From Paraburkholderia sabiae (lineage in GTDB: Bacteria > Pseudomonadota > Gammaproteobacteria > Burkholderiales > Burkholderiaceae), in assembly GCF_030412785.1 (NCBI RefSeq), contig NZ_CP125295.1:5642001-5706000 (forward strand): 64,000 nt of DNA, in the 5' to 3' direction. Made by a program: the position numbers and the translations under genes. Below, piece by piece: positions 1 to 64,000 of the stretch (position 1 is the stretch's first letter; each line of letters starts with the position of its first letter). The notes beneath the pieces were generated by a model, which ran no database searches, had not been told where the DNA came from, and saw only the letters and a program-made list of their open reading frames with translations.

Positions 1-2
1 AA

Positions 3-752
3 GGGCCATTGCGGCTGCAACGGCCGCTCTATCCCGAAGGCCCGTCGATCTGTCACGCCGTCATCGTGCATCCGCCCGGCGGCGTCGCGGGCGGCGATCG
101 GCTCGATATCGACATTCGCCTCGACGCGAACACACATGCCCTGCTCACGACGCCCGGCGCGACCAAGTGGTACAAGTCCAATGGACGCAAGGCGCAACAG
201 CACATCGCGATTCATGTCGGCGCTAACGCGAAACTCGACTGGCTGCCGCAGAACAACATCGTCTTCGATCACGCGAATGCTTCGCTCGACTTCTCATTGA
301 CGCTCGACGAAGGCGCAACAGCACTCGGCTGGGACGCGACTCAACTCGGCAGACAGGCGGCAGGCGAAACGTGGTCGGCAGGTCAATTGCGCGCGGTGTC
401 GCGGATCGTTGGCGCCGATGGTCAGCCACTGTGGTTCGAGCGCGCCAGGCTCTCCGCCAGCGATCCATTGCGCAATGCGCCGCAAGGACTCGCAGGCTTT
501 CCCGCATTCGGCACGCTGTGGGCCGTCAGCCCGCAATGCGACGACGCGCTCGCAGAAACGCTCACCGCTCAACTCCCCTTCGACGATACGATTCGCGCCG
601 GTGCCTCGTGCGTCTGTCCCGGCGTGCTGATCGTGCGAGGCATCGCGCGTTCAATGGAAACGCTCCAGCAGGCGATGACGCAATGCTGGCTGCATCTACG
701 GCCTCTCGTGCATGGCGTCGATGCAAAGCCGCTGCGTCTCTGGACAACCTGA
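3..752 (+). CDS. ureD: Urease accessory protein UreD (UreH), 5'-truncated by window edge
   Basis: UreD is the scaffold that binds apo-urease and, with UreF and UreG, delivers nickel to the active site in the cytoplasm. The reading frame is open from the first bases (Gly-Pro-Leu-Arg before the apparent TTG), so the N-terminus lies outside the window; 249 residues of a usual 270-290 are present. Family landmarks are visible: RPLYPEG near the start, [10 protein letters not shown], and [11 protein letters not shown] about 40-60 residues in, followed by QHIAIHVG and [12 protein letters not shown]. It heads the urease operon and is followed 208 bp later by a binding-protein gene. The identification is secure; the true start cannot be seen. 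Confidence 0.95.
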
Positions 753-960
753 GCCGACAGCCACTGCCACTACGCACCATCTTCGCGCACATCGACGCGC
801 CTATCTGGTGCAGCAGCGCATGCAGCCCCTGGCAAAGCCTTGTGCATCATGCATGGCATAGCCCTTGCTGCTAATGGCGCCTCGCGAGCGCCGCATCGAT
901 AGACGTCGACAGGCGCGTCGCGAGGTCCGCTAAAATCCACACGCCGAAGCCATCGCCGAC

Positions 961-1764
961 ATGACCCGCACATCCGCACATCGCCCGCGCCGCGCGTGGC
1001 TCGCCACGCTGCTGCTCGCGCCGCTCTTCACGCTCGCCGCGCCCTTCGCGCACGCCGACGCGCTCGACAACATCACGAAGTCCGGCGTCCTCAAGGTCGC
1101 CGTGCCCGAAGACTATCCGCCGTTCGGCGCGGTCGGCCCGGATCTGAAGCCGCAAGGCTACGACATCGACACGGCCGCGCTGCTCGCGAAGTCAATGAAC
1201 GTGAAGCTCGAACTCGTGCCCGTCAACAGCGCGAACCGGATTCCGTATCTGCAAACCAGCAAGGTCGATCTCGTGATCTCGTCGCTCGGCAAGACTGCTG
1301 AGCGCGAGAAGGTCATCGACTTTTCGACGGCCTACGCGCCGTACTACCAAGGCGTGTTCGGTCCCGCCGACGTGAAGGTCAGCAGTCCCGCCGATCTGAC
1401 GGGCAAGACGGTCGGCGCGACGCGCGGCGCGCTCGAAGAAATCGCGCTCACGCAGATGGCGCCCAACGCGACGATCAAGCGTTTCGAGGACAACAACGCG
1501 ACCATCTCCGCGTTCCTGTCGGGCCAGGTGCAGTTGATCGCGGCGGGCAACATCGTGGCCGCGGCCATTCTCGCGAAGAACCCGCCGCGTCGTCCTGAAC
1601 CCAAGTTCGTGATCAAGAACTCGCCGTGCTTCGTCGGGCTCAACAAGAACGAGCCGCGTCTGCAGCAGAAGGTCGATGCCGCGATCGCACAGGCGAAGCG
1701 CGACGGCACGCTCAACGCGATGTCGAAGAAGTGGTTCGGCACGGGACTGCCTGCCGATCTGTAA
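961..1764 (+). CDS. Amino-acid-type ABC transporter substrate-binding protein
   Basis: Periplasmic solute-binding protein, 267 aa, of the family 3 / lysine-arginine-ornithine type. An N-terminal signal peptide is clear: basic residues, then the hydrophobic run LATLLLAPLFTLAAPF and an AHA cleavage site near residue 32. The mature part opens with DNITKSGVLKVAVPEDYPPFG, and family elements GYDIDTAALLA, NRIPYLQTSKVDLVISS, KVIDFSTAYAPYYQGVFGP and KKWFGTGLP follow. It sits between ureD and ureA, an arrangement I recall from other Burkholderiaceae. No permease or ATPase gene is adjacent, so it must use a transporter encoded elsewhere or act as an orphan. A link to uptake of a nitrogenous ligand is inference from position only. 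Confidence 0.85.
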   Translation: MTRTSAHRPRRAWLATLLLAPLFTLAAPFAHADALDNITKSGVLKVAVPEDYPPFGAVGPDLKPQGYDIDTAALLAKSMNVKLELVPVNSANRIPYLQTSKVDLVISSLGKTAEREKVIDFSTAYAPYYQGVFGPADVKVSSPADLTGKTVGATRGALEEIALTQMAPNATIKRFEDNNATISAFLSGQVQLIAAGNIVAAAILAKNPPRRPEPKFVIKNSPCFVGLNKNEPRLQQKVDAAIAQAKRDGTLNAMSKKWFGTGLPADL

Positions 1765-1887
1765 ACGGTGCGTCGGTTGCCGCTGGCATCGTGAAGCGGC
1801 GCCAGATGCAGTGTCAATGCGCCGCGCATGCATCCATAGAACGACTCACGCGCCCGTCCAAAACGCGGGCGCTACACAACGAAAGCG

Positions 1888-2190
1888 ATGAAGCTCACTC
1901 CACGCGAAAGAGACAAACTCCTGATCTTCACGGCCGCGCTGCTCGCCGAACGACGCCGCGCACGCGGTCTCAAGCTCAACTATCCGGAAGCCGTCGCGTT
2001 CATCACGGCGGCGCTGATGGAAGCCGCGCGCGACGGCAGGACGGTCGCCGAAGTGATGCACTACGGCACGACGCTCCTCACGCGCGACGACGTAATGGAA
2101 GGCGTGCCCGAGATGATTCCCGACATCCAGGTGGAAGCCACTTTCCCCGACGGCACGAAGCTCGTGACCGTCCATCATCCGATTCCGTGA
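1888..2190 (+). CDS. ureA: Urease gamma subunit
   Basis: Smallest structural subunit of urease (urea to ammonia and carbamate), 100 aa, the normal length. The N-terminus [20 protein letters not shown] and the segments [17 protein letters not shown] and [19 protein letters not shown] are typical of UreA. It is followed 10 bp later by ureB, then ureC, in the usual three-gene layout of proteobacterial urease. The ATG at 1888 gives the family N-terminus; the purine-rich GAAAG just upstream is a modest ribosome-binding site. Confidence 0.98.
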
Positions 2191-2200
2191 CGAGGCGCGC

Positions 2201-2506
2201 ATGATCCCAGGCGAACTGATTACCGACGACGGCGAACTCGAACTCAACGCAGGCCGCGCGACCGTCGCGGTCACGGTGTCGAATACGGGCGATCGGCCTG
2301 TGCAGGTCGGCTCGCACTATCACTTCTACGAAGTCAATGCCGCGCTCTCGTTCGAGCGAGAAGCGGCTCGCGGCTTCCGTTTGAACATCGCGGCGGGCAC
2401 TGCCGTGCGCTTCGAGCCGGGCCAGGAACGCACGGTCGAACTCGTCGCGCTGGCGGGCGACCGCGTCGTCTATGGCTTCAACGGCAAGGTGATGGGCAAG
2501 CTCTGA
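2201..2506 (+). CDS. ureB: Urease beta subunit
   Basis: Urease beta subunit, 101 aa, with the family start [19 protein letters not shown] and the conserved [17 protein letters not shown] and [18 protein letters not shown] blocks, ending in [12 protein letters not shown]. It packs against UreA and UreC in the (UreABC)3 trimer. It starts 10 bp after ureA, with GAGGCGC before the ATG as the likely ribosome-binding site. It ends 44 bp before the chosen ureC start. Confidence 0.98.
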
Positions 2507-2520
2507 TGCGCGCGGCGCAA

Positions 2521-2540
2521 ACAATCGGGAACAATCGGGA
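2521..2540. repeat. Perfect 10-bp tandem duplication in the ureB-ureC spacer
   Basis: The decamer ACAATCGGGA occurs twice in a row in the 44-bp space between ureB and ureC, just upstream of the ureC ribosome-binding region. It could change the spacing or structure of the leader that sets UreC translation. Seen directly; any function is inference. Confidence 0.7.
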
Positions 2541-2550
2541 ATCTCACGAC

Positions 2551-4257
2551 ATGACATTACGCATTGGCCGCCGCGCGTACGCGGAAATGTTCGGCCCGAC
2601 GACAGGCGACCGCGTGCGTCTCGCGGATACGGACCTGCTGATCGAAGTCGAGCGCGACTACACGATCTACGGCGAAGAAGTGAAATTCGGCGGCGGCAAG
2701 GTGATACGCGACGGCATGGGCCAGTCGCAGCGCGTCGCGGCGGACGTGGTCGACACCGTCGTCACGAACGCGCTGATTCTCGATCACTGGGGCATCGTCA
2801 AGGCCGACATCGGCATCAAGAATGGGCGCATCGCAGCCATCGGCAAAGCGGGCAATCCTGACATCCAGCCCGGCGTGACGATCGCGATCGGCGCGGCGAC
2901 GGAAGTGATCGCGGGCGAAGGCATGATCGTGACGGCAGGCGGCATCGATACGCACATTCACTTCATCAGCCCGCAGCAGATCGACGAAGCGCTCGCGAGC
3001 GGCGTGACGACGATGCTCGGCGGCGGAACGGGTCCGGCGACGGGTACCAACGCGACGACCTGCACGCCTGGGCCGTGGCACATGGAGCGCATGCTGCAGG
3101 CCGCCGACGGCTATCCGATGAATCTCGGCTTTCTCGGCAAGGGCAACGTGAGCCAGCCGCAGCCGGCGCTCGAACAGATCGCGGCGGGCGCGATCGGCCT
3201 GAAGCTGCACGAGGACTGGGGCACGACGCCCGCAGCAATCGACAACTGCCTCTCCGTCGCCGACGACACCGACACGCAGGTCGCGATCCACACGGACACA
3301 TTGAACGAAGCGGGCTTCGTCGAAGCAACGGTGGCCGCGTTCAAGGGCCGCACGATCCACACGTATCACACGGAAGGCGCGGGCGGCGGCCACGCGCCCG
3401 ACATCATCAAGGTATGCGGCGAAGCGAACGTGCTGCCATCGTCGACGAATCCGACGCGCCCGTACACCGTCAACACGCTCGACGAACATCTCGACATGCT
3501 GATGGTGTGTCACCACCTCGATCCGTCGATTGCGGAAGACATCGCGTTCGCCGAGTCGCGCATTCGACGCGAGACAATTGCAGCCGAAGACATTCTTCAC
3601 GATCTCGGCGCGCTGTCGATGATCTCGTCCGATTCACAGGCGATGGGCCGCGTCGGCGAAGTGATCATCCGCACGTGGCAAACGGCGCACAAGATGAAAG
3701 TGCAGCGCGGCGCATTGCCCGAAGACAACGCGCGCAACGACAACTTCCGCGCGAAGCGTTACGTCGCGAAGTACACGATCAACCCGGCACTCACGCATGG
3801 CATCGCGCATGAAGTCGGCTCGATCGAACCGGGCAAATGGGCCGATATCGTGTTCTGGGAACCGGCGTTTTTCGGCGTCAAGCCCGCGTTGATCCTGAAA
3901 GGCGGCATGATCGCGATGGCGCAGATGGGCGATCCGAATGCGTCGATTCCGACGCCGCAGCCCGTGCATTATCGCGAGATGTTCGCCACGCGCGGCGGCG
4001 CATTGGGGCGCACGTCGCTGACCTTCGTATCGCAGATGGCGCTCGATGCCGACGTCGCGGGGCGTTATGGCTTGAGCAAGCGTATCGTTGCCGTGAAGAA
4101 CTGCCGCAGCGTCACGAAGGCGCACATGATCCACAACGCGTGGCGGCCGTCGATCAGCGTCGATCCCGAGACGTATCAGGTGATCGCCGATGGACAGTTG
4201 CTGACCTGCGAGCCCGCAAAAGTCCTGCCGATGGCGCAACGCTATTTCCTGTTCTGA
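2551..4257 (+). CDS. ureC: Urease alpha (catalytic) subunit
   Basis: Catalytic subunit of urease, 568 aa, the usual length. An upstream in-frame ATG at 2506 would add 15 residues, but the family begins [19 protein letters not shown], which fits the ATG at 2551. Metal and catalytic residues are in place: HIH at 135-137, the carbamylated lysine in GLKLHEDWG (K218), histidine in [12 protein letters not shown], the mobile-flap cysteine in MVCHHLD (C320) and the aspartate in SSDSQAMG. The ending [12 protein letters not shown] is the family C-terminus. It is followed 12 bp later by ureE. Nothing suggests loss of function. Confidence 0.99.
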
Positions 4258-4269
4258 CATCCGATTCAC

Positions 4270-4851
4270 ATGCGAACGATCGACAAACTGCTTGCTGCAC
4301 ATATCAGACTCGCACCTGTTCTGGTGAAACGCGCGCCGACGCTGACGCTTGCGTTCGATGCGCGCTGCAAGAGCCGGCTCGCCGCGACGCTCGATAGCGG
4401 CGAGGAAGTCGCGCTGGTGCTGCCGCGCGGCACCGTGTTGCGCGACGGCGATGTGCTCGTCGCCGACGATGGCGGACTCGTGCGCGTCGTGGCCGCGCCG
4501 GAATCGGTGTTGTACGTTCGCGCGCCCGATGTGCTGACATTGACGCGCGCCGCGTATCACCTCGGCAACCGGCACACGCCCGTCGAAGTCGGCGTGGACT
4601 ATCTGAAGCTCGAATACGATCCCGTGCTCGCCGATATGCTCAAGCGGCTCGGTGCTTCCGTCGATCAGGTCGAGATGCCGTTCCAGCCGGAAACGGGCGC
4701 GTACGGCGGCGGACATCGGCATGGTCACGATGAGACGTTTGCCGAAGACTATGCGATCGCGCAGCAGGTGTATGGCGAGCATCATGGGCATGCGCACTCG
4801 CACGACCACGACCACGACTGTGGCCACGATCATCAGCATGCGCATCGCTGA
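4270..4851 (+). CDS. ureE: Urease nickel metallochaperone UreE
   Basis: Nickel-binding chaperone that supplies Ni2+ to UreG and the UreDFG-urease complex; 193 aa. The N-terminal peptide-binding domain and central metal domain ([13 protein letters not shown], then [13 protein letters not shown]) are recognisable. The C-terminal tail from about residue 150 is very rich in histidine and aspartate (for example [20 protein letters not shown]), the typical nickel-storage tail of this family. Its 3' end overlaps the start of ureF by 14 bp, so the two are probably translationally coupled. Confidence 0.97.
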
Positions 4852-5518
4852 ACTCACTGCGCTATTGCATCTCGCATCGCCGGCGCTGCCGATCGGTGCG
4901 TTCAGCTATTCGCAAGGGCTCGAAACGGCCATCGAAGCACAGCTCGTCACCGATGCCGATTCTGCATGCGCGTGGATCATGAGCGGCCTGTCGAACGTGC
5001 TCGCGCATGGGGAATTGCCGTTTCTCGCGCATCAGATTGAACGCTGGCGCGCGCACGACGCTGCCGCGTTGATGGAGGGCAATCGCGAGTTTCTTGCAAG
5101 CCGTGAATCGGCGGAACTGCGGCGCGAGACCGAGCAGATGGGCTGGTCGTTGCGGCAGTTGTGTACATCGCTCGAATGGGGCGACGACGCGCGCCGTCAG
5201 ACGCTCGCATCGATGACGCCGATCGCGCAGCCCACGGCCTTCGCATTCGCCGCCTTCGCGCACGACGCAGCGACGGATGCCGCCCTCGCCGCCTACGCAT
5301 TCAGCTGGGTCGAAAACCAGGCGGCCGCCGCGTTGAAGGCCGTGCCGCTCGGACAGCTTGCGGGACAGCGCGTCATCGTCGCGTTGCGCGAGCCGATCGA
5401 TGCTGCCGTCAAGCAGGCGCTCGCCACATCGCCCGATGACATCAACACGTTCGCGCCGCAACTCGGTGTTTTGTCGGCGCGACACGAGTCGCAGTATTCG
5501 CGGCTCTTTCGCTCATAG
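4838..5518 (+). CDS. ureF: Urease accessory protein UreF
   Basis: UreF acts with UreD and UreG as the urease-activation complex and is thought to gate the UreG GTPase. The product is 226 aa when started at the ATG at 4838, which lies inside the end of ureE and gives the normal opening [20 protein letters not shown]. The frame is open further upstream, but that part is only the shadow of the His-rich ureE tail. Conserved elements include [16 protein letters not shown] and [12 protein letters not shown]. ureG follows 20 bp later. Confidence 0.96.
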
Positions 5519-5538
5519 ACTTTCTTTTCGATCGAATC

Positions 5539-6180
5539 ATGAACGCACCTCATACGATGCATCGCACGAAGAAACTGCCGCCGCTGCGCGTGGGCGTCGG
5601 TGGCCCTGTCGGCTCTGGCAAGACGACGCTCCTCGAAATGCTTTGCAAGGCGATGCGCGACAAGTACGACCTCGTTGCGATCACCAACGACATCTATACG
5701 AAGGAAGATCAGCGCCTCTTGACGGTGGCGGGCGCGCTGCCTGCCGAGCGCATCATGGGCGTGGAGACGGGCGGCTGTCCGCATACGGCGATTCGCGAGG
5801 ATGCGTCGATCAATCTCGAAGCCGTCGACCGGATGCTTACGCGGTTTCCTGATGCCGATATCGTGTTTATCGAATCGGGTGGGGATAATCTTGCTGCTAC
5901 GTTTAGCCCTGAACTTTCCGATCTGACGATTTATGTGATCGATGTCGCGGGTGGGGAGAAGATTCCTCGCAAGGGCGGGCCTGGGATTACTAAATCGGAT
6001 TTGCTTGTGATTAATAAGACTGATCTGGCGCCTATGGTTGGGGCTGATCTTTCTGTAATGGCATCTGATGCAGCCAAGATGCGCGGGGCGCGGCCTTTTG
6101 TTATGTGCAATCTCAAGGCGCTTGATGGGCTCGCCGATGTTATTTCGTTTATTGAGCGCAAAGGGTTGCTCGTGGGTTGA
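5539..6180 (+). CDS. ureG: Urease accessory GTPase UreG
   Basis: SIMIBI-class GTPase that drives nickel insertion into urease; 213 aa, normal length. The P-loop [10 protein letters not shown] is near residues 21-30, and [45 protein letters not shown] and the guanine-specificity motif NKTDL follow. The gene is intact, but its composition changes part-way: by hand count, 16 of the first 100 codons end in T against 44 of the last 100. The stop codon is followed at once by the long palindromic repeat at 6181-6787. It is the last gene of the urease operon. Confidence 0.98.
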
Positions 6181-6787
6181 GGTTTTTTTTGTCTGCGACG
6201 CTAGTCGCTGGTTTTGGTTTTTGCTTTTTGCTTTTTGCTGCTGCGCTGGCATCCGCGATTTCGTATCTGTACTTCATGCGTCGCCCCTGTGCGGGGCGGC
6301 ACCTACTTTTCTTTGCAGCGGCAAAGAAAAGTAGGCAAAAGAAAGCCGCTTCAAACCTCCGGTGCCGGCCTGGTTCGCGCTGCGGCATACGTTCCTTGAG
6401 CTGTCGCGCAGCGACGCAAACACTCCGTAGAAAGCCCGCAGTCAGGCACGCGCGCCGTGAAAAATTAAACCCACTTGGGGCACATTCGGTCGGCTTGTTT
6501 TTGCGCGTTTGCCGTCGGTTTGATTGCGGCGGTATGTGCTCGAGACCGTGTGGGGTTTTCGCGCCGTGCGCGGTCGACTGCGGGCTTTCTACAGCGTGCG
6601 AACGTTGCTGCGCGACAGCTCGACTGCGGCATGCCGAAGCGTCATCCTGGCAGGCACCGGAGGTTCAAAAGCGGCTTTCTTTTGCCTACTTTTCTTTGCC
6701 GCTGCAAAGAAAAGTAGGTGCCGCCCCGCACAGGGGCAACGCATGAAGAACAGATACGAAATCGCGGATGCCAGCGCAGCAAAAAAA
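6181..6787. repeat. Long palindromic intergenic repeat, copy 1
   Basis: This fills the whole gap between the stop codons of the convergent genes ureG and waaA. Left arm about 6235-6449 and right arm about 6570-6787 are imperfect inverted copies of each other. Each arm carries a perfect 15-bp-stem, 4-nt-loop hairpin (6302-6335 and 6685-6718, stem CCTACTTTTCTTTGC) next to a CCCCTGTGCGGGG motif. The same unit recurs in direct orientation at 10181-10757. No reading frame inside is credible. The element resembles the abundant noncoding repeats of Paraburkholderia-type genomes. It may act as a bidirectional terminator, a REP-like or MITE-like mobile unit, or structured RNA. Confidence 0.85.
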
Positions 6788-8089
6788 TCAACTGGGCAAC
6801 AGCGTAGTCAGCACATTAACAGTCCGCGCAGTAGCCCCTCGATGCCCGGCGGCAAACGCAGAAGCCGCCCCACCCATAGCAATACGTCGAGGCTTATCCT
6901 CGAACAACTCTCTCAGAACGCGCGCCAGATCCGCAGGATCTTTCACCTGCACACAAGCGCCTGCAGCAACAGCATCGGCAGTCGCCTGAGTGAAATTAAA
7001 CACATGCGGCCCGATGAGCACAGGCACCCCGACACCGCATGCCTCGATCAGATTCTGCCCGCCCAACGGCAACAGGCTACCGCCGATAAACGCCACATCC
7101 GACGCAGCATAGTAAGCACCCAGCTCACCCATCGAGTCCCCAAGCAGCACCTTCACATCGCGCGGCAAGTCAGACACAACACTTTCACCGGAAGCAGCGG
7201 GCCCAGTCGGCGCCCACACAGAACGCCGCACGCAACGCAAACCCTTTTTATCAAGCAGCGCTGCCACTTCATTGAAACGCTGCGGATGACGCGGCACAAG
7301 AATCAACAGCGCATCGTCGATACCGAGCGCCGCAAACGCCTGCAACACGAGTTCCTCTTCGCCCTCGCGCGTGCTCGCCGCGACCCACACAGGACGCATG
7401 CCGATCGCCGCGCGCCACGCATGCCCGCGCGCCGCGAGTTCGGGTGGCGTGCTCATGTCGAACTTCAGATTGCCGAGCACGGCCACGTTGCGCGCGCCCA
7501 GCGATGAGAGCCGCGCGGCATCCGAAGGACTCTGCGCCAGCACGCGCGCGAATCCGCCGAACACGCCGCGCGTCGCGTTGCCAAACTTCGCTGCGCGCCG
7601 GTACGAGCGCTCCGACATGCGCGCGTTCGTCAGCACGAGCGGCACATCGGCGCGCCGGCATTCGTCGATCAGCGTCGGCCACACTTCCGTTTCCATCACG
7701 AGACCGGCGGTCGGGCGCCACGCCTTCAGAAAACGTCGCACCGCGCGCGGCATGTCGTACGGCAGATAGCAACGCAGCACGCGATCGCCGAAGATCTGCT
7801 CGCCTGTCGCGCGGCCGCTCGGCGTCATGTGCGTCAGAAGAATGCGCGCGTCGGGTCGCGCCTTGATCAGCGCTTCGACGAGCGGCTGCGCCGCGCGCGT
7901 CTCACCCACCGATACGGCGTGCACCCAGATCAGCGGCGTGTCGTCCTCGGGCACGCGGCCGCGCACGAAACCGAAACGCTCGCCGATATGCTCGCGATAA
8001 CCACGCTCCTTGCGCGAACGGATCAGAAGACGCAGCACCGCGAGCGGCGCGACCAGCCACCACAACGCGTTATAGACGGCCCTCAGCAT
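6788..8089 (-). CDS. waaA: 3-deoxy-D-manno-octulosonic acid (Kdo) transferase
   Basis: Membrane-anchored GT30 glycosyltransferase that adds Kdo from CMP-Kdo to the lipid A precursor on the cytoplasmic face; 433 aa. The N-terminus has one hydrophobic anchor (YNALWWLVAPLAVLRLLI), then RKERGYREHIGERFG. Family motifs include IWVHAVSVGETRAAQPL, LLTHMTPSGRATGE, METEVWPTL, NARMSERSYRR and the C-terminal GGSLLPLGGQNLIEAC with GPHVFNFTQ. It is transcribed toward ureG and its stop codon directly abuts repeat copy 1. It is followed upstream by kdoO and waaC on the same strand, which together build and modify the inner core. Confidence 0.97.
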   Translation of the reverse strand: MLRAVYNALWWLVAPLAVLRLLIRSRKERGYREHIGERFGFVRGRVPEDDTPLIWVHAVSVGETRAAQPLVEALIKARPDARILLTHMTPSGRATGEQIFGDRVLRCYLPYDMPRAVRRFLKAWRPTAGLVMETEVWPTLIDECRRADVPLVLTNARMSERSYRRAAKFGNATRGVFGGFARVLAQSPSDAARLSSLGARNVAVLGNLKFDMSTPPELAARGHAWRAAIGMRPVWVAASTREGEEELVLQAFAALGIDDALLILVPRHPQRFNEVAALLDKKGLRCVRRSVWAPTGPAASGESVVSDLPRDVKVLLGDSMGELGAYYAASDVAFIGGSLLPLGGQNLIEACGVGVPVLIGPHVFNFTQATADAVAAGACVQVKDPADLARVLRELFEDKPRRIAMGGAASAFAAGHRGATARTVNVLTTLLPS

Positions 8090-8177
8090 CGGGCCTCCGT
8101 GCGCGGCGTCACACGAGACATCAGATAGACCGCAGCGGAATCGCGCGATGCGTTCACAGGAACAAGCAGCGCGCCGT

Positions 8178-9062
8178 TCAAACCAGCGCCCTGCCCTTCA
8201 GGCGTTCAAGAATGCCGAGCGGCGCGCACTCGGGCTGCGCCATCGACTTCACCGGCAGGAAGAACGTCTGCTCCATCATGAACTGGCCGGACATCACGGC
8301 ATGCGAGGTCTGATCGGAGAAACACACCCACACGCTGCCCGGCGGAAACGGCATCGTCACTTGCGGCGACGCCTTCTGATAGTCGAGATCGGCCTTCATG
8401 CCGTCGTGCAGGTTCAGCATCAGATGGTCGTATTCGCTGCGCGTCGATTTCGTCACGTGCAGCAGATTCAGCAGCCACGCCGAGCCCGGCATCTGAGGCT
8501 TGATGCGCGGCAGGAAACGCTTCGCCATGTCCTCGAACGGTTCGCCGACGCGCCACACGCGCGGTGCGCCGTTCGGATTGATGTTCGTGAACACGCGCAG
8601 GATGCGCTCGCCGTAGTTGGGCCGCGACGGGAACGCGTCGACGTGCAGACGGCTATCGTCCTTGCGCCACGACGTCTGGCGCGTTTCCACCTGATGCAGA
8701 CGCAAACTGGTCGGTGCAACGCGCAGCTTGCCCTTGTACTCGGGAAACAGCCCGTCGACGAGCGAGCGCGCATTCGCCTGATAACGCGCGATCAGCGCCC
8801 GCACGGCCGACTGCATGACGGCATCGCCGAGCACGCCATTCAGCGCGCCGCCGTTCGGCGCGAGGCTGATGTTCTTGCGCTTCGGATCGGCCAGCGCGGG
8901 ATCGAGCAGCGCGCGTTCGCCGCCTTCGATCGCAAACGCGAGGTTCGGAAAATACAGCACCTTGCCGCGTTCGACGCCGGCGAGCAGCGTCTCGCGCGGC
9001 ATCGACAAACCCTGGCCGTGCCAGTCGGCGCTTGCTACTTCGATGATCTGGGATTCGTTCAT
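8178..9062 (-). CDS. kdoO: Kdo 3-hydroxylase (Fe(II)/2-oxoglutarate dioxygenase, KdoO)
   Basis: 294 aa. The sequence matches the Kdo hydroxylase family, which converts Kdo to Ko (D-glycero-D-talo-oct-2-ulosonic acid) in the inner core of Burkholderia and Yersinia LPS. The likely iron ligands are the HxD pair in LHVDAF (H140, D142) and a distal histidine in DQTSHAVM (H254), with arginines near 156 and 171 as possible co-substrate contacts. It has no signal peptide, fitting a cytoplasmic or inner-membrane-associated enzyme. Its position between waaA and waaC strongly supports the role. The ATG at 9062 is the only sensible start. Confidence 0.9.
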   Translation of the reverse strand: MNESQIIEVASADWHGQGLSMPRETLLAGVERGKVLYFPNLAFAIEGGERALLDPALADPKRKNISLAPNGGALNGVLGDAVMQSAVRALIARYQANARSLVDGLFPEYKGKLRVAPTSLRLHQVETRQTSWRKDDSRLHVDAFPSRPNYGERILRVFTNINPNGAPRVWRVGEPFEDMAKRFLPRIKPQMPGSAWLLNLLHVTKSTRSEYDHLMLNLHDGMKADLDYQKASPQVTMPFPPGSVWVCFSDQTSHAVMSGQFMMEQTFFLPVKSMAQPECAPLGILERLKGRALV

Positions 9063-9092
9063 GATCGCCTTTTCAGAGCGGATAAAGCCGCG

Positions 9093-10094
9093 TCACAGCA
9101 GGCCAAAGCCGGTCAGCGCGGACTTCACCTGCGCAAGCGTCGGCGGCTGGCCCGCCGTGCCGAGATTCACGACGTTCGGCGACCAGTAGCCGCCCGTGCG
9201 CCATGAAGTGGCGAAATTGTACAACTCGACCGTCGGGCGCTTCAGCGCGGCTGCGATATGAACCAGACCTGTATCAACCCCAACCGTGGCCGCCGCGCCC
9301 TCGATCAGTCCGACCACGGCGGGCAGCGACAGTTTCGGCGGGACGATGGCGGCCGCGCCGAACTCCTTCGCGAGACGCTCGCTCGTCGTGCGTTCGGCCT
9401 CGCTGCCCCACGGCAGAACGATCGACGCGCCCCGCCGCACGAGCATTTGGCCCAGTTCGATCCAGGCCGCGTCGGGCCATTGCTTGTCGGCGCGGGACGT
9501 CGCGTGGACGAACACCACGTAAGGCACGGGAAGATTCAGTTGCGCTTCGGACAGCGCGAGCGCTGCGCGGCTGGTGTCGAGACCGAAGTCGATGTCGTCG
9601 GTGGGTTTCGGCGCGGGGTCGTTCAGCGCTGCCGCCACCAGTTGCCGCGTACGTTCGACGACGTGCGTGCGCGGCTCGATGGAAACGCGGCGGTCGTAGA
9701 AGAAGCGCACGGGCCATTCGTAGCCCGCGCCGTCCGTGCGATTGCCGAGCCCGACCACCGGCCCGCGCGCCATCTTCGCCACCCACGCGGTCTTGATGAG
9801 CCCCTGACAGTCGATCACGAGATCGTAGTTTTCGGCCGCGAGCGCGCGGCGGAACGCGCCGATTTCGCGCCAGTTATCGGCGGAAAGAATGCGCTTGCGC
9901 CAGCGCCGCAACGACACGGGAATCGCGCGCCGGACGCCGTGAACCAGTTCGACGAGCTTGACGAAACTCTCTTCGACGAGCCAGTCGATCTGCGCATCGG
10001 GATGACGGCGGCGAATATCGGCGATGGCCGGCATGTTGTGAACGACGTCGCCCAGCGACGACACTCTCACGATCAGGATTTTTTGCGCACTCAA
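9093..10094 (-). CDS. waaC: Lipopolysaccharide heptosyltransferase I
   Basis: GT9 enzyme that adds the first L-glycero-D-manno-heptose to Kdo; 333 aa. It opens with QKILIVRVSSLGDVVHNMPA, the family nucleotide-sugar-binding start, and continues with RRRHPDAQIDWLVEE, YDLVIDCQGLIKTAWVAK, HATSRADKQWP and GVDTGLVHIAAALKRPTV near the C-terminus. It ends 30 bp before kdoO on the same strand, suggesting a waaC-kdoO-waaA operon. Its upstream region is repeat copy 2, so any promoter must lie in the short stretch 10095-10180 or inside the repeat. Confidence 0.96.
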   Translation of the reverse strand: MSAQKILIVRVSSLGDVVHNMPAIADIRRRHPDAQIDWLVEESFVKLVELVHGVRRAIPVSLRRWRKRILSADNWREIGAFRRALAAENYDLVIDCQGLIKTAWVAKMARGPVVGLGNRTDGAGYEWPVRFFYDRRVSIEPRTHVVERTRQLVAAALNDPAPKPTDDIDFGLDTSRAALALSEAQLNLPVPYVVFVHATSRADKQWPDAAWIELGQMLVRRGASIVLPWGSEAERTTSERLAKEFGAAAIVPPKLSLPAVVGLIEGAAATVGVDTGLVHIAAALKRPTVELYNFATSWRTGGYWSPNVVNLGTAGQPPTLAQVKSALTGFGLL

Positions 10095-10180
10095 GGATGG
10101 GTACGCCGGTTTGTTCGGCGTTTGGGATGCTTTTGGAGAATCGCGATTTTAGCGCGGTCTTTGCGCCCGCGCGGGTTCCT

Positions 10181-10757
10181 GGTTTTTTGTCTGCGACGCA
10201 GTCGCTGTTTGGCTTTTTTTGCTGCGCTGGCGTCCGCGATGTGTTTTCCTATTGCACGCGTTGCCCCTGTGCGGGGCGGCACCTACTTTTCTTTGCAGCG
10301 GCAAAGAAAAGTAGGCAAAAGAAAGCCGCTTCAACCCCCCGGTGCCGGCGAGGATAACGCTACAACACATGTTCTTTGAGCTGTCGCGCAGCGCGCAAAC
10401 ACTCCGTAGAAAGCCCGCAGTCAGGCGCGTGCAGCGCGAAAGATGACATCCACCTGGAGCACATTCGGTCCGCACGTTCTTTTGCATTCGACTAATTGCG
10501 GCGGTACGTGCTCCAGACTGTGTGTGGGCTTTTCGCGCCGTGCGCGGTGAACGACGGGCTTTCTACAGAGTGCGGACGCGCTGCGCGATAGCTCAACTGC
10601 GGCATGCCGGAGCGCTATCCTGACCGGCACCGAAGGTTCAAAAGCGGCTTTCTTTGGTTACTTTCTTTGCCGCGGCAAAGAAAGTAACTGCCGCCCCGCA
10701 CAGGGGCAACGCTAATAGACCGATACGAATTCGCGGATGCCACCGCAGCAAAAACCG
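10181..10757. repeat. Long palindromic intergenic repeat, copy 2
   Basis: Second copy of the unit at 6181-6787, in the same direction: it starts with the same T-rich TCTGCGACGC tract, then GCTGCGCTGGC, the CCCCTGTGCGGGG motif and the hairpin at 10282-10315. The right arm (about 10545-10757) has a different but still perfect hairpin: a 32-bp palindrome at 10657-10688 built on GTTACTTTCTTTGCC, so both halves of the stem have changed together relative to copy 1. The element lies upstream of waaC and downstream of algC. Confidence 0.85.
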
Positions 10758-10836
10758 AGAAACCAAAACAACAACGCCCCGAGGGCAAAGAACCCCCAGA
10801 GCGTCGCAGACAACAACCAAACCAAAAAACGCAAAA

Positions 10837-12243
10837 TCAGAACGGCAACTTGGCGTCCGCCTTCTCAGCGAGAATAACGCGCCGGAAGTCCTCTTGAATC
10901 CGCTTCAAGGCCGCATCATTGTCGGCCTCGAACCGCATAACAACGACAGGCGTGGTATTCGACGAACGAGCAAGACCGAAGCCGTCAGGATACTCAACGC
11001 GCAAGCCATCAATCGTCACAACCTGATCCGCATCAGGAAAAGTAGCACTCTTCTGCAGACGCGCGATCAGGTCGAAGTTCTCACCTTCCTGCAGCTTCAG
11101 CTGCAACTCGGGCGTCGAATGCGAATTCGGCAAGCTGTTTAGCAGCGCGCTCGGATCCTGCACACGCGCGAGAATTTCCAGCAGACGCGCGCCCGTGTAG
11201 AGACCGTCGTCGAACCCATACCAGCGGTCCTTAAAGAATACGTGGCCGCTCATTTCGCCCGCCAACGGCGCACCCGTCTCACGCAGCTTCGCCTTCACGA
11301 GCGAGTGCCCCGTCTTCCACATCAGCGGCTCGCCGCCCTTCTCCTTCACCCACTTCGCGAGATTGCGCGTGCACTTCACGTCGTAAATGATCTGCGCGCC
11401 CTTGTTGCGCGACAGCACTTCTTCGGCGAACAGCATCAGCTGACGATCGGGATAAATGATCTCGCCGTCCTTCGTGACGACGCCCAGACGGTCGCCGTCG
11501 CCATCGAACGCGAAGCCGATCTCGGCGTCCGTTTCCTTCAGCGCGCGAATCACGTCCTGCAGATTCTCAGGATGCGCCGGGTCCGGATGGTGATTCGGGA
11601 AGTTGCCGTCGATTTCCGTGAACAGCTCGACCAGCTCGCAACCGAGCGCCTTGAACAGGCGCGGCGCGAGGCCGCCCGCGACGCCATTGCCCGTGTCGAC
11701 CACCAGCTTCAGCGGACGCGCGAGCTTGATGTCGCTCGTGATGCGATCGAGGTACGCATCGGCGATGTCGTAATCCTGATACGAGCCGCTGCCGCTCTCG
11801 AAGCGGTTTTCGGTGATGCGCTTGTACAGGCCTTGAATCTGCTCGCCGTAGATGGCCGCGCCGCGCAGCACCATCTTGAAGCCGTTGTAGTCGGGCGGAT
11901 TGTGGCTGCCCGTCACGACGATGCACGAGTCGACCCGGCGTTCGCCGCCTTCGAGCTTGAGCGGCACGCTGGCCGCGAAATAACCGACGGGCGTCGGCAC
12001 CATGCCGACGTTGACCACGTCGACACCCGCCGCGCGCAGGCCGTCGGACAGCGCCTGGATCAGTTCCGGGCCGGAGAGACGGCCGTCGCGCGCCACGACG
12101 ACGGCATCGCCGCCCTGTGCGCGCACTTCGCTGCCGAAGGCGCGACCGATCGAACGCGCAGTCTCGGCGTCGAGCGTCTTGCCGATCACTCCGCGGATGT
12201 CATATGCCTTGAATATGGATTGCGAGATCATGGATTGGCTCAC
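10837..12243 (-). CDS. algC: Phosphomannomutase/phosphoglucomutase (AlgC type)
   Basis: Interconverts hexose 6- and 1-phosphates, supplying mannose-1-P and glucose-1-P for LPS and exopolysaccharide; 468 aa, close to Pseudomonas AlgC. The catalytic phosphoserine loop is VVTGSHNPPDYNG, the metal loop is FAFDGDGDRLG, the sugar-binding loop is GEMSGHVFFKDRW and the phosphate-binding loop is ARSSNTTP. A short insertion, LKLEGGERRVDSC, sits just before the serine loop compared with AlgC as I remember it. The 3' third near repeat copy 2 uses more T-ending codons than the rest. It diverges from the polysaccharide block at 12473 and provides precursors for the ManC enzymes in this window. Confidence 0.93.
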   Translation of the reverse strand: MSQSMISQSIFKAYDIRGVIGKTLDAETARSIGRAFGSEVRAQGGDAVVVARDGRLSGPELIQALSDGLRAAGVDVVNVGMVPTPVGYFAASVPLKLEGGERRVDSCIVVTGSHNPPDYNGFKMVLRGAAIYGEQIQGLYKRITENRFESGSGSYQDYDIADAYLDRITSDIKLARPLKLVVDTGNGVAGGLAPRLFKALGCELVELFTEIDGNFPNHHPDPAHPENLQDVIRALKETDAEIGFAFDGDGDRLGVVTKDGEIIYPDRQLMLFAEEVLSRNKGAQIIYDVKCTRNLAKWVKEKGGEPLMWKTGHSLVKAKLRETGAPLAGEMSGHVFFKDRWYGFDDGLYTGARLLEILARVQDPSALLNSLPNSHSTPELQLKLQEGENFDLIARLQKSATFPDADQVVTIDGLRVEYPDGFGLARSSNTTPVVVMRFEADNDAALKRIQEDFRRVILAEKADAKLPF

Positions 12244-12472
12244 TTACGTGCAATTGAAAAATGGGGTTGACACAGCGTGGTCATGGCACTGTGCCTTGCC
12301 GGAAGCGGTCCGGATACAACTTATAATTGCGCTTTTCAGCGACGCCTTACTGGCGCCATTCTAATGCTTAGACGCCCCGCGCTCACAAAGTTGCCGCATC
12401 GCAAGATCGGCTGGGCACGCCAATTTCAAGACTCCATGCACCTCCCGTGCCCGCAACGCGCGTCTGGACACC
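12244..12472. promoter_or_regulatory. Divergent intergenic region between algC and the flippase gene
   Basis: 229 bp separating two divergent genes. A perfect TATAAT lies at 12322-12327 on the plus strand, but the best upstream hexamer (TTGCCG, 12296-12301) is 20 bp away, so the promoter call is weak. A Shine-Dalgarno-like element is not obvious before the ATG at 12473. The region probably holds promoters for both directions. Confidence 0.3.
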
Positions 12473-13741
12473 ATGCGGATGCCGGCGCTTAAGCGTTTCG
12501 CGAATCCCGACGTCACGCGCGCTGTCGCAAACCTTGTCTGGCTTGGGCTCGAGCGCCTGACGCAGATCGGCGTGGCGATCGCGATCAGCGGCGTGCTGGC
12601 GCGTTATTTCGGCCCCGACGTGTTCGGCAAATGGCAATACGCCAATACGCTTTTGCTCGTCCTGTCGCCGATTACATGGGTCTGCGGCGCGGAGATTCTC
12701 GTGCCGACCATCGTCCATCGTCCGCCCGGGCAGCTCGGCACCGTGCTCGGCAGCGCGTTCGCGCTGCGGCTCTCGGTGTCGGCCGTGGCGCTGGTGCTGA
12801 CGTGGATCGGCATCGGCGCGGGTCTGACGGATCCCGTCGTCGGCGCGATGCTCGCCGGGCTGGCTGTGACGATGCTCTTCCGCGAGCCCTTCGTCGGCGT
12901 GATCAACGCGTGGCTGCAAAGCATGACTTACAGCAAGCCGCAGTTGCTCACCAGCATGACGACGGCCATCGCGAAGGCGCTACTCGTCTGGCTGCTGGTG
13001 CGCGCCGCCGCCGCGCCGTCGCGCTTCGGCTGGCTGTGGGCGCTCGAATCGGCCGTGATCGGCGCGGTGCTGGTCGTCTATTTCATGAAGCGGCACGATG
13101 GCAAGCTCGGCTGGCACGTCGAGCGCTCGCTCTTCCGTCATTTCGCGACGGCGGGCACGGTGTTCTGGCTCGGCCTGATCTGCATGTATCTGTTCCTGAA
13201 ACTCGACCGGCTGATGCTGGAGCGCGCGATTTCGTTCGCCGATCTCGGCCGCTATTCGGCCGCGCAACAGCTGAACGAAAACTGGATCACGCTGGCGCTG
13301 ATGCTGGCGCAAACGCTTGCGCCCGCCTTCGTCTACCGCGTGCAGGACGCCGCGCAACTGCGCCGCAACATGTGGCGGCTCACGGCGATGACGGCAGTCC
13401 TGATGATCGCGGGCGCGTTCGTGCTGGATCTGCTGGCGGGTTTCATCATCCGCCGCGTGTTCGGGCCGAACTTCGAAGAGGCCATCGATATTTTCCGCTG
13501 GGCCGTATGGCTGTCTGTGCCCGCAGGCATCGAGGCAATCGGCAATCTGATCGTCCTGAAGTACCAGGCGAAGTTCGTCCTGCTGTCGAAATGGCTGCTC
13601 GCGCTCGCCGTTGCCGTCATCGTCAATCTGTTGGCGATTCCGCGCTTCGGCGCGTATGGCGCGCTCATCGGACTGGCGTTCGGCTATCTGGCCGCTGCTT
13701 CCGTCAATTTTTATTACATCCGTTACAAGCTGCGTCCATGA
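12473..13741 (+). CDS. Polysaccharide flippase, Wzx/MATE-like
   Basis: 422-aa integral membrane protein with about 12-14 predicted helices across its length, of the polysaccharide export (Wzx/RfbX) superfamily. Typical features are the N-terminal LTQIGVAIAISGVLARYFGP, the cytoplasmic KLDRLMLERAISFADLG segment near the middle, and a late RRVFGPNFEEA loop before the last helices. It would move lipid-linked glycan across the inner membrane. Its stop overlaps the start of the next glycosyltransferase by 4 bp (ATGA), and galE follows two genes later, so the block is one polysaccharide operon. The substrate cannot be told from sequence. Confidence 0.82.
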   Translation: MRMPALKRFANPDVTRAVANLVWLGLERLTQIGVAIAISGVLARYFGPDVFGKWQYANTLLLVLSPITWVCGAEILVPTIVHRPPGQLGTVLGSAFALRLSVSAVALVLTWIGIGAGLTDPVVGAMLAGLAVTMLFREPFVGVINAWLQSMTYSKPQLLTSMTTAIAKALLVWLLVRAAAAPSRFGWLWALESAVIGAVLVVYFMKRHDGKLGWHVERSLFRHFATAGTVFWLGLICMYLFLKLDRLMLERAISFADLGRYSAAQQLNENWITLALMLAQTLAPAFVYRVQDAAQLRRNMWRLTAMTAVLMIAGAFVLDLLAGFIIRRVFGPNFEEAIDIFRWAVWLSVPAGIEAIGNLIVLKYQAKFVLLSKWLLALAVAVIVNLLAIPRFGAYGALIGLAFGYLAAASVNFYYIRYKLRP

Positions 13742-14586
13742 CGTCTTCTTCATTCACGCCGCCCTTGACGCCCATGAAGCCCGCCTCGCTCGACGACGTC
13801 GCCGTGCTGATGCCCGCGTACAACGGCCAGGCCGACGTCGACCGCACGCTGGCGTCGTTCAGCGAAGACGCGCGCATTCACGTGCTGATCGTCGACGACG
13901 GCAGCACGCCGCCCATCGTCGCGCCGACGCTGCCGAACATGTCGATCGAAGTGCTGCGCATGCCGCAGAACGGCGGCATCGAGCGCGCGTTGCAGGCGGG
14001 TATCGAAGCGCTCGCGGCGCGCGGCTTTCGCTACGCCGCGCGCATCGATGCCGGCGATCTGGCCGCACCGGGACGTCTCGCGAAACAGCGCGCGTATCTC
14101 GAAGCGCATCCGCAGGTCGCGGGTCTGGGCATGTGGACGCAAGTGGTGTCACGCGACGGCGCCCCGCTCTTCATGCTGACGCCGCCCGTCGAGCCGCACG
14201 CGATCCGCCGCGTGCGCTTTCTGCGCGCGTGCTTCGTGCATCCGTCGATGATGCTGCGTGTCGATGCCGTGCTGGCCGTCGGCAACTATCGCGAGGCCTA
14301 CAAGGCGGCCGAAGACCTCGACCTCTTCCTGCGCCTGATGCAACGCTACGACTGCGCGAACCTGCCCGAACTCGGCCTGTACTACGAACTGAACGAAGGC
14401 GGCATCAGCGCGACGAAGCGTCGGCGGCAGATCGTGTCGACACTGCGTTTGCAGCTGCGCTATTTCAATGTGCTTAACGTTTGCGACTGGCTCGGGCTCG
14501 CGAAGAATCTGCTGCACTTCGTGACGCCTTACAGGACGCTTCAACGCATGAAGAAGCGGCTCTATGCGCCGCGCGCGAGCCTCTGA
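13738..14586 (+). CDS. Family 2 glycosyltransferase
   Basis: 282 aa, GT-A fold glycosyltransferase 2. It starts at the ATG overlapping the flippase stop, after which DVAVLMPAYNGQADVDRTL and the nucleotide-binding VLIVDDGS appear, with RIDAGDLAAPGRL where a DxD/DxA motif is expected, and FVHPSMMLRVDAV plus AAEDLDLFLRLMQ as the acceptor/catalytic region. No transmembrane segment is seen. It probably extends a glycan on the cytoplasmic side before flipping. Donor and acceptor are unknown. Confidence 0.87.
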   Translation: MTSSSFTPPLTPMKPASLDDVAVLMPAYNGQADVDRTLASFSEDARIHVLIVDDGSTPPIVAPTLPNMSIEVLRMPQNGGIERALQAGIEALAARGFRYAARIDAGDLAAPGRLAKQRAYLEAHPQVAGLGMWTQVVSRDGAPLFMLTPPVEPHAIRRVRFLRACFVHPSMMLRVDAVLAVGNYREAYKAAEDLDLFLRLMQRYDCANLPELGLYYELNEGGISATKRRRQIVSTLRLQLRYFNVLNVCDWLGLAKNLLHFVTPYRTLQRMKKRLYAPRASL

Positions 14587-14616
14587 CATGCGCTCAATCC
14601 ACATCGTCTCGCAAGC

Positions 14617-15789
14617 ATGAAGCAATCAATCGAATCCGCCGGCGCGCTGCGCATCGCGCTCGTCTGCAACACCTCTTTCGCGATCTACCAGTACCGGCAA
14701 GGGCTGATACGCGAGCTCGTCGCGCGCGGCGTCGAAGTGACGGTGATCGCGCCGCGCGACCGCACCACGGCGCTGCTCGAACAGATGGGCTGCCGCTTCG
14801 TCGAGTTGCATGTCGCATCGAAAGGCACGAATCCGCGCGACGATCTGCGCACGATGCTGTCGCTCTACCGGCTGTACCGGTCGCTCCGTCCGCATGTCGT
14901 GTTTCACTACACAATCAAGCCGAATATCTATGGCACGATTGCCGCGAAACTGGCGGGCGTCGATTCCGTTGCCGTCACGACGGGCCTCGGCTATGTTTTT
15001 ATCCAGAAGAGCCGCGCCGCGCAGGTTGCCAAACTTTTGTATCGTTTTGCATTCCGTTTTCCGCGCGAAATATGGTTCTTGAATCAGGACGATGAAACCG
15101 CCTTTCGCGCGCAGAAACTGCTTGCGCATCCTGAGCGCGCGCGCCTGCTGCACGGCGAAGGCGTGGATCTCGACCAGTTTGCTTTCACGCCCATGCCGGA
15201 TCATCAAAATGGGCCTGAAAATAATCAGCGGGCATTTTCTTTTGTATTAATTGGCCGCCTGTTATGGGATAAAGGCGTGGGCGAATATGTCGAAGCGGCA
15301 AGGCGACTGCGCGCGACGTATCCTCATGCGCGCTTCCAGTTGCTCGGGCCCGTCGGCGTCGATAATCCGAGCGCGATTTCGCAGGCCGAAGTCGATGCAT
15401 GGGTGCGTGAAGGCGTGATCGACTATCTGGGTGAAGCGCATGATGTGCGCCCGCTGATCGCCGCCGCCGATTGCGTCGTGCTGCCGTCGTATCGCGAAGG
15501 CGTGCCGCGCACGCTGATGGAAGCGTCGGCGATGGGACGGCCGATTGTCGCGACCGATGTGCCGGGCTGCCGCGAAGTCGTCGCGGACGGTGTCAACGGC
15601 CTGTTATGCGAGGCGCGTAATGTAGACAGCCTCGCCGCGACGCTCGCGCAGATGCTCGATATGAGCGACGACGAGCGCCGCGCGATGGCCGGGCGCGGCC
15701 GGGAGAAAGTCGCGCAGGAATTTGACGAACGCGTAGTCGTTGAACGGTACAAGAGCCTGATTCAGCAGTTGACGGGCATATCACTCTAA
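14617..15789 (+). CDS. Family 4 glycosyltransferase
   Basis: 390-aa GT-B fold retaining glycosyltransferase. The N-terminal acceptor domain contains NTSFAIYQYRQGLIRELVAR and the C-terminal half has VLIGRLLWDKGVGEYVEAA, the family SYREGVPRTLMEASAMGRPI and TDVPGCREVVADGVNGLL motifs. This pattern is shared with WbpT/PglA-like N-acetylhexosamine transferases. The segment around 15050-15270 is more AT-rich than its surroundings. It lies 30 bp after the family 2 enzyme and 11 bp before galE in the same operon. Confidence 0.9.
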   Translation: MKQSIESAGALRIALVCNTSFAIYQYRQGLIRELVARGVEVTVIAPRDRTTALLEQMGCRFVELHVASKGTNPRDDLRTMLSLYRLYRSLRPHVVFHYTIKPNIYGTIAAKLAGVDSVAVTTGLGYVFIQKSRAAQVAKLLYRFAFRFPREIWFLNQDDETAFRAQKLLAHPERARLLHGEGVDLDQFAFTPMPDHQNGPENNQRAFSFVLIGRLLWDKGVGEYVEAARRLRATYPHARFQLLGPVGVDNPSAISQAEVDAWVREGVIDYLGEAHDVRPLIAAADCVVLPSYREGVPRTLMEASAMGRPIVATDVPGCREVVADGVNGLLCEARNVDSLAATLAQMLDMSDDERRAMAGRGREKVAQEFDERVVVERYKSLIQQLTGISL

Positions 15790-15800
15790 GGGAGCACAGC

Positions 15801-16823
15801 ATGACCACGAAGGGCACGATTCTGGTAACGGGCGGTGCGGGCTTTATCGGTTCGCACACGTGCGTGGAACTGCTCAATAGCGATTACGACGTGGTCGTGA
15901 TCGACAATCTCGTGAACAGCAAGCGCGAGTCGATCGCTCGCGTCGAGAAGATCACGGGCAAGAAGGTCGCGTTTTACGAAGCGGACGTGCGCGACGAAGC
16001 CGTGCTCAACACGATCTTCGACACGCATCCGATCACGGGCGCGATCCACTTCGCGGCGCTGAAGGCAGTGGGCGAATCGGTCGCGAAGCCGCTCGAGTAC
16101 TACCGGAACAATATGGACGGCCTGCTCGTGCTGCTCGACGTGATGCGCGCACGCAATGTGAAGCAGTTCGTGTTCAGCTCGTCGGCGACCGTGTATGGCG
16201 TACCGAAAAGCTCGCCTATCGACGAAACCTTCCCGCTGTCGGCGACCAACCCGTATGGCCAGAGCAAGCTGATCGCCGAGCAGATCCTGCGCGATCTGGA
16301 AATCTCCGATGCGTCGTGGCGCATCGCGACGCTGCGCTACTTCAACCCCGTCGGCGCGCATGAAAGCGGTTTGATCGGAGAAGATCCGGGCGGCGTGCCG
16401 AACAACCTGATGCCGTATGTCGCGCAGGTCGCTGTGGGCAAGCTCGAAAGGCTGCGTGTGTTCGGCGGCGATTACGATACGTCGGACGGCACGGGCGTGC
16501 GCGACTACATTCACGTCGTCGATCTGGCGCGCGGACATATCGCGGCACTCGATGCGCTCGTGAAGCGCGATGCAAGCTTTGTCGTCAATCTCGGCACGGG
16601 CCAGGGCTATAGCGTGCTCGACGTCGTGAAGGCGTTCGAGAAGGCATCGGGCAAGGCCGTGCCGTACGAGATCGTCGCGCGCCGTCCGGGCGATGTGGCG
16701 CAGTGCTTTGCCAATCCCGCGAAGGCGCTCGATGTGATCGGATGGCAAGCGCAGTACGGTATCGAGCGGATGTGCGCGGATCACTGGCGCTGGCAGGCGC
16801 AGAATCCGCGGGGATTCGAATAA
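15801..16823 (+). CDS. galE: UDP-glucose 4-epimerase
   Basis: 340 aa. Extended short-chain dehydrogenase that interconverts UDP-Glc and UDP-Gal (or the N-acetyl forms) using bound NAD. The Rossmann motif VTGGAGFIGSHTCVELL is at the N-terminus, HFAALKAVGES is family-typical, and the catalytic SSSATVYG with YGQSK (Tyr-x-x-x-Lys) is present, followed by RYFNPVGAH. A good ribosome-binding site, GGGAGCAC, precedes the ATG. It closes the 12473-16823 operon and supplies its sugar donor. Confidence 0.96.
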   Translation: MTTKGTILVTGGAGFIGSHTCVELLNSDYDVVVIDNLVNSKRESIARVEKITGKKVAFYEADVRDEAVLNTIFDTHPITGAIHFAALKAVGESVAKPLEYYRNNMDGLLVLLDVMRARNVKQFVFSSSATVYGVPKSSPIDETFPLSATNPYGQSKLIAEQILRDLEISDASWRIATLRYFNPVGAHESGLIGEDPGGVPNNLMPYVAQVAVGKLERLRVFGGDYDTSDGTGVRDYIHVVDLARGHIAALDALVKRDASFVVNLGTGQGYSVLDVVKAFEKASGKAVPYEIVARRPGDVAQCFANPAKALDVIGWQAQYGIERMCADHWRWQAQNPRGFE

Positions 16824-17236
16824 GGCTTTCCGCTCGACGCCCGGAATGCTGTCGCACTGCGACGGTGTCTCGGGCCGGGCGCTGACATCAATACCTGCAT
16901 GCACTATCGCGCCGCGATCGCGGCGCGCTTCTTTCGTTTTCGCCTGTGCGCCCGCTGCACAACCGAAACAGCCTTCCCATTCACACTCGATCCCGCGCAC
17001 GACCTTCGTGAGCACGCTACGGCACGTTTGCCGGCCGGCGTCCGGTGCATCCACGCAATCAGCGGATACCACGTCCGCTGCTCCACCCTCAAGTTCTTCG
17101 CGCAATTGCCGAGAAGCCGGACAAGACTTGCATCGCCGAGGTCGGGCGACACAAATCTTGTAAAATGTGCGCTTCCCGCGACCGTGGCGCCCCCGGCGCG
17201 GTAAATATTGCCTTGTGGACGCCGAAGATCACACCC
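16824..17236. other. Intergenic region after galE with a long hairpin
   Basis: 413 bp without a credible gene. A nested inverted repeat lies just after galE: GCCCGG (16839-16844) with CCGGGC (16875-16880), and inside it GTCGCA-C-TGCGAC (16851-16863). There is no U-tract, so it is at best a transcript-end or stability structure. A TAAAAT box at 17161 lacks a proper -35 partner. Confidence 0.4.
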
Positions 17237-17488
17237 ATGAAGAATTTTTTTAAAGGCGATCTCGCCCGTAGCTACGGGTACGGGATGGCTGTCTACATCG
17301 CCGCCCAGACTGCCGCCCTGCAAGGCGGTATCGATGCCACCAACTTGCGGCGCAAGGCCGAGGGCCGCCGTCTGCTTGATGACGCAACGGTCGAAGAAGT
17401 GATTTCGGCGCTGCGTAGCAACGGAATGTTGCCCGCCGATCCGAATGCGCGTGGCGCCGATCTGTCAGACGCAGACGCAATCGGGTAA
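17237..17488 (+). CDS. Conserved-looking small protein of unknown function
   Basis: 83 aa. I do not recognise it. The sequence starts MKNFFKGDLARSYGYGMAVY and contains an alanine-rich helix, then TNLRRKAEGRRLLDDATVEEVISALRSNGMLP, which reads like a compact helical soluble protein with normal codon use for this genome. It has no signal peptide or transmembrane segment. A weak GAAG lies upstream of the ATG at 17237. It stands alone between galE and the acyltransferase. The coding call rests on codon style and length only. Confidence 0.55.
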   Translation: MKNFFKGDLARSYGYGMAVYIAAQTAALQGGIDATNLRRKAEGRRLLDDATVEEVISALRSNGMLPADPNARGADLSDADAIG

Positions 17489-17989
17489 GCGATTCGCCGG
17501 CAATTCACACGCGACGTGGCTCGACGTACATGGCGCACCCAACGCGCTTTGCAGCGAAAGACGCCCGTCTATCTCGTTGGTTGCGTAAGCAGCTATCGGT
17601 CTTCGGGGCGCTACCACCCGTGCCGGGCGAATTTGCCGGTCGGGCGTCTGTACGGCACCGAACGGTAGCACTTTCACGTAAATACTACCATCCGCAAGCG
17701 GACCGTCGCGGATGGTCATTCGCGTGCTGTTTTACCCATTTGCTGTCCGGAAACAGGCGCTGATTCGACTTCGGGACGCTCCACGTCCGTATCTTTCAGT
17801 ACCACGATCCCAGGACAGAATCCGACGCCCCGGTGACGGAGCGATGCGGAAGCAGCGACGCACGACTCCGTAAGTAGAACGTAATAGGCACGATACCCTC
17901 AGCGTTTTTTGACTGCTGCGACGGTATCGCGTGCCTCATCACGCTCGGCACAGAGCGTCAGGTGTGATTGACTGATCAACAGGTGAGCG
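17489..17989. other. Intergenic region with a long imperfect inverted repeat before the acyltransferase gene
   Basis: 501 bp with no convincing gene. At 17886-17936 the arm AGGCACGATACC is mirrored by GGTATCGCGTGCCT with a 2-nt bulge, and an inner CAGC/GCTG pair surrounds a TTTTTT loop. It ends 53 bp before the acyltransferase start. It could be a leader structure, an operator or an old terminator. Confidence 0.4.
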
Positions 17990-19039
17990 ATGCGCCGGCT
18001 GAACTCGATACGGATCCTTCGCGCGGTGACAGCGACGACTGTCGTCGTGCACCACGTCCTCATACAGGACGGTCAGGTGTTCGGCCAATTTCGCGTCGAC
18101 GTATTCTTCGTACTAAGCGGATTCGTGATCGCACTCGCGCTCGAAGCCAGCACGATCAGCGTACGCGACTTCATCGTGAGCCGCGTCGTGCGGATCGTGC
18201 CGCTCTATTGGCTCGCGACGCTGCTGGTGTTTTTTGGCGCCCTGCTGCGGCCCGATCTTTTCAATTCGACGATCGCCAGCATCCCCGGACTGCTGAAATC
18301 ACTCTTTTTCATTCCGTACAGGAAACCGAGCGGCCACGTGTTCCCGATGCTGTTCGTCGGCTGGACGCTGAACTACGAGATGCTGTTCTACGCGGCTTCC
18401 GCGCTTGCGCTGTGGCGGTTCCGGCGGCGCCTGTCACTCGTACTCGCGGCGATCACGCTGCTGCTCGCCGGGCTGTTCTTCGTCGCGAATCTCGCGCACT
18501 CAGACAACGCGGTCGTCGCGGTCCTCGCTTACGACCGGATGCTCGAATTCCCGTTAGGCTTCGCCGTATGGTACGTCTGGAAGAAAGGGGTGCGTATTCC
18601 CGTCGCGCTGGCGGCGCCCGGCGCCGTTGGCATGTATCTGCTGATGACCTGGCTCGAACGGGCATGGCCGGACATCTCCCCGCTTCTGGGAAATGGCCTG
18701 CCCACCTGCCTGCTGCTGATGAGCACGTTGAGTCTCGAAGGCCTCGTGGTGGACAGTGCGCTCACGCGCGGCCTGCTGTATCTCGGCGACGCGAGCTACG
18801 CGATCTATCTCAGCCACCCGTTCGTCGTCGAGGGGATGCGCAAGCTCGTTCCCAAAGTCGCGCATGGTTTCGATGTACGCTCGCCAGCGGGAGTAACGCT
18901 TGCGATCGTGGTGGCCTCCACGTTCGGTTGCGCCGTCTATCGCTACGTTGACAAGCCGTTGCAGCGCGCACTGCGTCGTCTGATCAACGTCAAGCGTCTC
19001 GTCAATGCGCCCACGAATAACGAAGCGCCTGTGCGGTAA
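17990..19039 (+). CDS. Acyltransferase family 3 membrane protein (OafA/ExoZ-like)
   Basis: 349 aa, about 10 predicted membrane helices. Family features are the N-terminal NSIRILRAVTATTVVVHH (the catalytic-type histidine), VDVFFVLSGFVIAL, then SRVVRIVPLYWLATLL, and the late LGDASYAIYLSHPFVVEG motif. Such enzymes O-acylate sugars of exopolysaccharide or LPS at the inner membrane. The ATG at 17990 gives a short N-terminal helix consistent with relatives. The neighbours (manC, a glycosidase) suggest decoration of a secreted polysaccharide; the substrate is unknown. Confidence 0.9.
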   Translation: MRRLNSIRILRAVTATTVVVHHVLIQDGQVFGQFRVDVFFVLSGFVIALALEASTISVRDFIVSRVVRIVPLYWLATLLVFFGALLRPDLFNSTIASIPGLLKSLFFIPYRKPSGHVFPMLFVGWTLNYEMLFYAASALALWRFRRRLSLVLAAITLLLAGLFFVANLAHSDNAVVAVLAYDRMLEFPLGFAVWYVWKKGVRIPVALAAPGAVGMYLLMTWLERAWPDISPLLGNGLPTCLLLMSTLSLEGLVVDSALTRGLLYLGDASYAIYLSHPFVVEGMRKLVPKVAHGFDVRSPAGVTLAIVVASTFGCAVYRYVDKPLQRALRRLINVKRLVNAPTNNEAPVR

Positions 19040-19509
19040 GAAAGATGAGCACGCTGTGAGCGCGGGCTGATGCCCGCTTGCTTCCGTCATGCGCGAAGTC
19101 GTCGCCCGTCCGTTGCTGTCATGGTGAACGCTCAACATCGACGCGCAGAGCGTCAACGATGATTCGTCGCCACATGGCGCTACCGTTTCATGCATGCGAT
19201 GACAGCCGCGACAGGCTCAGCCTTTGCGACATCCCGTGTCGTCGTATCGAATGTGTGTTCGATACGGGACGCACTGTGAACGCCACGATATGCCCTTGCC
19301 GCGGGAGCGGATCGCCTTCATCGCGCCCATGCGGTTGACTGCACCCCGCCAGAGGGTGCGCTAGCGCACCGAACGCGTGAGATCCGAAGTGTGATCGGCT
19401 TTGCCTCAGGTGTACGATTTCTGCAAATTCCGCCCATAGGGTGGCGCTCGATTCTGGCGCTATCGGATCTCGTATTCCCCACGGCTACCTGACTGCAAGG
19501 AGCGATCGC
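19040..19509. other. Intergenic region with a perfect 16-bp palindrome
   Basis: 470 bp with no credible gene. GGTGCGCTAGCGCACC at 19355-19370 is a perfect palindrome, 140 bp upstream of the JmjC-like gene; it could be an operator or a short hairpin. A good AAGGAG ribosome-binding site at 19497-19502 marks the start of the next gene. Confidence 0.4.
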
Positions 19510-20424
19510 ATGGACATCTCCCTGGATTCCCTCGTCCATGAAGCGGCATTACCCGACAAATGGATCGACGCCGATGCTTCGGTGTTTCGAGCGTGTTTCG
19601 AGCGGAAGAGCTTCGAGGTCGCCCACCACATGGCATCTCATCCGCGCTTCCAGCTCGATCATCTGATGGAACTGACGGAGCGAACCTTGAGGACGCGCCC
19701 TTCTGATCTCTATTACGACATGGGTGACGTCGTACCAGGGCAAAAATGGAAAGATACGAATCATGCGTTCTCGCCGATGGATGCATTGAGTCAGCTGGAA
19801 GATTCAAACGCCTGGTTCATTCTCCGGGACGCGCAAAAAGATCCGGCCTACACCGAGCTGTACCGGCATGCGATCGCCGAGGTCAAGGATATGATTGGCG
19901 GCGACATCGAATCGAAGATCAGGAACGAAGAGATCATTATTTTCATCACGTCGCCCAAGCGGGTGACGGCCTATCACATCGATCGCGAATGCAATTTCAT
20001 TCTTCAGATTCACGGAGAAAAGGATTTGTATCTGTTTGATCGGGAAGACCGGCAGGTTCTTCCGGAGGTGGAAATCGAGCGATTCTGGACGAAGGACAAT
20101 AACGCGCCAAACTATCGGCCGGAGCTGCAGGACCGGGCACAGTTGTACAGGCTGGCTCCGGGGAATGGCGTGCATGTTCCTGTCAACTGCCCGCACTGGT
20201 TGAAGAACGATAACAATATTTCGGTAACGCTAAGCGTCAACTTCCAGTTCGTCGACTCGATGCGAAAGGATGTTTATCGCGCCAACTATTACCTCAGAAA
20301 GCTTGGACTCAACCCCTGTCCGCCTGGACGAAGCGCGGTGAGGGATCGAGCCAAGGCCATGGCGTATTCGACGGCACAATCCGCCCAGCGAGCGATCAGA
20401 TCGGCGCTGCATAGAGGTGGTTAG
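19510..20424 (+). CDS. JmjC/cupin-like putative 2-oxoglutarate oxygenase
   Basis: 304 aa. The central part (about 140-245) looks like a cupin_8/JmjC double-stranded beta-helix: TSPKRVTAYHIDRECNFIL gives an HxD pair (H156, D158), followed by GEKDLYLFD and, after a spacer, GNGVHVPVNCPHWLKN with H222 as the likely third iron ligand. This suggests an Fe(II)/2-oxoglutarate hydroxylase. It has no signal peptide. AAGGAG lies 7 bp before the ATG at 19510. It is AT-richer than its neighbours. The substrate is not known; related proteins I recall sit in polysaccharide or nonribosomal clusters, so a surface-glycan link is only contextual. Confidence 0.7.
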   Translation: MDISLDSLVHEAALPDKWIDADASVFRACFERKSFEVAHHMASHPRFQLDHLMELTERTLRTRPSDLYYDMGDVVPGQKWKDTNHAFSPMDALSQLEDSNAWFILRDAQKDPAYTELYRHAIAEVKDMIGGDIESKIRNEEIIIFITSPKRVTAYHIDRECNFILQIHGEKDLYLFDREDRQVLPEVEIERFWTKDNNAPNYRPELQDRAQLYRLAPGNGVHVPVNCPHWLKNDNNISVTLSVNFQFVDSMRKDVYRANYYLRKLGLNPCPPGRSAVRDRAKAMAYSTAQSAQRAIRSALHRGG

Positions 20425-20530
20425 TCCCTGACCGGCCGATCGACCTGGCGAGGGCCGGTGTCGTCAAGCGGCCCGCCGACACCGACCCGCCACGACCTCG
20501 CGAAGCGCTTGAACCGGCTCGCGCGAGCTT

Positions 20531-21589
20531 TCAGGCGGTCTCCGGATGTGCCGCAATGAAGTTAGTGAAGGCGTCATACGGCTGACTTAATATGGTGCCG
20601 TCGATCATCAGCCCGAAGGTCTCGTCTCCGCTATCGAGTTCGTAGTACATCACCGACTGGATGTTTTTTGTCCTTCGGGCCGCGAAGTAGCTGGCAAGCT
20701 GTGTACTGATGTAGCTTGCCCGATAGGCCGCTCCCTTTTCGGGCCCCGTGTTCCACTCGGTGAGCAGGAACGGCACACCATAGCGCGCCTGGCAATAGGC
20801 AGGCAGATCGAACCGGCGACCCGATCCGTCTGAGCCGATGTTGAGGATGTCGCCATAGACTTCGAAGTTGTGCCATGTCGTCATGTCCCACCGTACGACC
20901 GGATGACCGCTGGAACCATCGGGCTGCACGCCGTCCCAGAGGGCGTCGGAGGCACCGATATCGGCCACGGTGAAATTGACGCCGCACTTCGCCGCCGGTT
21001 GCGCGGACTTCACACCGTCGATCATTCCGCGAATGACGCCGCGCATGACGGGCCAGTTCGTGTTGTTGAAATCCGCGGCCTTCGTGCCGGCCGTGGTGGG
21101 GTCAAGGACGATGTCCCCTTCCCGTGTCAGTTCATTGCCGCACTCGTACATCGTCACGCCGTACGGCGCGAGCGCTGTCGCGACGGTCGCCGCGCACGAT
21201 CGTCCCCGTTCGTAGGCGATTGATTCGCTCGCGTACATGACGCGGCTGGCGTCGTAGATGCTGAGATCGATGAGCACGAACAGCGTCAGCCCTGCCGCCT
21301 GCAATGCCTGCGCGAGTTTAACGACGGCCTTCAGCTGCGCCGGGTCGTCCGTACACCCGAGACGATACGTCGAGCAGCCCATGCGCTTGATGATCGTGAC
21401 GACCTGCGCAGCTGTGTACCGGTAGTCGTAGTGTCCGTTGATACCGTAGAACGTGCCCGCGCTGGCAGCCGTGACGACGTGAGGATCGTTGGCACCCGCG
21501 CCCGCGCCCGAGCCGCCGCCGCAACCGCCAAGCACATAAGTGCCGCCAAGTGCCGTCAGGCTGCCGAGAAACTGACGTCTTCTGAGCAT
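20531..21589 (-). CDS. Exported glycoside hydrolase-like protein (GH-A clan, PslG-like), Tat/lipoprotein signal
   Basis: 352 aa. The N-terminus RRRQFLGSLTALGGTYVLGGC combines a twin-arginine-like motif with a lipobox ending at Cys23, followed by a Gly/Ala-rich linker. The mature domain reads as a TIM-barrel glycosidase: GINGHYDYRYTAAQVVTIIK, then the acid/base glutamate in MYECGNELT and the nucleophile glutamate in PFLLTEWNTGPE. The spacing of the two glutamates and the overall size suit GH5/GH39-type enzymes such as PslG. It is probably anchored in the periplasm or outer membrane and trims an exopolysaccharide made by the neighbouring genes. Family assignment is moderate. Confidence 0.65.
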   Translation of the reverse strand: MLRRRQFLGSLTALGGTYVLGGCGGGSGAGAGANDPHVVTAASAGTFYGINGHYDYRYTAAQVVTIIKRMGCSTYRLGCTDDPAQLKAVVKLAQALQAAGLTLFVLIDLSIYDASRVMYASESIAYERGRSCAATVATALAPYGVTMYECGNELTREGDIVLDPTTAGTKAADFNNTNWPVMRGVIRGMIDGVKSAQPAAKCGVNFTVADIGASDALWDGVQPDGSSGHPVVRWDMTTWHNFEVYGDILNIGSDGSGRRFDLPAYCQARYGVPFLLTEWNTGPEKGAAYRASYISTQLASYFAARRTKNIQSVMYYELDSGDETFGLMIDGTILSQPYDAFTNFIAAHPETA

Positions 21590-21967
21590 GTGATTTCTCC
21601 ACTGCCACGCTGCGGGCGACAGATCGTCGAGACGGGCGGGTACGCAAGCGCATCGTCAGCGCCTGGGCGCGTCCGTTGGCCGCGCAGGTCCTCCTCACTG
21701 CCGCGTCGTCATCTGTGACGGACAAGAAGTAGTCCTGGCGGGCCGTTGACGTTGTCACGGAAACGCTCCGGAGAAATCAACACGCTCAGAATAGGCCGGA
21801 AGGAAAGCGACCTGTATTGGACCTTGGTCCAATAAGGGCGGCATCTGATCGCTCCTTCCCGGCTTTCTGTGCCCGGACGCACAGAAATCCTGCGCGACGA
21901 TTGGTCCAATGGCCAGACGTAACGGCGCCGCGTCATTCACCCTGACCGCGGCGTCTCCGGAGGAAAA
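21590..21967. promoter_or_regulatory. Divergent region with repeated TTGGTCCAA sites upstream of manC
   Basis: Between the glycosidase and manC. TTGGACCTTGGTCCAA (21817-21832) is an inverted repeat with a 2-bp centre, and TTGGTCCAA, itself a near-palindrome, recurs at 21901-21909, giving two sites 77 bp apart. This is the look of a regulator-binding site. GGAGGAAAA directly before the ATG at 21968 is the manC ribosome-binding site. Confidence 0.5.
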
Positions 21968-23509
21968 ATGAACGTCATTGCAGAAGCAGTCTCACCGGAT
22001 GCGCTCGCGCACGACACGCAGCTTGCCTGCGTCGTGCAACCCGTCGTCCTGGCAGGCGGCTCAGGCACGCGCCTGTGGCCGCTGTCGCGCGAACAATGCC
22101 CGAAACAGCTGATCGGCCTGACGAGCGAGGAATCGCTGCTCGAAGCGACGTTACGCAGAACGCAGGGGCTGCGCGCGCCCACGCCGGACCGTCCCGCGCC
22201 GCACGCCGTCAAGACGCAGCCGACGCTCGTCGTGTGCAGCGAGGAACTGCGCCTGCCCACGAAAGAGCGGCTCGAACGCTGCACGAGCGATTCGCGCGTC
22301 GTGCTGGAACCGGCGCCACGCAACACGGCCCCCGCGCTGACGGTTGCCGCGCTCGCGGCGATCGCGGCAGCGCCAAAGGGTGAAGATCCCGTGCTGGTCG
22401 TGATGCCCGCCGATCACCTGATCGCCGATACGAATGCCTTCGTCGCCACCTTGCAGCAGGCCATCCAGCACGCGCTGGCCGATGCGATCGTCGCGCTCGG
22501 CGTGCCGCCGGAGCGCGCGGAAACGGGCTACGGCTACATCAGGACAGGTGCCGCCGCCGACGGACACGGTGCACGGAGCATCGACCGCTTCGTCGAAAAA
22601 CCCGCGCAGGAGCTGGCGGAACAGTATCTCGCGTCGGGCGAGTACTGGTGGAACAGTGGCATCTTCGTGATGCGCGCATCCGTCTGGCTCGCGGCAATCG
22701 CTGCATGCCGGCCGGATATTGCCGCGGCATGTCGGGTGTCGTACGAACAGGCCACGGTCGATGGCGACGGCACGGTGCATATTGACCGTGCCGCGTTCGC
22801 GGCCTGCCCCAGCGACTCTATCGATTACGCGGTCATGGAGCGCATCGGCAACGATCCGAAGCTCGCAGGCGTCATCGTGCCGCTGACGGCCGGCTGGTCC
22901 GACGTGGGCGCGTGGGACGCCGTGTGGGACGTCAGCGCGAAAGATGACGCGGGCAATGTGGCGCGCGGGCGCGTGCTGCTCGAAGGCGCGAGCGATACCT
23001 ACGCACACTCGGAAGGACGGCTCGTCGCGTGCGTCGGGGTGTCGGGCGTGGTGGTGGTCGAGACGGCCGATGCCGTGCTCGTCGCCGCGAAGGATCGCGT
23101 GCAGGACGTCAAGGCGATCGTGAACCGGCTGAACGCGGCGAAGCACACGGAAGCGAAGGTGCATCGGAAAGTGGAGCGGCCGTGGGGTTGCTACGACTCG
23201 ATCGATCACGGCGAGCGTTTTCAGGTGAAGCGCATCGTCGTGAAGCCGGGCGGCCGGCTTTCGCTGCAGATGCATCATCATCGCGCGGAACACTGGGTCG
23301 TCGTGCGTGGCACCGCGCGCGTGACGCGCGGCGACGAGACGTTCCTGCTCACCGAGAACCAGTCGACCTACATTCCGCTCGGCACGTTGCACCGGCTGGA
23401 GAATCCGGGGAAGACGCCGCTTGAAATTATCGAGGTGCAATCGGGTGGGTATCTCGGCGAGGATGACATCGTGCGCTTTGACGATCAGTACGGGCGCACG
23501 GGAACCTGA
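21968..23509 (+). CDS. manC: Mannose-1-phosphate guanylyltransferase / mannose-6-phosphate isomerase, copy 1
   Basis: Bifunctional enzyme making GDP-mannose; 513 aa. The nucleotidyltransferase signature is [21 protein letters not shown] near residues 25-45, with the family ETGYGYIRTG, FVEKPAQELAEQYLASGEY and WWNSGIFVM segments. The isomerase cupin domain occupies the last about 110 residues ([33 protein letters not shown]). A 22-residue insertion (GLRAPTPDRPAPHAVKTQP region) in the N-domain and a 15-residue N-terminal extension distinguish it from copy 2 at 61137. A strong GGAGG precedes the ATG. Confidence 0.95.
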   Translation: MNVIAEAVSPDALAHDTQLACVVQPVVLAGGSGTRLWPLSREQCPKQLIGLTSEESLLEATLRRTQGLRAPTPDRPAPHAVKTQPTLVVCSEELRLPTKERLERCTSDSRVVLEPAPRNTAPALTVAALAAIAAAPKGEDPVLVVMPADHLIADTNAFVATLQQAIQHALADAIVALGVPPERAETGYGYIRTGAAADGHGARSIDRFVEKPAQELAEQYLASGEYWWNSGIFVMRASVWLAAIAACRPDIAAACRVSYEQATVDGDGTVHIDRAAFAACPSDSIDYAVMERIGNDPKLAGVIVPLTAGWSDVGAWDAVWDVSAKDDAGNVARGRVLLEGASDTYAHSEGRLVACVGVSGVVVVETADAVLVAAKDRVQDVKAIVNRLNAAKHTEAKVHRKVERPWGCYDSIDHGERFQVKRIVVKPGGRLSLQMHHHRAEHWVVVRGTARVTRGDETFLLTENQSTYIPLGTLHRLENPGKTPLEIIEVQSGGYLGEDDIVRFDDQYGRTGT

Positions 23510-24150
23510 CGCGCAGCTATCCGGTGCTGCAAACGCAAGCCGTCCAACGCGTCGGTGAAATCGACGGATGTCACCTTAAACGATCGAATCAGAGGTACAT
23601 CTGAACTCTGCAAAAACCGCAAGGCACGCTATGAAGCATCGCACTCGTAGCAACCTCACTCCTCTCGCTCCGCTTTTTTGCGGAGCGGAGCGGCGCGCCT
23701 CGTCGCACAGGACGAGCAATGCACCATTCAGATAGCGCGACATCCTCTGAAGCGGCTGACAAGGTCGAGTACACCGGATAATGGAGACGAGAATCGCTTT
23801 TTTCGATTCTCCAATGACTCAGAAGCGCCGTCGTGAAAGACAGACCCCGGTCCGTTGGAACTTTGAAAACGGACGTAGCTTCCTTGACGACTTGAATGGC
23901 TCCAATGGTCCGCGGCTGCGTGAAAACGCGAAAGCATCCGGTTTTCGAGCGTCGCAGCCCCTTCCCAAGTCGCCACTAAAGCGACACGTCGCGGCCCGAG
24001 AAGGCGACATTCGAGAAGCCTTTCCTGCCAGCGCGTTTTCCATACTTCCGCGACCGGATCAGCGCATCCGTCGTCGGTCCGGAAGTCCCACCCTCGCCGC
24101 ATCGGTTTACGTGAGTTTCTTCTGTAACCGACAAACCTGGTCGCAACAGA
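23510..24150. other. Gene-poor region with a perfect hairpin
   Basis: 641 bp. CGCTCCGC-TTTTTT-GCGGAGCG at 23666-23687 is a perfect 8-bp stem. Overlapping open frames on both strands (for example 23728-24102 minus and 23781-24164 plus) have no sensible composition or ribosome-binding site. I see no gene. Confidence 0.5.
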
Positions 24151-25959
24151 TCATTCGGGAGTAGAAAACCGATATCCCAGCGCCTCAATCGCGCCGAGCT
24201 CATGCCGCGCCAAATCTTTCTCTATGAAATCAGCCGGACATCTGTCGATTGCTGCCTGAAATGCATGTCGGGCATCATCGGTCAATGACCGGACGAATTT
24301 CTGTTCGCCAACATATGCGGCCGCTTCACAAAGCTGTCCCTGTGTGGCTGTCGTCGCGCCAGTGTTGGCAGCCTTCATGAGCTGGTCCTCCCCCATCGAA
24401 CCGAGATAGAAAGCGAACACGGGATAGGGCCACTTCGTGTGGTCCATTGTGGAGGCATAAACGGCCAATTCATGACGATCGTCTATATTCAGCTTCATAG
24501 CACAGAGATGAAGCCATAACATGACATACGGAAGCTGGTCACCGTTTTCATTGGCGCGACTCGATTTGGAAACTCGCAACCATTGGTTGAAATCGCTTTG
24601 TGCCTCCCTATATCGGGCACGATAGAAGGCAAGTATGCCTCGATGCTGGAGAAGATGTAGATTGTTCGGGTCTGTGCGACCTGCAATTTCATAGTCCCTT
24701 TGGGCAGCGTCGTGGCGACCAAGCGCGGCAAAATCGTCGGCGCGGTAAATTCGGGCAAGCGTCGACTTTGGGTCGATCCGAAGAATTGTCGTGTAGTCGT
24801 CAATTGCCGATGTGTACGCATCTGCCTCTTCGAAAAGCCGTATGCGAAGCCAGTAGATCTGGGGATTGTCGGGCTCGATCTGGCGCGCTACCTCGAGATC
24901 GGCCTTTGCTCGTTCCAGATTGCCACTTCGCCTTAAGACGTCCGAACGCCTCAAGTAATTTTCCACATTGCGTGGCTGGATGTTTATCGCCTGCGAATAA
25001 TCCTCTACCGCCGCGTCATCCCGACCTCTCGCTTCGAAACTGGCCGCCCGCATGCGGTATGCGATGACGTTCGTTGGGGCCAGCTTTATTGCTATCGAAA
25101 ACTCTTCGCTCGCTTGCCAGTATTTGTTTGTATCAAAGTAAACGAATCCAAGTCGTGTATGCGGTGCGTCGTCGTTTGGACTCAGTCTTGCCGCCTCAGT
25201 GAAATCACGCTTCGCCTTCACAAAATCTTTCTTTCCATCCCAGGCAACACCTCGGTCGAGCACCGCATAAAAATTGTTTGGCGACGATTTCAGCGCAATG
25301 TCAAACTCCACGATCGCTTCATCGAATCTTTTGAGCCGATTGAGGGCTTCACCTCTTCCGATGTGAGCTAGCGGAAATGCAGGAGAGGCAGCCATTGCTG
25401 CATCGAAGTCGATCAGCGCCTCCTCATAGCGATGCTGACGGTTGTAGACCAAGCCTCGCCCCGTATAGACACCGGGCTGACGGAATCCGAGGCCAATCGC
25501 ACGATTGAAATCAATGAGTGCAGCGCCGTCATTGCCACGAGCATAGTCTGTATATCCGAAGCTGTTCCACGCAACGGGATCGTCAGGGTGCAGTCGAAGA
25601 GCTTCCTCGAGGTCGTCTGCAGAACCCGCGAAGTCATTAACTTCTCTACGCACGTCCCCACGCTTGATGAGTGCCGCCGCGTTCGGTTTGAACTGGAGCG
25701 AGCGCGAGAAGTCGTTAATTGCGGCTATGTGCTGCGCGTGCCTTTCGTGCCCCAGCCCGAGTAAAAAATAAAGCGAAGCGCGGACATCAGACTGCAACGC
25801 CGGATTGTCCGCATTTTCCGAGCCGAAGATAGTTTGTGCAATCAGATTATGCCGGTACTGCACACTCTGCAAACCGAGATTGACAGGAACGCCAGCAGCG
25901 GCGCGTACGTCCGGTAGGGCGAGTAGCAGCGCCAACAGAATAGGTACGTTGAACTTCAC
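24151..25959 (-). CDS. Exported TPR-repeat protein
   Basis: 602 aa when started at the GTG at 25959, which has GGAG 5 bp upstream and gives a clean signal peptide (KFNVPILLALLLALPDVRAAA). A longer frame to 26076 adds a basic stretch that spoils the signal. About 11-12 tetratricopeptide repeats run from residue 60 to 480, for example AWNSFGYTDYARGNDGAALI, AHIGRGEALNRLKRFDEAIV and AYRMRAASFEARGRDDAAVE. TPR arrays bind partner proteins; here it would act in the periplasm. Two small lipoprotein genes follow on the same strand upstream. Base composition is below the window average. Confidence 0.85.
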   Translation of the reverse strand: MKFNVPILLALLLALPDVRAAAGVPVNLGLQSVQYRHNLIAQTIFGSENADNPALQSDVRASLYFLLGLGHERHAQHIAAINDFSRSLQFKPNAAALIKRGDVRREVNDFAGSADDLEEALRLHPDDPVAWNSFGYTDYARGNDGAALIDFNRAIGLGFRQPGVYTGRGLVYNRQHRYEEALIDFDAAMAASPAFPLAHIGRGEALNRLKRFDEAIVEFDIALKSSPNNFYAVLDRGVAWDGKKDFVKAKRDFTEAARLSPNDDAPHTRLGFVYFDTNKYWQASEEFSIAIKLAPTNVIAYRMRAASFEARGRDDAAVEDYSQAINIQPRNVENYLRRSDVLRRSGNLERAKADLEVARQIEPDNPQIYWLRIRLFEEADAYTSAIDDYTTILRIDPKSTLARIYRADDFAALGRHDAAQRDYEIAGRTDPNNLHLLQHRGILAFYRARYREAQSDFNQWLRVSKSSRANENGDQLPYVMLWLHLCAMKLNIDDRHELAVYASTMDHTKWPYPVFAFYLGSMGEDQLMKAANTGATTATQGQLCEAAAYVGEQKFVRSLTDDARHAFQAAIDRCPADFIEKDLARHELGAIEALGYRFSTPE

Positions 25960-26136
25960 CACGGCTCCGTCTGAAAGGGACCTCGGTAGTATCGGCTGAT
26001 AGCGGCGAACGTTCATCGTCGGTAGTTTAAAACGGCCGTTCGCTGTACCGACGCTGTGCAGAACACATCGGCTCATCGACCAATCGGCCTTTTTTCCGAA
26101 AGCTCAACCAGTCAAAAAGAGCCGTATAAGATTTCC

Positions 26137-26652
26137 TCAGGGTGCCGTCTTCTTTGCCAACACGAGGTAATGCGTCCGACCGTTAGTGTCTTCGGTATAT
26201 TCCAGAAGGAAATCGCCAACTGGTACCTGCATGTCCGGGAACCCCTTAATCACTCCACCATCTTTGACCGTTCGGTCCAAATCCGTTACCGAGCCGAGAT
26301 TGTAGAAATTGATTCCATAAGCTGGCGCGTCGCACATCACAGATGCGTACTTGCCATTCTTCACGAAGTAGCCGCGACACTTTTTGTTGCCTCGCAAGAC
26401 GGTAGAACCGGACGTCGCGCCCGTCATTGTCACGTCCGGACCGGAGACTTCGGCGGATTTCCGCCGAACAATCACGCTCGTAAAGTGATGATCGTTGCGA
26501 CGGCCATCGACCACTTCGTATGTGCCGATTAATGCGTCTGTCGCGGCATTTAGATCGGATCTTTGCTGTTCGGCAGTGCGGGAATCGTGCACGCTCACAC
26601 AGCCGGACAAGGATAGAACTGCGCAAACAGAAATGAAGTAACGAGGACGCAT
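26137..26652 (-). CDS. Putative lipoprotein of unknown function
   Basis: 171 aa. N-terminus RPRYFISVCAVLSLSGC carries a signal peptide ending in a lipobox (LSGC, Cys18). The rest is a mixed alpha/beta protein with two further cysteines (KKCRGYF and VMCDAPAYG), ending DFLLEYTEDTNGRTHYLVLAKKTAP. I do not recognise a family. It lies on the same strand as the TPR gene and the next lipoprotein, in an AT-richer accessory stretch, but with large gaps, so co-transcription is uncertain. Confidence 0.7.
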   Translation of the reverse strand: MRPRYFISVCAVLSLSGCVSVHDSRTAEQQRSDLNAATDALIGTYEVVDGRRNDHHFTSVIVRRKSAEVSGPDVTMTGATSGSTVLRGNKKCRGYFVKNGKYASVMCDAPAYGINFYNLGSVTDLDRTVKDGGVIKGFPDMQVPVGDFLLEYTEDTNGRTHYLVLAKKTAP

Positions 26653-26846
26653 GGTGCTTATAAAGTGTCAGCGGTAGCGCGATGATTGATCTTCTCTTTG
26701 CGCCATACCGTTGTGCAGTTGGAGGTGCTCCGACCAGGAGCAGGTTGAGTTCAACTTAAAACAACCTTCAGCGAACTTTCAAGGCTTCAGCGCCGAAAAA
26801 CGTATAAGCAATAGGTTCGTGCAAAAGGAGAAGGTCGACTCCCGTC

Positions 26847-27332
26847 CTACTTGACGGTTACACCGGCCAGTTGACCAATGCCGTCGGCAGTTTGAGTGCC
26901 GACATTCCGCGCAACCACCCCCAAACCGCCCACAACCGAGATACCTGTATCGGCAACATCGAAACCGGTGCCCGCAACAGAAACAGTCCCAGCAATGTGG
27001 TCGCTACCGGAAAGGACACCAAGGAGGATACGCGCCGCAACGGGTCGTGTTTTGAACTCACTGACACGAAGGGTGACTGGCGCGCCGGCCGGTGTGACCG
27101 GGATACAAATCTTCGTCATTTCCGTGCGGAATGCACCCAGTAGTTCCTTCTTGGCTTCATCTGAGATCTCGAAAGATCCCGGATCAATCTGAAGGTCACT
27201 TACGCCCTTGGCGAGCGCGACAGTTACTTCGTGGCCGCGCTCGGGCGGGAGTTGCGTCATCGTCGGGCTGCCGGCGCATGCAGCGAGCAACACAGTGCCG
27301 ATGATCGAAGCGGTGATAGCACGTACTTTCAT
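26847..27332 (-). CDS. Putative lipoprotein of unknown function (DUF4410-like)
   Basis: 161 aa. Signal peptide KVRAITASIIGTVLLAAC ends in a lipobox (LAAC, Cys19). The mature protein begins AGSPTMTQLPPERGHEVTVAL and has a glycine-rich C-terminal half (RILLGVLSGSDHIAGTVSVAG) that could form beta-strands near the outer membrane. The size and pattern recall DUF4410-type lipoproteins, but I am not sure. Upstream on the same strand is a truncated open frame. Confidence 0.7.
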   Translation of the reverse strand: MKVRAITASIIGTVLLAACAGSPTMTQLPPERGHEVTVALAKGVSDLQIDPGSFEISDEAKKELLGAFRTEMTKICIPVTPAGAPVTLRVSEFKTRPVAARILLGVLSGSDHIAGTVSVAGTGFDVADTGISVVGGLGVVARNVGTQTADGIGQLAGVTVK

Positions 27333-27347
27333 GTCAACCTCTCAGAA

Positions 27348-27625
27348 CTATTGTTTATTGTCGTCCTCCGCCATCACCAGTTCCCCTGCCCCTTGGCCAA
27401 AAGCTTGTTTTTGGTGTAGCGACAATGAAGCGTGGACGGTCGCACATGCGATATCGGCACGATCGGCTATCTTCTTTAGCTTGACCAAGCACTCGAAAAA
27501 AGACTGTCGGTGCTTTTCCCGGGTGTCGGCCTGATCCACCGTGACGTCGCGATTAAGTTGCTGTACCGCGCTGCCAACATGGCATATCGTCTGAAGGCTC
27601 AGATCCACGTTCGCAGTGCTGAGGG
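27348..27625 (-). pseudogene. 5'-truncated gene remnant of unknown function
   Basis: The frame reads ...SLQTICHVGSAVQQLNRDVTV, then REKHRQSFFECLVKLKKIADRA, ending ELVMAEDDNKQ. The helical, coding-like C-terminal part stops abruptly upstream at about 27625, where the sequence becomes the opposite strand of an IstB fragment. The likely reading is that an insertion or deletion removed the start. It lies 15 bp upstream of the lipoprotein at 26847 and may once have headed its operon. Confidence 0.4.
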
Positions 27626-27629
27626 CACA

Positions 27630-27834
27630 ATGTGTCGGTGTCGGGCGTTGGCAAGACAGACCTCGCGAGTGCACTGGCCTATCGGGCAACACAGGACGGT
27701 ATCAAGACGCGATTCATCACAGCGGCAGACCTGATGATGCAACTGGCGATGGCGAACCAGCAGAATCGATTGCGAGAGCTCTTCAATCGGGCGGTCGTCG
27801 GGCCGAGGCTTCTCGTCATCGACCAAATCGGCTA
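27630..27834 (+). pseudogene. Internal fragment of an IS21-family istB
   Basis: About 68 residues of an IstB AAA+ helper: a P-loop GVGKTDLASALAYRATQDG, then TRFITAADLMMQLAMA and the Walker B LLVIDQIGY (normally IDE; Glu replaced by Gln here). Sequence identity breaks off after IGY. It differs clearly from the intact IstB at 29076, so it is the debris of another, older element in the opposite orientation. Confidence 0.75.
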
Positions 27835-27904
27835 CCGTACACGAGCCGCCCGGAATTGGCTTCGTGTCCGCACATGAGCCGTTGCAGAAATACTGCTTTG
27901 GCGC

Positions 27905-28138
27905 GGAAATCTGGAGCCGCTGGACAACCTCGCGCTGCCGATCGTCGAGGAGACTCGGGCGAACCTGATACAGCAGCTGATGAAATCACGCTTCATGCAA
28001 AAAGCGTTGACGCGGTCGTCGGAAACGACTGTACGCGAGACCATTGCGGATACGTCATGGAATACGAATCAGATCGCAAGGATTCTCGCCATGTCATTGA
28101 GGAAAACCTCGCGAACGAGGTATTGCACGGGACGGCGT
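27905..28138 (+). pseudogene. Degenerate C-terminal fragment resembling a Fis-type helix-turn-helix
   Basis: An open stretch ending TSWNTNQIARILAMSLRKTSRTR resembles the Fis-family DNA-binding tail of sigma-54-dependent activators (compare the usual GWNxxxAARLLGxSRRTLY). There is no start codon, no AAA domain and no ribosome-binding site. I read it as a relic; the match is from memory and short. Confidence 0.3.
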
Positions 28139-28425
28139 AATACATCCGATAAACGCCCGGGCCGGTGTTAGGGCGCGACCTCTTCTGTGAGAGTGCGCCG
28201 CGTCATCGGGACGCCTCACCGGTACAGCTCAGAGCACGCTCGAGCAACGTCATTTCGGGTAGTTCGTTAAAGCCAGCACGGTGCCCTGGGCGAAGGCGAA
28301 GACGCACACCACGCATACTGACTATGTTCCGCCACGTCCGCGTCGGCCTGCTCGCGCGCGCAACGGGCCGGCCAGAACGCTTACCCCCTCTCCGCACGGC
28401 GTCATGCATTAACCCGCACGACGCC

Positions 28426-28536
28426 TCAGCCAGTCAACCTTTTACCAGTTCCATCTGACCCGGCTCGCTTTTTCTCAACCACCGGGCCCCGGTCATTGAC
28501 CATGGCGATTAGCCGCACCTTGCCCTCTTGATTCAT
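28426..28536 (-). CDS. Short ORF downstream of the disrupted immunity gene, possibly a truncated gene
   Basis: 36 aa, starting MNQEGKVRLIAMVNDRGPVV and ending KRAGSDGTGKRLTG, 32 bp after the stop of the immunity-like gene fragment on the same strand. Composition looks coding, but I cannot name it, and no clear ribosome-binding site precedes it. It could be the first part of the next cassette gene, cut by the decay seen at 27600-28400. Confidence 0.25.
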   Translation of the reverse strand: MNQEGKVRLIAMVNDRGPVVEKKRAGSDGTGKRLTG

Positions 28537-28568
28537 TGCAGTGGGACACGCAATGCAGCCGCAAAAAC

Positions 28569-28985
28569 CTAGCTTTGCCTGATGAGTTGCCACGTTACCC
28601 AGTGCACCCTCTTTTCTCCGAGATTATTCCGGACCAACAGATCTGGCATGACGGTGCCCGCAGCAACGCTAACCGGTTCGGCATCGTAGCCCTTTGCGGC
28701 CCAGAGTCCGGACAGGGGACAACGGTCACCGGTTCTCACTTCGCCGGGATCGGCCATCACAGCAGCTTGTGGGGAAGGCTCAGGCACAAGGAAGTACCCT
28801 GATTCGTCAGGTACGTTGCCATCTCTATAACGGGTATCCTCCCACAACAGTTGCCAGTATGTGCTGACTCGCTCTGCGCGGGAAGTTGCTTCGTTATAGG
28901 GCCCCGTGATCCTGGGAGCTCTGGTTTCCCTCACAAGATAATTGAAACAACCATTGTTTCCCACCGCTTTCTCACCCGTGGGAAT
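28569..28985 (-). pseudogene. 3' part of an immunity-like gene interrupted by an IS21 element
   Basis: 138 codons up to the stop, in frame with the 227 codons at 31660-32340 once the insertion (28991-31659) and one copy of its 5-bp target duplication are removed. The reading across the join is RDRLLGL-IPTGEKAVGNNG. The visible part contains NNGCFNYLVRETRAPRITG, TYWQLLWEDTRYRDG and a C-terminal module GDRCPLSGLWAAKGYD...AAGTVMPDLLV. An internal GTG at 28964 could start a fragment, but it has no convincing ribosome-binding site. The family resembles Imm71/Imm72-type type VI immunity proteins (moderate certainty). Confidence 0.85.
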
Positions 28986-29075
28986 GAGGCTGTCACGGAT
29001 CGGCGTAATCGAGCCGGGGATGATCGGCGTAATGAGGCCACCTGGAATGGCCCCGAAACGCGATTTCGAAGGGAC

Positions 29076-29864
29076 TCAAGAATGCGTTTTTTTGCCTGAT
29101 TTTGCAACCACGTTTTCGCCGTTTTCGGGCATCGGTTTCGGCTTGCGGAAGCTCTCACCCTCAATGACGACACGGTAGGCGCCGTGCCGTAGCCGATCGA
29201 GCGTGGCAGCACCGAGGATGCGGTTGTCGGGGAATGCGTCGCCCCATTCGCTGAAGTCGAGATTCGACGTCAGGATAGTTGCCGCGCGCTCATACCTGGC
29301 GGCGATCAGGTCGTGGAAGTCTTCGTCGTGGGGCGCACGCAGGGGTTTGAGTGCAAAGTCATCGACGATCAGCACCGGAACGCGCACGAACTGCTGCAAC
29401 TTGCGTTCATAGAGCTCAGTCGCCCGTGCTGCATGCAGCTTCTTGAGCAATTCGGTTTGCGTGATGAACAGGACATCGCGGCCCTGGCGTGCGGCGCAGT
29501 GGCCCAGGGCCTGCGCGAGATGCGACTTGCCGACGCCGGTTTGGCCGACCATCAGCACGCAGACCTTCTCGTCGATATAGCGGCCGGCGGCGAGATCATA
29601 GATGTGAGCGCGGTTGAGTTTGGGCACGCGGTCGAAGTCGAAGTTCTCGAGCGTCTTGCCTAGGGAGAAGCCAGCGCGGGCGAGCCGCACGCCGAGCTTC
29701 TTCTGCTCTCGCCGCGCGACCTCGTCGTGCAGAAGCGTGGCGAGGAACTCCGTGTAGGCAAGTTGCCCGTCGATGGCTTGACGGTTGCGTTGCTCGAGCG
29801 AGTCGAGGATGCCCGAGAGGCGCAACTGCTTGAGGATCGTGTTCAGTTCTGGACTGGGATGCAT
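29076..29864 (-). CDS. istB: IS21-family helper ATPase IstB
   Basis: 262-aa DnaA/DnaC-like AAA+ ATPase that selects the target and activates the IstA transposase. The IstB N-terminal domain (QLRLSGILDSLEQRNRQA) is followed by Walker A GQTGVGKSH near residue 107 and Walker B VLIVDDFALKPL, then sensor-1 TSNLDFSEWG. Its start is 7 bp after the istA stop, suggesting translational coupling. The C-terminus is Lys-rich and intact. Confidence 0.95.
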   Translation of the reverse strand: MHPSPELNTILKQLRLSGILDSLEQRNRQAIDGQLAYTEFLATLLHDEVARREQKKLGVRLARAGFSLGKTLENFDFDRVPKLNRAHIYDLAAGRYIDEKVCVLMVGQTGVGKSHLAQALGHCAARQGRDVLFITQTELLKKLHAARATELYERKLQQFVRVPVLIVDDFALKPLRAPHDEDFHDLIAARYERAATILTSNLDFSEWGDAFPDNRILGAATLDRLRHGAYRVVIEGESFRKPKPMPENGENVVAKSGKKTHS

Positions 29865-29870
29865 AGGCGT

Positions 29871-31415
29871 TCAATGGATCAGAAGGGAATGGAGGTCACG
29901 GCCGAAGCGGCCGCCGTTCAGATAGGTGTCGGCAGGCGCCGGCGTCGGCGCTGGTGCTGCGGTGGGCTGGCTGTCCAGCCCCTTGTCGAGGATCGCCTTG
30001 ACAGTGCGGTACTTGGGGCTGGCGAACACGAGCGCACGCTCGCACGCAGCCTCCAGCCGTTGATCGCCGACCTTCTCGCGAAGCCTCAAGACGCCCTGCG
30101 CGCCGCGCAGGTTGACGAGCACCTTGTCGTTGAACATCGCGAGAACGAGCGCGTGGCAGGCTGGCCCGATATCCTTTGCCCGCGCCAGGCACCACTGTGG
30201 ATCGTGCTCGAGCCACGCTTGCGCTTCAGGCGGCTGGTGGTCACGCACCGTGTGGCGATCGCCGGGCTTGCGCAGGCGCGGATGGGTCGCGACGAGCTCA
30301 TGGCGGTGGAACACCTGCACGACCGTGTCGGTCGCCTTCAGCCACAGCTGCTTGCCAACGAGCGTGAACGGCACCGAATACAGTGCCTTCTTGTAGACGA
30401 CGTGCCCGTCGGTATGGACCTTGACCTCGCACCATACGGCCAGCACTGGCGGCACATCGGGCAGTCTGGCGAGCAGTGGCTTCTCGATGGCGAAACGTGC
30501 AAGCGGCTGCTCGCGCGTCGTGCCGTGCTCGCGCGTGCCGGCCTGCTGCATCACCCAGTCGCGCAATTGACGGTTGGCGTCGGCGAGATCGCGGAATTCG
30601 CGCAGCGGCACGAAGGATCGTTTGATGTATTTGACTCCGGCCTCAACGACGCCCTTCTTCGCAGGATCGTGTGGAGGGCATGCATCGATCCGGAAGCCGT
30701 ACCCCTCGGCCAGCGCGGCGTACGAGCGCTGTACCTCGGGGTCGTACATGCACGCCTTTGTGATCGCGCACTTGGCGTTGTCGATGATCACGCGTTCGAC
30801 GCGGCCACCGAACCATTCGAAGGCGCGCCGGTGACAGGCCAGCCACGTCTCGACCGTCTGATCCAGCACGACCTCGGCGTATTGATGACGCGACCAGCAC
30901 AGCGTCATCACGAAGAACCATGTCTTGAGCAGAACCCCGGACTCATGCGTGAGCACCGGACCGGCGCCGAAGTCGACCTGTGCGGCCTCGGCCGGTGCGA
31001 ACTCCAGGATCGTCGTCGCTCTCGCGCCGCGCTCGGCCTTCAGGTGCAGCAGGAAGCGCCGCACTGCCGAATAGCTGCCCGTATAGCCGTGGTTGCGCTG
31101 AAGCGCGTTGAAGATCGTCGTGCCCTGCACGTCGGCGTCATACCAGCCGCGCACCAGATCGCGAAACGGTTCAATCGTGGAGACGCAGCTACGCGGCAGC
31201 TTCGGATTGCGTCCGAAGATCGCTGCCAGTTCGGCGTCGTCCGGCAAGGGCCGACCGGGATCGAGCCAGCCCCGAGCGAGCGCGACCTGCCTGACGGTCT
31301 TCAGCTTCCCACGCCCCATCAGGCGTGCGCTGGCAATGTCACGGTCGGAATCGCCCTGACGCATGCGCGCCAGAACCTGTCGATACTCAAACACTTCGAA
31401 CCTCCTTCGACTCAT
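29871..31415 (-). CDS. istA: IS21-family transposase IstA
   Basis: 514-aa DDE transposase. I start it at the ATG at 31415, which has GGAGG 4 bp upstream; a frame five codons longer exists. An N-terminal helix-turn-helix (EYRQVLARMRQGDSDRDIA) is followed by the RNase H-like core with catalytic residues in AAQVDFGAGPVL (D), RVIIDNAKCAI (D) and AKKGVVEAGVKYIKR (E), then a beta-barrel domain KALYSVPFTLVGKQLW. All three catalytic residues are present, so the gene is likely functional. Confidence 0.95.
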   Translation of the reverse strand: MSRRRFEVFEYRQVLARMRQGDSDRDIASARLMGRGKLKTVRQVALARGWLDPGRPLPDDAELAAIFGRNPKLPRSCVSTIEPFRDLVRGWYDADVQGTTIFNALQRNHGYTGSYSAVRRFLLHLKAERGARATTILEFAPAEAAQVDFGAGPVLTHESGVLLKTWFFVMTLCWSRHQYAEVVLDQTVETWLACHRRAFEWFGGRVERVIIDNAKCAITKACMYDPEVQRSYAALAEGYGFRIDACPPHDPAKKGVVEAGVKYIKRSFVPLREFRDLADANRQLRDWVMQQAGTREHGTTREQPLARFAIEKPLLARLPDVPPVLAVWCEVKVHTDGHVVYKKALYSVPFTLVGKQLWLKATDTVVQVFHRHELVATHPRLRKPGDRHTVRDHQPPEAQAWLEHDPQWCLARAKDIGPACHALVLAMFNDKVLVNLRGAQGVLRLREKVGDQRLEAACERALVFASPKYRTVKAILDKGLDSQPTAAPAPTPAPADTYLNGGRFGRDLHSLLIH

Positions 31416-31659
31416 CGGCCCTCCGGGCAAAAAGCCTGAAGGTACCGGGTTGTGGAAATTCGAAATGCGTTTCGGGCTGCCGCCCGACAGAACACTGAGC
31501 CCGCTACGTGGCTCGATTACGCCGATCCTGCGGTGGCTCTAATACGCCGATCATCGAGTGGCCCGATTGCGCCGATCATGCACTGGCTCGATTGCGGCGA
31601 TCATCCGGTGGCTCGATTACGCCGATCCCGGAATGGCTCGAATATGCCGGTCAGTGACA

Positions 31660-32340
31660 GAGGCCGAGCAGACGATCCCGTCGCACGGTGACCGGTTCCC
31701 AGATGCCATCGACGGGCACGCTCTCACCCGTTTGAATCATTACATCCTGCGGCCCCGGAACGGGCGGCAATGTGGCTGGAAAGACCGGGTATGGCAGTTC
31801 ATAGAAGCCGTACCTGTAGGCGTCCGGACTCAAAAGCGCGCCTGCGTTAGACCAGTAAGCTCCCAGATGTACCGCGCTAAAGTCGATCTCCAGTGGTGTC
31901 TGGTCGCCATGAAATCGGGACGCAAGCATCAGCTGATTGAGCGCTTCGACTTTCGAAGGGTAAGGTGCTAGCTGCATTCCACGCTCCCAGTAGTCAGGGT
32001 CGCGATAGAAGTTCGTGAGGATCACCCCGCTTTCCCGCTTCGCATCGTAGAGCGGCTGTCCGATACGCCATACGAACCGATAGCCCTTTGCGAGATCCTC
32101 CAGCCCCTTGTTGTAGCGGCTCAAGATGTCAAAAATGCGTGGAAGCTTGTCGGCCTCCATCTGTTCCCGCTGGCTTCGAGGCCATGTCTTGACCGCATTC
32201 TCATATGCGTGCGCAAAGCCTTCCCAAGCATCGCGCTTTTTCTGCCACAAGCTATGGCTGGTCAGCCGCTTGAGTAGCCAGAACACTCGACGCCCGGTCT
32301 CGTCATCATTCATCTCGTACAGTAGCATTGCATTGCTCAA
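31660..32340 (-). pseudogene. 5' part of an immunity-like gene interrupted by an IS21 element
   Basis: 227 codons up to the insertion point; the interrupted frame runs a few codons into the IS before a stop. The start is TTG at 32340 with AGGA 6 bp upstream, or ATG at 32328. The sequence begins NAMLLYEMNDDETGRRVFWL, has LLKRLTSHSLWQKKRDAWEG, and ends GESVPVDGIWEPV, a motif related to the CPxSGxW modules further on. Joined to 28569-28985 it makes a 365-aa protein. The helical N-terminal half fits Imm71/Imm72-like immunity proteins from memory. It lies 86 bp after the DUF3396-type gene in the vgrG cassette. Confidence 0.85.
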
Positions 32341-32426
32341 CTTGCGTCCTGCGCCTCGATCGGCGTGATATCCGAATGATGGATGCCGCTTTCATCGCAT
32401 ATACGCACGATTGGCTCAAGCAATGT

Positions 32427-33761
32427 TCAGGCAGTGTCATCCGTCGACTTCTGCCAGAATGTCACGCCCCACTGGCTGCCTTCAATGACTGGCATGGTTT
32501 CTCCTGCCGAGAAGTATCTGCGACTCCCGGCCTTGGCTGGTGTATGCCACCAGCCGGCTTCAGGACACGGTTCTCCACCCATGATGCTCCGGGTGCCGTC
32601 GCTCGATGCGGCAACCGCGGGTACGACGGCCGGCGCAGAGGAAAGTGGCGCTGCGTCCGGAAGATCAAAGCGCGCCTCCCAGACGCGCGTCGCTTTAGCG
32701 TTGGCGCTTGGTAGGTCGGGTACGTAAGTATGCAGCGCATCCGGGGCCGGGTTGCGAAGAACCCGTATGACGCTATTCACGAACACATACGGTTCGGGCA
32801 AGCCTTCCTCAGGCGCGCCGAGTCGTGGAAATTCACCTGCACGGATCAGCAGGCATTGTCCGATCCGTTCGACGGCAATATCCGAACGCGCCAATAACGT
32901 CCTCAAGATACGCTCTCCTCCCATCCGGTCAATGAAAAGCTCTCCAAGGAGGGTGTACCAGTTCACGCCTTTGATATAGCCATATCGGCCAACTTTTGCA
33001 CCAGGCTTCAGATAATCATAGAAGGCATCCATTTTGGACATCGACTCGCCTTCATATGAAACCGGATCGTATTCCTGGCTTTGTGAAAAGGCGTAACTGT
33101 CGATCTCAAGACCGCTAAAACGCTGGGCAAGGGTCCATTCCTGAGGCAAATACTGATGGAAACTGAACGGAAGAATCGGCGACAAGCCGCCGTAGCCGCC
33201 GCGCACAGGCAATTGTGCGCACACGAAGCGCAGCATCTCTTCGTATTGCGCCAGCCCGTGCGCTGCCGCAACCAGATCCATTGGCACATGGAACTTGAGA
33301 TACGACAGCCCGGATTCCTGCCCCTTGGCTATGCGCATGCCAGTGGGAGAAACATAGTCCTCGGGCAACGCAGTCGCGGTTAACGTGGCAATTGCATATT
33401 CGGCCGCAGTGTCCTGATCGGTTGCGCTTGAGCGCACGACGCTTACTTCCTGCCACGGTGGCGTTTCGGTGATTGCCCGGCGGATTGACTCGACGCCTTT
33501 GGCTGTACGCTTGTTGAATTTGCCAAGGTCCGAGTCTTTGCCGCCTTTCAAATGCTCGCCAAAGAGATGTTCGAATCGATCGAAACACGCGAGGATGCCA
33601 CTGCGAACGGCAGGTGTCGATCCGCGCTCGAAAAAAACCGTCGCGATCAGACCCGGCAATACCACCGTGCGATCGTCCGATAAGCGGAGGTTAAGTGCAT
33701 CCCGGTAACGTGCCAGCGCCTGTGCGGGAGTCAAAATGGCCTTTGAAGTCGAAGAGGTCAT
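32427..33761 (-). CDS. Type VI immunity family protein (DUF3396-like)
   Basis: 444 aa from the ATG at 33761; a TTG two codons upstream is an alternative. Family features of DUF3396 are PGLIATVFFERGSTPAVR, the central SYLKFHVPMDLVAA, MLRFVCAQLPVRGGYGGLS and RFSGLEIDSYAFSQSQEYD, with GVNWYTLLGELFIDRMGG later. The C-terminal about 50 residues hold a GEPCPEAGWWHTPAKAGSRR...GETMP module also found in the neighbouring disrupted gene. Proteins of this family are known beside type VI nuclease effectors, and the gene directly follows such an effector. It probably neutralises that nuclease in the cytoplasm. Confidence 0.8.
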   Translation of the reverse strand: MTSSTSKAILTPAQALARYRDALNLRLSDDRTVVLPGLIATVFFERGSTPAVRSGILACFDRFEHLFGEHLKGGKDSDLGKFNKRTAKGVESIRRAITETPPWQEVSVVRSSATDQDTAAEYAIATLTATALPEDYVSPTGMRIAKGQESGLSYLKFHVPMDLVAAAHGLAQYEEMLRFVCAQLPVRGGYGGLSPILPFSFHQYLPQEWTLAQRFSGLEIDSYAFSQSQEYDPVSYEGESMSKMDAFYDYLKPGAKVGRYGYIKGVNWYTLLGELFIDRMGGERILRTLLARSDIAVERIGQCLLIRAGEFPRLGAPEEGLPEPYVFVNSVIRVLRNPAPDALHTYVPDLPSANAKATRVWEARFDLPDAAPLSSAPAVVPAVAASSDGTRSIMGGEPCPEAGWWHTPAKAGSRRYFSAGETMPVIEGSQWGVTFWQKSTDDTA

Positions 33762-33812
33762 GGTCAAACGTGCAAATTCGTTTCAACGCGATCATCGAGG
33801 ATCGTCCCAGAT

Positions 33813-35063
33813 TCAACCCTGTGTCGCAACGGCAGCCGCGCCAACTGCCAAAGCGAGCGCCGCGGCTCCAGCCGCACTTGCAGTCGACACGATCGCCACG
33901 AGCGCCGCCAGGATCGCGACAAGTGCCTCAGCTAACACGAACGCTATTGCCACTGCGGCGACTATCACGACTACGACAGCAACGCCTTTGGCAAGCGTGA
34001 TACCCACTTGTCCCCAGTCGATCTGCCTGAGCATTTCCCAGGTCATGTCAGTCCTGCGTACAAGCTCCTGCCAGCCGGTTTTCAGTTGCTGCGCCGTATA
34101 ACGGGCAATGGCGTTGCCCTGCTCGTCGACCCACGTCCAGACCGCACCAGCCTGATCTGCGATCCATCGGCCGGCAGCAAACATCCACGGCGCTTCCTTG
34201 TGCAACCATGCTTTCGTCTCCTCGCACAACGCGCTCGCACCTTGCTTGGCGCTATCCCACATCGCCGCTACGGCACTCTCGACATCACGCACTGTGCTGG
34301 CATCGGGAATCCAGTCTTCGTACCATGCAGGTTGCGCGATCGGTTGCTGCGTGCGTACGGGAGCGCGAAGCCGTTGAGCAGATGCGGATTGGGCCGGTTG
34401 TGATGCAGGTGAGCCAGCGAGTGCACGTTGCCGTGCCGTCTCGAGATCTCCGTCGCAATCGGAAACGTCGAGCACGCACATCCGTTGCCTGCTACCCGCT
34501 ATCTGCTGGTAGGCATTCTCCTGTCCCATGCCCCAACTGTCGCCAGGAAACTTGATTTCGACGAGACGCAGGAGATTGTCGGTGTGTGGAGCACCGTCAA
34601 GATCCACCGGTCCACGGCCTGGCCAGCGATCTCCGGGGTTCTTCGCAATGATGACATCGGGTCGTCGCAGGAACCCCGCCTTCACCCCACGGGGAAATGG
34701 ATTCAGACTGTGTCTGCGACCCGGGCCCTGCGATTTGTCGCTGGCCAGAATAGGAATGGGCGCGTCTAGACCCCGGGTAGCAATCGAGGGCGTCATATCA
34801 AAACTGACTTCAGCCTTATACATCCAGAGGAAATCTGCCGCGTATTCATCCCGGCGAATGACCATCGACACGACCACCTGCTTGAGCAGATTGGTTGTCG
34901 TCGATCCGTCTGGCAGACGAATCGTCACGATTCGCGGCGCCTTCAACGCATATCTCACCTTTTCCGCGAGATAGCCCTCGGAATTCGGAGGCAATCTGGC
35001 GTATTCCGGCCGTTCCTCAAGGATCGTGCATGTGGAACCGGCTGGCTCAAGCGTGGCGCCCAT
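33813..35063 (-). CDS. Putative type VI secretion nuclease effector, PD-(D/E)XK / VRR-NUC-like
   Basis: 416 aa. The N-terminal half has a PD-(D/E)XK nuclease pattern: FLRRPDVIIAKNPGD (D136) and, about 32 residues later, LLRLVEIKFPGDSW (E169, K171), then GQENAYQQIAG. This arrangement is that of VRR-NUC-like domains. Residues 260-345 are helical and Trp-rich, and 356-412 form one or two long hydrophobic segments at the C-terminus. It starts 21 bp after vgrG with a GCGAGAG ribosome-binding site, so it is the VgrG cargo, with its immunity gene next. No PAAR or Rhs domain is present. The toxin role is inferred from motifs and context. Confidence 0.78.
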   Translation of the reverse strand: MGATLEPAGSTCTILEERPEYARLPPNSEGYLAEKVRYALKAPRIVTIRLPDGSTTTNLLKQVVVSMVIRRDEYAADFLWMYKAEVSFDMTPSIATRGLDAPIPILASDKSQGPGRRHSLNPFPRGVKAGFLRRPDVIIAKNPGDRWPGRGPVDLDGAPHTDNLLRLVEIKFPGDSWGMGQENAYQQIAGSRQRMCVLDVSDCDGDLETARQRALAGSPASQPAQSASAQRLRAPVRTQQPIAQPAWYEDWIPDASTVRDVESAVAAMWDSAKQGASALCEETKAWLHKEAPWMFAAGRWIADQAGAVWTWVDEQGNAIARYTAQQLKTGWQELVRRTDMTWEMLRQIDWGQVGITLAKGVAVVVVIVAAVAIAFVLAEALVAILAALVAIVSTASAAGAAALALAVGAAAVATQG

Positions 35064-35084
35064 GAATAAACTCTCGCTTTTTGA

Positions 35085-37853
35085 TCAGGTTGCAGCTGGT
35101 TCGTCGTCGATGAAATCAGCAGGGATCGACCCGCTGCCCCCACCGGCGAGCTGCCAGGGTTGCGTCGCCCGTTTTGTCGCCTTCAGGGCCTGCAGGTGGA
35201 CGTCTTCGGCGTTTCGCGTAAAGACAGGTAGTGTCTCGCCTCGACCGTTTGTGAATCCCGGTAGCTGGAGCCCAGATGCAGTGGTCAGTTGATACGGATG
35301 CCTGATGAGAGGCGTACCATCGACTTCACTCTGCAAGACGTATTGCGCACGATAGCCTGGCTTGAACGTCGGGAGTGGGTACTGTTGTTCTGTGGGGCCC
35401 GCGAACGAATGCCGCGCACCCTTGAAGTCGATCTTGCCGGGCGCATGCATCTCGATGTTGCCGTCGCAAATGCGTATATACGCGCCGCCCGAAGTCAGCA
35501 GCACATCCTGTTTCGCGGCAGCCTCGATCCGGTCCGTGGCTGAGATCAGCTTCAGGGTCTTCTGCGCAGTGACTTCGAGGTTATCCGACTGCGCCTGCAC
35601 TTCCACCTTGCCCTTCGCCGCAAACAGCTTCATGCCCGCGTTCTGCACGAACAGGCTGATCTTCTCGCCCACGCTTGCAATCAGCGATTTGCCCGCAGCG
35701 ATATGTGTGCTCTGTCCGCTCACCAGATTGGTGTGTTGTGTCGATGCGAGATGCGCCGACTGCTGCGTCGAGATCGCGAGTCCCGCAGGCGTCGCGAACA
35801 GCATGATAGGTTCCTTGAACGCGTTCGCGTTGCCCGTCCCACCGCCTGCCGTGTTACCGCCGCTGCCGCTTGCACCCGTTACGCTGTTCTGCGTCGCGTC
35901 GCTGAACGCCTTGAGCGCATCCGTGCCGTCTGTCAACGGCTCAGCCTGATGCGTCCCGCTTGCCGTCGACATCGCGTCAATCACACTATGCGAATTCTCG
36001 AGTTGCGTGCGTGCCGCGCTCACATCGAGCGGCTGGCTTGCCGCGCCGTTCGCAGGATGGGTCGATATATACAGCCCTTGCGACGCGCGCACCGCGCCAT
36101 ACGCATCCGAATTCAGATCGAAGCCGCTGCCCAGATACGCGCCACGCGAGTTGCCGTTCTGCGCAACCAGATAGCCCAGATGCAGGAACGAGTTCGCGTT
36201 GCTGCTATAAAGCTGCACACGGTTCTGACCCGTCGCATCGTCCATCACCATCTGGTTGTAGCCGCTGCCCTGGTACTCTTTCGAGCGGTAGCCCGAGAGA
36301 ATGCCATTCGAGTGCCATTGCGGCGTCTTCGCGCCGTTGTATGCGCGCCCTGTCACGACGGGCCGGTCGCAATCGCCGTCGAGCCAGTTGACGATCACTT
36401 CCTCGCCGACACGCGGTACGTGCACGCTGCCGTAGCCGCCGCCCGTATCGGACATCGCCACGCGCACCCAGCACGACGCATTCTCGTCGCCCTGATTCAG
36501 CCGATCCCAATGGAAGCGCACCTTGATGCGATTGAGTTCGTCGGTATAGACCTCTTCGTTTGCAGGTCCGACGACGGTGGCCGTCTGCAAATGCATCTCC
36601 GGCTTGCGATGCTCGAACGGGCTGCGATACGGAATCATCTTGCGCTGCGCCTCGACGCGCACCAGGAAGAATCCTTCGCTGCCGTCGCTGCTGCCGTTCA
36701 CTGCCTCCGATTGCACGCCGTGCTCTGCGCGCGCCCCCGCAACGACGCCGTTCAGGCTATGCGGGAAATCCGTCGTGCCCGCCGAAACGGGCAGGTTGTT
36801 CCCGATCACCCATTCGACGGCGATCACCGCAAATTGCCGCTCCTGCGCGCCACCCGCGTTGTGCTCCGGATGATTCGCGAGTTCGAACCAGCGGCCCGCG
36901 TCGACGCCGCGCACCGAGCCCACGCCGTCGAAACGCCGCGCGCGCGATTCCCACTCTTCCATGCGCACTTTCGACAGATGATCGCCGCGGTCCTGTGCGC
37001 CATATGTGTAAGCGCCCGTGTACTCGTACACTTCGGCCTGTGCGGGCAAATCGCCTTGCGTGGTCATCGTCGGCACCGAAGTGCCCTTTGGATTGGCCAC
37101 ACTTGCGGGTGACTTGTAGTCGAAGGTGCGCGTGGTCAGCGTCGTGCTTTGCAGCGTGCGTGTGCCGCTCCATTGCACGAACGCATCCATCTCGCTGTTC
37201 GTTCCCGCGCGGTAGAAGTCCACCGTCTGCGGATTCATCGGTTTGAGCGCACCGATATCGTCGGTGATGACGAGCGTATGCGATTTGCCGTCGTCGGCCT
37301 GCTCGATATAGCTAAAGAGCCCCTCGGCTTCCATCAGCCGATGACAGAAATTCCAGTCGCTTTCGTATTGCACGCAGAACGAGCGCTGGGCGAGCGGTTG
37401 GTTCAATGCAAAGCGGAATGCGCCCTGCGCGTGCGGATGTGCGTTGAATACGTCGGTGAGAATCGCGTCGGCAGTTTTATCCTGCCAGATGCGCGCGTCC
37501 TTTCTGAAGCGCAGGAAATGCAGCCACGACGTAAAACCGATCTGATAGCCGGTGATCGCGCTGTCGGAACCGAGACGCCGCGCGGTATGCACATAACCGT
37601 GATGCGGCCGATAAGTGCGGTCGAATTGCTGGATCCACAACGTAACGGGCTGCGCAATCAGCGATTTGAGTTCGATACCGTCGCGCGACGATACGACGTC
37701 GACGGTAAAGGCGCTGTCGCGGCCTAACGCCGCACGTCCTAGCGCGCGCTGCGGTAGCAGGACATTGGCGCCCAGCGGCGTGTCCAGCTTGAGTAGCCGG
37801 TCGGTCTGCGTCAATCCGCCCGTCATCGCCCCGATTATGTCCTGCGCCCTCAT
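35085..37853 (-). CDS. vgrG: Type VI secretion system tip protein VgrG
   Basis: 922 aa. The start chosen is the ATG at 37853, which has AAGAGG 7 bp upstream; 10 more codons upstream are open. The gp27-like part contains QRSFCVQYESDWNFCHRLMEAEG and the gp5 OB-fold region GPANEEVYTDELNRIKVRFHW and CWVRVAMSDTGGGYGSVHVPRVGEEV. After YRSKEYQGSGYNQMVMDD comes the DUF2345 beta-prism (AAGKSLIASVGEKISLF) and a short tail without a toxin domain. VgrG trimerises at the tip of the contractile needle and carries the adjacent effector. No other type VI structural genes lie in the window, so this is an orphan vgrG cassette. Confidence 0.96.
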   Translation of the reverse strand: MRAQDIIGAMTGGLTQTDRLLKLDTPLGANVLLPQRALGRAALGRDSAFTVDVVSSRDGIELKSLIAQPVTLWIQQFDRTYRPHHGYVHTARRLGSDSAITGYQIGFTSWLHFLRFRKDARIWQDKTADAILTDVFNAHPHAQGAFRFALNQPLAQRSFCVQYESDWNFCHRLMEAEGLFSYIEQADDGKSHTLVITDDIGALKPMNPQTVDFYRAGTNSEMDAFVQWSGTRTLQSTTLTTRTFDYKSPASVANPKGTSVPTMTTQGDLPAQAEVYEYTGAYTYGAQDRGDHLSKVRMEEWESRARRFDGVGSVRGVDAGRWFELANHPEHNAGGAQERQFAVIAVEWVIGNNLPVSAGTTDFPHSLNGVVAGARAEHGVQSEAVNGSSDGSEGFFLVRVEAQRKMIPYRSPFEHRKPEMHLQTATVVGPANEEVYTDELNRIKVRFHWDRLNQGDENASCWVRVAMSDTGGGYGSVHVPRVGEEVIVNWLDGDCDRPVVTGRAYNGAKTPQWHSNGILSGYRSKEYQGSGYNQMVMDDATGQNRVQLYSSNANSFLHLGYLVAQNGNSRGAYLGSGFDLNSDAYGAVRASQGLYISTHPANGAASQPLDVSAARTQLENSHSVIDAMSTASGTHQAEPLTDGTDALKAFSDATQNSVTGASGSGGNTAGGGTGNANAFKEPIMLFATPAGLAISTQQSAHLASTQHTNLVSGQSTHIAAGKSLIASVGEKISLFVQNAGMKLFAAKGKVEVQAQSDNLEVTAQKTLKLISATDRIEAAAKQDVLLTSGGAYIRICDGNIEMHAPGKIDFKGARHSFAGPTEQQYPLPTFKPGYRAQYVLQSEVDGTPLIRHPYQLTTASGLQLPGFTNGRGETLPVFTRNAEDVHLQALKATKRATQPWQLAGGGSGSIPADFIDDEPAAT

Positions 37854-37896
37854 ACCGCCTCTTTTTAATCCGATTGTGCCCACGCGCTACCGCGCG

Positions 37897-37926
37897 ATAA
37901 TACAGAATTAAAGACGTAAATCGCAA
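37897..37926 (-). promoter_or_regulatory. Candidate sigma-70 promoter of the vgrG cassette
   Basis: On the minus strand TTGCGA (37921-37926) and TATTAT (37897-37902) are separated by 18 bp, 44 bp upstream of the vgrG ATG. The surrounding 37900-38030 stretch is unusually AT-rich, which fits a silenced (for example H-NS-bound) horizontally acquired cassette. Predicted by eye. Confidence 0.4.
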
Positions 37927-39206
37927 TTGCATTTTAAAGACAATGTGAAACGATGCGTAATGGGAGTTTTACGTAAATGCAACTCGAATATTAAAAAATG
38001 GTGAAATCGAGATTTGACAATTTTTTGTGAGACGCAAATGCGCGGGATGCCGTAGTCGATCGAGCGCCTTTCCATGGACTGCCCATATAGTTGCCGTCGG
38101 CTTGCCTCGCAAAAGCAACTACGCAAAGCGCTATCTAGTTTTTCTCTCAACAGCGACCCGGTATTGCGAAATCCGTCGCCGCACGTGCTGCTCAAAAAGC
38201 CAAAGGCCTCTCTCTCAAGGTTTAGCCGCATCATCTCCGTTCTACGTGCCGTTTGATAGCGGGCGTTTGCATTGAAATCGAGACCGATTGGCGGTGAAGC
38301 AACCCCTCATTTACTCGCGAGTCAAAACCGTTTGTGCCGACGCCACTGCCTTCGGAAGCGTTGGCGTCCGTAGTCTGCAGCCGGCCGGATGGCCGTTCTG
38401 ATGCGAGCCTGAGCATCGGCTGCTCGAAGATGCCTGCCAACGCAGAAGACTGCCACGTTGGCTGACTCTTGGCAGGTATGTCGCCCTTTCAACAACGGTA
38501 TTACCGTCGCCCCCGCACCCGACGGGTCTCGGCCAGCCCAACGCACCGGACGTAGCGACTTGCGCCCGATTTGCACAAAGCGATAAAAATTTTTGGAGGT
38601 GTCGCACATTGCCGCTTGACTCGCGACCACGATCATGTTTATGATTCATCCGTCTGAAGTATTAAGCTTTCCCCTGGCCCGAGGTTACGGGAGTAGCACC
38701 GTGCTTTACGCACAACTCCAATGAAAAATGATGTACCTTGAGTTTTGGTACGTTATGAATTGCAGCATGAAGCCTTAAGGTTCGGTGGCAGCTATTACCA
38801 CCGTTGGAATGCATTAATGCACAGTACGTGACGACCTCAGCCATGAGTCTCACGGGATTTGAGCAATGCAGTCCGCCATGCGCCTGCTGGCGCCCTCCGA
38901 AGACCCCTCATCAATCAGTACATCAAGTGAACGGTTGTTTCCGCGACGCGGAGCAGCCTCTTCTCTTCTCATGCTGCGATGCTTCGCATCGCGGCATTCT
39001 GCAAGCCCCTCGACGCAGCTATGCGTTAGAGATCGCCTGAACGGGCGCGCCTCAAGCCATTGAGCGCGTCCTCGCATTCCGCGAGGCGAAAATCTGCGGG
39101 CTCCACTCCCAATTGGCGTGACTGCAACAATTCCCTCCCCGAGGGACCCCATCTTAACGGTTTCCGCCCATGAATCCGCAAGCGTCGCGCGCACACCGCC
39201 CTGCCC
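37927..39206. other. Long gene-poor region between vgrG and the recombinase, with one strong promoter-like site
   Basis: About 1.3 kb in which no open frame has good composition or a ribosome-binding site. A good plus-strand promoter shape, TTGACT (38616-38621), 18 bp, TATGAT (38640-38645), points to the right and has no clear gene behind it for 800 bp. It could drive a small RNA or a long leader for the recombinase operon. The 5' part (37927-38030) is AT-rich. Confidence 0.4.
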
Positions 39207-39464
39207 CTGGGCGGCTCGTTGCATCGACGCACCTGACATCCGCACTGGCATCGCATCGCGCCGCCTAGGGGCCGGCGCACCCGTCTCAGAGACGCTTCTC
39301 TGACTAACTAAATCTTTTTAGGAGTACAAATCTGCACGCCCTGGCGGCTCCTTGCATCGACGCACCTGATATCCGAACTGGCACCGCGTCGCGCCTCCTA
39401 GCGGCCGGTGCACTCGTCTCAGAGACACGCTCTGATTACCTAAACGTTTTTAGGAGTAGAAATC
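39207..39464. repeat. Tandem direct repeat of about 130 bp ending at the recombinase start codon
   Basis: Two diverged copies, about 39207-39338 and 39340-39464, share GCGGCTC(G/C)TTGCATCGACGC, ACCTGA(C/T)ATCCG, GTCTCAGAGAC (a short palindrome) and the ribosome-binding tract TTTTTAGGAGTA(C/G)AAATC. Copy 2 runs straight into the ATG of the recombinase; in copy 1 the same position reads CTG and no frame follows. The pattern suggests duplication of a promoter/leader, or loss of a gene by recombination between repeats. Confidence 0.8.
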
Positions 39465-40484
39465 ATGGGTCAAAAATCGCGCCTTTCCCACGCATCGCGC
39501 AACTACACGCACTTCAGAGGCGGCGCCGCACAAACGATGCAGAATCGTCTGCGACTGATTGAAGCGTTGTGGGCCTTTATCGCGTTGCTCGGCATCAAGC
39601 TCAATCACATCCGTGATACGCCCCTGTGGTTGATCATGCTTTTTGTGCAAACCCGGCTGTGTGAGGGTATCCGGCCAGGGCATGCACGCAACATGACGTC
39701 GGCTATTCGGGTCATTCTGGACGAAGCGGGCTGCTCAATGGTCAACACCACGTGCTCCAACGATGCCCTTGGGGTGCCGCGCCGAGATCGTAAAGGGGCC
39801 CATCGCGCGCAGACGCGCGCGGAATTCGAGCAGACCATTATCCGCGCACAGGCTGTCGATGAGGGACTCGCCCACCACCTGAGCCTGATGTACATCCTCG
39901 GACTGCGCTCTGTCGAGGCGCTGCGCAGCGCACACGAACTCGCAGGCTGGCTTGGATTGCTTCGCGCAGGTGCGGACCGCTTGCCGTTTCAATACGGTGC
40001 AAAGACAAACCGCCTGCGTCAGATCGAGATCATCCCGGGCGCGGGGGAGGAAACTGTCCGGATCATTGAAGCAGCATTGGCGTATTGCGAGACACACAAC
40101 GGCAATCTGATCACCGGTGTGGATGCTGATCTGCGGACGTCGCGCGACCGGCTCCGCTACCTGCTCAAGGCGGCCCGAATTTGCGGACAGCTCTCGTCTC
40201 ATTCCTTGCGCTACTCCTATTCGGTCAACCTCGCGCTTGGGCTTCTCGATGGCGGAGTCAGCGAAGAGGAAACGCTCGACCGTGTTTCCGCTGCGCTTGG
40301 ACATGGCGCGCGCGCACAGATGATCCTCAACACCTACCTGCAGGAGATCCGGGACCGTTTTGCAACCGTCGTGATCCCCCGGCGTCCCTCGCGCAACCCA
40401 GGCGGCAGTGTTCGCGGCCGCCATCTGCCTGGGCCGCAAAGGATGATCCGTTCGAATCGGCGGCTCAAGTTCAAGAAGGCTTAA
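39465..40484 (+). CDS. Tyrosine recombinase / integrase-domain protein
   Basis: 339 aa, starting after a strong AGGAG. The N-terminal about 110 residues are a helical core-binding region; the catalytic domain has the full active-site set: R148 in LGLRSVEAL, K180 in YGAKTNRLR, H246 and R249 in SHSLRYSYS, H280 in LGHGARAQM and the nucleophile Y291 in ILNTYLQ. It resembles the integrase_1-type proteins found on plasmids and islands rather than XerC/D. It heads a plus-strand run of four genes with similar ribosome-binding sites and probably moves, or resolves, the island. Confidence 0.85.
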   Translation: MGQKSRLSHASRNYTHFRGGAAQTMQNRLRLIEALWAFIALLGIKLNHIRDTPLWLIMLFVQTRLCEGIRPGHARNMTSAIRVILDEAGCSMVNTTCSNDALGVPRRDRKGAHRAQTRAEFEQTIIRAQAVDEGLAHHLSLMYILGLRSVEALRSAHELAGWLGLLRAGADRLPFQYGAKTNRLRQIEIIPGAGEETVRIIEAALAYCETHNGNLITGVDADLRTSRDRLRYLLKAARICGQLSSHSLRYSYSVNLALGLLDGGVSEEETLDRVSAALGHGARAQMILNTYLQEIRDRFATVVIPRRPSRNPGGSVRGRHLPGPQRMIRSNRRLKFKKA

Positions 40485-40578
40485 AGCAAACACTCCTGGC
40501 GGACCCGCTAATAGCTCGCGCCCGCCAGGGCCACCCAATGAAACCCCACTTGCCAGCTATTTTAATCAGGAGATTGAA

Positions 40579-41034
40579 ATGACCGAAATCCATGCTGCTG
40601 TCGCCAACGACTGGCTTCAAGACAGGGCACGCGAGGTAGCCGAAGCTGAAGGATGGGATGAGACCGCACAGCGCATTCTCATTCCGAAATGGCAATTCTT
40701 TACCTCCTACGTCCTGACGTACGGAGAAATACCGGGATCCTTGAGCGACATCCGAGCGGAAACGCTCACTGCTTTCTCCCGGCACTGCGACCTCGACGGT
40801 GGGGTCCCCTTCGCGGAAGCTCCCCTCATGCTCGCCGCCGTCCGCCTTGTCCTGCTGCGTAGCGGCTACGACACGGAGGTGCTCGCAGCATTGAGCGCCC
40901 CGCGCCGCCGAAAGCGTGTAAGAAACAAAGGCAAAACGTATCGTCACGAGATCACGCGCCCGGACGACCCGGCGTGTGCGAAAGCGGCGGCCAGCAGTCC
41001 CGGCACGTCGCAGGCAGACGCGGAAGTGTTCTGA
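40579..41034 (+). CDS. Hypothetical protein downstream of the recombinase, possibly core-binding-domain-like
   Basis: 151 aa with AGGAG before the ATG. A helical first part, ILIPKWQFFTSYVLTYGEIP then LSDIRAETLTAFSRHCD, is loosely like the SAM-like arm-/core-binding domains of tyrosine recombinases; the tail from about 105 is basic (RRRKRVRNKGKTYRHE) and then disordered. No catalytic residues. It might bind DNA or assist the recombinase. I do not recognise a named family. Confidence 0.65.
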   Translation: MTEIHAAVANDWLQDRAREVAEAEGWDETAQRILIPKWQFFTSYVLTYGEIPGSLSDIRAETLTAFSRHCDLDGGVPFAEAPLMLAAVRLVLLRSGYDTEVLAALSAPRRRKRVRNKGKTYRHEITRPDDPACAKAAASSPGTSQADAEVF

Positions 41035-41161
41035 CGTGATCGTCACGGGCTACTGCATCCGCAACGGCTCCCGGGCCGCTGTGCAGTAGCCTGCCATCCC
41101 CTTCCGACATAACCAATGCTTGCGTTTTCTTAACCACTCAAGTTCACGATAAGGACTACAA

Positions 41162-41914
41162 ATGCATTCGATTACTATACTTGCCCGCACCTCGAACTCC
41201 CTCACTCAAACTGGCATCGCGGAGATGATGCATGGCTATCGTGCCGCAAGTTTCAGGCGTCTCGAAGCGGGTGTGCACGATCAGTCTGGCGAAATGGATA
41301 CGCTTGCCCGCTCGCAGGACGAGACGGGGGAGTCCTATTGCGCTCTCATGGCCAGTCCGAATGGGGGACTGCTGGATGTTTCGCCGGACAGGCACCCGGA
41401 TCTGACGACGTTCCTCGAAGAACGTAAGGACACGCTTCTCGAACTCGCCTCCCTCGTCGTGATTGTTTCGCCGGACGGAGAGGCACAGGGTCGCGCCATC
41501 GCGCTGCTGGACGCAATCGTGCCGTTCAGCCTGGAGCCCGGCCAGTGCAGCCTGCTTCTTGTCGACTGCCCGCGCAATATGCCCCCCGAGTCTGCGTTCG
41601 GCGAGATTCACGCGTACCTGCGCGACAAACCGCTCGACGGACTGATCGTTCCCGCTGTGATGCCCGCATCGCGCGCCTTCGAAGAAGCACAGGTTCACAA
41701 GCTTTCGGTCAGCGCGCTCGTCAATGCCACCGACATCGAAGGCGAATTTCGTGCGGCACGTGAAAAAGGCGCAGGGGAAAAAAAACTTCAGAATCTCGGG
41801 CGCCGTCTGATGGCAGCACGCGCTGTCGTTGCCGCTGCACGTGAGTTTGAGCGCGTCTACGACGCACTCGGACTGCCGCGCACGAAGCGCATCGTAGACG
41901 CGAGTGCATCTTAA
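41162..41914 (+). CDS. Hypothetical protein of the recombinase operon, ParA-like without Walker A
   Basis: 250 aa with AAGGA 7 bp upstream of the ATG. The middle has alternating strands and helices: LELASLVVIVSPDGEAQGRA, CSLLLVDCPRNMPPES and PLDGLIVPAVMPASRAF recall the switch and base-binding strands of the ParA/MinD fold, but no P-loop is present. The tail AREKGAGEKKLQNLGRRLMA is a long basic helix. It lies between the recombinase accessory gene and a ParA/StbB-like ATPase and may partner with the latter. Fold assignment is a guess from pattern. Confidence 0.6.
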   Translation: MHSITILARTSNSLTQTGIAEMMHGYRAASFRRLEAGVHDQSGEMDTLARSQDETGESYCALMASPNGGLLDVSPDRHPDLTTFLEERKDTLLELASLVVIVSPDGEAQGRAIALLDAIVPFSLEPGQCSLLLVDCPRNMPPESAFGEIHAYLRDKPLDGLIVPAVMPASRAFEEAQVHKLSVSALVNATDIEGEFRAAREKGAGEKKLQNLGRRLMAARAVVAAAREFERVYDALGLPRTKRIVDASAS

Positions 41915-42223
41915 CTACCTGCCGATAATCCCTGAACGCCCACCGTCATGCGCTTTCGACTAGCCCGCGCTGATGCCTGCCCAGTAGCGAGCGTCTCGCC
42001 CGCCGCACCTCCGAGAGCTAATGCGGGCGGGAGGGTTGTCGCGCAGATGAAAGACAGTTTCGGCGCCGGTCGCTTCTTCAGACGGGCTATCCGTGCCTAT
42101 CTGTGGACGCACGTCATCAGACGATGTGATGCGCTTTCGCGCGCAACGCATGATGGTTGAAGCCGCTTCTAGCAGACACACGTACCCAAATCTCCGGGGC
42201 CCATGCCAGCAAAGGACAGACTA

Positions 42224-43066
42224 ATGAAAATCGAAACACGTGCAGTTACAGAAAACAAGCACCAAAGCCTGCCGGATTTGAAACAGACCCGTTCATCCGA
42301 TGCTCCAGATGGCACCCGATCACTCTTGGTACGCTTCGACTCTGGCTCCGGAAAAAGCGCTGTTGCTTCGATGGTGCTCCATCAGTTCTGCCCGGGCACG
42401 ATATATTCAGTACATGATCCAATCGTCAATCGTGGCACGGGCGCTTTTGGCGTACCAGCGGTGCATGTGAGTCCGGACATGCTGGCGTCGCTTGCTGTCA
42501 CACTCCAACAGGATCCTGGTCATCTTCTCGTCGACGTCAGCACGTGTAGCGTCGTGGTCTTTATCGACTTCATTAGTCGCAACCCCGGCGTCCTTTCCCG
42601 GTTTGACCTTGTCGTGATCCCCGTCAAACCGCAATACCACTACGAGCGCTCAGCGATCGACACGGCGACATGGCTCCTTCGTCAGCAAGTAAATCCACAG
42701 ATCATCCGCTTCGTGTTCAATCATCTCCTCGACGAGGATTGCGGCCGCATTGCCGCGCTTAAGCGTGACGCCGATCGATCAAAGCTGTTCCCGTTGATGA
42801 CGCAGTTCCTGAACGAAACGCCCGCGCTTGGTCAACAGACGCACGATTGCCGTTTGCCAGAAACGTTCATGTTCGATTTGTGCTACCTCGGTGACGCGAT
42901 GGACACCATGACGTCAACGTCGGCAGGACCCCACCATAAGCATTACCGACTGATCAGCGGCGAATCGGAAGTGGAACATCGCGAGCACTTTGCCCGGTTG
43001 GCGTACAGGGCGCTGGTTAGTGGACTTCCGCGGGAACACGCTTTTGCGGCTGCACGTTCGACCTGA
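42224..43066 (+). CDS. P-loop ATPase of ParA/StbB type
   Basis: 280 aa from the ATG at 42224, which has AAAGGA 8 bp upstream; an ATG at 42203 adds seven residues. The P-loop is RFDSGSGKSAVASMVL (about 37-52), a deviant Walker A (one Gly short of KGGxGKT and without the signature lysine). HLLVDVSTCSVVVFIDF provides the Walker A'-like aspartate, and FDLVVIPVKPQYHYERSAID the later strand. This is the pattern of plasmid-stability StbB proteins. It closes the plus-strand operon; the following genes are convergent. Confidence 0.7.
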   Translation: MKIETRAVTENKHQSLPDLKQTRSSDAPDGTRSLLVRFDSGSGKSAVASMVLHQFCPGTIYSVHDPIVNRGTGAFGVPAVHVSPDMLASLAVTLQQDPGHLLVDVSTCSVVVFIDFISRNPGVLSRFDLVVIPVKPQYHYERSAIDTATWLLRQQVNPQIIRFVFNHLLDEDCGRIAALKRDADRSKLFPLMTQFLNETPALGQQTHDCRLPETFMFDLCYLGDAMDTMTSTSAGPHHKHYRLISGESEVEHREHFARLAYRALVSGLPREHAFAAARST

Positions 43067-43199
43067 TTAACGCAAGCCCATTTAAGCAGGCCTCAGGTCG
43101 CGCGTGACATCCGCGTAAGCTATGGCTGCGCGTCGCAGCTTGTGTACGGACATCCGGGGGCAAGCAGAAAAGCGATGCGCAGCAAGCTAGAGTCTGGCC

Positions 43200-44126
43200 T
43201 CAGGTTCCGCGAAGTGCCTCGCGAACGTCTTCGAGACAAATGGTCGCACTTCCATCGGACCGTTCGCGACGCGCTGCCGCATCAATGATTCGCTGCAGTA
43301 CCGCGTCGACTTCCGCAATGGTGCTGAGACACTCTCCCTGAATTGCCGTCACTGCATACTGGATCAGGTAACGCGAAACACACAATGCGTTTGATCCAGC
43401 CATCACCCGCAGTTGTACGCGTATATAAGAACCGAGGCTGTCAGGATCGGATAGCGCCATTCCGGCGGGTAACACCTGTGCGGGATCATTCGCGGCATCA
43501 CCATGGCGCGCGAGCGGGAACGTCATGTGGGTGATGGCTGCAATATCCAACGTCCGTGCTTTGACTTCCAGGGCGACGACAGGCTTTTCCAGTACGGCCG
43601 TAGAATTCGGAGCATACGTAACCGGGACGGTATCTCCTGCCGGCTCCCTTTCATCTCCCGGGATTATTGGAGTTTGACTCGTAGTTTCCGACAATTCGAC
43701 GCGTGGCGACGAATCCTCCTCACATCCGCCATACCGGTGGACCAATCCGGACCGCGCAATCTGCACACAGGAGCCTGAACGCTTCATGGCGATCTCCATT
43801 ACCACCGCCGAGATCAGAACGAAAATAGACGCCAGAGACAGCCCATCGAATGGCAGTATCGTGTGCACGACAGCAATAGCTAGCGACGCCCGACCGACCC
43901 AGCGGCACAATCCCCAGCGACGAAAGGCGCTTCGTAGCAATAGCGCGACCGTTGCTCCGAGCAGAAGAAAGACGCCCCTTTCGCTCGAAGTCAAAACCCT
44001 CCCCGCCATGACATCGAACACGAATCTCTGCACCCAGTCGACAAATAGCATGGCGCCCAAAACCTGAGAGCAAATCAGGTCAACCGACAGAAAACGCCTC
44101 GACCACTTTCCAGCTTCCGATTTCAT
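43200..44126 (-). CDS. Membrane protein of unknown function in the AAA+ gene set
   Basis: 308 aa. About four helices in the first 115 residues (for example LICSQVLGAMLFVDWVQRF, GVFLLLGATVALLL and LASIFVLISAVVMEIAM) are followed by a charged, probably disordered linker and a soluble C-terminal domain of about 110 residues (LPAGMALSDPDSLGSYIRVQ, then VDAVLQRIIDAAARRERSDG). No known family comes to mind. It is the last gene of the minus-strand run that starts with the membrane AAA+ ATPase, so it is likely a partner, but gaps of 80-520 bp separate the genes. Confidence 0.6.
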   Translation of the reverse strand: MKSEAGKWSRRFLSVDLICSQVLGAMLFVDWVQRFVFDVMAGRVLTSSERGVFLLLGATVALLLRSAFRRWGLCRWVGRASLAIAVVHTILPFDGLSLASIFVLISAVVMEIAMKRSGSCVQIARSGLVHRYGGCEEDSSPRVELSETTSQTPIIPGDEREPAGDTVPVTYAPNSTAVLEKPVVALEVKARTLDIAAITHMTFPLARHGDAANDPAQVLPAGMALSDPDSLGSYIRVQLRVMAGSNALCVSRYLIQYAVTAIQGECLSTIAEVDAVLQRIIDAAARRERSDGSATICLEDVREALRGT

Positions 44127-44642
44127 AACATTATCCTTGGTTTAACTAATTATTCGCGCCACCTTGTGATGACCGCAAAGACAGTGTCAGGCCCAACTTC
44201 GCTGACGCAAGGCGCTGGATTCCGGACGCCTGGACCTGCAAGTGAAAACCGAACGGGTCTGTATGAGGGGACGGGAGCTGCGAGTAACGGATGAGCAAGC
44301 TGGCGCCGGATCGCGGCCAGAAGGCTTGGTAAGGACGCTGGCCGGCTGGACAGAGGGACTGCACGCCGCTATCGGATCACGACACATCCAGCCAATTTAC
44401 CCAGATGGCCGCCAACGGCCGCACATACAAATCTGATCCACGTCCCTCGGTGAGCCCGGGGGACAGGCGGCTCTACCTATCGTGATCAGGCGGCGGTGAC
44501 GATCGTGTGCAAGAACGGATGCAAGGTGACAACACAATGCGTGTGTCATGCAGCGGAATCCTGTTCATGTTGCCAGCACCTTTGCACCTCGCCCGTTCGA
44601 GGGTGGCCGCCCGCTTAAGACACGGAATTGATGCAATGGAAA
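44127..44642. other. Intergenic region with no supported gene
   Basis: 516 bp between the two membrane-protein genes. Short open frames exist on both strands, but none has a ribosome-binding site or plausible composition. A promoter for the 43200 gene is expected here; I could not pick one with confidence. Confidence 0.4.
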
Positions 44643-44921
44643 TCACCGGGCGTCCGGGGGTCGCCGCTTGTACCTGCTATCCGATTGCTGTACGGCCCGC
44701 AACGCGGAAAGCGAGGCGACGATCATGAAGCCCGCCACAACCGTCAACTTCGTGTCGGACCACTGACCAAACCAGGATTCAAGAATCGAATCGATTCCCG
44801 CATCCCGCCAGAACATCGCTAACGTGACGATGAACGTGGCAAGCGCAAGCAGAACCAGAGCGATGGCGCGCACAAAGCGCATGATGCAGTTGATGTCGTC
44901 GTTATCACGCGAAGGCAGCAT
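44643..44921 (-). CDS. Small two-helix membrane protein
   Basis: 92 aa. Two transmembrane segments, RAIALVLLALATFIVTLAMF and LTVVAGFMIVASLSALRAV, are separated by a short acidic loop (WRDAGIDSILESWFGQWSD), and a basic tail follows. AAGG lies 9 bp before the ATG at 44921; an internal ATG at 44882 is possible. It is 89 bp downstream of the AAA+ gene on the same strand. Unknown function; it could be an adaptor or a pore-like partner. Confidence 0.55.
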   Translation of the reverse strand: MLPSRDNDDINCIMRFVRAIALVLLALATFIVTLAMFWRDAGIDSILESWFGQWSDTKLTVVAGFMIVASLSALRAVQQSDSRYKRRPPDAR

Positions 44922-45010
44922 TAGGAATCGCCTTAAGGATCAGGAAGTACATGTGTCTGGTGTGCGCCTGATATCGGGGGCGCGGTCGGTGCATACGCTG
45001 CCCAATGCGC

Positions 45011-46996
45011 CTACTGCTGAAAAGTTCTGGCGGTGAAAACGCTTGCAGCCGCCGACTCGACGTCCGATGCACGGATTTCGTTGACACTCTCGCGAAGCGC
45101 ACGTACGGCAGCCGCATCAACCGTTTTTTGCAGAACGGCGTTGGCGTCGGCAATCGACTTTCCGACGAGGAGCTCACTAAGACGCATCCGGGTTCCTGGC
45201 ATGATCACATAGGTACCACCCGCCAGCCTCTTGAGCTGCGCACTGGCGTACTGCACCATCTCGTTCTCATCCGGGACATCAAACATGATCGTTTCCTCAA
45301 AGCGGCCACCCCTCAGGGCAGCCGGATCAATGTCGTTCAGGTAGTTGGTCGTAAGGATGTACACAATGTCTCGCACCCGCCCTTCTGCGCCGTCCAGTGT
45401 CGTCAGGATCTTGTTGGTCAGCGCAGAGACGTTAGAATGCGTCCGGGAACGCAGGATTACGTCCCCCTCATCAACGAGCGCGATCGTCGGTCTGATCTCG
45501 CGGGCCTGGCGCACCAGCGCGTCCCACGACTCAGGTCTTGCGATGATCTGTTCGCCTGTCGTTGACAGGAATGCGTAGCCGCTTTCCCTGGCCAGTGACA
45601 TCGCTGCCTGGGTCTTGCCAGTGCCTGGCGGTCCCGCAAACACGAGGCCCGTCGGAACACGGCCACCAATCCTCTCGAGGCTGTGCACGTTCTTCATCCG
45701 GAAGGCGAGATCGCGCAGCATATCGCGCGAACGCCCGGGCATAATGATCTCGTCGATCGGTTTGACATCCTCCGGCAGTTTGCCTTTACGTCCTTGCAGG
45801 AGGCGCATGGCCTTCATCGCTGCGTCGTACGTGATCCGCCCTCGGGCCAATGATCCGTTGGCGCGCATATCTCTGAGCTGCGCGCCCAGCGCATCCAGGC
45901 GGCTCGCATTGAATCCCTCCCAACGCTGCGCAAGGGTCGTGAGCGTCTCGGCGTCAATGTAGTCTTGACCAAGCTCACGGCAGATGCTCCGGGCAAGGAG
46001 TGCTTTGCGCGCGGCAAAATCGGGAGGCGGCACCTCAATCTTGTAATCGAAACGCCCTTCACGGATTGCGGCCCTGTCGAGGCTGTCATCAATGAAATTG
46101 CTCGCCGCGACCAGTACGACCGACGTTCCACGCAACGCGACTATCTCGGTCAGCATCACGTTGGCAAGATCGTGGTCCATCGAGTGTGAGCGCCCAGAAC
46201 TCCGGTCTTTCACGAACGAGTCCAACTCATCAATAAAAAGCAGAATCGGAGACTCACAACGTGCCAGATCAAACACAGCTTTAACTCTCTGGGGCGTATC
46301 GTTTATCCAGCGCGATGCGATATCCCCATAGGCAATCGAAATGTATCTGAGGCCAAGCTCTCCCGCGAGCGCTTCGGCAAACAATGTTTTTCCGTTGCCG
46401 GGGTCGCCAAAGAACAGTATTCCATTGCGGGGCGGGCGCCTCGACTGTCCCGATACCTTCCTGTCGGGCTGATCCTGAAGCGAGAGGATTTCCTTTGCTG
46501 CAGCGAGCACGCGATTCTTCGTGTCAGTCATCCCAACGATGTCGGCGAATCCGTACCTCGCACGGCTTACCAGGTGACTGTAGTCATAGTCCGGCTGCGA
46601 AGAATCTGCAGGAGCGTGCGGTTGCTGTAAGTCGGTCCGCGCAGGGTGCGTTTGCATCTGCCCGGGCAGCCGGGTCTGACGCTTACGCTCAAACTCCATC
46701 AGCAGCAACCCCGTGTACCAGATGACAACGGCGTATAAGCTGTACACGTTGAATGCAAGAAGCAGGCGTAACATGCCAACGCTCAGCACCCCAAAGGCGA
46801 CCCGCGTCCAGATCCGCCGCCTTGCGTTCACCCAGACAATGCCGCACGCTGCGGCAACAGTACAGATCATGAATTTGAAGCCGTGCGCGCCGACCAGACG
46901 ATAGTGCCCGGACAAGGAGGCAAGCAGCATCACCCCCCAGTAGAGCGGCAGACCCAGGCAAAAAGATCTTAACGAAAATACGACGAATTCGAGCAT
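45011..46996 (-). CDS. Membrane-anchored tandem AAA+ ATPase
   Basis: 661 aa. Three or four helices in the first 105 residues anchor it in the inner membrane; after a disordered linker come two AAA+ modules. Module 1: Walker A GDPGNGKT (197-204), Walker B LLFIDELD (252-259), sensor-1 Asn (N300) and arginine finger REGRFD. Module 2: Walker A GPPGTGKT (455-462), Walker B IALVDEGD (505-512) and RGGRF. Both look catalytically competent; each is of the FtsH/Cdc48 (classical clade) type. There is no protease domain, unlike FtsH. Together with two small membrane genes it forms a minus-strand set. The substrate and role are unknown. Confidence 0.88.
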   Translation of the reverse strand: MLEFVVFSLRSFCLGLPLYWGVMLLASLSGHYRLVGAHGFKFMICTVAAACGIVWVNARRRIWTRVAFGVLSVGMLRLLLAFNVYSLYAVVIWYTGLLLMEFERKRQTRLPGQMQTHPARTDLQQPHAPADSSQPDYDYSHLVSRARYGFADIVGMTDTKNRVLAAAKEILSLQDQPDRKVSGQSRRPPRNGILFFGDPGNGKTLFAEALAGELGLRYISIAYGDIASRWINDTPQRVKAVFDLARCESPILLFIDELDSFVKDRSSGRSHSMDHDLANVMLTEIVALRGTSVVLVAASNFIDDSLDRAAIREGRFDYKIEVPPPDFAARKALLARSICRELGQDYIDAETLTTLAQRWEGFNASRLDALGAQLRDMRANGSLARGRITYDAAMKAMRLLQGRKGKLPEDVKPIDEIIMPGRSRDMLRDLAFRMKNVHSLERIGGRVPTGLVFAGPPGTGKTQAAMSLARESGYAFLSTTGEQIIARPESWDALVRQAREIRPTIALVDEGDVILRSRTHSNVSALTNKILTTLDGAEGRVRDIVYILTTNYLNDIDPAALRGGRFEETIMFDVPDENEMVQYASAQLKRLAGGTYVIMPGTRMRLSELLVGKSIADANAVLQKTVDAAAVRALRESVNEIRASDVESAAASVFTARTFQQ

Positions 46997-47444
46997 ATCC
47001 TCTCTCCAACTTTTGTTTCGGATACCGATCTACGCTTAGCCGAGCGCCCGGAATCCTCATTCCGATTGTCGATCGCACTGTCGTGTACGCAAGTCCCTGG
47101 CGCTTTTACCGGTCCTGAGTGCTATTGGCAGAAGGCATCGCCGAACGCGCGTTGGCCTGGCTACGCGAGATCAAGCGAAGATCCACAATCGCACGCAGCT
47201 GTACCAACAGGATGTCTGCGTGTCAGAGCGATGGGACAAAATCCAATCGAGTGGTGGTCGCCCACCGCCGCACGATGCGATCTGAATGTTTGGGAGCAGA
47301 GAATGCATGTTGCGACGCATGCCCGCGGACACCGCCCCCCCTTGCCGGCGCTGCGAGAGAGTCGTCAACTGCCCCCCGCGAAACGCACCATGGCTCGCAG
47401 CCCCAGACCATGCGTCGCGCGTGTTGCCGATTTCCCGAAGCAAC
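46997..47444. other. Intergenic region with no supported gene
   Basis: 448 bp upstream of the AAA+ gene. It should hold that gene's promoter. Open frames are low-quality shadows. A GAGAGGATATG start context is visible for the AAA+ gene at 46996-47003 on the minus strand. Confidence 0.4.
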
Positions 47445-47741
47445 CTAGCGAAAGCAGACACTTCGCCGGACTGCCCCGCGTCGGACCCGCGGCTCGCGCA
47501 CAGGCTCGTGACGCCGTATGTGCACGCGCCCATGTCTGCGTCTCACCTCTTCCCGAATAGCCAGACGTGCTTCGAGGCGCTTCCATGCGAGCGGCCGAGC
47601 GATGCGGTCACGTATGCGGCGCCTGAACTTCTCAAGCACCGCGAATGGAACATCGGCCGGAACCACGAGCTCCGCTCGTCCTTTGCTCAGGCTCACGACT
47701 TCCCTCTGGTTGGCGCCAAAGACGAATCGACGGATTTTCAT
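47445..47741 (-). CDS. Possible small arginine-rich protein
   Basis: 98 aa from the ATG at 47741, with AAAGGA 7 bp upstream. The first half, KIRRFVFGANQREVVSLSKG and PADVPFAVLEKFRRRIRDR, looks like a genuine folded protein; the last 35 residues are a monotonous Arg/Val/His run that may be out of frame with the original. It could be a frameshifted or truncated gene. Unknown function. Confidence 0.4.
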   Translation of the reverse strand: MKIRRFVFGANQREVVSLSKGRAELVVPADVPFAVLEKFRRRIRDRIARPLAWKRLEARLAIREEVRRRHGRVHIRRHEPVREPRVRRGAVRRSVCFR

Positions 47742-47964
47742 TTGCATCCTTTAGTGAGTAAGTATTGGGAGCCGCCATATACAGCATCACAAGGCAATAC
47801 CGCCTGACGTACGTTCACTACGGACTCCCGGATTCAAGCTTCGCATGGAACGCCGCACATGCAAGCCGCCGATCCGCCGCCAGTCCGTCGGAAATGTCGT
47901 CCTGTTGACTAGATGTTGCATGCTGACTCAAGCTGTTCGATCCGATCGGCTGCGAGAATTCTGG

Positions 47965-48207
47965 TCACCTTTTCGCGTCAGCGAGAATCTTCAGGCCCGT
48001 CTCGATCGCTGCCGCCCTCTTTAGCCGCGGCTCCCGGCATACTGCCGCGCCATGAACTTCGATGGGATCGCCACCGGGTCGATTGTCTTTGAGAGAAAGC
48101 TCGCAAGTTTTCCAGCACGCAATGATCGTTTTGTTATATTTCGAAATCAACGCGTAGTTGTACATACGATCCGGACGCGTCAAAAAACGAAATAGGCCGG
48201 TTGCCAC
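47965..48207 (-). CDS. Small hypothetical protein
   Basis: 80 aa with a GTG start at 48207 and TTGAGG 8 bp upstream. The sequence ATGLFRFLTRPDRMYNYALI then KTIIACWKTCELSLKDNRPG and ETGLKILADAKR has natural composition and two cysteines. There is no signal peptide. I do not recognise it; it is an accessory-island gene of unknown role. Confidence 0.45.
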   Translation of the reverse strand: MATGLFRFLTRPDRMYNYALISKYNKTIIACWKTCELSLKDNRPGGDPIEVHGAAVCREPRLKRAAAIETGLKILADAKR

Positions 48208-48428
48208 AGATCTACCTCAACCGACCCACCGTGGTGTTCGAATTCGGTCAATGACTGGATGCCGACCACGCTCAAATCCGTTGACCATAATGCGCGTCTG
48301 CGAAGGTCGGGTCCTCAACTACGCGGATGAGCGTGACGAGTTGATTACTCTTGCAAGCCATATTGCGAACAGTTCAATGGCAGGTTTCTCGAAGTTTCCG
48401 CACTTCTCTTCGACTGGCGAGGTTTCCG

Positions 48429-48632
48429 ATGAGTGACTCAGTTGTGCATACACTGACGGATAAGCCTTCCGCCTACCGGCAAAAGGATGTCGACGTGTAC
48501 AGAATTTACTGCGCCGCAGTGGCGCAGGCTAACGATGCACGTAAGGAACTTGCACCGAATGGGCATGCGCAGCGTTCGGCTATGACATGTCGGTTACGCG
48601 AGCAATTGGAGCACGCTGCTTCTACGCAGTGA
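48429..48632 (+). CDS. Possible small protein, overlapping an upstream short frame
   Basis: 67 aa, MSDSVVHTLTDKPSAYRQKD... ending REQLEHAASTQ. Its ATG overlaps the stop of another short plus-strand frame (about 48290-48436, starting MRVCEGRVLNYADERDELIT) in an ATGAGTGA junction, as coupled genes do. Both look mildly coding; ribosome-binding sites are weak. Unknown function. Confidence 0.33.
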   Translation: MSDSVVHTLTDKPSAYRQKDVDVYRIYCAAVAQANDARKELAPNGHAQRSAMTCRLREQLEHAASTQ

Positions 48633-49064
48633 AAGCGCCCGATACCGTTCGATGCGGCCGAATTATCCGCGTGAGTGCGATCAGCTCGAAACCGGTTCTT
48701 CGACGCCCGTGCCGTTGAATTGTTTTGGTTCTCGGTACTTTTTTGTAATACTGGATTGATACCGTCTGATGCCGCACTTCCGACCTTGTTCGAAGAGCGT
48801 GCCAGATTCGAGTTGTTCCCGAGCGCAGGATAACCGCAAAGAACGTCGTTCAGCGGGCTGTGGAGGAATACGTTCGACGAAAAAGTATTCGCAGGTTTGA
48901 TAGAGATTGGACGCGCTACGTCAACGGTTCGAACGAGGCGGAATCTAGCAAATCGACAATTCGAGAGTCACTGGTCGTATCACGCAGCGGAAGGGTCGGT
49001 TTCGCTAGCGAGAGAGCGGTACATTTTCGTTCACCTCGAAGCGCCGCTGCATTCAGATCCGATC
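48633..49064. other. Intergenic region with no supported gene
   Basis: 432 bp at the right margin of the accessory island, downstream of the chemoreceptor gene. It is AT-richer than the core on its left side (about 48700-48900) and returns to high GC near 49050. No terminator with a clear U-tract was found. Confidence 0.4.
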
Positions 49065-50615
49065 CTATGCGTCGACCCGGAACACCGCCACCGCCTCGCG
49101 CAACACGACCGCCTGTGCTTCGAGCGTCTTTGCCGCAGCCGCAGCCTGTTCGACGAGCGCCGCGTTCTGCTGCGTCACCTCATCGATCTGGCCGATCGCC
49201 TTGTTGATCTGCTCGATGCCGTCGCTCTGCTCATGCGCGGCGCCTTCGATCTCGCCCATGATGCCCGTCACGCGCTGCACCGAGTTCATCGCTTCTTCCA
49301 TCGTCTTGCGCGCATCGGCGACAAGCGACGCGCCTTGCGCCACCTGTGCCGTGGAATCGCCGATCAGCTCTCGGATCTCCTTCGCTGCTGCGCCCGAGCG
49401 CTGCGCGAGCGCGCGCACTTCCGATGCCACGACTGCAAAGCCGCGCCCCTGCTCGCCCGCGCGCGCCGCCTCGACGGCTGCGTTCAGCGCCAGGATGTTG
49501 GTCTGAAACGCAATGCCTTCGATGATGCCGATGATCTCGCCGACTTTGCGCGACGACGCGGTGATGCCGTCCATCGTCTCGGTCACGCGCGTCACCACCT
49601 CGCTGCCGCGCACCACTGTTTCCAGCGCGCCCTGCGCGAGACGGCTCGCGAGTTTCGCGTTGTCGGTGTTCTGCTTGACGGTCGCCGACAGCTCTTCCAT
49701 GCTCGCCGCCGTCTCCTGCAGCGCGGCCGCCTGCTGCTCGGTGCGGCTCGACAGGTCCGCGTTGCCGGCCGCGATCTCGTTCGCGCCGATCGTGATCGAC
49801 TGCGTGCTGCCGCGTACTTTCGACACCGTGTCGACGAGCCCGTCGCGCATCTGCGACAGCGCCTGCAACAGCTGACCCATCTCGTTGCGCGAACGCACCT
49901 TGACGGCCGTCGTCAGATCGCCGTCGGCCATACTGCGGAAATGGCGGATCGTCTGGTTCACCGGCTTCACCACAGCCGACGACAGCCCCGCGCGCGCCAA
50001 CACGCCGACCACGACGGCAGCCGCGCCGATCGCGATGAACAGCGCCGTCGAAATCATGAAGCGCCGGCTCAGTTGCGCCGCGGCATGCTGCTGGTTCTCG
50101 GCCTGGGCGTGCTGAAGCGCGGCGATCGCTTTCGCGTAGACGCCGTAGAAGCGGTCGGCCGTTTCGCCCTGAATCGTGCGGAACGTGTTGAAGTCGTTAT
50201 CGACGAGCGCCTTGTGTTCGGGTTCGATCGCCTGATTGACGAGCGCCGTGCGCGCGTCGGCTACGGTCTGCGCGAGCTTGCGCTCGTCGTCGCTGCCGAA
50301 CGGGCCGGCCATGTACGTGCGGAAATCCTCGTTCGACGATTCGAGCACCTTGTGCGCGGCCGCGAGCAGTCCTTCCGTCTCCTTGCCGACGCTGAAGAGC
50401 GTCTCGTAGCTGCCAAGCGACAGCCGCACCTGCAGGAGCTTCTCGGAACTCGACGTCAGCGCGTTCATCGCCGCCGACGACTGCTGCACGTTCTCCAGAC
50501 CGTCGTTGGTGAATTTCAGCGCCCCCCAGCCGACGCCGATCACGATCAGAAGAAATGTCGCAAAAATGCCGATGACGAGCGTCAGTCCTTGCCGGATAGT
50601 GATGTTGTTGAGCAT
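49065..50615 (-). CDS. Methyl-accepting chemotaxis protein (Tar-type)
   Basis: 516 aa. Transmembrane helix 1 (LTLVIGIFATFLLIVIGVGW), a periplasmic four-helix ligand domain of about 150 residues, helix 2 near 190-212 (STALFIAIGAAAVVVGVLA), a HAMP domain (VKPVNQTIRHFRSMADGDL) and the kinase-control hairpin with FQTNILALNAAVEAARAGE and FAVVASEVRALAQRS. The C-terminus ends VLREAVAVFRVDA without the NWETF-type tether for CheR/CheB, so adaptation would depend on other receptors. The ligand is unknown. No other chemotaxis genes are nearby. Confidence 0.97.
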   Translation of the reverse strand: MLNNITIRQGLTLVIGIFATFLLIVIGVGWGALKFTNDGLENVQQSSAAMNALTSSSEKLLQVRLSLGSYETLFSVGKETEGLLAAAHKVLESSNEDFRTYMAGPFGSDDERKLAQTVADARTALVNQAIEPEHKALVDNDFNTFRTIQGETADRFYGVYAKAIAALQHAQAENQQHAAAQLSRRFMISTALFIAIGAAAVVVGVLARAGLSSAVVKPVNQTIRHFRSMADGDLTTAVKVRSRNEMGQLLQALSQMRDGLVDTVSKVRGSTQSITIGANEIAAGNADLSSRTEQQAAALQETAASMEELSATVKQNTDNAKLASRLAQGALETVVRGSEVVTRVTETMDGITASSRKVGEIIGIIEGIAFQTNILALNAAVEAARAGEQGRGFAVVASEVRALAQRSGAAAKEIRELIGDSTAQVAQGASLVADARKTMEEAMNSVQRVTGIMGEIEGAAHEQSDGIEQINKAIGQIDEVTQQNAALVEQAAAAAKTLEAQAVVLREAVAVFRVDA

Positions 50616-50753
50616 GTGTGTCCGTCACGTGCAATCGGCCAGCCGGGATGGCTGCCCCATCGATGGCTAACGGCAACGCGTTGCGGACTCCGAATAGGGA
50701 GAATCCATGATGCAGCATGTGGGATGGTGCGGGGATCGCGTCGATCGTGCCCG

Positions 50754-51191
50754 TTATTTGCGGGCGAGACCCTTCGCGTGGACGGACTGCGGGTCGGCTC
50801 GCTGGATCCGCCAGAGCAGGGAGAAGGTCGTGCCGCTCACGGTCGGGTAACCATCCGCGTGGCAATTGTCGGATAAAGGATCGCAGGCGATGGTCAGTTT
50901 CTGGTTGTCGGCGAACCGGATCTGGATGACGGGATTGTCGAGCGTCCCGCTCTTCTGCACAGGCTCGATTTCGTAAGAACACGGCACCGTCTTTGCTGTC
51001 GCCCCCGTCCTGTCTCCCTTGATCAGAAGCCTGGCGGTCCGCGCGCTCGGCGCATCGAAGCGCAATTCAACGGTCTCGCCGCGGTCGGAGACGCCTGCCA
51101 TCGAAAACGGTGCGCTGGGTTCGGCCGCAATCGACGACAGAGGCAGGGCGAATACCGCCGCGCCCAGATGGACAACAAGTGATGTTTTCAT
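50754..51191 (-). CDS. Small exported protein of unknown function
   Basis: 145 aa. Signal peptide KTSLVVHLGAAVFALPLSSIAA, then a beta-rich domain (DRGETVELRFDAPSARTARL, RFADNQKLTIACDPLSDNC) with three cysteines, two of them close together and one in VPCSYEIEP, so a disulfide is likely. It ends VHAKGLARK. I do not recognise a family. It stands between the chemoreceptor and the divergently transcribed WecA-type gene. Confidence 0.6.
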   Translation of the reverse strand: MKTSLVVHLGAAVFALPLSSIAAEPSAPFSMAGVSDRGETVELRFDAPSARTARLLIKGDRTGATAKTVPCSYEIEPVQKSGTLDNPVIQIRFADNQKLTIACDPLSDNCHADGYPTVSGTTFSLLWRIQRADPQSVHAKGLARK

Positions 51192-51328
51192 GTTCGAACA
51201 ACGGATGGATGATGCAGCGCATTATGGACGCTAACGGCAGGGGGTGCCGCAGACGCGCATGTCAACCCGTCCGGGCACGCTGCGTTTCATTTGTATAATC
51301 CACCGTTTGCTTTCCGGCCCCGACCTTC

Positions 51329-52429
51329 ATGCTCAGTTTCGCGCTCGGCTTCATCGTTTCACTACTGGTCACACTGGTGATCGTGCGGTACGCGCATCTG
51401 CATGAAACGTTTGCGGACACTGATCTCGCCGGCGTGCAGAAATTCCATGCGCGGCCTGTGCCGCGCATTGGCGGGACGGGGATTCTGATTGGGCTCGTGG
51501 TATCAGCGGTCCAGTTGTACGGCGCTTATCCTGCTGTGTCTGCGGGTATTCTTGGCGTCGTCGCATGCGGGATTCCGGCGTTCGCGTCGGGTCTGATCGA
51601 AGACCTCACGAAAAAAGTGTCGCCGCTCGCGCGCCTTATCTGCACGATGGTCGCCGCCGCCCTCGCCTATTTCGTGCTGGGCATCGCAGTCACGCGTATC
51701 AGCGTGCCGCCGCTCGATTTCCTGCTGTCCTATGCGGCCATTTCCTGCGCGGTGACGGTGCTCGCAGTCGCGGCGCTTGCCAATGCGATCAATATCATCG
51801 ATGGTTTCAACGGGCTGGCATCGATGGTCGCGCTCATGATGTTCGCGTCGCTCGCCTACGTCGCATTCCAGGTGCACGACCCGATCGTGATGTCGGCGTC
51901 CTTCATCATGATGGGCGCGGTGATGGGCTTCTTCATCTGGAATTTCCCGGCGGGCCTGATCTTTCTCGGCGACGGCGGCGCCTACTTCATCGGCTTCATG
52001 CTCGGCGAACTATCGATCATGCTCGTGATGGGCAATCGCGACGTGTCGGCGTGGTATCCCGTGCTGCTGTTCATGTACCCGATCTTCGAGACCTGCTTCT
52101 CGATCTACCGGAAGAAGTTCATCCGCGGCATCTCGCCTGGCATTCCCGATGGCGTGCATCTGCACATGCTCGTCTACAAGCGGCTGATGCGCTGGGCTGT
52201 TGGCGCGCGTACGGCGCGGGAGTTGACCCGGCGCAATTCGCTGACGTCGCCGTATTTGTGGCTGTTGTGTCTGATTGCTGTCGTGCCGGCGACGCTGTTC
52301 TGGCGGCACACGCTGCATCTGTTCTGCTTCGTGATCGTGTTCGCGGCGACGTATGTGTGGCTCTATGTGAGCATCGTGCGGTTCAAGGTGCCAAGGTGGC
52401 TGGTGGTCCGTAGAAAACGCCACTCCTGA
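51329..52429 (+). CDS. Glycan-initiating sugar-1-phosphate transferase, MraY/WecA family (1)
   Basis: 366 aa, about 10-11 helices. Polyprenyl-phosphate sugar-1-phosphate transferase that starts a surface glycan on undecaprenyl phosphate. Family motifs are ARPVPRIGGTGI, ALANAINIIDGFNGLASM, FLGDGGAYFIGF and PDGVHLHMLVYKRL (the HxH motif). A TATAAT lies at 51294-51299, 30 bp before the ATG, but without a good -35. It is convergent with the next gene. A second enzyme of this family is at 57744, so two glycans may be initiated, or the two differ in donor sugar. Confidence 0.92.
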   Translation: MLSFALGFIVSLLVTLVIVRYAHLHETFADTDLAGVQKFHARPVPRIGGTGILIGLVVSAVQLYGAYPAVSAGILGVVACGIPAFASGLIEDLTKKVSPLARLICTMVAAALAYFVLGIAVTRISVPPLDFLLSYAAISCAVTVLAVAALANAINIIDGFNGLASMVALMMFASLAYVAFQVHDPIVMSASFIMMGAVMGFFIWNFPAGLIFLGDGGAYFIGFMLGELSIMLVMGNRDVSAWYPVLLFMYPIFETCFSIYRKKFIRGISPGIPDGVHLHMLVYKRLMRWAVGARTARELTRRNSLTSPYLWLLCLIAVVPATLFWRHTLHLFCFVIVFAATYVWLYVSIVRFKVPRWLVVRRKRHS

Positions 52430-52453
52430 GCGATCCGCCTACCGGCGTGAGCT

Positions 52454-54295
52454 TTAACGCGGGCTGATGCGGCACCACTGCCAGGCGAGCACGCCCTTCC
52501 CAATCCCTGCCTCATACGGCGTGCACGAGTTCGCGTCGAAGGTGAATCCGGAGCGTTCGAACGCAGCAGCGGCGTCGGCGGCAAGCTGACGATTACGCGC
52601 GGCGAGATCGAACTGATCGTCTGCACGCAAGCCGAGGTGACATGCTTCCGAAGCGTCGCGCGGATCGGCAACCGCCGCGTGCAGATGCAGTTTCGACACC
52701 GCCCAGCGCAATGCATTGCAGCCGCGCTCCGAACGCGTGAAACCGACGGCAGCAACAAGGTTGTTCACATCGTTGACGTTGTCTTCGCGCCAGTTGTGCG
52801 CGCCGTCGATCAGCGCGAACGATGGACCACCGCGTTCGCGCGCGAGCGCGACGATTTTCGCGCGAAACGTATCGGTCGCCGGAAAGCTGCTGTCGATCTG
52901 GGTGAACGCCACTGTGTCGGGAAAGAGGCTCGCGATCCAGGCCCAGCCGGTCGTCGTGCTCTTGATCACGACCGTCGTACGCTCCGGCTGCACGAGAGGC
53001 GGAAGCTTCGCGTGATAGAGCGGATCGGCCCAGCCTTCGTGCCCCCATGTGCGAGCGCCGCCCGTCACGACGATGGCCGTCGCAGCAATCAGCAGCCACG
53101 CCGACGCGCGCCGCGCGATGTGCGCAGGCAGCAGCCGGTCGAGCAGCATCACGAGCACCAGCGGGGCCAGCACCTCAATCGGCACGATGTAGCGGTAGAT
53201 GCTAAACAGCTTCATCCACAAGACAAAACTGAGCGCCACGAACAACAGCACGAGCCGTTGCTTCGGTTCTAATGCGACGCGTGACTTGCCCGCGAAACGC
53301 CCTGCGACGCGCGCAAAAGCCCACCACACGACGACCAGATAGAGGATCGGCCAGATCACCTGACGGATCGGTGTTTCCCCGACACGCTTTGAGTCCGCTG
53401 TGATGATGAACGGCCACAGCAGCGTTTCGACGAGATTGCGCGGCAGCCAGCGCACGTCGCCTTGCGCGGCTGCTGTCGTCAATGGGTTCGGAAAGAAGCG
53501 GCCGAACTGCGGATACAGCGGGTTGCCGTACTGCTGCCACAGATGCAGCATCCAGTAGCCCGTGGTCGCGGCCATGCCGAACAGGACGCCGACGCCGAAC
53601 AGGAAAGCAATGCGTACTCGGACGGACAGCGTGGCCGGATAGCTCAGCAGACTCAGGCAAAGTGCGAGTGCAAACACGGCGTTGGTCAACTTGAGGCCCG
53701 TCGCGAAACCGATCAGCAGGCCGCTCGCCATCGCCACGCCGAACGCGCTGACCGTGCGCTCGCCAAGGCGCCGCCAGTTCGATAGCGCCACCAGCAGGCC
53801 GCAAAGCACGATGAGCGCCGTCGTGTCGTCGCCCATCGAATTGCCGAGTCCCGACAGGAAGTTTGCCGTGAGGCAGCCCGCTGCCGCGATCAGAACGGGC
53901 AGGCGGTAAGCGGTATCGCTGGATTCCGATGGCCACACACGGCGCGCGATCACGACGATCAGCACGAACGTCAACCCATGCAACGTGCCCAGCAGAAAAC
54001 CGACGACGCGCGACGGCAGATGCGTGTTCAACAGATACAGAGCCGTGTCGAGCAGCGGATTGAAATACGTCTGCATGCCCGCAGGCGCGAAGTCGGTCTG
54101 CTGCTTGCCGTGCAGCCACGCGAACGCGTTGTACAGGTGATAGTTGTACAGATCCCAGTTCGCGTCAGCACCAAGCAGCAGCGAATACAGCCCGAACAGG
54201 AGTGGTACGGCCACGCACGCGACGATCATTGCGCGGCGCGAGCGCAGATCGATGAGGCGCGAGCGCACGACCGGCGACGTAGCTTGAGCTTGCAT
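52454..54295 (-). CDS. Multi-spanning membrane glycosyltransferase-like protein (GT-C type)
   Basis: 613 aa from the ATG at 54295, which has GAGG 8 bp upstream and starts 8 bp after the gtrA stop; a longer frame overlaps gtrA. About 10-12 helices. An acidic pair in the first periplasmic loop, GADANWDLYNYHLYNAF, is like the catalytic Asp of GT-C enzymes; a C-terminal periplasmic domain of about 190 residues follows. With GtrB and GtrA directly upstream it is the expected serotype- or strain-specific third member (GtrC-like) that transfers the lipid-linked sugar to the glycan. Sugar unknown. Confidence 0.72.
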   Translation of the reverse strand: MQAQATSPVVRSRLIDLRSRRAMIVACVAVPLLFGLYSLLLGADANWDLYNYHLYNAFAWLHGKQQTDFAPAGMQTYFNPLLDTALYLLNTHLPSRVVGFLLGTLHGLTFVLIVVIARRVWPSESSDTAYRLPVLIAAAGCLTANFLSGLGNSMGDDTTALIVLCGLLVALSNWRRLGERTVSAFGVAMASGLLIGFATGLKLTNAVFALALCLSLLSYPATLSVRVRIAFLFGVGVLFGMAATTGYWMLHLWQQYGNPLYPQFGRFFPNPLTTAAAQGDVRWLPRNLVETLLWPFIITADSKRVGETPIRQVIWPILYLVVVWWAFARVAGRFAGKSRVALEPKQRLVLLFVALSFVLWMKLFSIYRYIVPIEVLAPLVLVMLLDRLLPAHIARRASAWLLIAATAIVVTGGARTWGHEGWADPLYHAKLPPLVQPERTTVVIKSTTTGWAWIASLFPDTVAFTQIDSSFPATDTFRAKIVALARERGGPSFALIDGAHNWREDNVNDVNNLVAAVGFTRSERGCNALRWAVSKLHLHAAVADPRDASEACHLGLRADDQFDLAARNRQLAADAAAAFERSGFTFDANSCTPYEAGIGKGVLAWQWCRISPR

Positions 54296-54303
54296 ATCCG
54301 GCC

Positions 54304-54699
54304 TCACGATTTCGACCGGGCCTTGAAGACCCACAGCTTCGCGCTGACAAAGTTGACTGTCATGCCCGCGAGCGAGCCGATTGCCACGGCGATCAGTGGT
54401 AGCAGTGAGTTCTTCGTCAGCAGCAGGATCGCGGCGCTATACGCCGCGTAGTTGACGCCGCCGCCGCCTAGCATCGCGAACAGGTAATGCCACCACTCGG
54501 TCCATGCCGACTTGTTGCTACCCTGGACGAACGTGAAGCGGCGGTTGAACTGCCACGTCGACCAGACAGCCGCGACGAACGACACGGCGCGACCGACGAA
54601 ATAGCCCGCGCCGAGCGCGAGCATCCCGTACAGCACACCTGCATCGACGATGAAGCCGATCACGCCAGCGATTGCGAAGCGCAGCAGTTCGCGTCTCAT
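54304..54699 (-). CDS. gtrA: GtrA-family flippase-like membrane protein (1)
   Basis: 131 aa with four helices: LLRFAIAGVIGFIVDAGVLY, AVSFVAAVWSTWQFNRRFTF, a third around GGGGVNYAAYSAAILLL and IAVAIGSLAGMTVNFVSAKLWVF. This is the GtrA pattern, thought to flip undecaprenyl-phosphate-linked glucose or similar sugars. Its start overlaps the end of gtrB by 4 bp. A related protein is encoded at 62722. Confidence 0.92.
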   Translation of the reverse strand: MRRELLRFAIAGVIGFIVDAGVLYGMLALGAGYFVGRAVSFVAAVWSTWQFNRRFTFVQGSNKSAWTEWWHYLFAMLGGGGVNYAAYSAAILLLTKNSLLPLIAVAIGSLAGMTVNFVSAKLWVFKARSKS

Positions 54700-55670
54700 T
54701 TCACGGCCTTCGCTTCCACTACTGCGCGCTCGAGTTCAACATCCAGTGCGGGCACAGAAAGGTAAGCGAGACGCTTCACTTCGGCGCGGCCGTGGGTGAC
54801 GGTATCGAGTATCACACCGCACACTAGGAACAGCGCCGCGAAGATCATCAGCGCGGCGCACAGCACCGCCGTTGGAAGACGTGGCACGAGGCCTGTTTCA
54901 AAGTATGTTTCGACCAGGGGCACGGCGAGCACGATCGACGCTAGCGCACTGACCACCGTGCCGATCGAGAAAAACGTGAGCGGCCGCTCGGCACGGAACA
55001 GCTTCACGATCATGCCGAGAATGCGAAAGCCGTCGCGATACGTGTTGAGCTTGCTGACAGAGCCTTCGGGCCGCGATTTGTACCGCGTCGCGAGTTCGGC
55101 AACGGGCATACGCAGTTCGAGCGCATGGACCGTCAATTCGGTCTCCGTTTCGAAGCCTTTCGAATGCGCGGGAAACGACTTTACATAGCGGCGCGAGAAC
55201 ACACGATAGCCCGACAGCATGTCGGTGAACGTACGGCCGAAGATCGACGCGACGAACCGCGTGAGGATCACGTTGCCGAAGCGATGGCCGAGACGATACG
55301 CTTCCTGCTCGTCCGTATGACGGGTCGCCACGACCATATCGAGCGCGTCTTCGATGAGACGCTCGATCATCTGCGGAGCGGCGTTTGCATCGTACGTGTC
55401 GTCGCCATCGACGAGCACGTACGCGTCCGCGTCGATATCTGCAAACATCCGCCGGATCACGTTGCCCTTGCCCTGATACGCGACCTGACGGACCACGGCG
55501 CCGGCTGCGCGCGCTACCTCGCTTGTGTTATCGGTCGAGTTGTTGTCGAACACATAGATGCGGGCGTTTGGCAGTACCGCCCGGAAATCACGCACGACCG
55601 AGCGCACGGTTGCGGCTTCGTTGTAGCAAGGAATCAGGACAGCTAGACGAAGTGACTCGGGAAAGGACAT
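54696..55670 (-). CDS. Dolichol-phosphate-type glycosyltransferase (GtrB-like, GT2)
   Basis: 324 aa. The GT-A domain has RLAVLIPCYNEAATVRSVVR, YVFDNNSTDNT, AYVLVDGDDTYDA (DxD) and GYRVFSRRYVKSFP; two C-terminal helices (FFSIGTVVSALASIVLAVPL and AVLCAALMIFAALFLVCGVI) anchor it. Such enzymes put a sugar on undecaprenyl phosphate at the cytoplasmic face. It is the first gene of the gtrB-gtrA-GT-C operon on the minus strand. Confidence 0.9.
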   Translation of the reverse strand: MSFPESLRLAVLIPCYNEAATVRSVVRDFRAVLPNARIYVFDNNSTDNTSEVARAAGAVVRQVAYQGKGNVIRRMFADIDADAYVLVDGDDTYDANAAPQMIERLIEDALDMVVATRHTDEQEAYRLGHRFGNVILTRFVASIFGRTFTDMLSGYRVFSRRYVKSFPAHSKGFETETELTVHALELRMPVAELATRYKSRPEGSVSKLNTYRDGFRILGMIVKLFRAERPLTFFSIGTVVSALASIVLAVPLVETYFETGLVPRLPTAVLCAALMIFAALFLVCGVILDTVTHGRAEVKRLAYLSVPALDVELERAVVEAKAVK

Positions 55671-55823
55671 CGGCGACGGGGAAGAGAATAGTATGGTTGT
55701 CGGCGCGGGTGACAGCCGCGCACGCAGAGCGTGGCCATTTTATCGCACGCATATCGTGGCGCCTGATTGTTCGTGACGCGTCGTTGCAAATCCAGGGCAA
55801 AGCACCACGAACAACGAACATGA

Positions 55824-55846
55824 GAAAGGCGCCTCGGCGCCCTTTT
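55824..55846 (-). terminator. Rho-independent terminator after the WbpM-like gene
   Basis: On the minus strand GGGCGCCGAGGCGCC forms a strong GC stem, preceded by AAAA and followed by TTT, 3 bp after the stop codon of the gene at 55849. It is nearly symmetric, but the only gene ending here is on the minus strand. Confidence 0.6.
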
Positions 55847-55848
55847 CT

Positions 55849-57747
55849 TCACATCGAGGCCCGCTTGTCCGGAGACGGCGACACGCTGCGAAGCGGCGGA
55901 GAAGTCAGCATCGGCTGATATTCGGCGACCCAGCGGCGCAGATCGCGGCGCACTTCGTCGTCCGTCAGCACGCGATGCTGCATCAGCCATGGCAACAGTT
56001 CGTCGAGCAGATTGTCCGGCACGCCGCGTGCCTGCGCCGTCCGCAGCTTCGGATGCGGCGTGCGCGTCGTCGTTTCCTCATCGGCGAGCAGTTCTTCGTA
56101 CAGTTTCTCGCCAGGCCGCAGCCCCGTGAATTCGATGCGGATCTGCTCTTCCGTAAAGCCGTACAGGCGGATCAGGTCGCGTGCGAGATCGACAATTTTC
56201 ATCGGCTCGCCCATGTCGAGGATGAAGATCTCGCCGCCGTGACCCATGCTCGACGCCTGCAGCACGAGTTGCGAGGCCTCAGGTATCGTCATGAAGAAGC
56301 GCGTAATTTCCGGATGGGTGACGGTGACGGGGCCGCCCTTCGCGATCTGCTGCTGGAACTTGGGGATCACGCTGCCCGCACTGCCAAGCACGTTGCCGAA
56401 GCGCACCGTCTCAAACTGCGTGCGCTTGCTGGCCTGCTGCAGCGCCTGACAGGCCATTTCCGCGAGGCGCTTGCTTGCGCCCATCACGTTGGTCGGGTTG
56501 ACGGCCTTGTCGGTCGAAATCAGCACGAAGCGCTTCACGTCGTGGCGAATTGCCGCGCGCGCCACGCGATAGGTGCCGAGCACGTTGTTGCGCACGGCCT
56601 GCCACGCGTTCTGCTCTTCCATCAGCGGCACATGCTTGTAGGCGGCCGCATGATAGACGATGTGAGGCGTGAAGCGTGCCATCACCTGGTCGAGAAGCAG
56701 CGAGTCTTTCGCGTCACCGATTACAGGGATGATCGACAGGCCGGGGAAGCGTTCGTGCAGTTCTTCGACGAGCCGATACATCGCGTATTCGGAGATATCG
56801 AAGGCGATCAATTGCGCCGGCTGGAAGCGCAGAATCTGACGGCACAGTTCCGAACCGATCGAGCCACCCGCCCCGGTCACCATGACAACGCGCGCGTGCA
56901 GCAGCGCCTCGACGTGCGGCGTGTCGATATGCACGGGCTCACGACCAAGCAGATCTTCGAGGTCGATATGGCGCACGCGGGACAGCGAGGCCTGGCCTTC
57001 CGTCATATCCGCGAGCGCAGGCAAAACCATCGCGCGCACGCCCGCGCGCAAGCACAGCGTCGCCGCGCGGCGCTGCTGTTCGACGGGTGCGGACGGTATC
57101 GCGATGATCGCGTATTCGGTCTTCATCGCCTCGGCAATCTCGGGCAGCTTGCCGATCGGACCGAGCACCTTGTAGCCGTAAATCTCCCGGCCTTGCTTCG
57201 AGACATCGTCGTCGAGCAGGCCGATCAGGCGCCATTCGCTCGAACGCGACAACTCGCGCGCGAGCATGGCGCCCGCCGTGCCCGCGCCGATTACGACGAC
57301 AGGCTTGCCCTGCGCAACGAGGCCGCCGTACAGATAGAACTCTTTCGCCGCGCGGTACAGCGCGCGCGAGCCGCCCATCGCGAGGAACAGTAGCAGCGGC
57401 GAAACGAGCAGCACGGAACGCGGAACTATCGGCACGGGCTGGATCATCACGGCGAGAATCATCGACAGCAACGCGCCCGTCGCGACCGCTTTCGAGATAC
57501 GCATCAGGTCCGGCAGGCTTGCGAACACCCACATGCCGCGGTACAGGCCGAAGATGCGGAACATCACACCGTAGACGGGGAGCACCCAGATGAGCGCGTG
57601 TAGCGCGCCGTCGCGGAAATCGACAGGCACGGCGCCGTTAAAGCGGATCACGTAGGCGACGAGCCACGTGCCCGCGACGGCGGCCAGGTCGAAAAGGAAA
57701 GCGCTGAAGGATAGCCAGCTGGCTTTGGATCTGAGCATCAGCGTCAT
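55849..57747 (-). CDS. wbpM: WbpM/CapD-type nucleotide-sugar 4,6-dehydratase (membrane-anchored)
   Basis: 632 aa. Four N-terminal helices, then a first Rossmann domain (PVVVIGAGTAGAMLARELS, about 150-170) and a second, catalytic SDR domain from about 290 with VVMVTGAGGSIGSELCRQ, VYHAAAYKHVPLMEEQ and LISTDKAVNPTNVMGASK. In the active-site Tyr-x-x-x-Lys position it has Met-x-x-x-Lys (the SMK variant), a feature of WbpM-type UDP-GlcNAc 4,6-dehydratases. It makes a precursor for 6-deoxy-amino sugars such as FucNAc or QuiNAc. It overlaps the WecA-type gene by 4 bp and ends at a terminator. Confidence 0.93.
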   Translation of the reverse strand: MTLMLRSKASWLSFSAFLFDLAAVAGTWLVAYVIRFNGAVPVDFRDGALHALIWVLPVYGVMFRIFGLYRGMWVFASLPDLMRISKAVATGALLSMILAVMIQPVPIVPRSVLLVSPLLLFLAMGGSRALYRAAKEFYLYGGLVAQGKPVVVIGAGTAGAMLARELSRSSEWRLIGLLDDDVSKQGREIYGYKVLGPIGKLPEIAEAMKTEYAIIAIPSAPVEQQRRAATLCLRAGVRAMVLPALADMTEGQASLSRVRHIDLEDLLGREPVHIDTPHVEALLHARVVMVTGAGGSIGSELCRQILRFQPAQLIAFDISEYAMYRLVEELHERFPGLSIIPVIGDAKDSLLLDQVMARFTPHIVYHAAAYKHVPLMEEQNAWQAVRNNVLGTYRVARAAIRHDVKRFVLISTDKAVNPTNVMGASKRLAEMACQALQQASKRTQFETVRFGNVLGSAGSVIPKFQQQIAKGGPVTVTHPEITRFFMTIPEASQLVLQASSMGHGGEIFILDMGEPMKIVDLARDLIRLYGFTEEQIRIEFTGLRPGEKLYEELLADEETTTRTPHPKLRTAQARGVPDNLLDELLPWLMQHRVLTDDEVRRDLRRWVAEYQPMLTSPPLRSVSPSPDKRASM

Positions 57748-58751
57748 ACCTTAGATTGTCTGGACAGTGTGGATTGGAAACGGCGCCAACGCAGATCGAC
57801 GATGCTTCCGACGACAACCAGAACGCCAGCCCATCCCACGACGATGCCCCACTGAGTCGCGGCAGAACGGCCGAGTGCGAATAAAGCAAGGGCTATGCCG
57901 ATGATCATCATCGCATACCACGCCCATGCGGTGCCTGCATGGCCGACGCCGGAACGCACCATGCGTTGATAGTAGTGCTCACGGTGCGCTTGCCAAAATT
58001 TTTCGCCGCGCGCGAGCCGACGTGCGAGCGTCACCGACGCATCGCCGATGAACGGCGCGAACACGAGTGCCGGGAACCACACGGGCCACGCGCCGCCGCG
58101 CCAGCCCCAGTAGCCGAGGGCACCCGCGAGATAGCCGAGAGAAATCGAGCCCGCGTCGCCAAGAAAAATCCGTGCCGGGTGGAAATTGAAGAACAGGAAG
58201 CCGAGCGCGGCGGCCGCTATCGCCAGCGACGCCAGCGCCAGTTCCGGCATGGGATGCCCGGAAAGCAGCGCTGCCGCCGCGTAGCCCCCAAAGCCGAACA
58301 GCGCCATGCCCCCAGCGAGACCGTCAGCGCCATCCATGAAATTGTAGAGATTGACCAGCCAGACCATCAAAAATGCCAGTGCCACCAGCACCCACCACTG
58401 CGCGGCGGCGGGAAACATCGCGACGAACGCGATCACGGCGATCAGATGCGCAGCGAAGCGCACGCGCGCGGGCAAGCCACGGCGATCGTCGATCTGCGAG
58501 ACAGCGGCGAGGAACGCCGTCGCCAGCGCGACGAACCACAGCGACGGCGCGACGAGCAGCATTGCCACGACAGTGACGGGCACGATGCCCCAGCCGCCGA
58601 CGCGCGGCGTCGGCCGCACGTGGAGCGAGCGGTCATTGGGGATGTCGGTCGCGAGGCGCCATGCGAGACCCGTCTTGAGCAACAGGTACTGGATCGCTGC
58701 GCAGGCGCAGACGGCCACGCCGGCGACGAGGGGAAGAGTCCACGGAGACAT
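57744..58751 (-). CDS. Glycan-initiating sugar-1-phosphate transferase, MraY/WecA family (2; WbpL-like)
   Basis: 335 aa from the ATG at 58751; a frame seven codons longer is open. About 11 helices. Motifs: HVRPTPRVGGWGIVPV, WLVNLYNFMDGADGLAGG, ARIFLGDAGSISLGYLAG and AHREHYYQRMVRSG. With WbpM directly downstream and an epimerase upstream it fits the O-antigen initiation step with a FucNAc- or QuiNAc-type sugar, as WbpL does with Fuc2NAc in Pseudomonas. The exact donor is inference. Confidence 0.92.
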   Translation of the reverse strand: MSPWTLPLVAGVAVCACAAIQYLLLKTGLAWRLATDIPNDRSLHVRPTPRVGGWGIVPVTVVAMLLVAPSLWFVALATAFLAAVSQIDDRRGLPARVRFAAHLIAVIAFVAMFPAAAQWWVLVALAFLMVWLVNLYNFMDGADGLAGGMALFGFGGYAAAALLSGHPMPELALASLAIAAAALGFLFFNFHPARIFLGDAGSISLGYLAGALGYWGWRGGAWPVWFPALVFAPFIGDASVTLARRLARGEKFWQAHREHYYQRMVRSGVGHAGTAWAWYAMMIIGIALALFALGRSAATQWGIVVGWAGVLVVVGSIVDLRWRRFQSTLSRQSKV

Positions 58752-58779
58752 CAGTGAATCTTGCATCTGCATGAACGGG

Positions 58780-59742
58780 TCAGTGAGTCGAACGATACCA
58801 GTCGGCGGTTGCCGACAGGCCTTCGTCGGTTGAATACGGCGGTTGCCAGCCGAGCATGTCGCGAATATGCGATGTATCGACCTGCAGACCGCCGATCAGA
58901 CGATCGACCTGCGCGGAGCGGCCCGTCAATCGCCCCGCCGCGCGCAGCCAGCTGGCCGGCACGGGCAGCAGCCGCGCCGGCTTGCCGAGATGCCGCGCGA
59001 GCGCGCGCACCAGTTCCGCGACGGTCGGTGCGGTACTGTCCGCGACGTGAAAGCACTGGCGGACCGCGCGCGGATCGGTCGCGCAATGCGCCAGCGCGTC
59101 GGCCAGGTTGCCGACGTAGATCATGCTGCGCCGCGCATCGGCGCCACCAAGCGGCAGCGGCACACCGCGCCAGACGGCGTCCATCAGTCGCAGGAAGTTA
59201 GCGCGCACTTGCGGTCCGTAGACGAGCGGCGGGCGCGCAATGACGATCTCCAGTCCCGTCGCGTCGCCGAGCCGGATGAGGCCTTCTTCGGCGGCACGCT
59301 TCGAGCGACCATACGCGTCGTCGATGCGCGGCGCATCGTATTCCCGCAAGGGCCTGCCATTGTCGGTTTCCGCGACCGCCTTGATGCTGCTGACGAACAG
59401 GAAACGCGGCACCCCATGCTGCTGCGCGACTGCGGCGAGCCGCAACGTGCCGTCCACATTGGTCGCGCGGAACGCGGCATCCGGGTCTGCGGCCGTGTCG
59501 TGCATCACATGCACGCGCGCAGCCAGATGCACGATGCAGTCGGCTGCCAGGCCGGCGGGCCAGGTTTCGGCGATGCCGTTGTAGTCCGTGCTCGAGTCGA
59601 TCCACTCCGTCACGCCGTCGACGCATCCGCCCGAACGCCGCACGAGTCCCGTCACGCGATGACCTGCGTCGAGCAGCGCGCGACACAACGCGCGTCCGAC
59701 GAACCCGTTCGCTCCGCTCACGACTACATGACTCATAGCCAC
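58780..59742 (-). CDS. NAD-dependent epimerase/dehydratase (4-epimerase or WbpV-like 4-reductase)
   Basis: 320 aa. Extended SDR with VVSGANGFVGRALCRALL at the N-terminus, HLAARVHVMHD, the catalytic FVSSIKAVAE with YGRSKRAAE (Tyr-x-x-x-Lys) and VIARPPLVYGPQVRANF. It probably reduces or epimerises the 4-keto sugar made by the WbpM-like enzyme. An in-frame ATG two codons later is also possible. Its start overlaps the preceding glycosyltransferase by 10 bp, so the four genes from 60578 to 55849 are one operon. Confidence 0.9.
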   Translation of the reverse strand: MAMSHVVVSGANGFVGRALCRALLDAGHRVTGLVRRSGGCVDGVTEWIDSSTDYNGIAETWPAGLAADCIVHLAARVHVMHDTAADPDAAFRATNVDGTLRLAAVAQQHGVPRFLFVSSIKAVAETDNGRPLREYDAPRIDDAYGRSKRAAEEGLIRLGDATGLEIVIARPPLVYGPQVRANFLRLMDAVWRGVPLPLGGADARRSMIYVGNLADALAHCATDPRAVRQCFHVADSTAPTVAELVRALARHLGKPARLLPVPASWLRAAGRLTGRSAQVDRLIGGLQVDTSHIRDMLGWQPPYSTDEGLSATADWYRSTH

Positions 59743-60578
59743 TTCCAGCCGAAACGGTTGAAGAACCGGAACGCCGACGCGACGAACATCCGGATGTGTG
59801 CGGAGCCCTTCCGCGCCGCGCCGCCGCCGTGATGAAGCACGCGCATCGCGGGCAGATAGGCGATCCGGGCGACTTCATGCGTGCGCAGGCTCAGGTCGTA
59901 ATCCTCGAAATAAAGGAAATAGCGAGGGTCGAAGCCCGCGAGCTGCTTCAGCACGTTCGTTCGATACAGCATGAAGCAGCCGCTGACGATGGGCGGATCC
60001 CATACGATGTCGCGGTCGTTGATGACGTCGCGCATTTCGTAGCGCGCGAGGCGCCGCGTGAAGAAGCGGCGCACGCGTGCAGGCAGGAAGCCGCGGACGA
60101 ACAGGTCGAGCAGCGTCGGGTAGCGGCGGCACAGATACTGAATGCTGCCGTCTTCGTCGCCGATGCGCGGCGTCAGCAGGCCGACGTCCGGATGGCTTTC
60201 GAAGAAATCGACCGCGCGCACCAAGGCGTTCCGGTCAAGATCGATGTCCGGGTTGAGAACGAGGTGATAGTAATAGGTGGCGCCCTCGATGGCCAGATTA
60301 TGGCCGCGGCCATAGCCTACGTTGCCGTGTCCCGCAATGATCGAGCACGTCGCGCCGCGCGCGCGCAGATCGTCGACGGACGCCGTCGTATCGGGCGATC
60401 CGCCGTTATCGACAAGACTGACGTGCAGTTTGAAGGCCGGATGGGCCTCTTTTAGTTCATCGTATGCGGCAGCGAGACTTCTCAGTGTCTGTGCGAGCTG
60501 CTGCGGGTCCGTACGATATACGACCAGGGACACGGAGAGACCCTCGTTCTCATTGCCCGACTCACGCGTAGTGTTCAT
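59733..60578 (-). CDS. Family 2 glycosyltransferase (rhamnosyltransferase-like)
   Basis: 281 aa from the ATG at 60578; the open frame reaches 60671 but the extra residues look unlike the family. LSVSLVVYRTDPQQLAQTLR begins the GT-A fold, with VSLVDNGGSPD, GHGNVGYGRGHNLAIEGA, YYHLVLNPDIDLDRNAL (DxD) and PPIVSGCFMLYRTNVLKQ, then DYDLSLRTHEVARIAYLP. This is the WbbL/RfbF rhamnosyltransferase-like pattern. It is the first gene of the minus-strand O-antigen operon. Confidence 0.9.
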   Translation of the reverse strand: MNTTRESGNENEGLSVSLVVYRTDPQQLAQTLRSLAAAYDELKEAHPAFKLHVSLVDNGGSPDTTASVDDLRARGATCSIIAGHGNVGYGRGHNLAIEGATYYYHLVLNPDIDLDRNALVRAVDFFESHPDVGLLTPRIGDEDGSIQYLCRRYPTLLDLFVRGFLPARVRRFFTRRLARYEMRDVINDRDIVWDPPIVSGCFMLYRTNVLKQLAGFDPRYFLYFEDYDLSLRTHEVARIAYLPAMRVLHHGGGAARKGSAHIRMFVASAFRFFNRFGWKWL

Positions 60579-61136
60579 GTGGTTAAAGCGGCGTGTCTGG
60601 TGGGCGACACTGTATTTTTGGTAGGGGCAAATCGGAGTCGCAAGTTTGCGGAAAATGCGTGGATTCGGCAACCCGATTTTCGCTTTGTTACCGTAAAGGA
60701 ACAGTAATTAACGAGACAAGGCGAATCGAAGGCGTATCAATATTTCCGCATTCTTTCCACCAGACGCTTTCGCTTGCTGAATAAGGAACGACGAAGTAAA
60801 GTCGCGTGCATTTTGTAGACGCGCATCGGCGGACGGCGAGCGCACCGGCAGCATGGGCACGAATCCGGCCTGTAATGGGCGGGCGACTCTCAATATTGCG
60901 GCATATGATGCGATTACACGCTGCATGAGCGGCCTTGGAGACGTTTCCCCCTCGAGCGCGGAGAGTTGGAAAATATTATCCCGCTCATCGCGCCCCTCGC
61001 AGCACGATATGGCGGGCTTGGAGCGCGAGATGTCGATCGACGGAATGCGCTCGCCGCGCCCACGAATCCGCGTCGGGACGGCGTTTCCCGTGCTGCATCG
61101 AGCGCGGTCCAGAACACTATTGCTTTAAGGCTTCTC
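60579..61136. other. Divergent intergenic region before manC copy 2
   Basis: 558 bp. It should carry promoters for the minus-strand O-antigen operon and for manC. A TATGAT lies at 60904-60909 on the plus strand with no good -35. TTTAAGG (about 8 bp before the ATG) is the manC ribosome-binding site. The middle section is AT-richer than flanking genes. No gene is supported. Confidence 0.4.
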
Positions 61137-62570
61137 ATGGCGAACCTACCCATCGTGCCCGTCATCCTCGCTGGCGGCTCCGGAACCCGGTTGTGGCCCC
61201 TTTCCCGAGCGCTATTCCCGAAGCAGTTCCTGCCGCTCACGGGCGAACGCACCATGCTGCAGGAAACGCTGAACCGGCTGGAAGGTATCGAGGGCCTGTG
61301 CAGCCCACTGGTCGTGTGTCACGACGACCATCGGTTCATCGTGGCCGAGCAGCTGCGCCAGCACCATTCGCTCGATGCAACCATTATCCTCGAGCCCATT
61401 AGCCGCAACACCGCCCCCGCCATCGCCGTCTCGGCGCTCCGGGCGCTGCGCAACGATACCGACCCGCTTCTGCTGGTTCTCGCCGCCGACCACGTGATCC
61501 GCGATGTCGGGGTGTTCCATCGAGCCGTCGCGGCGGCCGCCCAGGTCGCCGAAACGGGCGCGATGGCGACGTTCGGCATCAAACCCGTCGCGCCGGAAAC
61601 GGGCTACGGCTACCTGCGCGCGGTGCCCGGAGAGCAAGGCCAGGTGATGCGACTTGCGACGTTCGTCGAAAAACCCGATCTGGATACCGCACGCGCCTAC
61701 CTGGCGTCCGGCGAGTATTTCTGGAATAGCGGCATGTTCCTGTTTCGGGCATCGGTTTATCTCGAAGAACTCGAGAAGTTCGCCCCGGACATGCTGGCGG
61801 CCTGCCGCGCTTCGCTCGACGCCGCCAAGGACGACCTGGACTTCGTGCGCCTGGACAAGGAAGCGTTCGCCCGGTCGCCGGAAGACTCTGTCGACTACGC
61901 CGTCATGGAGAAAACCGACAAAGCAATGATCGTCTCGCTCGATGCGGGCTGGAGCGATGTCGGTTCGTGGTCTGCGCTGTGGGACGTGGCCGAGAAGGAT
62001 GGCGAAGGCAACGTGACCAAGGGCGACGTGATTGGCTTCGGCAATGAAAACTGCTTCCTGCAATCGTCGGGCGGCCGCCTGGTGGCAGCTGTCGGACTGG
62101 AGGATCTGATCGTTGTCGACACGGACGACGCGGTTCTGATTGCGAACAAAAAGGACGTCCAGCACGTCAAGAAAATCGTCGAGAAACTGAAGGCCGAACA
62201 GCGATCGGAAGCCGTTCAGCACCGCCTGGTCTACCGTCCGTGGGGAAGCTACGATTCGATCGACAAAGGCGCGCGCTATCAGGTCAAACGCATCACCGTG
62301 AACCCCGGCGCCAAGCTCTCCGTGCAGATGCACCATCATAGGGCAGAGCATTGGGTGGTTGTTTCGGGCACCGCCCGTGTTCAGAACGGCGAGCACGAAA
62401 CGCTGCTGACCGAAAACGAGTCGGTTTATATTCCGGTGGGGAACGTCCATGCGCTGGAAAATCCAGGAAAAATCCCACTGGAATTGATCGAGGTCCAATC
62501 CGGCGCTTATCTCGGCGAAGACGACATCGTGCGCTTCGACGACCGCTACGGTAGACACGAAAGGAATTAA
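61137..62570 (+). CDS. manC: Mannose-1-phosphate guanylyltransferase / mannose-6-phosphate isomerase, copy 2
   Basis: 477 aa from the ATG at 61137; 57 more codons are open upstream but do not match the family. Pyrophosphorylase motif [22 protein letters not shown] is at the N-terminus, followed by [29 protein letters not shown] and FWNSGMFLF, and the C-terminal cupin isomerase with [21 protein letters not shown] and [13 protein letters not shown]. It lacks the N-terminal insertion of copy 1. It is followed by gtrA and a GT2 gene, so GDP-mannose made here may feed a lipid-linked mannose step. Confidence 0.95.
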
Positions 62571-62721
62571 AGGTCAAGCCCCCGGCGCGTGCGCCTCACC
62601 GCGCTCGTCGCCGGGTGCCCGTTCATGTACCATACGGCACTTGGCAGTCTTGCGACCGAAAGGACAGCACTCCTCGCGCAAACGGTGTGGGCCGTCGATA
62701 TCCCACTTAGGCAACCAGCAT

Positions 62722-63180
62722 ATGACCCGCTTCTTTTCGATCGCCTTTATTAGGGAAATTTTTGCATTCGGTGTCGTCGGTACAATCGGCTTTGTCGTCG
62801 ACACCAGTGTCCTTTATCTGACGAAAGGCCATTTCGGCCTCTTCTACGGCCGGGCGACCTCTTTCGTCTGCGCTGCATTCACGACCTGGCTCATCAACCG
62901 GGCGTGGACTTTCAAGAACAAGCGTTCGTCGCTCGACGCGAAATCCGAATTCGCAGTTTATTTCCTTCTCATGCTGATGGGGGGCGCCGTCAATTATTCG
63001 GCCTACTATTTCGTTGTATCGAAATACCCCGTTGCGGCGTCACATCCGATCATCGGCGTCGCCGTAGGCAGTATCGCCGGCATGTTCGTCAACCTCATGA
63101 GCTCTCGCATGATCCTGTTCAAACACCGGGACCGGTCGGTCGAGACCGCCGATGTGCCGCTTCATGCCGAAATTGGTTGA
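62722..63180 (+). CDS. GtrA-family flippase-like membrane protein (2)
   Basis: 152 aa from the ATG at 62722; an upstream frame to 62641 is unlikely. Four helices: IREIFAFGVVGTIGFVVDTS, ATSFVCAAFTTWLINRAWTF, AVYFLLMLMGGAVNYSAYYF and IIGVAVGSIAGMFVNLMSSR, then a short charged tail. Same family as 54304 but only distantly similar. It precedes a dolichol-phosphate mannosyltransferase-like gene, forming the second lipid-linked-sugar module of the window. Confidence 0.9.
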   Translation: MTRFFSIAFIREIFAFGVVGTIGFVVDTSVLYLTKGHFGLFYGRATSFVCAAFTTWLINRAWTFKNKRSSLDAKSEFAVYFLLMLMGGAVNYSAYYFVVSKYPVAASHPIIGVAVGSIAGMFVNLMSSRMILFKHRDRSVETADVPLHAEIG

Positions 63181-63501
63181 TCGCCAGAAGTCGGCCGGCC
63201 GTCATTTGGCCACCGCGTCGACTCTTCGCTAAATTACGACTGCGCTGCCGTGCACGCGTGCGGTCGCGCCGTCATGCGCATTGCCACCTGGAGCGGCTTT
63301 GCGTATTCATTCAGAAGAATGACTCGCCATTTATTAAAAACTGGAGCCAGCTGCCAAGGCTTGCGTGACCCGTATCCTGCGAATCCGGCCATACGCCGGC
63401 GCTGAATCGAGAACAGGAACACCCCGCGGGACAGCCGACCGCCAGCACTTCAATCGCTCCTTTTACGAAATTTAATGATAGTGTTCAAGGAATCGCCCTT
63501 C

Positions 63502-64000
63502 ATGCATTCCACGCATCCGCAACAATCGATCGCGCCGGTCAACGCTTCAATCGCACCCGAGCTGTCGATCATCGTCCCGACCTATAACGAAAAGGCCAAT
63601 GTCGGTGAACTCGTTCGCCGGTTAGACCGCGTTCTCGCAGATATCCGCTGGGAAGTCATCTTTGTCGACGACAACAGCCCGGACAAGACGTTCGAAACGG
63701 TCAAGCAGCTCGCCCACGGCGACGCACGGGTTCGCTGCATTCACCGCATCGGACGCCGAGGTTTGTCGGGCGCCTGTATCGAGGGCATTCTGTCGAGCGC
63801 GGCGCCAACGGTCGCCGTGATGGATGCCGACCTGCAGCACGACGAGTCGATCCTGCCGAAGATGTACCAGGCGATCAGGGACGGTGCAGATCTCGTGATC
63901 GGCACCCGCTATGCGGGCGAAGAAGCATCCAGCCAGGGCCTTTCGCCAATCAGGCAATGGGGCTCCAACCAGGCTACCAATCTGGCGCGCAAATTCCTGC
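63502..64000 (+). CDS. Dolichol-phosphate mannosyltransferase-like GT2, 3'-truncated by window edge
   Basis: Open to the last base; 166 codons are visible. I start it at the ATG at 63502, which has AAGGA 10 bp upstream; an ATG at 63475 adds nine codons. PELSIIVPTYNEKANVGELV, WEVIFVDDNSPDKT, RRGLSGACIEGILSSAAPTV and AVMDADLQHDESILPKMYQ (DxD) are the hallmarks of DPM1-like polyprenyl-phosphate mannosyl/glucosyltransferases, with IGTRYAGEE afterward. A membrane region may follow beyond the window. The upstream gtrA and manC suggest a mannose-type sugar; this is inference. Confidence 0.9.
   Translation, partial: MHSTHPQQSIAPVNASIAPELSIIVPTYNEKANVGELVRRLDRVLADIRWEVIFVDDNSPDKTFETVKQLAHGDARVRCIHRIGRRGLSGACIEGILSSAAPTVAVMDADLQHDESILPKMYQAIRDGADLVIGTRYAGEEASSQGLSPIRQWGSNQATNLARKFL

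What the first reader, a model, noticed from the sequence alone, without database searches (positions are those of the whole stretch)
39207..46996. Uncharacterised island: recombinase and ParA-like operon facing a membrane tandem-AAA+ gene set
Four plus-strand genes with near-identical ribosome-binding style (recombinase with all six catalytic residues, a core-binding-like protein, a Walker-A-less ParA-like protein and a deviant P-loop ParA/StbB ATPase) converge with three minus-strand genes (membrane tandem AAA+, a two-helix protein, a four-helix protein). None match a known plasmid backbone, phage, conjugative element or defence system that I recognise. The layout could be a mobile unit with its own stability module and a membrane remodelling or defence cargo. 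This is the best candidate for an undescribed system here.
Basis: partly seen in the sequence, partly recalled or inferred. Interest (0 to 1): 0.8.

Follow-up and report, generated by a model that had tools for sequence, protein, structure and literature searches.

The report
Plasmid-kin island with membrane double AAA+
A stretch of a bacterium's chromosome carries a maintained gene set, made of a DNA recombinase, proteins related to a plasmid-positioning ATPase and a membrane-anchored double-ring protein-unfolding motor, whose distant relatives are encoded within the DNA-transfer machines of large plasmids; the set appears to be undescribed.

Summary
The island is real and larger than reported (about 38811-47747): a folded leader, recombinase, stand-alone core-binding protein and two StbB-like proteins, facing an anchor-plus-lid protein, a two-helix protein, a membrane tandem AAA+ (tAAA) and a missed Arg-rich small protein. 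Genome G815 carries the set, except parA2, in the same order beside the same chemoreceptor gene (38-72% protein identity; dN/dS 0.10-0.36 for five genes), so it is maintained. rec-coreB-parA1 faces tAAA or a tAAA-derived lid gene in 21 genomes found. Best reading: a mobile, plasmid-related module whose AAA+ is a membrane-anchored Cdc48/p97-like unfoldase, tied to a T4SS in relatives and standing alone here. Substrate and role are inferred. No defence family fits. Novel points: a T4SS-embedded Cdc48-like ATPase, ATPase-less lid paralogues under purifying selection, and a folded leader before the recombinase. Without seed genomes, rec and tAAA co-occur only weakly at genome level (p 0.008, or 0.10 with a looser cut-off); the case rests on synteny.

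The parts
38811..39464 (+). folded non-coding leader upstream of rec, with a tandem duplication (39205-39332 and 39339-39464)
   Evidence: window 38811-39274 is 76.5% identical to G815; fold z -4.83 over 654 nt, 20 shuffles; 38811-39209 z -5.22 against 36 controls, mean -0.58, sd 1.43; duplication 86% over 128 bp; no Rfam match up to E 1
39465..40484 (+). rec: tyrosine recombinase, 339 aa
   Evidence: Pfam Integrase_1 and Phage_int_SAM_2; catalytic positions invariant in 8 aligned sequences; dN/dS 0.11
40579..41034 (+). coreB: stand-alone homologue of the recombinase core-binding (SAM-like) domain, 151 aa
   Evidence: profile-profile match to residues 31-109 of rec, probability 92.5
41162..41914 (+). 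parA1: StbB-like protein that has lost the Walker A loop, 250 aa
   Evidence: profile match of its family to StbB-type proteins, probability 99.1; P-loop absent in all 7 rows
42203..43066 (+). parA2: StbB-like protein with a GKS loop, 287 aa (true start may be 42224)
   Evidence: NCBIfam StbB 5.9e-7, below cut-off; 24% to the megaplasmid StbB-type protein, E 1.5e-9; no match in the G815 stretch at 1e-4
43200..44126 (-). mem308: membrane anchor plus AAA lid, without ATPase cores, 308 aa
   Evidence: C-terminus matches tAAA lids, residues 10-116 match the anchor of the G408 tAAA at 1e-10; full-length homologues in P. phymatum and G815
44643..44921 (-). mem92: two-transmembrane small protein, 92 aa
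   Evidence: 51% in G815; family also in L010, L014, L024, L029
45011..46996 (-). tAAA: four-helix membrane anchor plus two AAA+ modules, 661 aa
   Evidence: AF2 mean pLDDT 86.7, helices 2-28, 37-56, 61-80, 85-109; Foldseek best Cdc48, NVL, p97, Drg1 at about 1e-29, TM-scores only 0.35-0.49 over the query; Walker A glycines and lysine of both modules invariant in 42 rows; dN/dS 0.10
   Evidence: family in 17 of 23 tAAA loci; 54% in G815

Best explanation
The island is a mobile, now chromosomally maintained module related to conjugative-megaplasmid backbones of Burkholderiales. One arm is a site-specific recombination and DNA-positioning operon: a folded leader, a tyrosine recombinase, a stand-alone core-binding protein (perhaps an accessory DNA binder that tunes the recombinase) and StbB-like proteins, one without its ATP loop. 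The other arm is a membrane-anchored Cdc48/p97-like double-ring ATPase with small partners. In distant relatives this ATPase is encoded inside a T4SS operon, so the most likely function of the family is an inner-membrane protein remodeller or segregase that pulls on membrane or T4SS subunits; the stand-alone clade keeps both ATPase modules but is apart from a T4SS. mem308 and the lid-only genes are paralogues that kept the lid (mem308 also the anchor) and lost both ATPase cores, plausibly as regulators or caps. Shown: gene content, synteny, purifying selection, fold class, T4SS embedding of homologues. Inferred: descent from plasmid to chromosome, substrate, role of mem308, role of the leader.
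For: Set without parA2 in G815 with same order, orientation and neighbour, dN/dS 0.10-0.36 for five genes. rec-coreB-parA1 faces a lid-only gene in 16 of 19 lid-only loci; of the 13 reached only through the lid profile, 11. rec and coreB lie near tAAA in 7 genomes, convergent in 5. tAAA inside a T4SS cluster in 8 of 11 plasmid loci viewed, of 13 records matched, and in genome loci L107, L112, L123, L124. StbB-type genes at E<=1e-40 occur in 10 genomes, all among the 25 tAAA genomes of 398; 8 of 8 without the two seed genomes, p 3.5e-11, a cut-off chosen after seeing the list; at E<=1e-39, 9 of 10, the tenth being G375. Four tAAA contigs also hold a virB4 and a StbB-type gene. 35 stand-alone rows form one clan, 100/100. 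R388 StbB is needed for conjugation when StbA is present and for polar plasmid location.
Against: No T4SS gene of the kinds tested lies in the window. The tree does not separate T4SS and other rows cleanly: the label needs 6 changes, the root is arbitrary, long branches meet, and one row labelled stand-alone, L134, is a near-copy of the T4SS-linked L033. 13 of 25 tAAA genomes have no virB4 match at 1e-60. Genome-level co-occurrence of rec with tAAA without the seed genomes is 3 of 8 (p 0.008) at E<=1e-80 and 3 of 20 (p 0.10) at E<=1e-30. parA2 is not found in G815. No direct repeat of 11 bp or more was found in the end stretches tested, one chance-like 12-mer apart, and none bounding the island in a self-comparison.
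Confidence: 0.5

Rival explanations
1. Anti-phage or anti-plasmid defence island: the membrane AAA+ complex, with small partners, senses invasion and damages or blocks the membrane, carried by a recombinase unit.
For: Patchy distribution (25 of 398 family genomes), location in variable chromosomal spots, a T6SS effector-immunity cluster nearby; IetA and TRIP13 models hit the AAA modules.
Against: Those hits are to AAA modules only; no protease, nuclease, cyclase or HORMA-type partner is recognised in the island; distant homologues lie in T4SS operons.
Confidence: 0.15
2. Domesticated chromosomal locus: the recombinase acts locally (inversion or copy-number switching) in a region with a manC-like gene (perhaps exopolysaccharide, a guess) and a chemoreceptor, and the AAA+ serves surface assembly.
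For: 13 of 23 loci compared share chromosomal flanks with the window (its 10.6-16.8 kb genes, the manC-like gene or the chemoreceptor); purifying selection.
Against: The exact position differs between genomes; direct repeats flank the unit in 4 of 14 loci scanned; no long inverted repeats around the set; tAAA relatives lie on plasmids.
Confidence: 0.15
3. Decaying relic of an integrated conjugative plasmid with no present function.
For: Lid-only genes look like reduced tAAA; stand-alone loci lack the T4SS genes tested; fragments of tAAA and of the small gene occur in L012.
Against: dN/dS 0.10-0.36 for five window genes, 0.15-0.36 for lid-domain pairs, invariant Walker A glycines and lysines.
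Confidence: 0.1

Closest known systems
stbABC operon of plasmid R388 (StbB, deviant Walker A ATPase)
   Same: StbB-like proteins; an StbB-type gene with neighbours and an integrase lies on a T4SS-bearing megaplasmid
   Different: The window has two StbB-like genes, one lacking the P-loop, no StbA or StbC homologue recognised, and a recombinase plus its core-binding double in the same direction
Cdc48/p97/NVL/Drg1 tandem AAA+ ATPases
   Same: Two AAA modules, sequence match up to 6e-88, Foldseek about 1e-29
   Different: N-terminal four-helix membrane anchor instead of the p97-type N domain (recalled); TM-scores over the whole query only 0.35-0.49; bacterial plasmid or island setting
Conjugative T4SS (MobH-TraD-DUF4400-VirB set with type IVb pilus genes) of Burkholderiales and one Rhodocyclales megaplasmid
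   Same: Distant tAAA homologues are encoded in it, between genes that I take by order as VirB6- and VirB8-like
   Different: The window copy has no T4SS genes around it and belongs to a separate stand-alone clan
Tyrosine-recombinase integrative elements with Pfam Integrase_1 + Phage_int_SAM_2
   Same: Same two Pfam domains and catalytic residues
   Different: No relaxase or T4SS gene recognised in the unit; companion core-binding-only protein and folded leader

Membership tests
StbB (NCBIfam NF041292) | curated score cut-off 200 bits | tested here: not met
   parA1 21.1 bits, parA2 29.1 bits
StbB-like superfamily | profile homology over most of the length | tested here: met
   parA1 family against the StbB-type proteins of L012, L014 and L023, probability 99.1 over 240 columns; one search is not independent because the two sets share rows
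StbB-like superfamily | deviant Walker A loop | tested here: inconclusive
   GSGKS present in parA2; loop absent in parA1 and its 6 aligned relatives
stbABC operon | stbA upstream, oriT nearby | tested here: inconclusive
   not recognised in the window; a gene in the StbA position, h161, exists on the B. contaminans plasmid and in L014; oriT was not searched for
Active tyrosine recombinase | R-K-H-R-H-Y catalytic set (recalled) | tested here: met
   R148, K180, H246, R249, H280, Y291 invariant in 8 sequences
Integrative element | attachment repeats and empty site | tested here: inconclusive
   window 23510-49068 absent in G398 with 27 bp between the flanks, but this stretch holds other cargo too; no att repeat found for the window island; related units have 206-1467 bp flanking direct repeats in 4 of 14 loci scanned
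RIT elements (three recombinases in tandem; recalled) | three catalytic recombinases | tested here: not met
   only rec has a recognised catalytic domain; coreB matches the core-binding part only
Cdc48-type tandem AAA+ | two AAA modules with conserved Walker motifs | tested here: met
Cdc48 (TIGR01243) | curated cut-off 802.65 bits | tested here: not met
   193.5 bits
T4SS component (window copy) | encoded within a T4SS operon | tested here: not met
   T4SS reference proteins from three plasmids, tAAA itself aside, kept no place in the window at 1e-4
IetAS defence | IetA-level score and an IetS protease partner (partner recalled) | tested here: not met
   NCBIfam IteA_antiphage 118 bits against cut-off 510; no protease among the island proteins scanned, 8 by Pfam and 7 by the other libraries
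TRIP13/HORMA signalling | HORMA partner (recalled) | tested here: not met
   no HORMA match among the island proteins scanned

The most novel reading that the evidence does not exclude
A Cdc48-type, membrane-anchored double-ring segregase is a genuine component of a lineage of conjugative type IV secretion systems, and has been split off with a P-loop-less StbB, a recombinase under a folded leader and ATPase-less anchor/lid regulators to form a free-standing membrane-remodelling system of its own kind.
Probability: 0.35. Interest if true: 0.8.

Novelty: new variant of a known kind. Interest (0 to 1): 0.6.

Why it matters
The known energy sources of conjugative T4SSs are, from recall, VirB4, VirB11 and the coupling protein; a p97-like unfoldase encoded inside the operon would add a new activity (extraction or recycling of membrane subunits) to DNA transfer. 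The linked StbB-like proteins suggest a tie between DNA positioning and a membrane machine. Lid-only paralogues under purifying selection give a natural test of what an AAA lid does alone.

Tried and rejected
Defence reading: PADLOC hits fall only on tAAA. Phage origin: 30 phage records match tAAA at 1e-10, none over 80% of it; of the 20 listed, names where given are mostly FtsH-like. rec on plasmids: two Salmonella records at 29%, E limit 1e-20; parA2 on plasmids: none at 1e-6; P0122 (mem308 homologue) on plasmids: none at 1e-4. Attachment repeats: none of 14 bp in the end stretches tested; one 12-mer (24278 / 48244) judged chance. Rfam: no match up to E 1. Leader: by shuffling alone the result is uneven; of 15 stretches tested L007 +0.59, L174 -0.80, L138b -0.82 and L018 -1.12 are unremarkable, and one of 36 controls reached -4.76. 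In the pair count one of five measures, further pair types, is weak (39 against 36.0, 43 of 500 shuffles as high), and RNAalifold's own covariation term is about zero (+0.5); the structure was fitted to the same related rows. So the leader fold is supported, not settled, and RNA is not told from folded DNA. mem308 AF2 model (2 sequences) is poor, pLDDT 49, and is not used. coreB and parA1 were not modelled. PDB search with A3: two weak hits, not pursued. Literature: six searches showed no paper on this AAA+ or set in their listings: 19 papers, 12 listed; none; 1; 10; 754, 10 listed, none of those with the AAA+ name; 2. Only PMC3098194 was opened, abstract and passages. That nothing is in print is claimed only within those listings.

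Rows dropped: L125 from the rec alignment because the stretch I named held a stop; 19 near-copies, and frames under 480 residues such as L027, from the tree. A cut-off of E<=1e-40 was first paired with 11 genomes; G051 (2.1e-40) does not meet it, so the count was redone.
Full report
OBSERVATION. The seven ORFs lie where stated. Pfam recognises only rec and tAAA. Corrections: mem308 carries the AAA lid of tAAA at its C-terminus, and its residues 10-116 match the anchor of the G408 tAAA at 1e-10; a further conserved gene lies at 47445-47747; a folded non-coding leader lies upstream of rec. The RBS resemblance holds for three of the four plus genes.

SETTING. The window is G000:C1:5642001-5706000 of a 9.9 Mb genome. 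In G398, window 23509 and 49069 are 27 bp apart, so 25.6 kb between a manC-like gene and a chemoreceptor gene is extra here; that the right-hand gene is a chemoreceptor is my reading of its sequence. The left part of the insertion is a separate cargo: IS21-type genes, and VgrG, VRR-NUC and TsiV genes. In G408 a different tAAA (38% identity) lies beside the same chemoreceptor gene.

CO-OCCURRENCE. G815 (locus L169) holds rec 72%, coreB 58%, parA1 61%, mem308 38%, mem92 51%, tAAA 68% and sm 54% in the same order and orientation beside the same chemoreceptor gene; about 6 kb of other DNA stands between parA1 and mem308, and parA2 was not found. dN/dS between the two genomes is 0.10-0.36 for the five genes measured. 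A shorter relative, rec-coreB-parA1 facing a stand-alone lid gene, occurs in 16 of 19 lid-only loci: L093-L097, L171-L177 and L179-L182; L132, L178 and L183 lack rec in the stretch held (in G020, L183, rec lies 13 kb away). L093-L097 were reached through rec, so the unbiased figure is 11 of the 13 loci reached only through the lid profile (L171-L183). L170 has a partial mem308-like gene without rec. Seven genomes have rec and coreB near tAAA: G000, G815, P. solitsugae (L007, L008), P. madseniana (L018/L185, G406), G048, G072 and G401; convergent in all but G048 and G072, where they point the same way. Together, 21 genomes have rec-coreB-parA1 facing a lid gene or tAAA: 16 plus G000, G815, P. 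solitsugae, G406 and G401, taking P. solitsugae as none of the unnamed ones. In L014, L023 and L028 a different integrase and an StbB-type gene (in L028 a fragment) lie near tAAA.

GENOME SCAN. tAAA (E<=1e-100) in 25 of 398 family genomes; rec in 22 at 1e-30, 10 at 1e-80; both in 5. Without the seed genomes G000 and G048 the overlap is 3 of 8 at 1e-80 (p 0.008) and 3 of 20 at 1e-30 (p 0.10). The link of rec to tAAA therefore rests on synteny more than on genome counts.

LID PARALOGUES. In pairs of six stand-alone lid genes dN/dS is 0.15-0.36 in the lid and 0.37-1.57 in the N-terminal part. Start codon and RBS (CAGGAGAG) are conserved in all six. Full-length mem308 homologues: P. phymatum P0122, 42% in the alignment, and G815. 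G384, G290 and G379 carry the lid gene yet are not among the 25 tAAA genomes, so the lid protein does not need a tAAA in the same genome.

PLASMID AND T4SS KINSHIP. Thirteen PLSDB records hold a tAAA relative at 1e-50. I viewed 11; not H3, nor H10, which has the same size, place and score as H9. In 8 of the 11 (H5-H9, H11-H13) it lies in a T4SS cluster, downstream of a gene that I take by order as VirB6-like (annotated 'type IV secretion system protein', in H12 'hypothetical') with up to two small genes between; in seven a VirB8-like gene, VirB9 and VirB10 follow, in H9 they do not. The other three viewed, closer to the window (H1, H2, H4), are not embedded; H4 has no annotation, and T4SS references found nothing there. 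On the B. contaminans 391 kb plasmid (H2) an integrase 73% identical to that of L014 diverges from an StbB-type gene 67% identical to that of L014, 10-40 kb from pilus, T4SS, TraD, TraI-domain and Rep genes, while tAAA lies elsewhere on the plasmid; MOB-suite calls this plasmid non-mobilizable. StbB-like genes (A3, E<=1e-6) occur in 63 of 398 genomes, 15 of the 25 with tAAA, p 1.9e-7. At E<=1e-40 there are 10 genomes, all within the 25; 8 of 8 without seed genomes G000 and G251 (p 3.5e-11). The profile was seeded from tAAA loci and the cut-off chosen after seeing the list; at 1e-39 one of 10 (G375) has no tAAA. In G393, G326, G382 and G062 tAAA, an StbB-type gene and virB4 share a contig. virB4 of this type was found at 1e-60 in 12 of 25 tAAA genomes.

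TREE. 49 rows; 35 stand-alone rows form one clan (100/100), with the window, L128 and L028 together (99/95). T4SS rows lie outside, mixed with L114, L134, L135, L136 and L137; L134 is a near-copy of the T4SS-linked L033, and around L135-L137 the T4SS references found nothing in 14-19 kb except a pilus ATPase in L146. The root is a midpoint and several branches are long, so the direction of descent is inferred.

MOBILITY. In L171, L181, L177 and L172 direct repeats of 717, 428, 206 and 1467 bp flank the rec-lid unit; in L171 both copies correspond to window 12258-12973, single here. In L185 shorter repeats (291 and 161 bp) flank tAAA instead. The other nine of 14 loci scanned show no such flanking pair; L132 has no rec and L175 is cut by a contig end.

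LEADER. In 14 relatives about 430 nt before rec align at 75% mean identity; the predicted fold has 14 pairs with changes on both sides against 5.5 +/- 1.7 in shuffles (0 of 500 as high) and 2-4 when slid, but further pair types are only 39 against 36.0 (43 of 500) and RNAalifold's covariation term is +0.5. The window and G815 leader has no blastn match to the L094-type leaders compared but is itself strongly folded.

MECHANISM. tAAA is modelled with four membrane helices and two AAA modules, nearest to Cdc48, NVL, p97 and Drg1 (TM-scores over the query 0.35-0.49). With Walker A glycines and lysines invariant in 42 rows, an ATP-driven protein remodeller at the inner membrane is the most likely biochemical role; T4SS embedding suggests T4SS or membrane subunits as substrates. 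R388 StbB promotes conjugation and polar plasmid position, which fits a DNA-positioning partner. Substrate, partner contacts and the regulator role of mem308 are inference.

VERDICT. A real, maintained set with plasmid kinship, for which my searches found no description; not a recognised defence system; function plausible but unproven.

Noticed in passing
window 31651-37883: T6SS cargo: VgrG, a VRR-NUC domain protein and a TsiV-type immunity protein, with an Imm71/Imm72 protein beside them at 31651-32340.
   Followed up: no
window 29076-31430: IS21-type helper ATPase and transposase-like genes.
   Followed up: no
window 12258-12973: Single here, but present on both sides of the rec-lid unit in L171 (717 bp, 86%); parts of it likewise in L181 and L177.
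   Followed up: partly
L094 15652-16689 and relatives: A gene that looks like a ParM-type segregation gene (my reading, no family search) recurs near lid or tAAA loci: L094-L097, L179, L180, L182; weaker in L025, L034, L115, L119, L120, L128.
   Followed up: partly
L130 7833-9785: G408 carries a divergent tAAA (38%) beside the same chemoreceptor gene, and a lid gene about 95 kb away.
   Followed up: partly
L095 3479-4288, L094 12409-14045: Several similar short membrane-type reading frames repeated in a row.
   Followed up: no
L141 16618-17556; L033 14172-15251: An IscB gene within, and a TnpB gene just after, tAAA-bearing plasmid clusters.
   Followed up: no
G000:C4:226179-228557: The window's own genome has a VirB4-like gene (30%) on another contig.
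   Followed up: no
L170 16603-17484: A VirB11-type ATPase match (39%) about 7 kb from a partial mem308-like gene in G773.
   Followed up: no
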